A program made the translations under genes and the position numbers. Below the pieces are notes generated by a model. That model worked only from the letters and a program-made list of their open reading frames with translations, made no database searches and was not told where the DNA came from. 64,000 nt of DNA from Membranipora membranacea (Eukaryota > Bryozoa > Gymnolaemata > Cheilostomatida > Membraniporidae), in the NCBI GenBank assembly GCA_914767715.1, contig OU612067.1, positions 372,001-436,000 on the forward strand, written 5' to 3'. Each line of letters begins with the position of its first letter. The stretch's first letter is position 1. Of this stretch, positions 1-64,000 are shown piece by piece.

Positions 1-66
1 TTTCAGCGTGAACATCTTTGTGTTCTCTAACTTCTGCTAGAAAACTCCCAATTGTACAGCATCATC

Positions 67-1913
67 ATGATGGCTACAAAGAGATCCGCCTCACATGCCT
101 TCAGCATAGACTCGCTTATGAGTAAAGACAGAGAAACCGTATCTCCACCAAAGTCTGCGAGCGTCACACCACCAACATCACCGACACACAACCCATTCGC
201 ACATCTCATGAACATGAAAGCTCTGTATGAGAACCAGTGTTTCCCAGGACTTGAGCATATGGCAGGACTCGGACTAAATCACCCAATATTTGCTGGAGCC
301 TTACCCACCTCTCTACCCGGACACATGCCTACACTACCACACATCAACCCTCTACTGATGGCTGGAGCCCAGAGAGCCGATCCACTATTCAATCCATGGT
401 TACAGCTCGCTAGACACCCAACCCTTCTCTCTCACCGATTCGGTAAGTTACCCTATCAGACAACCATTGGAAAATTAGAAATACAGCTCAATCCGAGTTC
501 ATAGCGGTCATATTGGGGGCATAAAACTTTATCATTGTCAGACATTAGATTTTGTCTGCAGTATGTCAGACACAAATTGGTGTCTACGATTGCAAGGCCT
601 TCCGCCAATTATAATGTCACTAAAACTAAATTGACTAAAATTATCGAAATTCTTATGTTAAAAATTTCAGGGAAGTTGGGTTGGCACTTGGATGTAATAG
701 TTTATAACAGAATCTAATAACTGTTTTTGGGCTATTACAAAGTTAATTATAGTAATAATGTCCTCGACTTAATCGATTTTGATGCCATGATATCATGTTA
801 ATAAAGTCGTGAAATAAGCCCTAATCACATTTAATAGAGCTAAGATTAGCTTGTTCAAATTGTCTAGGCCATTGTAAAATTGTTCATAATGAAATAGTTT
901 AGCTCAGGTTTATTGGCCTGGCCTTTCTAAGATTAGAGAGAAAATCGTGACTATATTATGGGATTGTTTCAGTTTACAACACCTCGATAACTTTCCATCC
1001 ATTAAATTATAAGCAGGTGAAATTTTGTGCCAAACAAACGAGGTGTTAAAGTTAGAACTTAGCCAATGCCTGGATTAGATGAATGGTGAAGCTGTTAATG
1101 CCACGGCTCATTGCCACCTTCTGCTAATAATGACTCTAAATTAATATAATCTTATATTTGAGGTGTAAAAATCACCGGATCAACTTTAGAATTGAAGCTT
1201 AAGGCCAAAAAATAAGCTTCTGGGCAGTCCTCATTATAGTAAAATTAATTTCACTGCATTCCTTAACTTTTGAGGAGTTTCCATTTATCACTTGATCCAA
1301 TTTATATTATTTATATATTTATTTGGAATGTTGTTTTGTGTTTTCAGGAGGAGATAATCACGCTAGTTTGCTGATGCAGCCATTCAGAAAACCAAAGAGA
1401 ATCAGAACAGCTTTCTCACCTTCCCAACTTCTAAAGCTGGAACAATCATTCGAGAAGAATCATTACGTCGTCGGTCAGGAGAGGAAAGATTTAGCTTCTA
1501 ATCTCGGTCTAACTGAAACACAGGTAAGAATCAAACACGAGATAGTCTGAATTAATTTGCTTCTTAAAACGGTTTGAAAGTTTGAATGGACCTGAACTTC
1601 TATAAGGGAAAATGAATAATTCTTAAATCTTAATCCAACCGATTATCCTTAATTCTACTAAAACTGCCAATCATAGTTTACTGGCACTTCAATATCATAT
1701 CAATTTTTTTAACATATAATATTCCCTGTCTGTTTCTTTCTTCAGGTAAAAGTTTGGTTCCAGAACCGAAGAACAAAACACAAGAGAACGAAGGACGGTA
1801 GCGAGGATGGTATGGATGGTCACGGACACGATGAGAGCGATATCGAGGACGATCTCGAGATCTGTGATGATGAGCCGACCTCTCCTAAGAGACAGTGTCT
1901 GCCAAACTACTAG
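67..1913 (+). CDS. emx: EMX/empty-spiracles family homeobox transcription factor, 3 exons
   Basis: Exons 67-442, 1348-1523 and 1746-1913 join in phase to 239 aa. The protein is a sequence-specific DNA-binding nuclear factor; the EMX/ems family patterns the anterior nervous system and other regions. Visible features, in order: an eh1-like Groucho-binding motif near the N terminus ([11 protein letters not shown]); a PWLQLARH-type motif just before the homeodomain, matching the family's hexapeptide-like PW motif; a homeodomain at about residues 141-200 with [21 protein letters not shown] and WFQNRRTK; and an acidic tail ending near [10 protein letters not shown]. Intron 2 falls between homeodomain residues 44 and 45, a position used by many homeobox genes. 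Two adjacent ATGs (67 and 70) are equally possible starts. Homeodomain position 56 is His, where I recall Phe in vertebrate EMX. Family assignment is firm; orthology inside the family is inferred. Confidence 0.95.
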
Positions 1914-2295
1914 ATATACCAGTCATATAAAACTGACTATCTGCAATCTAATACATAATCATCAAAATGCATTCCTTCAACCCAGCATTACCTCTGCAGC
2001 AGAATCAAGTTAATTTCATGTATAGAAAGGTTCTACCTTTGCTCATTATGATGACAATTATTCCCATGTACATAAGATAGATTATATATAGTTCTATAAA
2101 CATTCTAAGTTTTTTTTTGCTTCACACCAAAAATTGGAGAGTTTCCTGTCTCTGGCGTTATGAGCAGTATGCCCTTTTTAGAAAGGCTATGTTTACCTCT
2201 AAGCAAACAGTATTTTTTTATCCAATCACAGATTTTATTGTATTTGTGTAATTATTTCAACTGCAACCAGATTCGCATTATTCAAAAGATAAAAT

Positions 2296-2301
2296 AATAA
2301 A
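2296..2301 (+). terminator. Candidate poly(A) signal of the emx gene
   Basis: AATAAA lies about 380 nt after the emx stop codon, on the same strand. A second AATAAA sits near 2755. Which one is used cannot be told from sequence. Confidence 0.35.
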
Positions 2302-3424
2302 TATAATCAATTCTATTATACTGTTTTCATTAGCATAAACATTTAGCGACTGCAGCCTAAAAGGAAAACAATCACTCGCTTTGATTTTGTAATTTGATGA
2401 CTAGAATGTTGCTGCTTGCCCTTATGAAACCAAACATTCAAAAACAAATGAAGTGAAAACAAATATTCACTGCACTTGCTAATCGAAACAAACTGTTCAT
2501 TATGTTTTATTATTTTAATTGCCAGTTTTAGTTGTTCATAAAAGTGTAATATCAAAGTATTAAATTTCTAATTAACTCAAAATTAACCAAACACTCGGCA
2601 TGTGGCAGAGTTTGTCCACATTTGCCAAATCAATCTTTTCAGTTTACTTGGTGAACCAGTAACACTGATGGTGTAGAATGGCCAAACAATGAATGCTGCT
2701 GACGCAAATGTGATCATGTATACAAATTACAGCAACAGTGATTATCAGACTCGAATAAAAGGCCATAACACCCAGCGGCGGCTGTGTCTTTCCAGTACTG
2801 TTAGTGTGAGGAGTTGGTTTGAAATACACTGAATGGTTAAATAGGCAAATCAATAATGGTTTATTTTACATGAGAGAAGGTAATATCAAACTAACTACAG
2901 TTTCAGCTGAGTGAATTCCCTGTTCACTTCACCTAAGTTTAGGACTAGAGGTGGCTCTATTTCAGTTGCTGTTGGTTTGATGGGGGAGAATATAATCTTC
3001 CATCTTTAGGTCCGGTTTACAAAAACCAACAGGATCCTCTCCAGTCTCCGCTGCTGACACTTAAGTTCTGTACATCGTCTTTTGTTCCGCATTATATTTT
3101 TAATGAAATGGAAAACCCACTTAACCTTTAAAATGAACCTTCAAACATTGACTGACTTTTCAAGGCTGTTCAGTCACACCTACCTGGTCTGTACTACAGG
3201 CAGCTCAGCGGTAACAAGAACCTATAGACTTGGCTAGTATTACATTAGCTAGCCTGTATCCTCCTGTTCTATCTACCCCTCTCCCTCCCTCCCGCACTCA
3301 TCCCAGTACAATGGATACTGGAAGCATTGCTAGTTGGTAACCTTAAAACTATGTGTACTCAGTTTATTCTGAAAAATGCTTATAGCAATTTTGCTCTATG
3401 ATAATTATTTCTCTTCATTTACTA

Positions 3425-3579
3425 AGTCAGGGGCACAACGTGTACCTTATCAGGCCCGTAAGTGAGGGGCACAACGTGTACCTTATCAGGCCCGTAATGC
3501 AGGCGTAACGTGAACCTTATCAGGCCCGTAATGCAGGCGTAACGTGTACCTTATCAGGCCCGTAATGCAGGCGTAACGT
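3425..3579. repeat. Short tandem repeat, 34-38 bp unit, four copies
   Basis: Four consecutive units share ACCTTATCAGGCCCGTAA. The first two carry a longer spacer (GGGGCACAACGTGT) and the last two to three a shorter one (GCAGGCGTAACGTG). It is GC-rich compared with its surroundings, and no gene or element context is visible. Confidence 0.85.
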
Positions 3580-5004
3580 TTAACTTTGGTAATCTCATAC
3601 ATATATTTTTTGAAAGCTGCAGAAAAATATGTTAACTTGTTGAATGCTGATGAGCTATCTCTAGCCTGCTAAAATTGATTGTAAACTATTACGATTATCA
3701 TGGGGCGATAACTCTCTAAACGAGAATATGATGATGAGCTTAGAAATTCTTGGTACAAGTCCTTAGGACTTATTCTTCTCCAGAATAAAAGTGGAATATA
3801 TATAAATGAGGTTAGACAAAAATCCATTTATTCATTCAGTTTTTTTATACAAATTGTACAAATAATATATGGAGTGTATTTGCACAGATAAATTGCATTG
3901 CGGGCCATTTACATTTACATTTGTATGGACCACCAGTACTACCTAACTACAACCTAGACGACCACCCTCCCTGGTACAACCACCACCCTCACTGAGACCA
4001 CTACAACATCAGTTCCTATATATTCCTTGACCGACTGGACCTCAGCTAATTTGATTGTCACAGCGGACTGTTTTCATGTCATAGTGAGGTCATCGGGGAT
4101 CCATTATATGAAATGAGTTTCCTCATAGCCTGATATCCTCAGAGCAAAGCGATGCTGTCAAGATAACTCGATGAAACGTGACAAGAGAAGGAAGTTGGTA
4201 TCTACCAAGAGGGAACTAATGACGGTTCGTTCTAGTAGTGCAGCAAAATCTGATTAGATGTGATAACCTCTATAAGCTGGGTGGTATTTTAAACAGTAAT
4301 ACATTCCTTCACATGGTGTATGCGACTATAAGCTCTTATACCTTCTCAATGTGCGATTTTGTGGGATAAATCATTACCTTCATCATAATGAGTGTCATCA
4401 TTTGGCATCTTATTACATATCTTTGTAAAATAAGAAACTACCAATACCAAATCGCTGTCGTTATAATGAAGATGAATGGTTTAAAACAGGCAAACTACCC
4501 CGCAACTTCATACCTAAAATTCACTTTTATTCTTAAAAAACACTGCCGGGGCTGATTATGATTTTCGGATTTAAAGTTATGAAGATTAATTTGTAATAAT
4601 AATAAACATCGAGGGGTTCAGCGCTGTCGCTGTCGCTCTCATGTGTCAGGTTGGAACAGCCATCTGCTAACGGGTATTTAATCTTGAGTACATCCTTCAA
4701 AATCTAGCTAGGAGAAAGGACGTACATAGGAGAAATGACGTGCGTAGGAATATATGATGGGACTTTGTACTCATAGATTTTACCGTCTCTCTTCATTGCT
4801 AAAGTTTTATTTGGAGGGGATCTTAATACCCTGGTGAAACAGTTAAGAATCCTAAGCTTTTCTCTATTACTGTCGTAGGCTTATGACGGTATGGTTATAC
4901 ACTAGCAGGCTAATGGCTGGTATGAACAGGGTGATAAACAAGTTTCAGGCTGACAATGGGCAGGTATTAGGTGAGAGAAGGGTAGGTATGAGGCAGGTCA
5001 TTTT

Positions 5005-5050
5005 ATGTTGTATTATATATATAAATATATATATATATATAATACAACAT
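5005..5050. repeat. Perfect AT-rich palindrome
   Basis: ATGTTGTATTATATATA on the left is mirrored by its reverse complement ending AATACAACAT on the right. It could extrude as a cruciform or fold as a hairpin if transcribed. It is probably a simple-sequence product. Confidence 0.7.
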
Positions 5051-7348
5051 GTAATACACCCACGACTATCATACTTCGCATACTTTGGTAACAGAGAGAA
5101 GAAAACTCCCAAGAAGCAAGTTATTATTGTAGGAGCTTTAGCAGGATTATGTTTCAAGTTGGAACAATCAAAATTAAAAATCAAGTTATAATAACAAAAT
5201 ATAAGTTGAGGATCTGGCCTCTGGATCAGGCGTGACCATTGTTTGGTCGAGTAGACACCACAATACAATGGAGGCTGAGGGGTAAGTTGTTGATCTGTTT
5301 GATTGAAAGCTCTCCAGGTGAGTAAGAGCAGCACTTGATGTACTGTTAATCCCCTCTCAGAGATAATGTTGTCTCACCCTATTAGACAATAATTTGGCCG
5401 GATTATCTCCTATTAAACATCCCAAACACGTCAAACTGTCAATTATACAACAATAATATATTCAAATTAATCGAATTCTAGATAAATGATGATCAGAGCA
5501 TTTATTTCAACACGATTCTTCCTTATTTTCACAAAGAGATTACCATCTTAATTCACCTGCTATTTTTTACAGATGGAGCACAGATGGAGTACCGGCACGG
5601 CTTGGGATGCTTATGACGGGCAAAGCATTAGGTGTCTGTGATTAGTGATTGTTTCACAATGATTTCTCACCCCATCAGGGCTAATTATTTGTTGTCTTTT
5701 TTGCTGATTATACCCTCATTTGTCATTAGGCATTTAACCTTTCGTAAACATCCCCATTATATCTTATTATATTGCCATTGTGGTTAAGTCATATGAGATG
5801 GTGTCAGAAAGAAAAAGAATGTTTGTTTCCTGACGACAACCAAGTTAAATCTGTGCCATCAACTCACAAGACAGAGCGCTTCATTACATGGCCAGATTTC
5901 CTTTTTCTCTCTCTTTCGGTGAGATATTTGCTGCACTGGCGTTGCCTGTGGAGTATGCAGCGCATTCATCAGCACCCGGCTTTGTTGTTTTTCTCACATA
6001 TTATGGCTGACAGCCAGTAGCAAGTAGCACTCGGAGGTCTGTCATCTCTTTTTATCTCTCATCCACCCACAACCATCCGAAAGTTTATTTGTTTTGAGCA
6101 GAAAATAGTGTGTTCACTAAGTGTCAATGTTGTCCTACAAAATAAATCAACACAAGAAGTATGCAGTTATCACCTATTACACAGCGAATGATGCCTTAAA
6201 ATCCTCATCTCGACCAATCAGATGTCCATTGAGAATGCCATTCATTAGATCTGTGAGCTGTGAACGAGAGGTGAATAAGCCAGCTGAACCAACAATGAAG
6301 GTGTGAATGTAAATCGCTGTCACAAGCCATAAGTAAACACTGACCATCTATATGTGTGGTTTGTTGTGTTTTGCTTTTAGATTTGAATATTATAACTGAC
6401 AAGTCAATATTATTATTTTCTGCTGCCAGTCTTTTTTAACTTTGTGTGAAGAGCTGTCTGAACATGAGGGTCTGGTTATGACATGATCTCTGTCCATCAA
6501 GGTCTACATGAGATTGAAATACTAACACCGTGGTAATGCTTGGGCAAACTACCATAATCCTAGAAAGTAAAAAAACATGAGTAGATCATCACTTTTGGCA
6601 GCGTGTGTCACAGAGCTCTCAGTTGAGATATTATTGGGAAACAGGTTGGGACAGCTTGAGACAATTTTAAAATCCTCAACTGACTCACACACAACTACTC
6701 ACTACTACGCACTACTCTCAAAGCCGACAGATATACAGACATGGTCGCAAACTGTAATGTAACTATGTAACACACTAGACATGTGCCAGAAATATCAGCA
6801 GCGTTTCTCTTCTCTCTAAAGTCGTTCACAATAAGAGCCACAGACTTGTGAGACATACTGGAGACACAAGCCATCATGTTAAGTATGGCCATCGCATCGA
6901 TGAAAACATCAAGGATAAAGCTCAAAATCAGAACACAGTTCAGGGCCAATCTCCCATATACGGGAACAGACAAATATTATTTTTAATTTTTTTAACACTG
7001 TTTTCTCACAACACTCTTTTTTTCGGTGCTCAATTCTGATAAAAATTTTTGGTCTAAAAAAACAAACAAACCCTACATATTTTTATTGACATATTAGGAA
7101 TGACACATTGAATGTGGTAAAATATTTAGTGTATAAAGTTTGCATCTAGGCCTTCATTTACATAAAAAAACTTTATTCATAAAATAAATCCATTACACCA
7201 GAGGATGCCTCTGGAGTTCAAATATTTTTTTATTGATTAAAATGGCAAAAAATGACAAAGTAGTTGAAGGACATTAGCGTCAAATCGATGGGTAATATGT
7301 CATAATATATCTCATATTAATATAATTTAAAATGACGATGTAAAATGA

Positions 7349-7396
7349 CATATTATATATTACATATTATATATTACATATTATATATTACATATT
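7349..7396. repeat. AT-rich 14-bp tandem repeat
   Basis: About three and a half copies of the unit ATATTATATATTAC. It is a low-complexity microsatellite-like array with no other signal. Confidence 0.8.
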
Positions 7397-10300
7397 AACT
7401 CTACACATCATGTACTATGACACATATGAGTTTCTTTATATATAACAAAAGGTTCAGTATGTAATAGTATTAACCACACTAGACATCTTGTATATTTAAA
7501 AATAATCTGTCCTGTTTTCTGAAGGATCTAGAACTCAAAGCTCTACAAGCACACCAGTGTGATCAAACAATAACAGGAATCACAGTAAGGTCTGATTGTT
7601 GACAGCAGACACATGGTGGATCCTGTAGCACCTGCACCTCGATGACAATCACAGGAAAGATTACCTGTCAGTCAATGTCAGGTAGATATACAAGCGCTCG
7701 AAACGTTACGTCCTAAATATGAAAGTACTTTTATCTATGGTGGTGACTGGTGGTGGAATCAGGGAGACAGAGAATTTGACATTTAACGGCAGCCATTTTA
7801 TGTTATTGTAATAGCTTTAGTCTAACTGAGCCGAGGTCTCAATCTCTCCTATCGTTTATGAATCACTTGTAGTGAGCAATCATCAAACCAGAAACTGACT
7901 GTAATCATCACATTTTTTTATAATAAACTTGTTTGTTCAGACTGTGCCAAAATCTGCTGATGACAGTGTGCTTTATAGATATGGGCAAGTGTTTCACACT
8001 AGGTATTTTGTTAAGAGGGGCCCTAACATACACCCTTAATGGCAGCGGGAGGCATGAGAGAGATGAGGCTATGTAAAGCTGGTTAGAGAACAGGTGCAGT
8101 GAAGGCTGATAGCTTGTGATAATCTTACTGAGATGGACAAGCAATTAGGAGTTTATTACTCCTAATGGCATACGACTGGTCACAAATACACCAATATCAC
8201 ACCGATCAACCATGTCATTATGGTTAAATTATTATTTTGTTTTTCTCAAAAACAAATAGCTGGGGCCCACATTGACTGGTGAAAATATCATGAAAGTTCA
8301 CTTTGCATTAGACCTCCCAAACTTCCTGGTCTGTCCATGTATGGAACTTGGCTTAAGTCTATTGTGTTTTCTTATGGTCCGTCCACAAGATGTATATCAC
8401 ACATATCTGTACTTGGGTTGTGTGATATGCGGTAACACACTACAATGACTGATTCTGCAAAAGGATTCCTCAGACACAAAAACAAGAGGGAAGACAAACC
8501 GCTGATAGCCCATTAACTCGGTTCGAAAAAGGTGCAAAACTACTGCTGATTGTACTCAGATTCTAAATTAAAAAAAGAAAGAATTTGTATCTATATTACT
8601 ACCACTATGAAATCAGCGTTATATTCTTATTGATACTGATCATGTACACGTAGGTGTTACATCTGAGTTACATCTGAGTTAGAGTAGAGAACTAGAAACT
8701 ACCAAACCTCACCCCTTACACAAAATTGCCATGCTGTTTAAGTTATCTGTATTTTAATGATGTTGTCCTACCCTCTGAGTACTTATTTGTAAAACTGATT
8801 AAACACTAAATGGAGTCATTACCTTATTTCTGATCTTTGGCAGCGCTTGATTTGAAGCCTGCGCTTCAGCTGTCGTTATCACTCAGATTTTATTGTCATG
8901 CTGATATTTGGTGGATGAGAAAGCAGATCAGATATTTTAATGATGTATTGTGCGCTGCCAAATTAGAGTCTAATTTGAGCCATCAAAGCCATTAACACCA
9001 AATCAACGCTGACACTGGCCAAACAAACGCCATCCTCCACCGAACATCAAATCTTACTCTGATACGATAAGATAATATATTGCCACTTGACCAATGATGC
9101 TTTGATGGTTTGATGGTATTGGAATAGTATTTCTTTGCCATTTTCAATGTCATGACAAAATTCAGCCAAAGCATTTAAGTGGGGATGTAATACAGACAGC
9201 TGGTTGGGTCAGGGAGAGAATTTCCTGTCCGCTCACTCTCTGAATACAATGATAGTTAGTGATAATTATATCTTTGTTTGGATGAGGGAAAATTTTGGTC
9301 AAAATGTGCTGCCTAGACTTAGGGTAACGTGAGGCATATATATCGTTAATCCCTCAGGTAGGCCCACCACCCTCACATTAGAGCGTGGGCAATCGTGTGT
9401 GGGGGATATGCAGTTATTCTATATGGATTTATACAACACCAGTGCCCCTGTGATAACATAAGAATGATAATAACATACTGTCCACACAGCCAGAATACTC
9501 TGTGACTGTGGTAAGCTCTGCACCTGACAAGGGGCTGGTCGGTCACTCAGATCCAGTAGGTTGTATTATAAGGGCTTCAGCCTATTGTATTTACAGAACG
9601 GAACCCACACTTGAATCATGCTTCTGGTTCTCTATAACAATCATAGGCTTTTGTTGTTTCGCATTCTTCCTCCTTGTAATTATGGTAACAATACGATGAT
9701 TTATAGCTTTAATGAATCGTCTACCCTTGGTGTAGTGGTGTAATTTTGCCAAATAGTCTATAATTTATACATATTTTAACAATTTCCCAATAAAACCGAA
9801 ATCAGCTATTGCACAACAACTCAGGCCAGTTATTTTCTAAATATCTCTGAATTAATTACAATCCACTTGTTTGCCACATATTTCTAGCTCACTGTTTACA
9901 GGTTAGAATATAATTATGATAATTTATTTATTATTCCAGGATGTAGATGATGAGGCGGAAATGTGACCGAGTCACAAAACAGCCGTACAGCCGAACTTCT
10001 CCTCCTCCTAACAGCCGAGAGCTTCTCCTCCGAGACTGATTACATGGTGCACAATGGTTCATAGTGAGTATGAAGCTAAGTGTACTGCATCCAATGTACT
10101 GGATTAAATTATTTGTAAGAAAAGCATCATTATTCATGTATGCACAATAAAAACTTGTTTCCGGAATTTTAGGAAAAAAAAACTAGTGTGTTATCAAAAC
10201 AAATTCATTAATCAGGTGTAGATGGGTTTGTCCACTTTATTATTCATTGTTTATTTGTGGGATAATTAAGTCAACCCCAGTAGAGCTGGGAGCTGGTCAG

Positions 10301-11390
10301 TATGACATTCAGAGATTCAGATGAAAGTTATCGTTGGGTCTGTCGCTCAGGACTGTGCTGTGAATTAATGTTTGAAATATCTAATTAAGATTCCACACTC
10401 TGACTCATTAACGATAATTACTGTTATAAAATTACAGAAGCACTCAAAACTTGTAGTAATTAAACCAATGATAAAACAATCCAAAATGTCATAGTAATGA
10501 CTAATAAATAATCAAATTTTTTGAGATATTGTCTCAATAAAGCTAACGGTAAAGATAAGCCTGGCTGTTCACTTCAGTCTGTTACTGCTGGTATATTCAG
10601 CCTGCGATAATGACTGCCTGATAAGTGTGAGAGTCTGGCTGGATTTGGCAAGTGCTCTCTCTGACAGCCTTGACATGATGGACACAAAGTGGGGATAGTG
10701 AATAATGATGATATGTGGTCAGTCAGTGCCAGTTTAATGCAGGAATGCCCATCTCCCATAACCTCCCAGCTACAGTTAGTCACTGGTTATTACTATGCAG
10801 AGTAATGGTTAACTTTAGTGTGGGACCTTGAGAGGAGAATAATATCAAATAATGTCAAATGGAGCTTCTCTTCAGTTTTTTTTAGATCAATGAGTCTCAA
10901 ATATGATCTGGGCCAAGGTCAAGTTCAAAAGGTGAAAATGATATAAATACCAATATCAGATGCCATATCCTAGAAACTTATTACACATATGTTCAGCCTA
11001 CTCTTTTTTATTTGGATGCCTCGATTCCACATGATTATTGTATTCGGTACGTACGTCAGTGGTGGTGTATGATTGACAGAAGAGTTTCTTTCCTCCAGCA
11101 GCAGAGGAGGTGAGACAAGATCTCTATATGGAGTTTTAAAAGGCTGACAAGCTATTAAAACTGGCAGTAATGAGCCTGGCTGCGTCACTACAGAGGGCAT
11201 GTACATATTTTTGCCAATTCATGAGCTTGTGGGGTGACCTTCAAATTTAACTTGGTCCTAGACGCAATAAAAAAATTTTTATAATAATATAATAAAATAC
11301 CGCATATTTACTTTTGAAATCTTTGACAATTCAGGAGCAGATAACCCTGCTTTACACCGCTGCTGTGATGCCAGAAGACTCAGAACAGTG

Positions 11391-11442
11391 TCTGTCTGTC
11401 AGTCTGTCTGTCAGTCTGTCTGTCAGTCTGGCTATCTGTCTG
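11391..11442. repeat. TCTG-rich 12-bp tandem repeat
   Basis: The block CAGTCTGTCTGT repeats three to four times. It happens to be open in one plus-strand frame (reading Ser-Val-Ser-Leu), but nothing supports a gene there. Confidence 0.8.
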
Positions 11443-13100
11443 GGGATGAGAAAACCCGACATCATCTACAGAGGGATTGAGCCGAACATACATTGTGGAT
11501 AATTGATTCAGTACACAGGGGTACTCTCGCTCGGATTTCCATAAATCTTGTGTACAATATTCAACATGTACTTGAGATAAGTAGATGCTAAGTCTCGTAT
11601 GACTACAGTACCAGATAAATCATGTACCGAGAACTAGAACTTACCTTATAGGGAAATCCAGGGTACTACAGCTAATAACCAGGAAATGTGTACTCCCAAA
11701 TTAGAATTATTCAGCATATTTATACACAAGTAGGTTAAAAAGGGCATTATGAGTGTGTTCCGATAGTTAACATCTGTCTCAATCTGCCAAATAAACAAAT
11801 CCAATATCACAAATTATGCAAAAATTGCCAACTAATTGAGAGATCAACACTTTAGATCCTCCATATTTGTGATTAATAGTGTTACCTTATACCATTTTTC
11901 TGTAATAAAATTAATACGCTTCAATATTTGAATTTAAATCTAGGCGTGCCAAACACAGGCGTGCTTGCAGAGGAGTGAAATATTTAATGAGCTTTTTTAT
12001 TTTAGGCACGATTGTTGTGTCATTAAAATTTGGGTAATTTGGCAACAAAATTAATTAAAAAAGCGCATGGTGTTGTTCTGAGAGCGGATTCCCACAATTG
12101 TTCAGAATTCAGAGCTGAAGGAGGTGGATCGGTTCCAGGATGAAATTGAAACATTTCCGCTGCTGTCTCATTTACCTTCTATTTCATTTCCCCGTTATGC
12201 GTCATAATCACAGCAAATTTTTTAATGTAGTTCTCAATTTTCAACAACATCGGCAGCATTTCGAGTGATATTGAGTGGCCTGTAGCGACGTGTTCGTTTT
12301 GCGAATAACCCACTGCAGCGGAGAAACAGTCTGATCGGGTTACTTCTGTGACTTGCAGAATATAACCACATTTTTGCATTACAAAACATGTCGTTCTTCA
12401 TCGCGAGCAGGTTGCCACAAAACAACCTGTTATATCAACCACCCAGTAATGAGTTTCTACTATTGTAAAAGTACCCATGATAAAGAGCAATGAGCAATGA
12501 CTATGAGCCAGGTTTAGTTGTTGATCGAGGCATATTCCAGCACAACTACGGAGCCCGCTGTACACATAGCATTATAATTGCGTTACATTATAAGAATAAT
12601 ATGAAGAGCTGAACTTTATTTTGCAAAGTCGGACAGAGACAACACTCGCCCTGCACTGCCATGTAAGAGGATTGTTATTCTGAGATGAGGTTAAGCTCTG
12701 ATTGATAATTGAGATTTATGAGTCTAAGAGACAAGTACTTTAATTAGAGCTGCGGCCTCTCCTGTCAACGAGTCACGCTTTTTATTTAGACTGATAGATC
12801 GTCATACTTGTCCGGTGAGCAGGATAATGAATATTAAGGGAGAAGTTACCTTCTCCTGTGGATTTCACCTTCTCATTATTATGTACAGGTGAATTAATAT
12901 AATTGGAGGGGAGGGGGAGATAATCACAATTTTCAAAGAAAGTAAGACAGTCCAGTCAGTATTACCTATTTCATGATATTGCTACAGACTTGTTTTTCAT
13001 ATTGGACAAAATGTTTGCTGTCTGCTTTATTTGATGCCTTTGCAGTAATTATAATGTACACGCTGCCGTGAGAAAAAGAGGACGTGTTTGTTCAAGTCAA

Positions 13101-13135
13101 ACCAGAGACTATAGATATTATCTATAGTCTCTGGT
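13101..13135. repeat. 35-bp near-perfect palindrome
   Basis: ACCAGAGACTATAGATA is followed after a single T by its exact 17-nt reverse complement. Such a long exact inverted repeat with a one-base centre is not expected by chance. No gene is adjacent. Confidence 0.85.
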
Positions 13136-14442
13136 CAAACTAAGATCACATTGGCAAAGTACTCAGATATTTCAGATGAGTATAATTTATACGAGCAGAG
13201 TTACATGTTGATGCAGTGGAGAGAAGTGGAGGGAAGTTAGACCATGTCTGATTGTGCCGCTTCCTTGACCACATTCAAAGAGTCGCGGTAAATTAGGACA
13301 ATTGAACGGATCAAGTCTAACAAATGAGTCTGCATTGTCATAACAATTAAATTTATTACAAAAATAAACTTTAAAGTGTTTAGGGTTTTCTCAATAATTG
13401 CATCACACTATTTCACTGTTGTACGGAATGATTCAGAGAAGTTGATTTGATACGCTCTCTCCACATAGTCTACCACATCAGTATGCATTTTATGGTAATA
13501 ATTTTCATGCAAAAATAGCTATAAATCTTAATTATTCATTATGGCAATGATTGTGTGACACATAGCTATTGTGAAAGGTTTTTTGGCACAGGGTAATCCC
13601 TCAATTAATGGCTCAAATTTATTCACGTTCTATTAATTAATTCAAATAGCAAGAGTTTATAGCCCACATTGAGGGAAATCCGGGAATGCAGTCAGTCACT
13701 TAGTTCCAGCCCCACGTGGGCCTCTCTCCACATGGCAGCTGTCAGGTTACACCGTGCCGCTTTTTATATAATAATCAGATCAGCTAAAACCATAAAACAA
13801 ATGTTTTAGGAATTTATTTGTTGGCATCTCCTTCTAACAAACAAGGGATGGGTTAGCTGGCCTATTTTTTGAGTGTTGACTTAAATTAATTTCCCCATTC
13901 CACCAGGTCAAGAACATCACCTGTGCTATTTTAAGGCATTACATATTGTATATTAAAGAGCTGATAGGCCAAAGACTAGGTGGGGTGACCATCACAAGGG
14001 AGCACCAAATAGCCCGAGGACTCAACCCTGTACCCTGACTGTGACCCTGTACCCAATGTCACGAGATGCATGCCTTATACATTATTTATACTTTCCATTT
14101 TAACAAATTATTATCCATTGGCTCATCAGCTGTGTGTGCCGTGTGTACCTCTGTACACCAATGTAAGGTTTTAGAACACATTACCTAAATGGAAGATCTT
14201 GTTGACGCACCACTACAAATTACTTTTAATACTAGTATCACCATTTATATGCTTGGACAGGTGGGGGGGGGCAAGAGTCATGGGGGCTCAGACTTATTAG
14301 AAAGGTATACCAACATTAATTAAGTGTAATCTAATATACCAGGACCAGGAGCTCTGAGAATACACAGGCTGCTCCTCTTGGCTCTCTTAATCTCGTATAT
14401 AATCAGCATAATCATGTGTGATAAATGCACCAAAAACTTTAT

Positions 14443-14705
14443 ATAATCTATACTGTACATAATCTATACTGTACATAATCTATACTGTACATAATCTATA
14501 CTGTACATAATCTATATTGTACATAATCTATACTGTGTACATAATCTATACTGTACATAATCTATACTGTACATAATCTATACTGTACATAATCTATACT
14601 GTACATAATCTATACTGTACATAATCTATACTGTACATAATCTATACTGTACATAATCTATACTGTACATAATCTATAATGTACATAATCTATACTGTAC
14701 ATAAT
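14443..14705. repeat. 16-bp minisatellite, about 16 copies
   Basis: The unit ATAATCTATACTGTAC is repeated head to tail with very few changes: one TATATTG variant, one TATAATG variant and one copy with two extra bases. It lies far from any exon I can identify. Confidence 0.95.
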
Positions 14706-17700
14706 CATGTCACATCAGAAAATAATGATAATGATTATCTATTTCTGGCAAGCAGTTTTTTGGAAGAGTCGATGTTTTAATTTCCACATTTAATCCTTAC
14801 AGTACATTAAAAAAATTATTCATGATGTAAGCATTCCTCGAATGAAAGTATCTTAAAATACACACAGACATACATTTAATTATGTCAATTGTGCAACTAT
14901 TAAAAACAGGATTCAATATCCATAAAACTGCTATATCAGTTGCCTCACATTAAAATTATACAGAATTAAATGCATGTAGTTGAAGATGTTTGGCCGGCTA
15001 ATGGTAATTAATAATGTCATCATCCAAAAAATTCATGCTAAGTTGACAGTTTTCAATTTCTGTATAAAGGGCGTTAGAGAGTGGTTTTATTGCTGACATG
15101 AGTATCCACCAGGCTACCAGACTTCTCTTCACTGATATTGGACAGTTTAGTCTGATGTTTTATTACCTGTACTATTATCGGTTAGCTGACAGATGGTTAT
15201 GTAAACCTTTACACCTACCAGTAAACGGCCAAAGACACTTAGCTCTGATCATTGCCAAATATCTCTGAAACAATACAGGCTTGTGTGTCGTAATTTTTAG
15301 CCGATAGGCCTGGTAACATACCAATCATTTCGAAGGTGGGCAGCGTGGAGTTTAATTGATACCTGTAATGGTCACCAGAGTACATACAAACCATATTTTG
15401 ATTATTACACCCCTAATTAACATGAGCCTCAAGTGGAGAATACAACAAATATGCACGCAGTATTTTTGTATATGCCTTTTTTGTCTTTGTGTTCTTTCAG
15501 AGAGAAACTACGATATATCTTTATTCAGAGGTTTGCAAATAATGCAGAGAAAGGGAGTTTACTATTATGGGTTAATAACGGCCTGTAGTTCCCATTACTC
15601 CAGGTATACAGTATGCATTATACACTGTACAGTACTCCAGGTATACAATGGTTAGGAGACTGACAGGGAATAGCAGGTGTTAGCCGAGGATTATGGGATT
15701 AGCGGGAGAGAGCACTTCGCCGTTCCACTACACACCCCTCCCCATACCCCATATCCTCATCAATATTGCATTTTCAGCTAATGCAGATGATTCTCCAATA
15801 GGAATATTCTGGTCTGATCAGAATTTAAGTATGCAAATCGATTGTTTGGATGAACTTAATGGCTAACTAATTGAGATTTAGAGTAATGATTATGCATAAT
15901 ACAAAGTGTCAGATTTGGATTTACCAAATAATTGTGTTGTTTACGTAGTTTATTAAGCTTTCTAAGTGATTGTGACACCACAAAAAAACTTTTAATCCTA
16001 AAATAAGCCAGGGTTTAGGTACCCGTCCCCTAGACTGGTCTTAACAAAGCTTGAGTTCCTGAGTGATTATCACACTTATTACTCATCATATACTGATACA
16101 GGGCTAATGATGAGAGGTGACTTAATCAGAGACTAATTAAAATCACCACACACTGGTTGGGTTCACGACAGACATTTATGGTCTCGTTTTGTTAAAATTA
16201 AACTTAAAATTCTGCTTACTTTCACAGAATGATATGATATCATAAGATAAATGAGTAGAAGAGAATGGTTTTACAGCATATAGTGGGACCTTAGTCCAGT
16301 GCAGATTTAAATGATATATGAGTTCTCAACATAACTGAGGAACTGGTAGGAGATTTGCAACTGACTTATGATTGACATCTCATCAACAGCATGGAATGAT
16401 ATAATAATAAAACCCTCCTTCAAAAACTTAACTTAGAGGCTAAAGTGCATGATGAATAATTTCCTATGAGATAAAGCGGTACATCAGATATGCCATGGGT
16501 TCCCTCCAGTGATACAGATTGATACAAAGCTCTTGCTGTGTGGTTATTTTCATTTCTTTGATAGGAGTTTCTTAGCATAAAAATAGGAAATAAAAAGCGG
16601 ACATTTGGCCAACGGATTAGTTGATATAGCGGATTACTGGACAAATAATCTAATATATTGATCCCATACTATGTGACTTTACTCAGATAAGTATCAATGA
16701 CCTTATTGTCATCAAATGACGGAAACAAAACTGAAAATACACATTTGGAGTTACTGGAAGCGGCTCTCTAGTTACTGGAAGCCATCAAGTACCAACCAGA
16801 AATAATCCTATTCAGATGAACAATATTATAGGCTCATTATCACAGATATTTAGACGAATGAGGATCTAATCACGAACAATGAGGTGTAATAAGGAGAGCT
16901 GACACTCAGCCTCAGTTCAGATAATCATTTATTGATAGCTGATAAAAAGAGGTTAACTCCGCCGGGTTCGGCCTACCTCAGTGAAGTATGTCTGTGTAAT
17001 GGCACACAGCTGGCTCTCATGAGGAAGCTCATGTATATAGAGGTGAGAAGGGTCCACCCAACATACCACAGTATCATTAACCAGAAAAAATTCATCACCA
17101 AATGTCTTCAAACGTTGTAGCCTGTCACAACAGGGATGTTTATTTGCTTTGTTTGTTTAACTTATTACCCTCTCTCTCCAGAGATGTTTACAGATAAAAA
17201 GAGGCGCTGGCTTCTAAAAGTTAAAACCTCTTCGATGTGGCAAACAGTAATGATAATAAAGGAAAACAAAGTATTTTCTACTTAATATACTTCAGGTTTT
17301 AGAGTGTTAAACGTCCTTGCTTAACAGTGCGGGATCTTCTCAAATTAAAGTTGGATACAGTTGATATATCGCGTTTTCAGTTTCTCGGGAACTGCTTGTC
17401 CCATCTCAAAAATTCTTTCACTGACACGTTGCTAGTAGTCTGACTTATGTTTAATATCCCAAATTTTTTTAAACCCCATGTTTATACGTGATTAATTGTA
17501 CATTAACTAAAATACATTGAAAACATATAGGCAGCAATGGGCAAAATGATGCAGTAAATTACGTTATGCAAAATCGTGATGAAAATCTGTGCAGTATTAC
17601 ATGCAAAGCACATTGTGTACAACAATGGATCACCTTTTTGGGTGATTGTTTAGCATTGAGAGAGAAATGTTTATGCTCATAACTTCTCTACTATTGAATT

Positions 17701-18477
17701 TATCATCAAACGCCACAATCAAAACCTCGGAAACACTCTCTAGTGTAATGTAAGCTGGTGTGTATGACATGTTGTTTAACCTCTTTTCAGTTTTTTGGCT
17801 GGAAAGGAGTGCTGTTTTGGACCAAATAAATCTAGTTTAGCCACAAAAATCCAAATATCTCAAGATGTAAAGCCATAATCAATAATCGCTTCGATCAAAA
17901 TCTAGACAATCTCCTGCTGTTCATCATGCTGACAACAAATTTGACTGACACATTTCTGAATTCCTGATTTCTGGCTGGAAAATTTTGTCCAAAATTAGTG
18001 AAAATTTGGGTTATTATTTGTTACAGTTGTGACAACCAGGATCTGTAATCTGGTAAGATTATTGATGGAAGTGACAGTGCAAGACCAAAATGGTATAATA
18101 AATTGGAAATTTTAGTTTCTGCATTATTGGGGTCCCATGTAATAAGGGGTCAGAAATGGCCCTTTTACTATTGCAAAAATCAAGTTTAAGTCTCAAAGAC
18201 AGGAGGCCTAAAAATATGAAGTTTCACTAAAATGTTGCTCCTCCAGTTAGTGCCATGCCTCCTCTATATGGTGAAAGCAAAAACTAATCAAATACCTCAA
18301 TAGCATGGCACAGAAGGCTCAATTTAAAAAGGGCACTTTTTGCCCCAAAATGAACTTTCAGTGGTCACTGTGACTCAACGTCAAATATTTGGGAGGTTTC
18401 AACTGTGAAAATAACTATTAGACATGATCCCCAATACAATATTAAAAAGTTTTAAAAAGAGATATATCACGTTAAGG

Positions 18478-18687
18478 CCTGGAGGATGGTTGTTTCAGCA
18501 GGTGCTCTGGATCATTCTTAAGCCGGTTTGTATAGACATGGCTGTTCATGTCAATGGCCTCTGACAGGGTGTTGATATTAGCAGCTGCCAGCCGATCGCT
18601 ATAATGTTCTTGATTACTGTAGATTACCCAAAGTTCTAGTTTCTTTTTTCCAGTTCCGTTCTCTGCTGGTCTGTTGTAGGGGATGCG
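18478..18687 (-). pseudogene. Coding-like open fragment, unidentified
   Basis: On the minus strand, 70 codons are open with a protein-like composition, including KKKLELWVIYSN and INTLSEAIDMNSHVYTNRL. The frame is closed by a stop just upstream, and I see no start codon, splice partner or family match. It could be the remnant of a retrogene or transposon ORF, or a chance open frame. A second open stretch on the same strand (about 18755-19050) may belong to it. Confidence 0.2.
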
Positions 18688-21238
18688 AGGCAGTTATTGC
18701 CGGTATTATTTGGCTATGGTACAAATAATGAGAGATTTTTCATCCCATACTGTTTTAGTGTGAGTAATACGTGGATTTTCTTATTGGCTGTTTTGTTGAT
18801 GGGGGTGATATGATCAGAGAATGATACTCGAGAGTCAAGCACAATAACTTAGCAGTGTCAACAAATGCTACCTTATTTTCACTGTTCATTGTGAGAATTC
18901 CAGTCATTATCGTTGTTTTATTTGCAGAAAACTGATCTTTCCGCTTGGATTTAACTTCCAGGAGACTAGTGCTGTAGAGGTTTTGATTTATTCGAGGAAA
19001 ATCTCTTGATTGATTAATACAACCTCTGCACACTTGCATAAATGTGCCCCCCCCCCCCAATAAAAGACATAACACGATGTTAGAATGCTTGTACAGCTTC
19101 ACATGTGCTGTGATCCTAAGCTCACCTAAGGAATTATGAGAACAAGTTGTCTAACTTGTATAGTGCTCCTATATTTGCAGTACAACTTGCAGTCATTACA
19201 TGATTCAATGTTGTATGTTTGTGAATAATACCAAAGCCATATTTGATTTTTATTGTTCATGGTTAAAATTGAGTCATGAGGAAAGGGATGAAATCTTTCA
19301 AATACTGTCTCAAATATACAAGATAACGCTTATCTCGCATACTTGTACATCACATTTATTCATCACAAATAAATTACCATTAATAATATCAAATAGTAGC
19401 CGGTCGTGTTACACTGTCCTGCAGTCTCTGTGATTTTCGATTGAAGGTCACCTAGAATGTCAACTGTCAGCGTATTGTCAGTCATCCAAGATGACCAAAA
19501 TTCTTTCTGGATATTATCCCGCTATCCCGCAACCACAAAAATGCATGATTCCCAGGGTAATGGCGTTTCACATTTATCCACAGTATATGATACGGTGCTG
19601 GTCTTCTTCGCGAAAGGTACCGCAAAGGCAATCCAAACAATAATCAATGCACCATCAGAGGCAAATTGTCTGGAGTACAAAATACACCATAAACTGATTG
19701 AGTGATGCATCATTACCGAATTGGCACATGGAGCCAATTTGATCCTCAAAACTGCATCATGGATAGTGCAGTCTAAAGTCAAACTAAATAACAGCACTAA
19801 GAGTTATGCATTAACTTACCATGTACTGTCATAAACAAGGGTTTGATACAATTGGAGCTGAGGAACTTTAATAAATCATTTTCGACTGAATACAAATTTT
19901 CTATTGACTCAATGTTTATGCTCAAGAGTTGTCTTCTTTATTGATCAGAGGGGGTAACTCAAAGTTTGTCTGATTGGTCAACATTCATTACCAATTAGCT
20001 ATTTATAAGCCAATGACAAGCATTTGGAATTTAGTGTGAAATCTACAACTACATTGAAAACAATTGTGGGACATATGAATTTCTCCTCAACAATGATCTA
20101 ACTAGAACCATGGTTGTCTTAAAGTGACTCAAGTATTTTTGTATAACTGTTTCCGGTTTGAAAAATTCTGCAGCAAGACAAAAAAAGAAGGAAAATCTTG
20201 GTTGGTTTTGAAATACCAAATGCATATGATGGGAATTGTTGGTCGGTCGTAGTGGTCACCACCAATATACACTTAAGTCCATCTTGGAACCAAACTTTTG
20301 GCACAGAATGCCTGTTCATGCCTGCAATTTTGAATCACACACATATAGATATATAAATAAGAGAAATATTTAATATATATTATTATAATCGATTGTTACT
20401 GTATTTCACCTATACTATTATTACTAATATATTCATAATCAAAAGAAATTTTGACCACATTGTTCTTTCTTAATATCTATGTTACTCAATGTTGTGGTGT
20501 TAGTATCTCCTTGGGCTTGGTTAGAACCAAAATTTGGTCCAAATGCAGGGTGAGTGCAACGTTTCTAGTAGAGAAGGTTGTGTTTGGTGACCAGGCCATA
20601 ACAAACAGCTTGATTAAGTCTTAATAAAAATAAAATATAAGTCTCAATATATATAGATAGGCCTTAAATAACATGCATCATTAAGGCCAATGAAATGAGC
20701 AATCTGTATAATAATAATGGCTAGGTTGGTAGAAATGCCACATTGAGAGTGGTTGGCCAGTCCAATTTGAAATCCTTCTTTATAGACCTAATTGGGATAA
20801 AGACTAGTTTGTCTTCAGTCCTGTGTAATCTTTTTATATGATTAATATAGTGTAAACTAAAGGACATGTATAAAAGCCAGGAAAAAAGCAAAATGATTTA
20901 ATCATCACTCAGATTGATTGCTAAATTTGAATCCTTTCATGACTGTAGCCCATGCCCCATAGAATTATCCCCCTAACTCTATGCTGTAGCCTCACTGCAA
21001 GTCCATTGCTCGCTGCAATATACTTGATGCTTGTACTAGTGCATAGTAATCTCATCATATTTTGACTGTAGAGTTTGTTTCTGGGTTTAGATATTCTGCT
21101 GACCTAATTGGCAAAAATAACCAATATATAAAGTTAAGCCATTTGATTATGTACAACAATGAGAAAAAATGACTATTTTTAGAGAGTCATTGAAACAAAA
21201 GCTTGCTTCAGATTATTCTACTCGCTGTTATTGTTTCA

Positions 21239-21254
21239 GAATTTAGGCTATGTG
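21239..21254 (+). promoter_or_regulatory. Probable 5' UTR splice acceptor of TMEM161
   Basis: TTATTGTTTCAG ends immediately before this short leader, 15 nt upstream of the start codon. This suggests the first coding exon is preceded by a noncoding exon farther upstream that I could not locate. Confidence 0.45.
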
Positions 21255-24200
21255 ATGGGTATCCTAGGAGTACAGGCTGTGGTCAGTCTTATTACATTAA
21301 GTTTCCTACAGAAGATTTGTCCTATATACTCGTTCGGTCGATGGCTTCTCACCAGGCAGAATATAGTCAGATATCTATATCCAACTGATGTGGAACTCAA
21401 GAAACTAACTGGTAATACTTGACTGTTAATATTGTTAAATCTTATGTCTTATGTCAGCATGTTCTAATAGCCTTGCACTACGAAGTGAGATTAAAATAAA
21501 CTAGATTAATGGAGTGTCTAGTTATTCAAACACTTAGCTGGTAGCTTGAGGGAAGCTAAGCCCTGTTCTACTGCCCACCGCCTCACACCCTTTAGCACTA
21601 ATTGTGCATTGTCAATTAGGACGTTCGGACTTGTGCTCTCCATTTGATATGACATATATTATATTCTTTTCCAGGATACGGACAAAAAGAACAGAATGTT
21701 AAAAAAAAGCGAGGAGGTTATAAAGAGCAGAATGGTGGAGCTGGGGACGGGTCCTTCATGGTACCTCGTAGTATAGAACTCAGTCTATCATCAGCTCCTA
21801 TATCATTCATCGATGTGCTGCCTCTCAGATTCTACGCTGACTTTGTGTTTCTGTTAGACTTTTCCTTCTGTACTACAATCGGTGAGTGGCTCTACTAGTG
21901 TGGGTTTTGAGGATTTGCTAAGGTGTTGTGGTCACAGCATTCAAATTAAGTTTATAATAATTTGTTTGATTGTGAGTGATGCTTGAGGCTCGCTGTTACT
22001 AATGAACATACACTGTATAGTGATTGTTAGAATGTTTTCTTATTTTTAGTTGTTGGTGCTACATATATCCATGAGCATTACGTATCACCTGCAGATAATG
22101 AGTACGGTATCAGCTCTCTATGGTGTCTCTTACTTATACTATTCTCCATTAGACCACTACTCAGTATCGTCTCATCCTACAAAATAAGTGAGTCTCAGAG
22201 TCTACACATTGTTTTCTATGTGTGTAATAACATCAAGTACAGCAAGGTACATGTATGAGGTTAACTGAAAATCAAAATTGGTGCTAAAGAGATCAATAAC
22301 ATGGCGACACTGCAGAATTTGACAGAACAATCCAACACTTTATACAGCTTTTATAGCCGTGTGAGACTCAGCTAATCACAGATGAATGCTCAGAAGGCTT
22401 CTATATTTATTTTTACAGCTCAGAATTCAGGAGAGATAGTTATGTGTATCATATTTGGCTTCTTTTTTCTGATCTCTGCTATGATAATACTCATCATTAA
22501 TGATAAGGTAGGTCTGATCTCTATCTGGGTTTATTTGATGTGACTGGTGGCCCACTTGTTGGGTCTGGACTTATAGCCCTGCTGGATCTGTGCTCCTGTC
22601 GCTGTCATAACTCCAGGTCCAAACTATCTGGGTGGTCTCTTTGTATTAATTTATTTTTTACTTGAATTCTCTTACTGTAATGATAATAAATAAAACCTGA
22701 AAAAATGCGATATCAGATGATGACAATTAATTATTATAATTTATCACATTCTCATAAAATGTCATGATGACAGGCAATCAAATATAATTTAACATTTTTG
22801 GCTATATTTGTGTGTTGAAGCTAAGCCGATTATAATACCTAATTATCATGATGAATGAGATATTGTCACTTGTTTGCTGACAGCTGGTTACATTCCATTC
22901 TCTTCATGGCTCACTACTTGAAAGATATTTTCACAGGGTAAGGGTATATCCTTATTTATTAAGATTTGGGCAAGGAATAATAAACGCTTGGGCTCTGTTT
23001 AATATATTCAAGCGAGAACAGGTTGTTTAATGCATGGTCTATGGTTTAATCATTTTATGTTTTAGACATTGGAGTTCCATATAGTTCCAGCTCATAAGCA
23101 GTTTGTGGACTCAGCGAATGAGTTCCTAACTCGCCATCAGTTAGAGGCGGTGGGGCCCGGCAGTCTCGTCACATTTAGAGTAGTGTTAGCTGTGCTCTCA
23201 GGCTTTGTTGGATCTCTTCTTATATTCCCTGGACTCAGACTAGCCAAGTGTCACATTGACTCACTCGCCATGTTCAAAGAGAGGTAGAGTCTACACAGAG
23301 TCTGCACAGAGTCTACACAGTGTTTTAACTCAGTTGTTTAGATTTTGGGGTCTAGGGTAAAAAACACAGATCTTTGCGATCTACTATGTGTCTATGCCCA
23401 AGGTTTGCTCCAACGTGCCTGAGAGCAACCTGGCACAGTTGTCAGACCTTTCCTGAGATTTTGCATTTTAATCGATCTCCATCATTCCCTGTCATGTTGA
23501 AAAAGAATAAGCGCGTTTTTTGTTGACAGGGTAAACAGGCAGATAAAACCGGAATAATCGTTAAAAAAGTCAAGTCATTAGGAGCATTAGGATAAAAATG
23601 AATTTAATCAGTCATACAAAAGATTCTTGTCAAATTTATTTGCCAGTGCAGCAAGTTACCTCTCTTCGGTCAGATCATTAAAAAGTTGGCATCGACTTTA
23701 TCCGATATCTGACATCGATTATAATACAATACTAGTACGATCAGTCACCATTAAAGTTAATACCCTGATCGATCCTTGTTCTGTGGATAATTATTGTATC
23801 TTATTCTTATTTTGATAGACCAATGATGCAGGTGGTCTCGTATACAGATATATTATACCCGCTGTTCTTACTAGCTCTATGGGTTCCTCCGATCTCAAGG
23901 CTTAGGCTTGTGGGTATGTGTCAATAACATAATTATCCAATCATTCACCTATCATGTTGAAGTGGGATGTGTGTCGATGATAGATTGCTGGCACAAGTCG
24001 GACCCTTTATTTAAGTTTTTTATTTCCTTAATGAGCCTCCTAACCTAATCCTGTTCTGTCCGTCTGTTCATCTGTGGAAGCGGTTTAGTGATCAAATCAT
24101 AGTTTACATGTATGATTTAGCTTTAGCTTCCCAGCCCAATTTCTATGGGTGGAGAAAATTTTGAAATAATGTTTATAATTTTAGGAAAGACAATTCCAGG

Positions 24201-26732
24201 GACAAATCTAGAGATATCAGATGTACATTTTGACGTATTTCGTGAAGCTCTGATAGCACTGTTTATACTTTCTCGGCTGTTTCTGTTACGTTATCGTTTA
24301 CAAGGTCAGTTAGTTGCTCCTGTATTACTTGCGGTTGTTATCCCCCCTGGCAGCCCACACCACCTACTGATGGCAGACTCTTGCCACCCAATATTCATGT
24401 TAAAAATGCTTTTAATCAGATTTAGATAAGAAACAAAACCCGGATAAACTAATTTTGTAGTTTTCCTAATTCTTTGAAGTACTGAACCTCTAGTAATATA
24501 GCCAGAACATTGTCGGTTCAGTACTTCACAGAAATAAGAATGATGTAAGCCCTGTTGGGATGAGGTTCCAACAACAGAACTTGTACTCCGTCGATCATTC
24601 CCTGGATTTTTCAAGCTATGTTTGCTGTGAACGCTTAAATCTAAATATACAAAAAAAAACATGATGGAGGCTATAGGAGCGCCTTCCCATATTTTGCATC
24701 ACATTGAAAGTTTCAGTCTAATTATTAGCACTGTGACAGCCTTTCAAGTAGCCTCTGGACACAGTTGAAACTAATAGCTCTACTGAAAGGAATATTTTTC
24801 TCAACCACTAAAGTTGTCCCCTCTTTGTAGCCCTATAAGATATAAGTTTGTATGAGATGCTTCAATTTCAGAGCATGGTTCCATGAAGTAGGGGAAGATT
24901 TTTGAAGGATCTAATTATTGGCATGACATTAGCTAACTTTATTTATCCCAGCTATCATCACAAACCCATCTGATCCTCTAGTATAGGCCAATCACAACGT
25001 ATACAGATATTTGTATTTCAATGTAAAGTTTGATTATTGTAGCTTATCTAAACACGGCGTGTACTAAGTTAGATGGTATGAGGAAGGAGGCTGGTAAGAT
25101 AAGTAATAGAGAGATACAGGGATCAGTTACTCAGGTGTTCCAGTATCTGTGTGTGGTCACTCTACAGATTATAGTACCTGTTATACTTGTCACTGCTCTA
25201 CTACTCATGTCGGCCTCACTGTCGAGTAAGTCTCCCTGTGACTGTGTGACAGGCCAAGGAGTCACTGTGACAGGCTATACGTCAGTCTGCTCGCATAGTC
25301 TGGGTTACATATTATTTTGGGTACTATGCCATGTTTCCACACTTGCTCTAGGTGGGGTTTGTTCAAAAAAGAATTCTTTCTCTGGCCAAAGGCGTCGCAT
25401 ACCGTATACTGCTTACTGAAGGATAATTTTTTTTGTGGCTGTCTTGTGTCTGGGAGTCTCTCTTATTTAATGTTAACAGTGAGATGATCAAGCACCCTAC
25501 TACCTATCATCCAGGGTGTTGAAAGTCACTATCAAGGCACATGGCTACCGGTCAGGCACGGCGGCTACCAGTCAGGCACGGCGGCGATTTTATCAGCTGC
25601 AGTCTGGTAGTTTGTTTGCCAGAATTTCTGTAAAGCGCATTGTGTCAACAATCGCCGCTACAAGGTCACTCTATTGTAAGGTCATAAAAATTTGCCAAAA
25701 TACCACAGATGAAATATTTTAGGCTTTTGTATGACGTACACAATTTCACACCAAACTTCTGCAGATTTATATTAGATATGATACTCCGGTTTTTGTTGGC
25801 TTCTATACGTTTTAATACATATTAGTGAGGATTTAAATCTAAGCTGGACCATTAGACAACAATTTGTTTTAATGTTAAGTCATCGATTTCCGCATTGTTC
25901 TGTTATGATCAGGTTTTTAATATGTTAGAGAAAATATTCAAGTGTATGACATGTAATTATGATCTCATAGGAATAAATCAAAACTTCTCTAAGCATTGTT
26001 TAGGAGCTCCTTGGGTCAAATGATTACTTAGTAATGACCTAAAACCCAAACATTAATATGAATACCACCTCATATAATCGCCTGGCCTTGGTCTTGCTGA
26101 CAGATCTGTAACAGCTGGGGTGAGGTCACATTTCCTCTTATTCTTACGGAGGCGAGCACAGCTGTTCACAGGATCATCACGCTGCAGTACACTGTCTCTA
26201 AGGTCATATCTGTACTGACTCTGCTTAGCTAGCAAGCTTCTCACAGTCTCACGTGTTGTATTGTTTAAAATCAAACTCCATTGAAATTTGAAATCTGAGA
26301 TAACCAGCTAGCTGAATTTAATTCCAATTATATTTTTATGATATTTGAAATATAATATTGCCACATAAAATATGTGTCTATTATCTACATGACATAGCGT
26401 CATTTGTTCTCAATAAGACAACTGCTTGTTCATCTAGTGGATTGTTCACTAATGCCTTTTTTTATATTTTTATGTTAGATGCTAACGTACCAGATACCAT
26501 TGACCAATCAGCAGTAAATTCAACTGAGGGCACAACTCCTGATGACGATGTGGTACAGTCAGTGAAGCAGCACATCGAGGGCTTTACTATATCTCTGAGC
26601 GAATTACGATCAGTGTTCTCAGCTCATCTGTTACAGTGTATCCTCTCATACTTCATGTGGTTTACTCTCTATGCTTGTACAGTCACTTCCTTTTTTGGAA
26701 TGTTCTATTATACGTATCTAGTCAGATCTTAA
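21255..26732 (+). CDS. tmem161: TMEM161-family multi-pass membrane protein, 9 exons
   Basis: Exons 21255-21411, 21675-21881, 22050-22187, 22419-22507, 23066-23283, 23819-23913, 24185-24304, 25043-25225 and 26479-26732 join in phase to 486 aa, the length I recall for vertebrate TMEM161A/B (about 480-490). Matching family landmarks: the N terminus MGILGVQAVVSL then YSFGRWLL and YPTDVELKKLTG; the central FPGLRLAKCHIDSL; the segment MRKEAGKIS with FQYLCVVTLQ; and the C-terminal SFFGMFYYTYL. About eight hydrophobic membrane segments are visible. The start is the ATG that reproduces the family's MG(V/I)xG start. The family is poorly understood; vertebrate TMEM161B has been linked to cardiac rhythm and brain development. 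Animals often have one gene, so A versus B is not assigned. Confidence 0.93.
23284..23322 (+). repeat. 11-bp repeat, three copies, at a TMEM161 splice donor
   Basis: Starting at the donor of TMEM161 exon 5, the unit AGTCTACACAG (middle copy AGTCTGCACAG) occurs three times in a row within the first 40 nt of the intron. Confidence 0.7.
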
Positions 26733-28091
26733 CTCTAACACGTGGCTCTTCTCTAATGAGTTGAGGTGTATATCATAAGAGTAAAACATATCATTTGTGT
26801 CCCCCCCCCAACCGCTTAAGTTAGATTTAAAGTAGTCAGCAGTCGGTAAATAATCCTTGACCTTGTTTTATATGAGAGAAAATCTCATTGTTGATTCATT
26901 TTGTTGTTGTAGTGTGCTGTTGTTACTATAATACCGGCGGACATTAGTGTAGTACGTAGTATTGTATCGCAGTAGTTAAGTTAGACGAGTAGTCTTTTTT
27001 TGCAAATACCAAAGCTGTTCATGTGGAGAGTTATATGGTGCAATAATTATTTATTAAAATCTATGATATTTCTATCTAAATAAGCATTTTTTTCTAGATG
27101 ATCTGCTGCATGATAAATTGTTGTTGCAACTCGCATAAAATAGCCAAGGAGAAGCCATTCACGCCAAGCAATGAAATCCTTATTATTATTACAAATTACG
27201 CATATTTATAAAAGTTATCAAGTAAATTAATGGCTTTCATTGTGAATACATATCCACTTTCAGCTTCTAGTTATTTTTTTGGTTGATTCACAAGGTTTTA
27301 TTTCAATAAGTTGGAGCCAAGAACAAGTAACAATGCACTGTGTACAGGACAGATTATTTACTGAGATTTTCCTATCCGCTGGATAATTACACTTTATTCT
27401 ATAAGAATAAGTGAGGCAGACGTAGAATACTTACTGCTGTCACTGACAGTATAATATAATGTAATACTGAGTGACTGCCAGTCGCTTATACTAATGTATA
27501 AATGTATTTACTCAGATACAACATGAAAAAGACTGCAGGTATCATGATTACACTGTTAATACCAAAGAGTAATACATACATGTACTACGCAGCTGAGTAA
27601 CAGTACACCAGTCAGGGCATCTACTGTGCTACTCAGGGCTGAGAAATAATATCATCCAACCAACAGGAGGCACAACTCCCAAGTTTACAATACAATGCAA
27701 CATAAACATAGATCGAGGGTTTATAATAAATAAATGGCACAAAAAAATCTTAGCAGTAAAGACAGTGTTGTTTTACTGATAAAACCTTATGTTTGGGTAA
27801 TAGCCTATAGCGCTAATGAAATGAGGACTGGACGCTCCATGCAAGGTTAGGAGCTGATTTGGCGTATTTATCTGTACTCAGATTATGTGATTTGCTGCAC
27901 CAGCCTGTATGATGAGTCACCAGTCAAGGCTCAGATGAAATACATCGATAATATATTTTCAATTATAAGACCTGTGAGCTAATAATAAACAGACTGAAGC
28001 CACTGATTACTAATATAAAGCAGGCATATTGAACTGAGCGGGACAATAAAGAAGGGTTAGTCACAATATAGAAGGCTTGGTGAGTGAGGTT
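26733..28091. other. Convergent 3' region between TMEM161 and TSC2
   Basis: About 1.36 kb with no gene seen. For the plus-strand TMEM161 transcript there is an ATTAAA near 27053 and AATAAA at about 27725. For the minus-strand TSC2 transcript, AATAAA occurs at about 27393-27398 and 27297-27302. If the more distant signals are used, the two 3' UTRs would overlap as antisense. Confidence 0.5.
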
Positions 28092-31000
28092 TTACTGCAT
28101 ATATTCAGTAAAATCAGTAACATGTGAGGTCGCGGCGGGGTCGCTGCCCGAGGAGGGACGGGCGCTGCTGATCTTATCCTTCATACGTTTTATCTGTCTC
28201 AGTCTCTCCAGCCAGTTTGAAGCAAAGTACACGTTATTCTTCATTCTCTCACAGATCAACGACGCCATCTATAATGAGAGTCAAAACATATAATACAAGG
28301 ATTAACCAGTCCAGGTATTCCTTAGTAGTTTGTCCATATAGAGATAGTAATTTAGTACAATAGTCAGACGTCAGCGCTGTCGTCTCAGAAACACAAATAT
28401 TAACTCGTCCACCTTGGCACATGATATGAGGTGACATACACACACAATGTCCAGCGGGCAGTTCATAACATAAACAATGTGAGATATTGATATCAGATAT
28501 TAGGATGTGAACAATGAACTACCTAGAGGTAATTCATTGATGTGAAGAAGAGCTACAACTGCTGTCACCGGGACAGGTCCGTGGAGACAACTCCTCGGAC
28601 ATATAACTGAATTTAATATAAAAGTTTAGTTCTGGTCTAGTTATGATCAAGTTAGTGTTACATGTCACATAATCAGTATGTGGGTTTGTTTCTGCAAGCA
28701 TTATGTCAATCAACGTCTTAGCATAGCTTATATACATGAAAAGTTTGATGTATGTCCACGAGAAAAATTTTCAGCAAAGCAACACGATCACCAGATCTTG
28801 ATGCAGAATTAAATTCTGAGATTTCTCTTGTTTTAGTCCTTGTATCTCAGGCCATCTCTTTCCATGTAATGCTTATTGGATTAGCACTGACGCCTCATAG
28901 ATTGTCTACTTCGCTGATAGTCGAGATGTATGGTTGGGATTTGTGAATAAGAAGTATGACTAATAGTTATGATGTGTAGTTCTGACTAAGAGTTACGACT
29001 TAGAATCATGACTTACAGAACTATGCAGAGCTATCTGTTTAACTAGACTGGTCACATGTTCATCACTTATAACTCTGGTGGATACAGGCTCCAGTATCTG
29101 TTTTATCTCTGCAGAAAGAAATATAAATCTTTTATTAGGATACAGCGAAGGTATACGACTCTGTTACACTGGAAGGACGTGTGACAAAGCTTGAAGGCGT
29201 ACACATAATTATCGTTTAGAAACATGGTGTCTAAGTTCAGCGACTAAGCTAACATTTCCAGTGAACTTGGGTTAAAATATTAGCAATTTTTAGGTTTCAA
29301 ATTTTTTCACATAAGTCATCATTGAGAATTTATCCGAAACCAAACAAACAGCAGAATAAATATTGAGCAATTTTTTCGATTAGTGCAACTTCAAAATTTA
29401 ATATCCAATAGGAATAATATGTAGTGTGGAGATAGTTCTATTAATTGAGAATACCAACCAAAATGGCTGAACACAATCTAATTACAACGAAATCCATCTT
29501 CGATGGTATATGTCAAGCCTATATAAAACTAACATGACAACTCATTAAAACACCCTGAAAGTGCTAGTTTATGTACTCTGAAGCCTTGGTCGCTGGTAGT
29601 GGCATCCCATTATCAACCAACTTTCAACTGATCTAAAGTTGGTTAGGTGTCCTAGCTACATAATATGTACAGTACCCAGTATGGCTTTTTATGTAACATC
29701 AGTGTGCCTCTGCAGGTGATGGGCGGGCGATGTTATATATAACTAACTTACCATCCTTACATAGTACAGACACTGCATTAGATACCTGATCCAGCGGTTC
29801 TATCACTATATTCACATAATTAAAAGCTCCCTGTAATCAGACAGCACATCATCATACATCTATGTGTACACAGTCATAGTTACAGACATTATATATAGGA
29901 TATGTGTACATACAGTCATAGTTACATCATCATACAGATATGTGTACATACAGTCATAGTTACAGACATTATATATAGGATATATGTACATACAGTCATA
30001 GTTACAGACATTATATATAGGATATCTTCTATAGCAATAATTAAGAGATATGATGGATAGAACTTCTTGTGTAGCCTTGTCCCACAATCTGTTTTGTTTT
30101 GAAAACAAAAATAGTGGCTGTGTGACAAGCCTACAAGCCCTTACGTATAAGGTTTATATATGTACAGTACACTGAGAGCTAACCAACACAACAGTAATTG
30201 GTCTGGCCTTGTCAGCAGGATGCAGACTGTGCTGTCTCAGCTAAGTTCTGGTCAAAACACATACAATGTTATATTATATAATGTGGGCAAACATTTAGAT
30301 TATTAAAATGCTGACACACATAAATGGGAGTAAAAAGAAATAGGTACCAGTGTAACAGTACGTATATTATATGATACCTTGATTGTACCCATATTATATT
30401 TCTCTCCGCTGTCGTTATACACTATAGTAACATAATCATTACCAATATGCCTCTTCTTATCATTGCATTTAGGATCCTTCTCTTTAGTCGGCATCATCGT
30501 GGCTATGTGAAACACCACTGTCAAAGAAACAGCAATAGCAACAATAATAACAGCAGTGCTTATGTTTAAAAGGTAATGCTTGTTTCCCATTGCGGTGATA
30601 TCTTGCGCTATCAGATTTGTTGTGTTGCATTTACGTTATGGTCTCATATCCATTTAGACAGGCTGGACCTACCAAGTGATTGACTTTGCACCACAGTGGC
30701 AGTTTTCAACACAGTGAAGATTTCAATACTGTGTCTCCTCAGAATGTCAGAATGGGAGGATGAAGATGACTCAGTGGGTAGACCAGGCCTTAGTGCACAA
30801 GAGATGAAGGTCAAAACTGAGAGCAGAATCGGTGCAGATATTACAGCCTCTTCACCTCACCACTTTTTCAATTATTTCTTTTATGCGAAAATCCCGAGTG
30901 ACACGACACCTTGATATTACCCAAATTATTAACCATAATCAGAATCTTTGCCAGATCCAGACCATAAACAGCTCAAGAGAGGGCAAAAACTGAAAATTCT

Positions 31001-34000
31001 TCTCTGCCATGAAGACGTCATTTATGGTTTAATATACACTAAATTATTATCATTAACGGAATAGAATTCTAGTATGGTCACCATCTTTTCTAATAATAAA
31101 ACTTTCAATCATCCAATAATTTATACAGCCAATGTAACCAATGAACTCCGGGCAGAGGGATTTCATTCATGTAACCCACACAAGCAGCCAGCATTTGATT
31201 TAATGAGACCAGCAACAATTAATTAATCCTCTCCTAATCCTGTCAAAAGTAACTCAAAACCATTATATTCACACATTAATTCTCAGCCAAACTACAGGAT
31301 TAGTGATCAGGGAACTCCTGTCGATGTAAACACTGATGTCAACAAGGATCAGAGCATCTACCTGAGATGCGATGTCACAAGCCCACCCACTGAGTCACCT
31401 GTCATAACTAGCTATCATTGCTGTCACATGTCAGCACTGTGTGTGTTCTGAGGTATATAAAGCCTCGATGGCTTCCAGCACAACTCATAACCAATCTTGT
31501 ATTCATACAGTAAACACACCAATAATCAGATATAACTCATAGACATGGATATCTTAGAAGCTGACATAGTAGATCAGTTAGAGTTATACGAGGAGTCTGT
31601 GGAGAGCGCCCCACTGCCTGATGACTTAGTGGAGAGATTTAATCTCAATGTTATAGTGGATATGACTGATGAGACTCTCTTAGTGTTAGACAGAGCTATC
31701 GGACAATACAACATCATCAAACACAGACTGAGATCTATAGAAGTGAGGCTGATGAGAGCTATGAAGTCGGGACGGTACGGCTGTGCCGCAGGACTGGAGA
31801 TGCAGAGGGACTCTACTAGAGGAGCTCTTTGTATGTATAATGAGTACATACACAGGAAGATTGCTAAGATTAACGGACTGCAGGCTTATAGGGCTATGCA
31901 CTGCAGGCGATAAAGTCACAGAGACATGAGGTGTTAGTGAAGGAGAAACAAATCAGTCCTTCTCAGGACTAACACAATTAATCAGAGAGATTGTTCAGAG
32001 CTCCCTGCACTGTGGTTTCAGGAGTGAAACCTAATTACCACATAATACCCTGATAATTGACAATGTGGGCGTTATTGTTACAGATTTTTTGACAATGGGT
32101 ATTAGAATATGACTTAATGGCCAAGTGATTGAGCTTGAACAATCACCGGAAATAAATCTTAAATTGCTCCCTTGGTAGAGTTTCACCGTTTCTGTTTACA
32201 TCCCAGCCCCTGTTTCCATGTGGACTTTGAGCTTGAGCCAATTAAAACTCAGGTTCGCACTAGAAAATGGTGTACATTCCCATGAACAGCAAGCTCAAAT
32301 TTCAAAAGAGACCGCTGCAGTTGGGAATTGTACTCAGGTCTCCGCATACATGTTCTTAGACAGCAGAGAGGGCGAGCTGAATGGTGTTTCAATGGTTTGA
32401 ACAACCAATCAGCTCACCCTAAAGAAAAACAACCAAATGTAAAAAAACAGTATTCATGAAACTTAGTGTCTTTTGATGCCTGTATATAAATGAGAACTTA
32501 CTCTGTATGACCTCATCGTGCCAGATGTAGGTATATTTACCGTCCTGTCCCTCCTCGTGATCTAGTCCTCCGATATGCATATCTCTGGGGTCACAGTTAT
32601 TTAGTGATAGTAATGTACCGAGACTCCTTAAGAAATGTGAGTATCTGCGAGATCCGTATGTGTTAGATAGGATAGATAACTCATCGCTAGCCTGTCCTTT
32701 ACCTACATATACTATCCCTACCTGTAATAATCAGAATATATACTATCCCTACCTGTAATAATCAGAATATATACTATCCCTACCTGTAATAATCAGAATA
32801 TATACTATCCCTACCTGTAATAATCAGAATATATACTATCCCTACCTGTAATAATCAGAATATAAACTATCCCTACCTGTAATAATCAGAATATATAATA
32901 TCCCTACCTGTAATAATCAGAATATATACTATCCCTACCTGTAATAATCAGAATATATACTATCCCTACCTGTAATAATCAGAATATATACTATCCCTAC
33001 CTGTAATAATCAGAATATAAACTACCCCTACCTGTAATAATCAGAATATATACTATCCCTACCTGTAATAATCAGAATATATACTATCCCTACCTGTAAT
33101 AATCAGAATATAAACTACCCCTACCTGTAATAATCAGAATATATACTATCCCTACCTGTAATAATCAGAATATATACTATCCCTACCTGTAATAATCAGA
33201 ATATATACTATCCCTACCTGTAATAATCAGAATATAAACTATCCCTACCTGTAATAATCAGAATATATACTATCCCTACCTGTAATAATCAGAATATATA
33301 CTATCCCTACCTGTAATAATCAGAATATAAACTACCCCTACCTGTAATAATCAGAATATATACTATCCCTACCTGTAATAATCAGAATATAAACTACCCC
33401 TACCTGTAATAATCAGAATATATACTATCCCTACCTGTAATAATCAGAATATATACTATCCCTACCTGTAATAATCAGAATATATACTATCCCTACCTGT
33501 AATAATCAGAATATAAACTATCCCTACCTGTAATAATCAGAATATAAACTACCCCTACCTGTAATAATCAGAATATATACTATCCCTACCTGTAATAATC
33601 AGAATATATACTATCCCTACCTGTAATAATCAGAATATAAACTATCCCTACCTGTAATAATCAGAATATATACTATCCCTACCTGTAATAATCAGAATAT
33701 ATACTATCCCTACCTGTAATAATCAGAATATAAACTACCCCTACCTGTAATAATCAGAATATATACTATCCCTACCTGTAATAATCAGAATATAAACTAC
33801 CCCTACCGGTAATAATCAGAATATATACTATCCCTACCTGTAATAATCAGAATATATACTATCCCTACCTGTAATAATCAGAATATAAACTATCCCTACC
33901 TGTAATAATCAGAATATAAACTACCCCTACCTGTAATAATCAGAATATATACTATCCCTACCTGTAATAATCAGAATATATACTATCCCTACCTGTAATA

Positions 34001-37000
34001 ATCAGAATATAAACTATCCCTACCTGTAATAATCAGAATATAAACTACCCCTACCTGTAATAATCAGAATATATACTATCCCTACCTGTAATAATCAGAA
34101 TATATACTATCCCTACCTGTAATAATCAGAATATATACTACCCCTACCTGTAATAATCAGAATATAAACTACCCCTACCTGTAATAATCAGAATATATAC
34201 TATCCCTACCTGTAATAATCAGAATATATACTATCCCTACCTGTAATAATCAGAATATATACTACCCCTACCTGTAATAATCAGAATATATACTATCCCT
34301 ACCTGTAATAATCAGAATATATACTATCCCTACCTGTAATAATCAGAATATAAACTATCCCTACCTGTAATAATCAGAATATAAACTACCCCTACCTGTA
34401 ATAATCAGAATATATACTATCCCTACCTGTAATAATCAGAATATATACTATCCCTACCTGTAATAATCAGAATATAAACTATCCCTACCTGTAATAATCA
34501 GAATATATACTATCCCTACCTGTAATAATCAGAATATATACTATCCCTACCTGTAATAATCAGAATATATACTATCCCTACCTGTAATAATCAGAATATA
34601 TACTACCCCTACCTGTAATAATCAGAATATAAACTACCCCTACCTGTAATAATCAGAATATATACTATCCCTACCTGTAATAATCAGAATATATACTATC
34701 CCTACCTGTAATAATCAGAATATATACTATCCCTACCTGTAATAATCAGAATATATACCACCCCTACCTGTAATAATCAGAATATAAACTACCCCTACCT
34801 GTAATAATCAGAATATATACTATCCCTACCTGTAATAATCAGAATATATACTATCCCTACCTGTAATAATCAGAATATATACTACCCCTACCTGTAATAA
34901 TCAGAATATATACTATCCCTACCTGTAATAATCAGAATATATACTATCCCTACCTGTAATAATCAGAATATAAACTATCCCTACCTGTAATAATCAGAAT
35001 ATAAACTACCCCTACCTGTAATAATCAGAATATATACTATCCCTACCTGTAATAATCAGAATATATACTATCCCTACCTGTAATAATCAGAATATAAACT
35101 ATCCCTACCTGTAATAATCAGAATATATACTATCCCTACCTGTAATAATCAGAATATATACTATCCCTACCTGTAATAATCAGAATATATACTATCCCTA
35201 CCTGTAATAATCAGAATATATAATATCCCTACCTGTAATAATCAGAATATATACTATCCCTACCTGTAATAATCAGAATATATACTATCCCTACCTGTAA
35301 TAATCAGAATATAAACTATCCCTACCTGTAATAATCAGAATATATACTATCCCTACCTGTAATAATCAGAATATATACTATCCCTACCTGTAATAATCAG
35401 AATATATACTATCCCTACCTGTAATAATCAGAATATATAATATCCCTACCTGTAATAATCAGAATATATACTATCCCTACCTGTAATAATCAGAATATAT
35501 ACTATCCCTACCTGTAATAATCAGAATATATACTATCCCTACCTGTAATAATCAGAATATATACTATCCCTACCTGTAATAATCAGAATATATACTATCC
35601 CTACCTGTAATAATCAGAATATATACTATCCCTACCTGTAATAATCAGAATATATACTATCCCTACCTGTAATAAACAGAATATATACTATCCCTACCTG
35701 TAATAATCAGAATATAAACTATCCCTACCTGTAATAATCAGAATATATAATATCCCTACCTGTAATAATCAGAATATATACTATCCCTACCTGTAATAAT
35801 CAGAATATATACTATCCCTACCTGTAATAATCAGAATATATACTATCCCTACCTGTAATAATCAGAATATAAACTACCCCTACCTGTAATAATCAGAATA
35901 TATACTATCCCTACCTGTAATAATCAGAATATATACTATCCCTACCTGTAAAAATCAGAATATAAACTACCCCTACCTGTAATAATCAGAATATAAACTA
36001 CCCCTACCTGTAATAATCAGAATATATACTATCCCTACCTGTAATAATCAGAATATATACTATCCCTACCTGTAATAATCAGAATATAAACTATCCCTAC
36101 CTGTAATAATCAGAATATATACTATCCCTACCTGTAATAATCAGAATATATACTATCCCTACCTGTAATAATCAGAATATATACTATCCCTACCTGTAAT
36201 AATCAGAATATATACTACCCCTACCTGTAATAATCAGAATATAAACTACCCCTACCTGTAATAATCAGAATATATACTATCCCTACCTGTAATAATCAGA
36301 ATATATACTATCCCTACCTGTAATAATCAGAATATATACTATCCCTACCTGTAATAATCAGAATATATACTACCCCTACCTGTAATAATCAGAATATAAA
36401 CTACCCCTACCTGTAATAATCAGAATATATACTATCCCTACCTGTAATAATCAGAATATATACTATCCCTACCTGTAATAATCAGAATATATACTACCCC
36501 TACCTGTAATAATCAGAATATATACTATCCCTACCTGTAATAATCAGAATATATACTATCCCTACCTGTAATAATCAGAATATATACTATCCCTACCTGT
36601 AATAATCAGAATATATAATATCCCTACCTGTAATAATCAGAATATATACTATCCCTACCTGTAATAATCAGAATATATACTATCCCTACCTGTAATAATC
36701 AGAATATATAATATCCCTACCTGTAATAATCAGAATATATACTATCCCTACCTGTAATAATCAGAATATATACTATCCCTACCTGTAATAATCAGAATAT
36801 ATACTATCCCTACCTGTAATAATCAGAATATATACTATCCCTACCTGTAATAATCAGAATATATACTATCCCTACCTGTAATAATCAGAATATATACTAT
36901 CCCTACCTGTAATAATCAGAATATATACTATCCCTACCTGTAATAAACAGAATATATACTATCCCTACCTGTAATAATCAGAATATAAACTATCCCTACC

Positions 37001-40000
37001 TGTAATAATCAGAATATATAATATCCCTACCTGTAATAATCAGAATATATACTATCCCTACCTGTAATAATCAGAATATATACTATCCCTACCTGTAATA
37101 ATCAGAATATATACTATCCCTACCTGTAATAATCAGAATATAAACTACCCCTACCTGTAATAATCAGAATATATACTATCCCTACCTGTAATAATCAGAA
37201 TATATACTATCCCTACCTGTAAAAATCAGAATATAAACTACCCCTACCTGTAATAATCAGAATATATACTATCCCTACCTGTAATAATCAGAATATATAC
37301 TATCCCTACCTGTAATAATCAGAATATATACTATCCCTACCTGTAATAATCAGAATATAAACTATCCCTACCTGTAATAATCAGAATATAAACTATCCCT
37401 ACCTGTAATAATCAGAATATAAACTACCCCTACCTGTAATAATCAGAATATATACTATCCCTACCTGTAATAATCAGAATATATACTATCCCTACCTGTA
37501 ATAATCAGAATATAAACTATCCCTACCTGTAATAATCAGAATATAAACTATCCCTACCTGTAATAATCAGAATATAAACTACCCCTACCTGTAATAATCA
37601 GAATATATACTATCCCTACCTGTAATAATCAGAATATATACTATCCCTACCTGTAATAATCAGAATATATACTACCCCTACCTGTAATAATCAGAATATA
37701 TACTATCCCTACCTGTAATAATCAGAATATAAACTATCCCTACCTGTAATAATCAGAATATAAACTACCCCTACCTGTAATAATCAGAATATATACTATC
37801 CCTACCTGTAATAATCAGAATATATACTATCCCTACCTGTAATAATCAGAATATATACTATCCCTACCTGTAATAATCAGAATATATACTATCCCTACCT
37901 GTAATAATCAGAATATATACTATCCCTACCTGTAATAATCAGAATATATACTATCCCTACCTGTAATAATCAGAATATATAATATCCCTACCTGTAATAA
38001 TCAGAATATATACTATCCCTACCTGTAATAATCAGAATATATACTATCCCTACCTGTAATAATCAGAATATATACTATCCCTACCTGTAATAATCAGAAT
38101 ATATAATATCCCTACCTGTAATAATCAGAATATATACTATCCCTACCTGTAATAATCAGAATATATACTATCCCTACCTGTAATAATCAGAATATATACT
38201 ATCCCTACCTGTAATAATCAGAATATATACTATCCCTACCTGTAATAATCAGAATATAAACTATCCCTACCTGTAATAATCAGAATATATACTATCCCTA
38301 CCTGTAATAATCAGAATATATACTATCCCTACCTGTAATAATCAGAATATAAACTATCCCTACCTGTAATAATCAGAATATATACTATCCCTACCTGTAA
38401 TAATCAGAATATATACTATCCCTACCTGTAATAATCAGAATATATACTATCCCTACCTGTAATAATCAGAACATATAATATCCCTACCTGTAATAATCAG
38501 AATAAATACTATCCCTACCTGTAATAATCAGAATATATACTATCCCTACCTGTAATAATCAGAATATATACTATCCCTACCTGTAATAATCAGAATATAT
38601 AATATCCCTACCTGTAATAATCAGAATATATACTATCCCTACCTGTAATAATCAGAATATATACTATCCCTACCTGTAATAATCAGAATATATACTATCC
38701 CTACCTGTAATAATCAGAATATATACTATCCCTACCTGTAATAATCAGAATATAAACTATCCCTACCTGTAATAATCAGAATATATACTATCCCTACCTG
38801 TAATAATCAGAATATATACTATCCCTACCTGTAATAATCAGAATATATACTATCCCTACCTGTAATAATCAGAATATATAATATCCCTACCTGTAATAAT
38901 CAGAATATATACTATCCCTACCTGTAATAATCAGAATATATACTATCCCTACCTGTAATAATCAGAATATATACTATCCCTACCTGTAATAATCAGAATA
39001 TATACTATCCCTACCTGTAATAATCAGAATATATAATATCCCTACCTGTAATAATCAGAATATATACTATCCCTACCTGTAATAATCAGAATATATACTA
39101 TCCCTACCTGTAATAATCAGAATATATAATATCCCTACCTGTAATAATCAGAATATATACTATCCCTACCTGTAATAATCAGAATATATAATATCCCTAC
39201 CTGTAATAATCAGAATATATACTATCCCTACCTGTAATAATCAGAATATATACTATCCCTACCTGTAATAATCAGAATATATACTATCCCTACCTGTAAT
39301 AATCAGAATATATAATATCCCTACCTGTAATAATCAGAATATATACTATCCCTACCTGTAATAATCAGAATATATACTATCCCTACCTGTAATAATCAGA
39401 ATATATACTATCCCTACCTGTAATAATCAGAATATATACTATCCCTACCTGTAATAATCAGAATATAAACTATCCCTACCTGTAATAATCAGAATATATA
39501 CTATCCCTACCTGTAATAATCAGAATATAAACTATCCCTACCTGTAATAATCAGAATATATACTATCCCTACCTGTAATAATCAGAATATATACTATCCC
39601 TACCTGTAATAATCAGAATATATACTATCCCTACCTGTAATAATCAGAATATATAATATCCCTACCTGTAATAATCAGAATATATACTATCCCTACCTGT
39701 AATAATCAGAATATATACTATCCCTACCTGTAATAATCAGAATATATACTATCCCTACCTGTAATAATCAGAATATATAATATCCCTACCTGTAATAATC
39801 AGAATATATACTATCCCTACCTGTAATAATCAGAATATATACTATCCCTACCTGTAATAATCAGAATATATACTATCCCTACCTGTAATAATCAGAATAT
39901 ATACTATCCCTACCTGTAATAATCAGAATATAAACTATCCCTACCTGTAATAATCAGAATATATACTATCCCTACCTGTAATAATCAGAATATATACTAT

Positions 40001-43000
40001 CCCTACCTGTAATAATCAGAATATATACTATCCCTACCTGTAATAATCAGAATATATAATATCCCTACCTGTAATAATCAGAATATATACTATCCCTACC
40101 TGTAATAATCAGAATATATACTATCCCTACCTGTAATAATCAGAATATATACTATCCCTACCTGTAATAATCAGAATATATACTATCCCTACCTGTAATA
40201 ATCAGAATATATAATATCCCTACCTGTAATAATCAGAATATATACTATCCCTACCTGTAATAATCAGAATATATACTATCCCTACCTGTAATAATCAGAA
40301 TATATAATATCCCTACCTGTAATAATAAAAATACTCCATCATAGCACAGCTTTACAGACAGCATGTACAGGAATTAAAGTCAAACCTTGTGGAGCTCATA
40401 TAATTCCAATCAATTCCCACAAAATCCCAAGTTTACAGAACTTTATAATAGACCTATAACCCCACTATTAGACTATGAGTACGATTATTGTACCTTGTGT
40501 GTCTCATACGGAGCTATCCTCTCTAGGTTCTTTAAACCTCGAACAAATTCCTACAAATAGAAGATAAAGACCTAATCAGTATATGTGTAATATGTACTTA
40601 GGTAAGATCTCTAGTTCTTCCTATACACATGTTCTATCTGTCGTCTTTTAATCATTGGGACAATAATCTAAGGATTCGGGAGGACAACTTCAAAGAAACA
40701 ACAAGGATATTTGAAATTTAGTAATCATTTCCTGTGTTTAATCATTGTACGCTTTCCCGTTGTGAGTATAAACCAGCAGGTCGACCCTTGGCGCTGCGAA
40801 GTGATCACACCAATTGTGCCCCCTGTACTGACCTCTGTACCGTCGGGTATAGGTAGAGGTAAGTTACTGGTATGGAGTAAGTTCATATGATAGAGCTGTA
40901 AGAATACAAAGCTGGGTAGTATCCCTGTCCTCATATCCTTAGTGGTGTGAGTATTAAGTCTACGTGAGCTCATAGGGAGACGGTCAGGGGACGCCGATGT
41001 ACTCGAGTAAGAGAATGTCTGACTCCGAGGCTTCATCATAGGTACTATGTCTGTAAAGAGACAGCAGTGAGTCAGGCTACTATTACAGGCAGAATATATC
41101 ATAATATACTACATACCTTAATCCAACATGTGACAGAGATTAGGTTTCTTTTCTTGCTGGGTTTAGTTTGACCAAGGAGTTAGTTGTCTCTAACTCGTTG
41201 GTTTGATGCCCACAACTAACAGTAAAGATTGATTTTATGCAGATCTTACACAATATCTTGGACAAATTTTGAGTAATGAGCTCACAAGCTAGAATATTTA
41301 TAATTGCCTGTATGCAGGAGAGTACAGCGCGCTATAACCATGCTGTCAGACACTCAGACCGCCCTCCAAGTCGCACCAGTACCTTATACCACATGCAGCA
41401 GTCCTCACCCATTTAGTAAAGCAAATTATAAGACCTATATACTGAATGTTACTAGATTAAAACTCTACCGCCCTGTTGAGCCCATCTACTCGCATACCAG
41501 AGAAGTTATAAGCTTGCAGGCGAAACCTACACCTTCTACGTAATAATAGATTAATTGGATAATGCAGAATAAAGTAATAAGAAGCGTAACATCCGGAGCA
41601 TGATGAGATTTTACCCGGCGGAGTCTCAGCGTCCATATCATCTATATACTGATCATGAGCTTCCATTAGCTCGTGTTCTCTAATGATATACTCGTGTATC
41701 ATACCGGAGAATGATACAGAGCCCGATACAGAACCGTGATGTAGCTGTGTACCTGTGTGTCGTAAGTTATATATAGTAATATATTTGTAGCACCAACTCA
41801 AAGACGTATGGCTCCTAGGGCTAAATGGGGAGAATAGAAAATATCTGGAAAATTCCCAAACCACTAAATTTTTCTCATACCAAAGTGTGATGTAGATAGA
41901 TAAGAGTGTGATTGGAGATAAAAATACCTGTTACTGTTTGATATTTTACATCAGACATCTTACCATCATTAGCCTCAGTATTCTCAAGGTCAGTCAGCGA
42001 AGTTTGTCGAGTGAATGCACTGCCACTCCCTCCTATACTGAGGCTCTGTTTGCGAGGAATTGGGCTAATAGTGTCACTGACTACACTGGAGCCTGGTACT
42101 GCAGTGTTAGACTGAGAGCTGCTGAGAGCGGGTCTCTGGAATGGGGAGGTGCTACGTCGTGTACCCGGTTGTGGTGATAGTATATGTCTATGGTCTATAT
42201 CTGCTGGTGATCGTGTACGTATAATATCAGGGTTAGAATGATTACGTACTGGTGATGATATAGTTCTGTGTAGCGCTGTGTGATAATCTGTTATATGAGG
42301 CTCTGTCAGCTGACCCTCCTCATCTGTGTAACACAAAGAGGAGATACAGTCAGCTGAGATACAGTCAGCTGAGATACAGTCAGCTGAGATACAGTCAGCT
42401 GAGATACAGTCAGCTGAGATACAGTCAACAGAGAAATCAAAGAGTGATGAAATAGGTTCATCGCTTTTACAGATACCAGTTGTAATTCCCAACTCTGAGA
42501 AAAGTAAAACAGCTAGCAATGTGACATAAACTAGATAAGATCAGCAAATTTTGTCACATTGTTAAATATTTCGTGTGACTTTTATAGTAACACCGTAGTG
42601 TAAGACTACATTCATGTGAAGCTGATAGAACTTTGGAGGTCATTCATAAAAAAAGCTTTGGTTGGTTTAGAAAAAACGGTTTGTTTGATCAAATTAGGCC
42701 TGCAAGGAGATACACCTTGCATGATAACTTCATTATCTGCCCACAAGCAGGACAAGTTTTTTTCTCCAGCATTACTCAGACTTATTATAGTTCCCTCTGT
42801 ACTGACCTGTACACTGTAGATTGAGGCTGATCTTCCTCCTGGCCGTACTGCTCAGAGCGATATCATGGAAGTATTTATCGTGTTGTTCTACATATTCTTT
42901 CTCCTCTAGTGATCCGCTCTCTATCATCCTATCTACCTGCGGTATGACACTCAGGCTATCTCGAGATGTGAATGGAGACTTGTGTGGTGATGCCATAAAC

Positions 43001-46000
43001 AACGAGCTGCAAGAGAAAATGTGCAACAATAAAACATCTACAGTCTCATAGCGGGTCCCCGAAAGGCAATGGCTGATAAATGAGATGTGAAAATATAAGT
43101 TTGGGTCTCAACCATATGTCAACATATCCGACAACCTGCCTTGGAGCTAGCTAGAAGAGCAATGAAAAAGGCAGGGTACTGCAGCCCCTCTCTATCATCA
43201 CAGTCTCCATAGTTAGATCACAGTCTCAAGGTGGGTAGCAGCAATGGGAGATGGTGCTGACTGAGACATGACGGTAATCCCCCTCTATCACAGTCTTATA
43301 GTGGGTAGCAGTGGGACATGGTACTGACGAGATGTGTAAGTAATTACCTGATATCGGAGAGAGGAAACTCCTCATAGTTAAATAGTTGTCTGTTTTGTAT
43401 TCTCAGTATCCACGATGTATCACCTGAGGGTCTGTGTATATATATCTCAGCCCAGCCATTACACCAACAGTTACACTCTCCTAATGTAAACTTATTACCA
43501 CTCGCCAGAGCTACAATTATACTAAACTTATAACCACTTGCGATAGATACTAGTAGATAATACTTGATGTAAGAATTGATATATAAATGCTAATAAAAAT
43601 GCAACTATCATTTTTAGTTTCTTTTAAGAGAGCCCAACATTTACTTATATTATGATGATAACTATGTTTCAGAGTGGATATAAAAAAGACGTGAGTATTG
43701 TGCTACAAGAAAGTCGGAAGAAGTTGGAAGTGATCATCTACAAGACAGTGATACGCCCCCTGTTGTTGTATGGAGATTAAACATGGCCACTGACAGATTA
43801 TCCTGCTGAAAGATTCAGTGTATGTGAGATGAAAATTTTGTGATACTGCCTTTAACTAAGTGTTGAGGAGCAAAAACAACCAACAAAAGCATAAGGCAAG
43901 ATGCGAATGTCATGAGTGTGTTAGACCTGATGAGGAGAAGAAGAAGGTTGCAGTGGTTTGGACATGTGTGCAGAAGAGAGTGAGAGAGACTATGACATCA
44001 GAAGAATACATGAGATGTGAGTCGAGGGAAGTAGAAATCAGGAACGCTCAAAGCATAGATGGAAGGACACAATCAGGTTCCCTCGGTGAATAGGGAGCTC
44101 AGCGCAGGATTAGATGGAGAAGTCTTATAGAGCTAGACGTCCGTCAGGCACCCGCTTCCCGTAGAGGATAGAGATGAGATAGGTGAGGATAGGTGAGTAT
44201 AAAAAGGTCATGGTATCTATGTCAACAAGTATCAAAACTCCTTTCCGAGGGAATAGCCCAAAACTGACAGAGGTTCACAGCACATAACACAGAGAAGTTA
44301 TGATGTTCATATCAGATCACATCTGGTTCTACTCACCAGTAAATAAATCCTCCCCCGCCGTATCGCCGTTATTACTGTTATTACTCTCTGCACTCTCAGA
44401 TATAGTATTAATTCTCCCGGCGTTGTGTATCATATCATCCTGTGTGAACGGAGTATCATCTCGAGTTACTGACGACGCATTCGCCACCGCTGACTTGTGT
44501 CTCTTCCTACCTCCTTTCTCTGAAGACTACAATATTAAAAAAAGATCAAGTCAAGGCAGCGATAGCATACGGAGCATGTTAAGTGGTAGGGCTAGCCTGG
44601 GCAAGGGCTCTGGGCCTACCCCATCCCCACCTTACCCAAACAGCCTGCTCAGGATATGTTAGGCCCAGGCTATGTTAGGGTAATTCACATATTGCTCACA
44701 GATGTTATTTTATTGTCTACAAGGTGATAACTTCACTCATGCACATAGTAAGACTCTACTTTTGATCCTATGAATAAGAGTTGTCCCGTCAACATACATC
44801 ACTGTAAAAGAGTAGACAATTTAAAAAGCTATCACAATCAGCATGATAAATGTTTATATCATAACGCTACATCAAACCGATGGTTGTAACTGACCTCTGG
44901 TTGATTGAAGAGGGTGGGTACAGGTTCACCCCTTACTGAAGCTGTACATCTCTGACAGAGCCCGGTCTTAGTAACTTTAGATGTCCCTCCACTAGTGGTG
45001 ATTGTTATTAGCTTATTACCCACAAACCAGGACTGACTTCTGCCTCCTTCTAGGAGGAATGTGGTCACTGGGGTTCTGTAGCAGATATATGTACATGTAT
45101 ACATATTATAGGTTATAGTTTAAGTCTGTATCACATGGTATAATATCAGGTTATAGTTTGATAGCAAAGTTAACTTATGTTGATAGATGATTTCTGATTT
45201 GTGTGTAACACATGTACTCTATATTTTCCTGAAGTTACGCGGTGATTTTTACATGATTGAATGCTAAGCATACTGATCTCAGTGTCTCAATCATTATAAA
45301 GTGTGCAGACCAAGTGTTTTGATGTACTGAGTATTGTGAGCATATTCAGGCGACATCTCAGATTACTGACCTTTTAGGAACAGAAGCACAATTAGAGAAA
45401 GTGAATCGTGACATCACGTCAAAACATGTCTCCTGTAACTCCTGATGTATAGCCATTATCTTATCAGCCTCAGAGTCTTCTCTTTGTAAGTGCTCAGGGT
45501 GCCCTCCTACGCCCCCAACTGTAGTACGCTTGTGTGTCTGTAAACCCTACAAAACAGATAATATAAAGTAAAAACCTGGGACTGGCCCCGAGGGGTTTGA
45601 ACCGCATAGTGATTGGAACGAAAATTTTGGTTGTATTGATTTCACATGTGGGATTCTCTTCAATGATTTGCAGGGGACAAGAGATCTGCGTGCTCAAAAT
45701 AGATGATCTAATGATTTGATGCAAGTAGTGACATGGTGATAATTTAGCTAAGTGTCTACTATTGTACAAAGGCCAGTGATAGGTCATCAATGCTGAACAT
45801 GTTTTGTGGTTGTACTATTTGCATTAAAATAACTGAGCTTCAATGACAGTAAAAGATCAGTTAATCAAGTCTGGCGGCAAGATGATGCTGCCACAACTTC
45901 AGAAACTTGTACACTAGTTACTCAGTCATCAACTTATACCTTCACACATATACTTATACCTTCACACATCTACTTATACCTTCACACATCTACTTATACC

Positions 46001-49000
46001 TTCACACATATACTTATACCTTCACACATATACTTTCACACATAGATACTCACCTTGATGATGAAGGGCACGAGCTGTTTCCTGTACATGAGGCGACATT
46101 TCACAAACCACATGATGACTACGTGGTAAGCGAGATAAACAGCAAAGTGCTGAAACTGAGATGGGTCTGTGTAAGGTAGAGCTATCACAAATATAAACTT
46201 GTACTGAGCTTCATTGAAGTTACGATACAGCTTAGGTAGACGCACCAGACCTACAATAATATCAGATTACTTATTTGTTTGATGAGAAATGTCTGATTTT
46301 CGTTAAAAATATCATCCTAGCAATATGAGCATCCGACTAAAAAAGGCAATGTGAAAATGTTAAGGTAGAACAATTATCGATCATAATTGTGCTGGCTTAG
46401 ATTGTCACTTGCGTAATGTGGTGAAGTCCAATCGTGCAGGTTGGTGCCATGAAAGAAAAGCCAGATCAGTTTTTGTGATCACTTTTACTTCATTTTCTTA
46501 TATCAGGCAACTGTACACTTGTCAGGTATCTTCAGTTGTAATATAAAATTATATACGACTGTTTTTTGCTTCTAAAATATTGCTCTTAGAAAATTTTTTT
46601 TATTATAGTTCTGTAGATCTTGTAGTTATTGTAGATCTTGTAATTTGGCGATCGGATCATTTTGATGTCACGTCGCATAACATCAATACACAAATGCTTG
46701 TGACTTTTCCTAGAGAAAAACATTTAACAAGGTCACAACAACGGATATCTAGGTACAGAGTTGACATGTATATCAGAGTTGAGCCAGAGGAGAGTCGACA
46801 GAGAGGAGATACAAGACTCACATGATAGAAACATGAGCAGAGGTAGAGCCATATCCTTATTAGCTCTTATCCTCGAGAGTGTATCTAATATACGAGGTAA
46901 CATCTTCATCATAATACTCTCCATCTCCATACAGCAAACTCTGAGAGTATGTACACACAGGCGGGCACAGTTAGTCAGTAATCCAAACTCTAAACACTTG
47001 ATCAAATCTGACTACAAAATATCGTAACAAATAGTGAACATTACAAGTGGAGTGTTTTGAAATTTTTGCCCCAAGGCTTTGTTTTTGCTCTTTGATTAGA
47101 GTGACCCTCACAAAAATGGTCAGGCAAGAAAATTGTTTTTCAGAAGAGATAACTTTTCAGCCATCAGTTGTATCGTGATCAGTGAGCTATAGTCACCCAG
47201 GCCTGTGAACGGTGGTCGCAAGAGAAGAAAGGGGGGCAGCCAACCTTCTCACCCTTTGCCTTAAGGAGATTCGGTAGTCCTACTTAGTTTAGCTACATGT
47301 AGACTGTTATGACTTACTTTAGCTACATGTAGACTGTTATGACTTACTTTAGCTACATGTAGACTGTTATGACTTACTTTAGCTACATGTAGACTGTTAT
47401 GATAGGCGCTCATACAGGTAAGTACAGGGATTATCTGCTCATGGAAGTCTGGTCTGGCAAATCTCTTATTAGGAGCTGCTGGTGTATTTATAAGATGTCG
47501 CAAGGTTTTCTCCTTCAACTGGAAACGAAAAAGACATTTTACTACAGCAGTCTAGTAGAAGAAATTAACATGACATCTCATTGAAAATAATATTTACTCA
47601 TTGATTTATTAAACGACATTCTCTTGTTGAGAGATGATTATAAACATGGGAACAACTCGGATTCATTTGAATGCCTTAAATGGAATGTGGTTCAACGAAT
47701 TTGGATGACACTGTGTAGGAGCTTGAACGTTCATTACTTGAGTCACAGCGATGCGATGTCATTGATAAAATAAGCTGAAAGTAAATAACAGTAACTCAGC
47801 ATTACTCCCGGTGCCAGTGAAGCAATCAAATTGACTCTGCTAATCGATTTTGGTGAGGTTAAAAAGATCTACGTCCCTATATCTTAAACTTGCAGCTTAT
47901 TTTAACTAAGATGATTGGCTGAGGGTAACTCTATAGATAGACCAATGAGCGAGCTGCAGTGCTGTATATACATGTTTATTCTGCCCTACAGCTGTACAGA
48001 TTAAGCTGTAGATGATAATCTCACCATATTACAGAGTGTCTGACACACGGTATCTACTGTAGGAGTAGCTGTAGATAATATTAATCTCTTATTCTGCCAC
48101 TGTGCAGGCATCTTACTAAGCACCATACCAAGCACACACCAGTCGGCCTCCTACAACAAACGGGGTACATGTATATGTGTAGTAGAGTTGCAAATGGTGC
48201 GATCCAATTCACTCTTCATTCTTTCTCAACATATTCATCGTCCAATAATTATTGGTCAATAATTAGCTAAACCTCCCATCAGGAAGTTAGAAGTAGACGA
48301 ATGTAATTTATTTAGCAGAAGAATTTTTTTGGTTCCGACACACTTTGTCTTCATTGACCGCCCAATTTAAATTACGGGTCCTGATAAAATACTACGATGA
48401 TATAAACTTCAGCATCAAAATACTGTATTAGCCCAATACAGTCATACATAGTAGGTAGATATAACTGTGAGAATTAGCACGAACCTCTCTGAGACACGTG
48501 TTTATGAGATTCAGTAAAACATCAAAATCCAGAATCTTCAGTTCTCTGAATGATGGATTGTCTTCACTTGTGTGTCCGTATCCTTCTGGTATATAGCTGT
48601 AAGCGTGAGAGAATATATCCAGAATAATGCAGTGCATGCCAAATATATTTCACAGCTTTGGCAGCTTAAAAGACTGGAAATTGAATCAGTTTCAAAATAA
48701 TTTGCTGATGACTTTAGGTCAATTTGGTGTGTTTATCTTTTGTTTGGTTTGGCCGTGACAATAGTACTCAATAAAAGCATTTTTTCCTGATTTAATTATA
48801 ATATCTTAGAATCTTCAGCCCACGGGCTGTCAGCAAAGCGTGAGATGTTGCGAAAGGCAGAGGTGCTCATAAGCATGAGCTTTCACCATTTTCCCGCTCC
48901 CCAGCTCACCAAGCTGACCTTAAATCAATATCTGTATATCCAAACAACCACCTACCTATCAGAGATGTATATATAGGGGCTGTAACCTCCACACCCCTCC

Positions 49001-52000
49001 AGTCCGACCTTACCACTCCAGTCCACTCTGATATCCAGTAACATGGTAAATACTAGAGATCTTATGTGACTAGCGGTGGGAGACGACTTATACTTAGTAT
49101 AGTGTGACGTTATGTGTGACGTGATGATCTCCAGAGGTAATATAGCCTGAGAACCTCTCAACTCATACAGCTTAGACTGCGAATATTACATAAGTAGGTA
49201 AAATATATGTTATTTACTATCTCCAAACATGCAAATTTTAATGATGAAGAAAGAGAATGATTGGAGGAGGATGTGATTTTTTCAATAAAGCCTGGCCATT
49301 TTATCTGTAAATGTGTGCCCACCAGCGCCTGTTTAATTTGAATAACCTATTATAACTACCAGATGGTGAAATCAATGTGAGCTATGTCTAGGGAACACTG
49401 ACACGCCCACAATCAAGTGTACCCCTTGTCATTTGTAAGATGGGATTGGTGGCTATTGCCATCAATGCGGGAGGCTATTCAAGTCCTTGGTTGAAGCAAG
49501 TGTCTGAAACAATAGCTGGGGTGTTTATTCCTACTTTTGTGACTGCTGAGTCAGAGATATAAGTCTCACCTTGAACAAGTCTATAAGCCCAGCTACAGCG
49601 TCTCTTATATCAGCACATTGAGCCTCAGTTTCAGAGTTACGTCCGGTAGATGTGAGGTTAGGCTTCATCTCTCGCTCCAAGATCTATGTAATGTTAAGTA
49701 CATATATGAACAAGCCTTAGTGATAGGGTGGATCGGGGCATTCACTTGCTATGAATCAGCTGATATTCAGTGAAGGTTAATATATATCATGGATAACACC
49801 ACGGTAAGATCATAGTATGAGCATACATCTGTTCATGAAATACTCTCGTTGATTTTAACATAAGTCCCTGACCTTTTGAATAAGACCGATGATTTCGACA
49901 CTTTTTCTTGGCGTGCAGGTCTTGGATTGTTCGACTAACATTTTGACAGCGTAGCAGCGCACTGTAACATCAGGATCTGTGTAGACTGCGGAGAATGTTG
50001 ATAACATCAACTCTAGCAGCTCTTCCTACAATAAAGTTGTCCATATTATTAATTGTAGCAGGGAGGGTGGGATCCCACCCTCCCTGATTGTAGGTTTATT
50101 CACTTTTAGGAAGGAGTTGTGCCCTCCCTGAGCAACTAGTTCAAAGAGAGCACAACTCTCATTTAAAACTAATCTTCACCCATTTTAACCTACTCACATA
50201 CAATAAGCACATCAAAGTAGGTTAAGAAGAGGTGTGTTTTGTTCGAGACCAATCAAATTTATATTACCCCTGATGACATTGAGGGATGTAGCTATCTACC
50301 TTAGTCTGAGAACATAGTAATGTATTATATTTTTGTATTATTGTATTGTATTATTTAGCTACAAACCTCATGAAGTATTTTATTGGTGCTTATTATTTGC
50401 TCGAGTACGTTGAGAGCCTTGAGTCTGATGGCACTGCGAGTCTCTGTTTTATAATACTTAGTCAGTAGATGATCGAGATTATATAACCAGTCATCATTAT
50501 TAGGTTTACATGACTCCGCTCTGTGCTCTAATAACATAGTCACTGAACTCTCCTATAAACATAAGAATAAATCAAAAGATGAGCAACAGAAAATAACTTA
50601 ATTAACAATATATTATTACAAATACTTGAGGTTATATTTAACTATAAGTGTAAATCTTGAGCGGTTCTCAACATTAATCCACTCATCACAGAGCAAATCA
50701 CATGAGCACTATGTTATCAAAGCATATGTACCTATTTTGATCATTCACACTCGCTTAGAGTTCATATTCTGTGACAAAGTTTATATGAGATTGGAGTTTG
50801 ATGACAGCTTGCCTAGAGTATTATGTGAGCTCACTGGTAAGGTGCGTTTATACTGCCATATAATTGGACATCCAATTAATAGGAAATAAAAATAATAAAT
50901 CTAATCAGAACTTAATTGATATTGTGACACATACTTTAAGCTGACTATGCTGTGTAATCTTACCGGTCGGCTGGCAGCACACATCTCTATAAACCTGAAC
51001 AGTCTATGAGGTGAGCTGCTGTATGTACAGTTATCCTGTAGGTCCTCCATAGCTGTTAGTATGTCGTGTAGATTATTACTTATCTTATTAATATATACAC
51101 TGTCTCCAACAGAACCCGTCTATAGATATATACACACTGAGTGAGGGTCATAAACATAGAAGATATCCCGTAGTTCTATATCAGTATTGAGCGTTTAGCA
51201 CCAAATATTCTTAAAAAAAAAGACTTGAGCTGCCCAAACTTGTCATAGATTCTGCCTAACTGTGCCGTGACAGAGCACTAGAAGAGCACTGGTAGAGCCG
51301 TGACAGGGCACTAGTAGAGTGCTGACAGAGCACTGACGGAGCACTGACAGAGCACTGACAGAGCGCTGACAGAGCACTGACAGAGCACTGACAGAGCGCA
51401 GACAGAGCACTAACAGAGCACTGGCAGAACGGTGACAGAACGCTCACAGAGCACTGACAGATAAAGTGACAGAGCACTGACAGGACACTGACAGAGCTCT
51501 GACAGAGCACTGACAGTGAGGCTGACATACTATCTCCTACCTTGATGAGCTCATGTAAATTATCCAGTATATCCAGTACATTCTCCCAGAGAATAGAGGG
51601 CTGCATCTTACCAAACTTTCTGACCAGACGTAATACTGTAGTGGATACTTCAAACGCTACCTTAGAGTTATTACACTCCAACGCCTACAAACAGATACAC
51701 ATGTAAGAAAGTTATACCTGTATCTAAAAGCATCAATTATTGTAAAGAGGGCAGAGCTGCTCAACTTGTGGAACACTTTGGGTAAAGTCAAAACTAAATC
51801 ACATGATCAAATCGGCCAGTATTCCGCTTATAATTAATACCAGTGGGTGTAGAGATTTAATCTTTTGGTTACAGCGATATACATAGTAGTATATTTAGTC
51901 TATGTCTATATGGTGGTGTATGAAGTCTATGGTGACAGTACTCACAGTTTTAAATGAAGGCAGCACGGCCGTGGCCGACACCTGAAGAGTATCGACTCTC

Positions 52001-53657
52001 TGAGATCCCCACAGAGCCATACCGATAAAGAAAATAGCACCTCTCAGTAAGGAAGCATCCCTCAGGTTATCTCTGTACAAGTAGAGAGTAGTTAGAATTA
52101 CAAGAACTACCTCATGCTTTATGTGACATAAATGACGACAACGTAAAGACTGTTGCTCTATGTGTTTACTATTGACTCTCAATTTGAGGGAAAATCCTGA
52201 GTATTAGGTGATATTAATATGTCTGAGTGTTGAATGTGTATATCATGCCTCTTTATATACAGCAGTAGCTTGTTTCGGTAACTCCAAACTAGCTAATAAA
52301 AAACTCTGAGTTTTTCTCAAACCGTAACAGGATTCTACCCAACCAAAACTCTACACTAGTAGGTTTGGCTCAAAATAATTCACACTGAGTTCATTGGTAT
52401 GAGCTTACTTTATTTTCAAAATATTTGTGAGCGTGAATAGAGCACTATATCCGAGATGCGTTCCCATCAACTCCTTCATCAACTTCCAAGACCTGCAGAA
52501 CATGAGTATGTGGGATAATAGATTGTTTCATTTTGAAAGCATGAAGATTGAAATAGATTTACTCCTGCAGACACTAACAGTTCAGTAAATCCATGTCAAG
52601 TGACAACAGGGGCTGTGTAAAGAAATGGGGAATAAAAGTTGCAGACATATAAGATACCACGCAGAGCAGTGTTCAAATCATCTCATATGAAATATGTTTT
52701 TTGTCTCAGATGAAATCATGCCATACATACTGTGTTTGACCAATGAACTAAACCTAAGGGTTTAGGTTTAGTGACTAACTGAACTAAGGTTTAGTTCATT
52801 GGTTTGACAGGGGTTTTTGGCTAATGAAATGTGAACAAAAGATAAGGAATTCACATAACTCAAGATATGGTTTATGACAAACCTTTGTACGAATGTCTCA
52901 GTTAGCACAGTCCTACTGAGAGTCATACAGAACGGCAGCAGGGCTGCTGACTTTACATAATAATATTTTATAACGCTCTCTAGTACAGATAAACACCAAG
53001 TTATCTCCTCCTCACTTGTCGTCTTATTACAGATAGAACAACTCACTCTACAGCAGATAGAATACAACAACTCACTCTACAGCAGATAGAATACAACAAC
53101 TCACTCTACAACAGATAGGGTACAACAACTCACTCTACAGCAGATAGAGTACAACAACTCACTCTACAGCAGATAGAGTACAACAACTCACTCTACAGCA
53201 GATAGAATACAACAACTGACTCTACAGTAGATAAAATATAACAACTCACTCTACAGTATATAAGAATTCAATGGATCAACATGAGAAGTTAGCTCCCTTC
53301 CTCAGTGATATGCATTTTGATTCGGCCAACATGATTAATTAACTTACTTCAGCATGCCTGTCTGAATAATTTACTGAATTGCATGTTGTATATGAAGGGT
53401 AGTGAGAGGATATGGAATTCCTCTTGTTATACTACACTCACTTGAATAGTTCCATAGCCTTATCCTCGTCTATAAAAGCTGAGTTATATTTGATGACGTT
53501 AACTAGCAGCTCTAGGAAGTCTGTCTTCTTATCAGAGAGAGTATAATCATTGAGCCACTGCACCAGTAGAGCACCTATCTGCAACACAAAACAACATACT
53601 AAGCATCCAACACTGCTATTCTCAAATACACCATGTAAGATATATCTAATAAGTATG

Positions 53658-53690
<33 letters not shown>

Positions 53691-55117
53691 TGATATCGGC
53701 TAACCAGTGGAGCCAGACTTTCGATCAAGATTATGTAATTCAACAAAATCACTAATAACTTTTTTGACTAGTTGAATATTAGCATTCTTCCCAGAGAGCT
53801 CTCAGAATGACTGTTTCACCAGACTGCATTAACATGTGAAAATTCAATAGTTTCCCTCAGGTGAGTTATTAGTACATACTTGTTGATCGATATATAGAAG
53901 GTTCTGCCCAGACTTAGTAAGCGTATTCAGTATATCCAGACATATAGCCTGATCATCATGTATTCTATGCTGACCAATCAGATGAAAGTAATACTCTCTC
54001 AGCATCCCCAACTCTTCATCCTATCAATAGTCACATAATCTAATAAGATGTGTATCCTGGTGGTGAGTTAAAATCTATATCCTGATTAGCTAGAATATGA
54101 AGGCAGCAGGTATCCAATTTCAAATCAAGAGTTTCACACACATTAATGTGACTCAGCAGATATTCAGACTACACGTCATGGAAAGTGAAAAATTAGGCTT
54201 GTACGTGATATTGTTGAGTGATGAATGCTCGGGATTGAGAAAGATCTCTTACCTGGCCTTTGATGATAGCGTGTATAAAGTTAAGAGCGAGGTGACGTTT
54301 ATGTTTATCGTTGTGAGAGAGAAGATCGATGACTGATGAGGTCAGAGCTTCAGGTGCTGTCTGTAAAAGAGTAACAAAAAGATTACAATAAATGAATTTG
54401 AGGATATCAAGTAAACAACAGAGCTATATCACATAAAATAATCCTTACTATGTGATTACTTCTGATTATATGTTTATATATGATCCAGATGAGGTGTCTC
54501 ATAGGACTCTAAACAAGATGTACAAAGCACGTACTAAAGACAAAGAGTCATATCAACAAGAAGCCTAGCCTTATCATATTGACCTAAATAATAACCTAAA
54601 AATACGAGACAGTTCTGGTTCTGCTAGTAAAGTAAAATATTACCTGTTCTAACCGCTGTCTCTCTACTACCTGAGTCAGCTCTAGGATTCTCTTCTCTCT
54701 GTTGTTAGCTGGACTACCTCGAGATATATCCTGTATGAGTGACGGAAAACAGAGCACTGCTGAGACCATATTATTCATACCGGGCTGGTCAATATTGCAA
54801 ATGGACAACTACCAACAATGCAATAATATCCAGGTCTTCGGTTTCTTCTAAGAGGCCCAATTCAGAAAAATACATGGAATGAATACAAGCCTCAACAAAA
54901 TAAAGTTAATGACAGTCTGCCAGCTGTAATATGGTAGTAGTAGACCTGCTACAGCTACTAAGTATATGTGAACGAACGAAATATTTACCCGAATATGCTC
55001 AGCAGAGATGGCGAGAGGTTTACGATCCTCAGATGTGTTGAGCGCAGCCTGACTTTGTCTCTTCGGTCGAGTAAAGAGGCTCTTCAACCGGGAGCCAAGT
55101 CCCTCATCTTTCGACAT
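28092..55117 (-). CDS. tsc2: Tuberin (TSC2), Rheb GTPase-activating protein, 33 coding exons
   Basis: Coding exons in transcript order: 55117-54989, 54730-54644, 54360-54253, 54020-53880, 53578-53442, 53047-52883, 52492-52409, 52072-51946, 51684-51541, 51119-50964, 50552-50367, 50025-49873, 49683-49570, 49176-48956, 48596-48485, 48150-48025, 47518-47378, 47011-46822, 46250-46054, 45546-45371, 45075-44895, 44526-44337, 43510-43348, 43006-42807, 42494-41928, 41752-41615, 41050-40833, 40550-40494, 32721-32502, 30517-30378, 29830-29752, 29108-29017, 28268-28092. All junctions keep phase and give 1771 aa (human 1807). Tuberin binds TSC1 through its N-terminal helical-repeat half and turns off Rheb, restraining mTORC1. 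Landmarks: [62 protein letters not shown], the Rap-GAP core [15 protein letters not shown], and the terminal VTDFTEYMQ. The weakest exon calls are the disordered linker exons at 44526-44337 and 42494-41615. Confidence 0.95.
29861..30024. repeat. Intronic tandem repeat, about 44-bp unit
   Basis: About four units built from GTGTACATACAGTCATAGTT and ACAGACATTATATATAGGAT, some shortened, lie in the TSC2 intron 29831-30377. They begin only about 30 nt from the acceptor of exon 29830-29752, in the region where branch points usually lie. Confidence 0.85.
31454..31460 (+). promoter_or_regulatory. TATA box of the nested intronless gene
   Basis: TATATAA followed by AGC lies 85 nt upstream of the ATG at 31545, with room for a start site about 30 nt downstream. 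It is on the same strand as the nested ORF and opposite to TSC2. Confidence 0.5.
31545..31913 (+). CDS. Small intronless gene nested in a TSC2 intron, unknown 122-aa protein
   Basis: This ORF lies antisense to TSC2 inside its intron 30518-32501. It has its own TATA box upstream and an AATAAA at 32151-32156. I do not recognise the protein. The first third is acidic ([20 protein letters not shown]). The rest looks helical and turns basic ([34 protein letters not shown]), ending HCRR. There is no signal peptide or membrane segment. Short, acidic-to-basic and probably alpha-helical, it could be a chromatin or adaptor protein, but no function is assigned. In favour of a real gene: an ATG start, coding-like composition, a core promoter and a stem-loop just after the stop. 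Against: length alone is not decisive, and opposite-strand frames are also partly open. Confidence 0.6.
   Translation: MDILEADIVDQLELYEESVESAPLPDDLVERFNLNVIVDMTDETLLVLDRAIGQYNIIKHRLRSIEVRLMRAMKSGRYGCAAGLEMQRDSTRGALCMYNEYIHRKIAKINGLQAYRAMHCRR
31931..31975 (+). terminator. Stem-loop just downstream of the nested ORF
   Basis: Two competing folds are possible, starting 17 to 41 nt after the stop codon. One is a long hairpin pairing GTGTTAGTGAAGGA with TCCTTC and ACTAACAC around a small bulge. The other is a compact 6-bp stem with a 4-nt loop (AGTCCT, TCTC, AGGACT at 31955-31970), which resembles the size and layout of the histone mRNA 3' stem-loop without matching its consensus fully. Confidence 0.35.
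32151..32156 (+). terminator. Candidate poly(A) signal of the nested gene
   Basis: AATAAA on the plus strand, about 240 nt after the stop of the nested ORF and still inside the TSC2 intron. Confidence 0.4.
32707..40326. repeat. 31-bp minisatellite of about 245 copies made of a TSC2 splice acceptor
   Basis: On the TSC2 coding strand each unit is ATTCTGATTATTACAG (the last 16 nt of the intron) followed by GTAGGGATAGTATAT (the first 15 nt of exon 32721-32502). Head-to-tail copies fill nearly all of intron 32722-40493, leaving about 170 bp of unique intron at its 5' end. The genuine acceptor is the final unit on the exon side. The acceptor half is almost invariant; changes cluster in the exon-derived half (GGGATAGTATATA, GGGATAGTTTATA, GGGGTAGTTTATA, GGGATATTATATA). 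Rare acceptor-half variants recur at fixed distances, showing large internal duplications. Confidence 0.98.
42341..42429 (-). repeat. tsc2: 15-bp in-frame repeat in TSC2, six copies (ISADC)
   Basis: The coding-strand unit TGTATCTCAGCTGAC occurs six times and reads Cys-Ile-Ser-Ala-Asp without a stop. It lies between two good acceptors of matching phase: TTTTCTCAG at 42495 and TTACACAG at 42324. It is therefore either coding (five residues per copy) or the end of an intron. Each copy contains CTGAC (branch-like) and CTCAG (acceptor-like), also in the same phase. Confidence 0.9.
43665..44165 (+). mobile_element. Decayed LINE fragment (3' part of a reverse transcriptase ORF)
   Basis: Inside a TSC2 intron but on the opposite strand, broken frames read [13 protein letters not shown], then after frame changes [15 protein letters not shown], then KHRWKD and a RARRP-like end. 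This order (YKTxIRPxLLYG, LxWFGHxxR, RPKxxWxD) is the usual C-terminal end of non-LTR retrotransposon ORF2 proteins. Several stops and frameshifts make it nonfunctional. The clade cannot be assigned from this fragment. Confidence 0.7.
45932..46045. repeat. 20-bp tandem repeat beside a TSC2 donor
   Basis: Five full copies and one partial copy of a 20-bp unit (plus strand ACTTATACCTTCACACATAT) begin about 10 nt inside the intron after the donor of exon 46250-46054. On the coding strand each unit contains GAAGGTATAAGT, itself donor-like. In one plus-strand frame the array is open but has no gene context. Confidence 0.9.
47282..47402 (-). repeat. tsc2: 30-bp repeat spanning a TSC2 splice donor, four copies
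   Basis: The end of exon 47518-47378 (YHNSLHVAK) and its donor GTAAGT are repeated every 30 nt. Copies one to three end in AAA|GTAAGT at 47378, 47348 and 47318. In the fourth the donor is mutated to CTAAGT. Because 30 nt is ten codons and no stop occurs, using a later donor would insert [10 protein letters not shown] once or twice in frame. Confidence 0.95.
51273..51520. repeat. 11-bp tandem repeat beside a TSC2 donor, about 20 copies
   Basis: Degenerate copies of GAGCACTGACA (plus strand) fill most of the TSC2 intron between exons 51684-51541 and 51119-50964, starting about 20 nt from the donor. On the coding strand each unit reads CTGTCAGTGCT. Confidence 0.9.
53041..53262 (-). repeat. tsc2: 29-bp repeat spanning a TSC2 splice acceptor, eight copies
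   Basis: On the coding strand each unit carries TATCTGCTGTAG (the acceptor) followed by AGTGAGTTGT, the first nucleotides of exon 53047-52883. The unit nearest the exon holds the true acceptor, fixed by phase (upstream exon ends TTC AA, giving MELFKVSC). Seven further copies lie upstream in the intron at an exact 29-nt spacing, becoming degenerate at the far end. Confidence 0.95.
53658..53692. repeat. TA/CA dinucleotide microsatellite
   Basis: A run of TA repeats turning into ACAC, located in a TSC2 intron. Confidence 0.8.
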
Positions 55118-57289
55118 TGCAAGCTATTTCATACTATAAACTATAACTACAGAGTCCTTCTATAATAAAATAAAGTATTCATTAAAAACTTGAGAGTAGT
55201 TCCACATTCATCATTGACAGTCACTGACTCTGACTCAATAGAATAGTGAAATCACTTATTTATGAATGCCTTACTAACCAAAGGTCCCACTATCACAACA
55301 ACAATGAATATGGTTGGATGAGCTTGGAGTGGCAGGTAGTGGTTCAACCAGGGAGGGTTCAACAAAGGAGTACTCCTTGGTTCAACTTCATTTTTGTTTA
55401 TTTCATATTATTTTATAGATGGCCTACTACACACAGTGTAATGTTTTACTTGTTGTTGAAATTGACCATATACTCAGGACTGTTTCAAAAGCATGAATGC
55501 TATATGCAATTCACAGTTTTTTATATGACTGTATAGCATGTAAATAGCTGAGAAATGTTCATCATCAAGTAGTTTTACAGGATAGAGGAGACAGGATAGT
55601 AGCAGAAAAAGTTCCAGGCTCATGCACCATTGATGTCAACTGAGATTGTCATACACAAGTAATCAGTATCTTCTCCAGGCACCCGAAGACATCAGTTCAT
55701 GAAATGACCTTGAGAATATTAAGGGGTGAAGTAGCCTTAGGAGTTGTTTCCTCTCAAATAGTAGATTATTTTGAGACCTTTGCTTGGGATCCAGGGACGG
55801 CCAGTAGAATTCCACTAACTGCAATTAATTATGATAATTTTGTCTCCATTTGGGAAGAGCTGGTTGCCTGGAAAGTAGAATACAAGAAAATGTACAGTAC
55901 AGCTTTGAAGTTACAATTTACTTCATTGCCATTAAATAGCATTGTGAAGACAAGTAACAAAGTAAGTCTTTTTACCAAATGTACCATGGGCTCCTCTGAT
56001 TTGCAAGCCTTTATTTTGCCCATGTCCAGTGATTATGTTACATACTGAAAATCATTTATTTATTAGGAAATAAAGAAAGGCTTGCAAGTCCCAGGGGCCC
56101 ACCCATGCTAGTAGTTAATATAGAGACATGCTTTAACACAGGACATGCAGCAGTAAGTAATACATACACCCTGCATAGGTTTCTGGAGTTGCAGTACAAT
56201 CATGTATCCTTGCGTGATTGTAATACACATCATTCTTGCTTGCCCATGACCCCAGTTACCCACCTAGAACTAGCCTAGTAGACTAAAAGTAAAAAAGAAA
56301 GCTCAAATCTTGGTATAAATTTTATTAGTTATGAGTAGTTAAGTTATAGTAGCTACATTTTGCCATTATGTACATCTTTCCCAAGAAGGTGCATCATTCT
56401 TTTAGTGTCATGCTTTCCACAGGCCCACGCACTGCAGTTTGTGCAAGTCCTTTTGTTGACTTATTTTGGAACGTGTGGTTGAGGCCTAGACCACTGGATG
56501 TGATGACTGTGATGTTAACTACTCATTCTACATCCTACCTACTATGACTCTTATTAAAATGTTCAGGCATACTGCATGACCTAGGGCTAGCAATTACCCA
56601 GATGTTCTCTTGCTCAGGCAAGTCAAATAATGTGTCTCTTGCATATTCAGGCATTGCACTTCCAGTTCCTTGTAATCTGGTAACAGAGTGAGTTGGGTTC
56701 CTGGCACAACCAAACCACATTTGATTTCAGCTACTAGTCTGTCCCAGAGTTTGCCAAGGACTAATAAAATCTTGATACTCCTCGGATTTTCTGTTTTATA
56801 AGTGAATTCAGTCAATCAAAATTTGATGAAGCTGGCCCCGACAAGAGGCAGTTTAAACGTGTGAATAACACTGCCCCGTGTCACATGCAAACAGTGAACT
56901 ATGAATTTGCCTCTTATACACAGTTGGCGGTAGTCAATTAAGATGGGGTTTTACTACAACCAAGTGGCTGCCCGGACCAGACCTCTTACCTCTTACAATT
57001 TCTCAAAGGTGCCCAGCAAGACCAATTGATGGGTTGAAATCTATGGAGTATGATATTTGGTTAGATTCAACTCTTTGCCCTCGACCATACGTTAGATGCT
57101 CACTCAAATTAGAAATGTGCATAGCTTACCAAAGCCAGGTCAAAGAGCTAGTCCATCTTCACTATTTCCTACGTCAAGATCTTAAACTCCATACCAGCCT
57201 TACACTTTGTCACCGGTCTCAAAGTTTACTTTCCTTTCAGAAGAGACAGTTCACAATGAGGGATGACGTATAATTATTAATCCGCACAT
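55118..57289. other. Intergenic region between divergent TSC2 and RING genes
   Basis: About 2.2 kb that must hold the promoters of both genes. No clear TATA box or CpG-rich block is evident. A 114-codon plus-strand ORF (55704-56048) and 60-90-codon frames near 56.5-57.3 kb are open, but I recognise no family and see no splice partners. An imperfect foldback around TTGCAAGCCTTT lies at 55984-56107. The segment may contain a decayed element of unknown type. Confidence 0.45.
55984..56107. repeat. Imperfect inverted repeat (foldback)
   Basis: The left arm, from CATGGGCTCC through TTGCAAGCCTTTATTTT, is mirrored by a right arm, AAATAAAG through GGCTTGCAAG and CACCCATG, about 50 nt away. It may be a remnant of a small foldback element. 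Confidence 0.5.
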
Positions 57290-60200
57290 ATGGCTTACTC
57301 AGGGTCAGTGTTTAAGAGTGTATGTGATGATATCCTCGAGCCGAGGGGAGTTAAAGTCGGCGGATACAAAGATGAAATATTCGACAATCTCTCTGAGAAG
57401 GAGAGAGAAGATATCAGCTGTCAGATATGGTGAGAGTTAATTTATAACACGTCATTGAAGGCAGAACGATATACAGAAGGCTAAACTGTCATGTGATCTG
57501 ATGATTTCAAAGCAACAAAAAAGGATAAAAATCTAACATAGTACCCAACATGATTTGGCAAATAATTTCAACTTGCAAAATACCACATTTCTGCTCAAAT
57601 GGCTTGATATGCAAGCTTCACCTTACCCTCATGTTGTGATTTCATTTACTTTACAATCATATAATAATAATAATTTACTGTGTATCTTACTTTACAGTTT
57701 TATGGTTGCCAAAGATGCACATTGGTGTACAAACAAGCACCTGTTCTGTGCAGCATGTATCTATGCCTGGTCAATGACAGGTGAGGGTAATACTGACAGG
57801 TGCCCTGTATGTAGAGTGAGGGGTTCTTACTGTGAGGAGGATTCTATCAATGTCCGTATTAATAACATGGCTATAAAGTGAGTAAGCTGTTCAGACATAA
57901 AAATATAGCCGCTGTGTTAAGGTCAGCTCAGACCTTGAAACTCAAAGAAATACACTATATTTATATAAATAAATGTTAACGTCTTATCTACATCTAGAAT
58001 TCATTTGTTTAAGTAATTAACTTGATTACTAGCTTGTAAGTTATTTATCCAATAAGATTCAGTGTGGTGACTAAGACTAAAGTGAAAAAAAGAAGTCACT
58101 ACCAAACACAAAGCATGGGTTGTATTTTATTATTTTTAGATGTACAAAATGTAAATGGAAAGGACAGGTGGTCGACTACAGAGCTCATTCACACGGGCTA
58201 GATGAAGTGGGGATAAATCCTAAGCTTGCTGAACTTCCAGGTGTTTGGTGAGAAGCTAAGTATAATATGTTATGATGTAAGTTCTCACTCATGAGAGACA
58301 AGAAAGTCCTGTTCTCCAGAATGTCAAAGCAAATTGATTTCATAAACAGTGTTTTGTATATTTTACACACAAAAATTTCACATTGTCCTTTATATTTTAG
58401 ATAAACTATCTTCTGGTTACTGAGAACTCTTGAAAGACTAGAAAGCCAAGAGATTCCATAAACTATGCTTTATATCATCATATTTTTTTTACCGAATCAT
58501 CAATCCGTCCAAACAATATAACACTATACATTTGTTTGAGAGATACACAATTCATGTTGTTATGATAGTAAGTTATCTCCCTCTCCTATTTCAGGTCTAG
58601 CTCTGGAGATTCTATTTTCCCTGATCTTGGTACCAATGAAACTCTGGATGAAACGGTAGAAACTTGTCGAAGGCGACATCAGAGACGCTATCTTGATGCC
58701 CAACTTGATCTTATAGACGGTATGAACAACATAGTTTTCCTCTCTAAAATAGATATGGTATAAAAATCTGTGATTTCAGTAGTGTTATTACTGGTTGAAG
58801 ACTGAGAGCGTTTTTGCCGTAATGTAGATGTAAATTCTTTGAGGAGATATAACAGACTCTTTACTCAAACCCAAAACTGAATGACTAGCAGTTCATAACC
58901 CCAAATTTTTCTCAGCTGAGTTAAATTTCACCACAAACATTTTGGCACCTGGCAGCTGTCTTCTAAATGTCTGAGATATGTTTCACCGGATCCAATACTT
59001 GGAATCTATTGCAGGTCAGGCACGACTGGCGTTCCTGCTCGATATATTTGAGGAGGACCTTGCTCGACACAGAGCTAATCTGAATACATTAGTCAGAGTA
59101 CAGCAGAGATACAATGCTGAGCAGTTTAATGAAGTTATGAGACTAGAGTCAGAGCTCGGACAGATTACCTCTAACTTACTACATCTCATCGATAGTGAGT
59201 TTATCGTTTAGTGTGTTTGGTGTGATGCTCCATATTGAGAACATCATTAAGTGTAACATTTCAACTTTGATGATATGGAAAGTCTGCACCATTATGTCTG
59301 TAATATTTGTTGATGACTTGACTAGATAAGAGCTATTTTCCCATCCAGTCTAACCTCTAAATACTTAGTTTCATTGACAGCATTGTGTTAATCTCACAGG
59401 GTTTTTTCTATTGAGATGTTTAAGGCATCTATTTGTTGGTGGCAGCTCTAGCACAGCGCTTTCAGGAACAAAAAATCAACCAATGCTATAACATCGACAA
59501 TAACAAGAAACTCTTCTCTCTTATTAGCAAACAAACTTTTAATGCCAATTTTGTATCACTTTGACAGATGCCAGTAGTGATGTGGATATGATGACTAACA
59601 GACTGAGAGGTCAAGGGTTAAATAGAGCACCAGTCACTAATCCTGGTAACTCTGCTATATCTAGTACAATATCACGGCTCAGATCCCAGCGCACTGGTGA
59701 GGGTTTGTCTCATCTGATACAGATTGCTGTACCAGTTTTATCTATTTTATCAATACATATAATTATACTATCAGTGGTAAAACTTTTATATTCTTATGCT
59801 GCTGTAGATTGTTTGAGGATTTCTTTGTCGTCTTTTTACCGACTTATTCCTGTGACTCATATGCTTATAGAGCTGAGCTCCATCCCATCCTTCCCACTGA
59901 GAGCGTCACGCCATCGAGAGGTGCGTGAGGCTGACTCAGACTTACCAAGTAGAACTCTAACAGGTGATGAGCAGAACCAGCCAATCAGAAGGTCCAGATT
60001 CTTCAGAGTAAACTCACGGATTAATACTAATCCCTCACAAACCGACCTGATCAATACAGAGACCGCCGCACAGGGAGGTGAGTCTGTACCTAATACTAAC
60101 ACTAATCCCTCACAGACCAACCTGCTCAATACAGAGACTGCCGCACAGGCAGGTGTGTCTGTACCTAAAATATAATAGCAGGAAATAAACCTTAACTGAA

Positions 60201-61014
60201 ATGTAAAGGTATCAAAAGTGTGCAATTTTGCACATTTTTTATACCTTTTGATCGATGATCTAGTTAGTTTTGTAACTCAGAACTTCAAATGATCACTCTG
60301 ACTCTGATATATATTTTGAATGTCCAATATAGTAATTTCCTCCAATACGATGCGTTTGGTAGTCGGGAGCATCTTTTCTTTTGCTATATTGACAGATTGG
60401 TGATTGTTGGTGATATTTTTTCAGGAGCTTTGAGTACCGGAACTGAATCAACCCAGCTTACATCATCTGGTACTGGGAGACTTCTAAATAGGAGAACTAC
60501 TGAATCTCATACTGAGACCTCAGGAGTTGCTAACTCATATACACAACAGAGAATAACTCCTAACCTTGTCAGAATGTCCAACCAGGAAACTGTGAACCCA
60601 TTCTCTATAACATACCCTCCAACTAATCCTCAACCTACAAATAATAGACACATACCTACCATATCACCTACTCAGACTATCCGCCAGAGCAGGCAGATGC
60701 CTACTGTCGTACCAAATACACCAGAAACAACAAGGGTGACAACTCCCATATTACCTCAAAGAGTGACAGGTGCCAGCACGACACTGACACCCTGTCCACC
60801 TCGTGACAGTACCTCTACTACTCCTGTGGCACCTCGGACAGGTGCTACCAATGCTGTATCTGGTAATCCATTCACTATAACCTGGCCTCCTGCTGGAGAT
60901 GGTGTGCAGAGTGGGGGGATAACTCACAGATCCACTAATAGCACAACGTCTCTAACTAGGAGAGTCAGTAGACAGGAGCTGAGGAGGTTAGGCAGGTCAG
61001 ATAGAGATACATAA
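57290..61014 (+). CDS. RING plus TRAF-type zinc-finger protein, probable E3 ubiquitin ligase, 8 exons
   Basis: Exons 57290-57429, 57698-57877, 58140-58247, 58595-58719, 59015-59194, 59568-59696, 59871-60077 and 60425-61014 join in phase to about 552 aa (577 if the later donor at 60152 is used). A RING finger at residues 44-85 has the ligands C44, C47, C57, H61, C64, C67, C82 and C85, with the usual W before the third Cys and CPVC at the end; exon 1/2 splicing creates C47. A second zinc site follows (KCTKCKWKG, then RAHSHG), as in RNF41- or TRAF-type ligases. Next comes a helical stretch (about residues 175-240), then a long Ser/Thr/Pro-rich tail with two NPF motifs. RING proteins transfer ubiquitin from an E2, so this is probably a cytoplasmic ligase. 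The substrate is unknown, and I could not match it to a named vertebrate gene. Confidence 0.85.
60023..60172 (+). repeat. 75-bp in-frame duplication covering a splice donor of the RING gene
   Basis: Two 75-bp copies each encode NTNPSQT(D/N)L(I/L)NTETAAQ and each end with a candidate donor: GGGAG|GTGAGT at 60078 and GGCAG|GTGTGT at 60153. Both donors are in the same phase, so the second would add 25 residues. The first matches the donor consensus better. Confidence 0.9.
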
Positions 61015-61697
61015 CAAAGCTGATCTTATAGTCTACGCTCTCAATGTCAGGGTACTGTCTAGTGGTGTGCATGAGCTGTAGCTACGTCTGGTAACAATCT
61101 GACCATGAGATGTAATCCAGAAGCTAGTTTTAACTAAGCAGCTGCTGTGATAATCATAGAAATAGTTTATTTTTTCCAGCTATTGAACAAGTCTAAACTT
61201 ATTTTCTAACTTCGATCCGTCCAAAAGCAAGGAGTCTATTTTGTTAGAGGTAAAGTATTTTGTATGTTTTATGCCACTTCCATTTTGTGCCTATAAGATA
61301 TAAGATATCAATTTATAGATATAGTCTATTTTCTCTTAGAAGGATGCTGCCCTGTTGTATCATAGAAAGGCGAGGCTGCCAGCTGATCACCATATAAGGT
61401 GTCATTACATGAGTTGTAATATTATAAATCAGCAGTGTATTTTATTTGTTTCTTATAATGAATGAATGTCACTTAAAACACAATCTTGTACAAAAGCAGG
61501 AAGATAAATTGAAATAGGGATCAATGATAGAAAGTTGGAAAAGGATTTTTCATCTGAAGTTGTAATCTACCACAAAACAAAAGACTTTTCAATGCAGCTA
61601 AAACAACATTTCTTCATCCATAATTTTATGGTGCACGAAAATCAATGCTTAGAAGAAGAATAGATATTTACAATAACTAAATCTTTGCAGAGATATT
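61015..61697. other. Convergent 3' region between RING and coiled-coil genes
   Basis: About 680 bp without a gene. A minus-strand AATAAA at 61442-61447 and another near 61167 could serve the coiled-coil gene. I found no canonical AATAAA for the RING gene here. Confidence 0.5.
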
Positions 61698-63825
61698 TTA
61701 GTTTATATTCCAGTCCTCGTGTTGTTGAGTATCGTCAGGCCTAACTCTGTTCTCTAGTATCTGTTCGAGTGTGACTAACTTATCGTGACATGAGTCTCTG
61801 AGATCAATGAGTTTATCTCTCTGTCTGCGAGCCTTACTCAGGTTCTTAGTGAGAACTCGGACCTGTTTCTCTGTGTTAGATCGCTCACTACACAAACTGT
61901 TATAATCATCCATTCTCTCTGTCAAATCTCCCAGGCTCAACTTCTTACTCTCCAGTCTGAAAAACAAACATTATTTATGTTAAATGCGGGAGGGAGGTCT
62001 TTTGATTGAAATAATTAATATTTTAAATGCTGATCATGTCCATTCTCTAACTCTTCTTTCTCAGAATACTCACCGCTGAGCCCATTATAACTATATCAGT
62101 TATCAATCTGGCATTGGACCTCAAACAAGGCCCCTGACCCACCCGTCCTCTACTGCGAGGCCGCCGTCATGTTAGCAGAGGGGGCAACTCCGATGCTGGC
62201 AGATTGGCACAAACTTAATATCTCCTCCCCTTCCCATCACTTCTTGTAACTAAATCCAACAATTCACCTTGCAGTAGGACATCACCATGCAGTAGGACAT
62301 CACCTATATTCTCCAATGTCGAACAAATCTGACATTCCCGATCCCTGGGATGAATTTTTTTACCTCGTTAAATCCCTTCTGGCTTGTTAACATAAATTAT
62401 TAAAAGAGCATGTTGAGGGAGTAAACTGGTACAAAGGAAATGGAATTTCTCAGTTAACAGAAATCAGCTGATCGCTGTACCACTCTATAAATACAACACA
62501 GTGCATAATTTTTCGTCGTGTCCCACTAGCCCTGTTACATGGTCACCCTTCTCACACCCTTGGAAGATGACGCATACATCTACAATGTGATGTTCTTAAA
62601 ATTTCGTGCAGGAATTGGTGGCAACAAAACAAACTGCGATGTAATTGGCTATAGCAGTCAATGAATTCAAACTGTAAAATCTGCTCCTAGATTTTCTAAT
62701 CCAAAGCCCAAACTTTTTGCTTTCATGCTTTTGTTCAATTTAGAGGTTTGAATTTTCAACACATCTGAGTCTATCCACAACTCATCCAAATTACATTTTA
62801 AGCAAAATTTGATTACAATAGTACCTCCTCTGATAGTAGTCTTTGTCACATTGTGATATACCACAAGCCTCGTCTAAATTCTCCAGCTCCTCGATGCAGC
62901 AGTCCGGGACGTCCCTAGACTCCTCCTTTTCTAAGTTATTCAGAGCATTCTCTAAGGCTAAAATCTCCAATCTCAACCGGTGACATTGCCTTTCATGATT
63001 GCGAAGCTCCCTCATGTCAAAGGAAGTGAATTCCAGTTTTAGCGTATCCAATACTAGTTTTTCTTTCCTAAGTGAGGTGTTGGCTGTGTTATACATTACT
63101 AACGAGATCTTTTGTTGTTTGTCTATAGTTTTCAGCTGTTTCCTTGTTTTATCTATGTTCTTTTGCAGATCATCAATGTAGCATTTATCAAGGCTCAGCC
63201 AGTCATAGAATTTTTCAAGATAGTCCTCCAAACTATTGATAGTTGCTGGGAGAAGCCGGGCTATAGTGTGTCCAGAATGACATTCACATTGCAGTAAGTC
63301 CATCGGTATCTCACTTCTGTGCACTGGTAGGCTATCTAGCTGCAGATATCCGAGCATCAGAGATATTTTCTCCCTGAACTTTTTGACAGAGTTAATTTTT
63401 GCTCGGTAGTGAGTGAAGAGGCGATCATCATTGACTCCTATAGCCTGATAGTTACTACAGTAAAGCATATACTGATTATACAGATCCTCTGTACAGGCGT
63501 GATCTAACTTCACCAGCCTCTCCCTACAGCTCCGGAAGCTGTGTGCCCAGTCCACAAGCTCTGGCTCGGTCCCGCCTTTGTTCCCTCCTTGTCTGAGCAC
63601 TTGATTGACGACGTCATAGTTATTTGTGGTGTTTTTTAGTAGACTGCACACATATAGCCCGTGGTTCTCCTCATCTCCACCGACACCGTAATACTGAGCC
63701 TTACATCGACTCAGCTCTCGTCTGAAGTAACGCAGCCTGTCAACCAGATACTCCCACACCTGGTGTAGATGGATGACTGGAGATCCAGGCTCCCATCCCT
63801 GTTTCCTTCTATTTGCTCTCTTCAT
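61698..63825 (-). CDS. Unidentified coiled-coil protein, 2 exons
   Basis: Exon 1 (63825-62825) and exon 2 (61956-61698) join in phase to 419 aa. I do not recognise it. The basic start (MKRANRRKQG) is followed by HLHQVWEYLVDRLRYFRREL and a largely helical middle. From about residue 205 on it is heptad-rich, with charged coiled-coil segments (SLEDYLEKFYDWLSLD, DDLQKNIDKTRKQLKTIDKQ, LRLEILALENALNNLEKEES, and in exon 2 LTKNLSKARRQRDKLIDLRD). There is no signal peptide, membrane segment or catalytic motif. It is probably cytoskeletal, centrosomal or ciliary, but that is a guess from structure alone. The start is the first ATG of the long frame; an upstream coding exon is not excluded because the window ends 175 nt beyond. 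Confidence 0.75.
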
Positions 63826-64000
63826 AGATCAAGCGGTAGTTGTTAGTGGAAAGAAAACTGAAAGAAAGAGAAGAGCGTATGAACCGTTATCACTTGATAT
63901 CATGGTGAAGAGTGTTCAGATGAATCTTGAGGCGATTTACCATTAGTCAGCTGAAGCAAAGCTCTAGAAGATCCTCAAAATCCGCCACCTGAACAAGATG
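63826..64000. other. Upstream of the coiled-coil gene, window edge
   Basis: 175 bp holding the 5' UTR or promoter of the minus-strand coiled-coil gene. No distinct motif seen. Confidence 0.4.

What the first reader, a model, noticed from the sequence alone, without database searches (positions are those of the whole stretch)
32707..40326. A splice acceptor amplified about 245-fold inside the TSC2 Rap-GAP region
The 31-bp unit is exactly 16 nt of intron end (ATTCTGATTATTACAG) plus 15 nt of exon start (GTAGGGATAGTATAT). The true exon boundary is fixed by phase and by gap-free alignment of [15 protein letters not shown] with human tuberin. The minisatellite therefore arose by duplication across the boundary, and the spliceosome must pick the last of about 246 near-identical acceptors. 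By my reading, choosing any earlier copy gives a premature stop within about 22 codons (31 nt shifts the frame, and later frames also close), which would remove the Rap-GAP domain. A tumour-suppressor-type gene carrying such a decoy array is striking.
Basis: partly seen in the sequence, partly recalled or inferred. Interest (0 to 1): 0.95.

Follow-up and report, generated by a model that had tools for sequence, protein, structure and literature searches.

The report
A 246-copy repeated splice acceptor
In the TSC2 gene of what is probably a bryozoan, a 31-letter piece straddling an intron's end and the next exon's start is repeated 246 times, so splicing must find the one copy that gives an intact protein; smaller arrays of this kind are known from amphioxus, but this one is extreme.

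Summary
A 31-bp x 246 array (32707-40333) makes up almost all of TSC2 intron 28 (40493-32722, 7,772 nt; 177 nt to the first copy). Each unit is 16 nt of intron end plus 15 nt of exon start; 245 of 246 keep AG|GTAGGG. Only the last copy leaves the modelled protein intact. The closest TSC2 proteins found are bryozoan (Bugula 74%, Watersipora 72%), so the host is probably a bryozoan. Splicing to an inner copy therefore rebuilds a donor that scores better than the native one and could be spliced forward. Two more arrays cross splice sites in this gene, but splice sites are not more often repeated than other positions of the gene, so boundary targeting is not shown. Boundary-spanning minisatellites are known as 'mirages' in amphioxus. 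This is a new variant: probably another phylum, far more copies than the cases I could read, with AG|GT in nearly every unit. Most likely exon definition selects the last copy, perhaps helped by recursive splicing. No RNA, raw reads, second individual or whole genome could be examined.

The parts
28101..55117 (-). TSC2 (tuberin) gene model: 33 exons, 1,638 codons, no internal stop; the model is not carried to a stop codon, and its intron 25 (75 nt) is doubtful
   Evidence: Spliced alignment to Watersipora subatra TSC2 (P0002); CDS check; the Bugula-based model lacks intron 25
40494..40550 (-). TSC2 exon 28, 57 nt, ends YETHK
40488..40493 (-). Native donor of intron 28, AAG|GTACAA; matrix score 3.0, lower than 29 of 30 other donors of the gene
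32722..40493 (-). Intron 28, 7,772 nt, phase 0; 177 nt from donor to first array junction
32707..40333 (-). 31-bp x 246 minisatellite; each unit = 16 nt intron end + 15 nt exon start with AG|GTAGGG
32707..32737 (-). Last unit, holding the acceptor that both bryozoan proteins support (32722|32721)
32502..32721 (-). TSC2 exon 29, 220 nt, start of the Rap-GAP domain ([10 protein letters not shown]...)
   Evidence: Pfam Rap_GAP E 2.1e-11; tuberin E 9.3e-21
32496..32501 (-). Downstream donor of exon 29, AGA|GTAAGT, the proposed exon-definition partner
53033..53271 (-). Second boundary-spanning array: 29 bp x 8.2 across the acceptor of intron 5 (53048|53047); the 7 upstream AG copies all give a stop
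47282..47402 (-). Third boundary-spanning array: 30 bp x 4 across the donor of intron 17 (47378|47377); two further intact GTAAGT donors, in frame
45932..46044 (-). 20-bp x 5 array 10 nt inside intron 19; its unit AAGGTATAAGTATATGTGTG resembles the donor AAG|GTGAGTATCTATGTGTG (by eye)
42341..42427 (-). 15-bp x 5.8 array 18 nt before the acceptor of intron 24; five CTCAG sites, all in frame

Best explanation
It is a 'mirage'-type minisatellite: a short tandem duplication across the 3' splice junction of TSC2 intron 28 that grew to 246 copies by duplication of units and blocks. The gene most likely stays functional because exon definition pairs the downstream donor (32501) with the acceptor nearest to it across exon 29, the last copy. 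Transcripts that first take an early copy need not be lost: each copy is AG|GT, so the product AAG|GTAGGG is itself a donor and can be spliced forward. Shown: array, boundary, frame consequences, AG|GT in 245 of 246 units, a repeated block inside the array, two further boundary-spanning arrays. Inferred: use of the last copy in RNA, exon definition, recursive rescue, nonsense-mediated decay of failures.
For: Array and register. Both bryozoan proteins place the acceptor at the last copy; 169 of 171 homologues are gap-free there. Earlier copies give stops. Array acceptors score 11.3, above 77% of 30 real ones; array donors 6.8, above 20% of 30; rebuilt donor 6.5 against native 3.0. Rare types f (copies 101, 142) and g (110, 151) recur at the same 41-unit distance inside an identical 20-unit block. 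Competing sites nearest across the exon are preferred when flanking introns are long (PMC9225289, abstract). Published mirages seem not to disturb splicing (PMC3087553 and PMC3902484, passages).
Against: No transcript seen. The first copy scores better (12.8) than the last (11.3), and its 177-nt distance fits intron definition, which by the same paper would favour it. Array donors lie in the lower fifth of the gene's donors. Recursion by random hops reaches the last copy in only 48-49% of runs at a 93-nt minimum intron and 29% at 186 nt, so it cannot be the whole answer. Splice junctions are not more often in tandem copies (3 of 64) than other positions of the gene (165 of 3858, 4.3%, giant array left out of the latter).
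Confidence: 0.6

Rival explanations
1. One-step removal: the whole 7.8-kb intron is spliced at once by exon definition; the inner copies are inert for want of exon context, and the array is a neutral passenger with no recursive use.
For: Mirages in amphioxus are reported not to disturb splicing; the exon-proximal rule for long introns (PMC9225289, abstract); array donors score below 80% of real donors.
Against: The inner acceptors are strong (11.3; in 14.4 kb of the gene only 12 of 966 AGs, real acceptors included, score as high) and are transcribed long before the last one.
Confidence: 0.45
2. Recursive ratchet: most transcripts splice first to an early copy and then move forward through AG|GT sites until no further copy is in reach.
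For: AG|GTAGGG in 245 of 246 units; rebuilt donor 6.5 against native 3.0; first copy 177 nt from the donor and third best of 246; published recursive consensus (Y)nNCAG|GTAAGT (PMC5126111, passages).
Against: GTAGGG matches GTAAGT at 4 of 6 positions; random hops end one or more copies short in about half to 70% of runs at realistic minimum introns; no RNA.
Confidence: 0.2
3. Leaky decoy: many transcripts use inner copies and are destroyed by nonsense-mediated decay, so array length tunes TSC2 output.
For: All earlier positions give stops, with four introns downstream of exon 29 in the model.
Against: No expression data; two other arrays of the gene (introns 17 and 24) give in-frame alternatives, not stops, so there is no common decoy design.
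Confidence: 0.15
4. Assembly inflation: a real but smaller array was over-extended in assembly.
For: 161 of 246 units are identical and a 20-unit block recurs exactly; the authors of PMC3087553 say that one amphioxus mirage was aberrantly assembled in the genome draft.
Against: Types are not evenly spread: c and e occur only from copies 83 and 86 on, and d is absent between copies 165 and 240; 7.6 kb is within ordinary long-read length (recalled).
Confidence: 0.1

Closest known systems
[quoted passage not shown] PMC3087553 and PMC3902484, passages
   Same: Short tandem units spanning a 5' or 3' splice junction, exon-proximal copy kept as the real one, many units with AG/GT signals, coding sequence otherwise intact.
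   Different: Probably another phylum (Bryozoa); 246 copies against 3-7 in the globin and PGBD5 cases I could read; 31-bp unit with AG|GT in 245 of 246. The original Adh paper is not held, so its largest copy number is unknown to me.
Tandem arrays of dual-specific splice sites (AGGT) in human UBC and VCX3A; PMC10809524, abstract and passages
   Same: Every repeat unit holds an AG|GT that could serve as acceptor or donor.
   Different: There the repeats are coding and introns are a multiple of the unit; here the array lies in the intron, the native donor is outside it, and every partial inclusion tested breaks the frame.
Recursive splicing at zero-length exons (Drosophila, human); PMC5126111, passages
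   Same: Acceptor immediately followed by a donor, so that splicing rebuilds a donor.
   Different: Known introns carry single or few sites; here up to 245 at 31-nt spacing, too close for neighbouring sites to pair; use not shown.
Intron gain by tandem duplication over AG/GT proto-splice sites (Rogers 1989 and others, as cited in PMC3087553)
   Same: Tandem duplication over AG|GT multiplies splice sites.
   Different: Here an existing intron seems to have been lengthened, not a new one made.

Membership tests
Mirage (boundary-spanning minisatellite) | Tandem unit spans an exon-intron junction | tested here: met
   16 nt intron + 15 nt exon in each unit; junction fixed by homologues
Mirage (boundary-spanning minisatellite) | Head-to-tail, near-identical copies with repeat turnover | tested here: met
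   97% match; 161 of 246 identical; 20-unit block repeated, against 500 shuffles mean 0.24 and maximum 19 units
Mirage (boundary-spanning minisatellite) | Normal splicing is kept | not testable with these tools
   No RNA; no protein of this species among the hits listed, apart from a window ORF
Mirage (boundary-spanning minisatellite) | Length polymorphism or somatic instability | not testable with these tools
   One assembly only
Dual-specific splice site array | AGGT at the unit junction | tested here: met
   245 of 246
Dual-specific splice site array | Intron length is a multiple of the unit (both ends in the repeat) | tested here: not met
   7,772 nt is not a multiple of 31; the native donor lies outside the array
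Dual-specific splice site array | Observed use as both 5' and 3' splice site | not testable with these tools
   No RNA
Recursive splice site | (Y)nNCAG|GTAAGT consensus | tested here: inconclusive
   ACAG|GTAGGG: AG|GT present, donor half 4 of 6; donor score 6.8, above 20% of 30 real donors
Recursive splice site | Saw-tooth nascent RNA or recursive junctions | not testable with these tools
   No RNA
TSC2 (tuberin) | Rap-GAP domain and full-length co-linear homology | tested here: met
   Pfam Rap_GAP, tuberin, alignment to residues 0-1631 of a 1,632-residue bryozoan TSC2

The most novel reading that the evidence does not exclude
The array is a self-correcting recursive splicing tract: up to 245 zero-length exons through which the transcript is ratcheted, every wrong acceptor choice rebuilding a better-scoring donor than the native one, with the only end states at or just before the right acceptor. 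TSC2 output would then depend on array length and on the last hops, a natural test of recursive splicing at extreme density.
Probability: 0.2. Interest if true: 0.88.

Novelty: new variant of a known kind. Interest (0 to 1): 0.6.

Why it matters
How a spliceosome chooses among near-identical acceptors, and whether wrong choices can be repaired by recursive splicing, can be asked directly here: a conserved gene carries 245 AG|GT sites with a frame read-out in which every wrong choice tested shows as an early stop. It probably extends boundary-spanning minisatellites, described for amphioxus, to another phylum, and suggests how one intron can grow from about 0.2 to 7.8 kb without moving its coding boundary.

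Tried and rejected
Uniqueness to this junction: rejected; two more arrays cross junctions in the same gene.

Targeting of splice sites by arrays: not shown. 3 of 64 junctions lie in tandem copies, against 165 of 3858 sampled positions (4.3%, giant array left out of the latter). Arrays that cross a junction: 3 of 7, expected 3.0 under uniform placement (p 0.65); with placement limited to at most 25 nt of exon, expected 0.96, p 0.057. All 7 lie across or within 25 nt of a junction (expected 3.8, p 0.013; limited placement 1.9, p 0.0004), but the cut-off of 26 nt in that test was chosen after seeing the data. The seven are TRF arrays of score 150 or more in the gene after merging (8 of 28 rows; 20 lower rows dropped, one of which served to extend an array end from 46035 to 46044); the giant array was shortened to 62 nt for the test.

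Selection on splice signals inside the array: 1 of 10 core positions varies against 10 of 21 others, one-sided p 0.046, window chosen post hoc; not relied on. Higher-order period: best lag 4 (0.525) is within shuffles (mean maximum 0.504, largest 0.56); only the block repeat at lag 41 stands.

75-bp duplication at 60022-60168 with GGTGAGT in the first copy as another donor array: rejected, the second copy runs to a stop codon soon after.

Mobile or microbial origin: no exact match of the unit in genome contigs or viral contigs (prokaryotic and viral collections, exact matches only). Rfam: 0 matches at gathering score. A transcript-derived protein of this species was sought (69 hits); the only identical one is a window ORF.
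Full report
WHAT IS THERE. TRF reports one array at 32707-40333, period 31, 246.0 copies, 97% match. On the minus strand, in the register of the exon, there are 246 units (40332-32707) with consensus ATTCTGATTATTACAG|GTAGGGATAGTATAT; 161 are identical and 12 types occur. 245 of 246 keep AG|GTAGGG; copy 211 reads CG|GTAGGG.

THE GENE. The exon at the array's end matches Pfam Rap_GAP (E 2.1e-11) and human tuberin (E 9.3e-21). For a hand-joined fragment around the Rap-GAP domain (241 residues scored), the best of 389 hits (120 listed) are TSC2 of the bryozoans Bugula neritina (74%) and Watersipora subatra (72%); the third is unnamed (56%), and the next named one is a scallop (54%) (lineage of Watersipora). 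The window is thus most likely from another bryozoan; the species was not identified. Spliced alignment to the Watersipora protein gives 33 exons, 55117-28101, 1,638 codons without an internal stop. The model is not carried to a stop codon, and its intron 25 (75 nt) is doubtful because the Bugula-based model lacks it. Intron 28 is 40493-32722, 7,772 nt, against a median of 379 nt for the 32 modelled introns. Both references place its acceptor at the last copy. Of 189 homologues fetched, 171 align across the junction and 169 do so without a gap within 18 columns; the two gaps lie eight residues downstream. Many are isoforms or close relatives, so they are not independent.

CONSEQUENCE OF EACH CHOICE. 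With the whole modelled CDS only copy 246 keeps the frame; copy 245 gives a stop after 17 codons and copies 1-244 after 21, around codon 1423-1427 of 1,638. Copy 211 is not a usable AG. Four introns follow exon 29, so nonsense-mediated decay would be expected (general knowledge). Keeping any number of units that are read through in the same way cannot rescue the frame: one or two shift it, three or more contain the stop (inference).

(a) Each unit is acceptor-like and donor-like at one point. A weight matrix from 30 other introns of the gene (introns 25 and 28 left out) scores array acceptors at 11.3 (median), above 77% of the real ones, and array donors at 6.8, above only 20% of the real ones. 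The native donor AAG|GTACAA scores 3.0, lower than 29 of 30; the donor rebuilt after a splice into the array, AAG|GTAGGG, scores 6.5. In 14.4 kb of the gene 12 of 966 AGs and 42 of 913 GTs, real sites included, reach the array scores. (b) The first copy scores 12.8, third best of 246 and above the last (11.3), so acceptor strength as scored here cannot be what picks the last copy. (c) The unit holds CTGAT, a branch-point-like YTNAY whose A is 10 nt before its own junction and 41 nt before the next (role inferred); 22 of 30 other introns have a YTNAY between -45 and -7. (d) A 20-unit block recurs 41 units further on; the rare types f (copies 101, 142) and g (110, 151) occur only there. The longest such block in 500 shuffles was 19 units, mean 0.24. 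This suggests growth by block duplication, or possibly an assembly duplication.

OTHER ARRAYS IN THE GENE. A scan for tandem copies of each junction finds 2 of 32 acceptors and 1 of 32 donors: intron 28, intron 5 (29 bp x 8; the 7 upstream AGs all give a stop) and the donor of intron 17 (30 bp x 4; two further intact donors, in frame). Random positions of the gene are just as often repeated (165 of 3858). Arrays at the donor of intron 19 and the acceptor of intron 24 start 10 and 18 nt from the junction; the latter offers five in-frame AGs. All 7 sizeable arrays lie across or within 25 nt of a junction, suggestive only (post hoc cut-off), while the number that cross one (3) is what uniform placement gives. 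In the three crossing arrays the exon-proximal copy is the one used in the homology-based model.

HOW IT MOST LIKELY WORKS. A published rule for competing sites is that the closest pair across the exon is preferred when flanking introns are large, and the closest pair across the intron when they are short (PMC9225289, abstract only). This array lies in both regimes: 177 nt to the first copy, 7,772 nt to the last. I think that exon definition from the donor at 32501 selects the last copy, and that transcripts which splice early to an inner copy may move on because the site is AG|GT. In a neutral simulation of random forward hops the transcript reaches the last copy in about 6 splices when any step is allowed (always, by construction), in 63% of runs at a 62-nt minimum intron, 48-49% at 93 nt and 29% at 186 nt, close to the shortest credible intron of the gene, 189 nt.

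WHAT IS KNOWN. [quoted passage not shown] PMC3902484, passages). The original Adh paper is not held. AGGT dual-specific sites in tandem arrays are known from human UBC and VCX3A (PMC10809524, abstract and passages), recursive sites from flies and humans (PMC5126111, passages). My searches listed no bryozoan case and none with a comparable copy number (open-licence papers only; listings read, not every paper).

LIMITS. No RNA, raw reads or second haplotype, and no whole-genome count: the genome search did not complete in eight tries. The copy number could be partly an assembly product.

Noticed in passing
window 31536-31913, + strand: A 125-codon ORF with an internal ATG ([18 protein letters not shown]...) lies antisense in TSC2 intron 29; no Pfam family at E 0.001 was reported for it beyond the four families listed for 116 ORFs.
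   Followed up: partly
window about 21650-26730, + strand: A TMEM161-like gene (Pfam Tmemb_161AB in 5 of 10 ORFs scanned) lies 3' of TSC2, convergent with it.
   Followed up: partly
window 1-27500 and 55300-64000: Two ORFs match Homeodomain in the scan of 116 ORFs (which ones was not printed). The ORF at 31-501 (+) has FSIDSLMS, which looks like an eh1 motif (recalled).
   Followed up: no
window 53033-53271, - strand: In the intron 5 array the acceptor TAG is followed by A and then GTGAGT, a donor-like motif one base downstream, so splicing through it would leave single extra bases.
   Followed up: partly
window 42341-42427, - strand: The 15-bp array before the acceptor of intron 24 (CTGACTGTATCTCAG) has a branch-point-like CTGAC and an AG in each unit; five alternative acceptors would add in-frame DCISA repeats.
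   Followed up: partly
window 60022-60168, + strand: A 75-bp x 2 duplication inside an ORF adds an in-frame copy of about 25 residues close to a stop codon.
   Followed up: partly
window 14443-14706 and 3437-3586: Further minisatellites outside TSC2 (16 bp x 16.4; 34 bp x 4.4); no gene model was made there, so their relation to splice sites is unknown.
   Followed up: no
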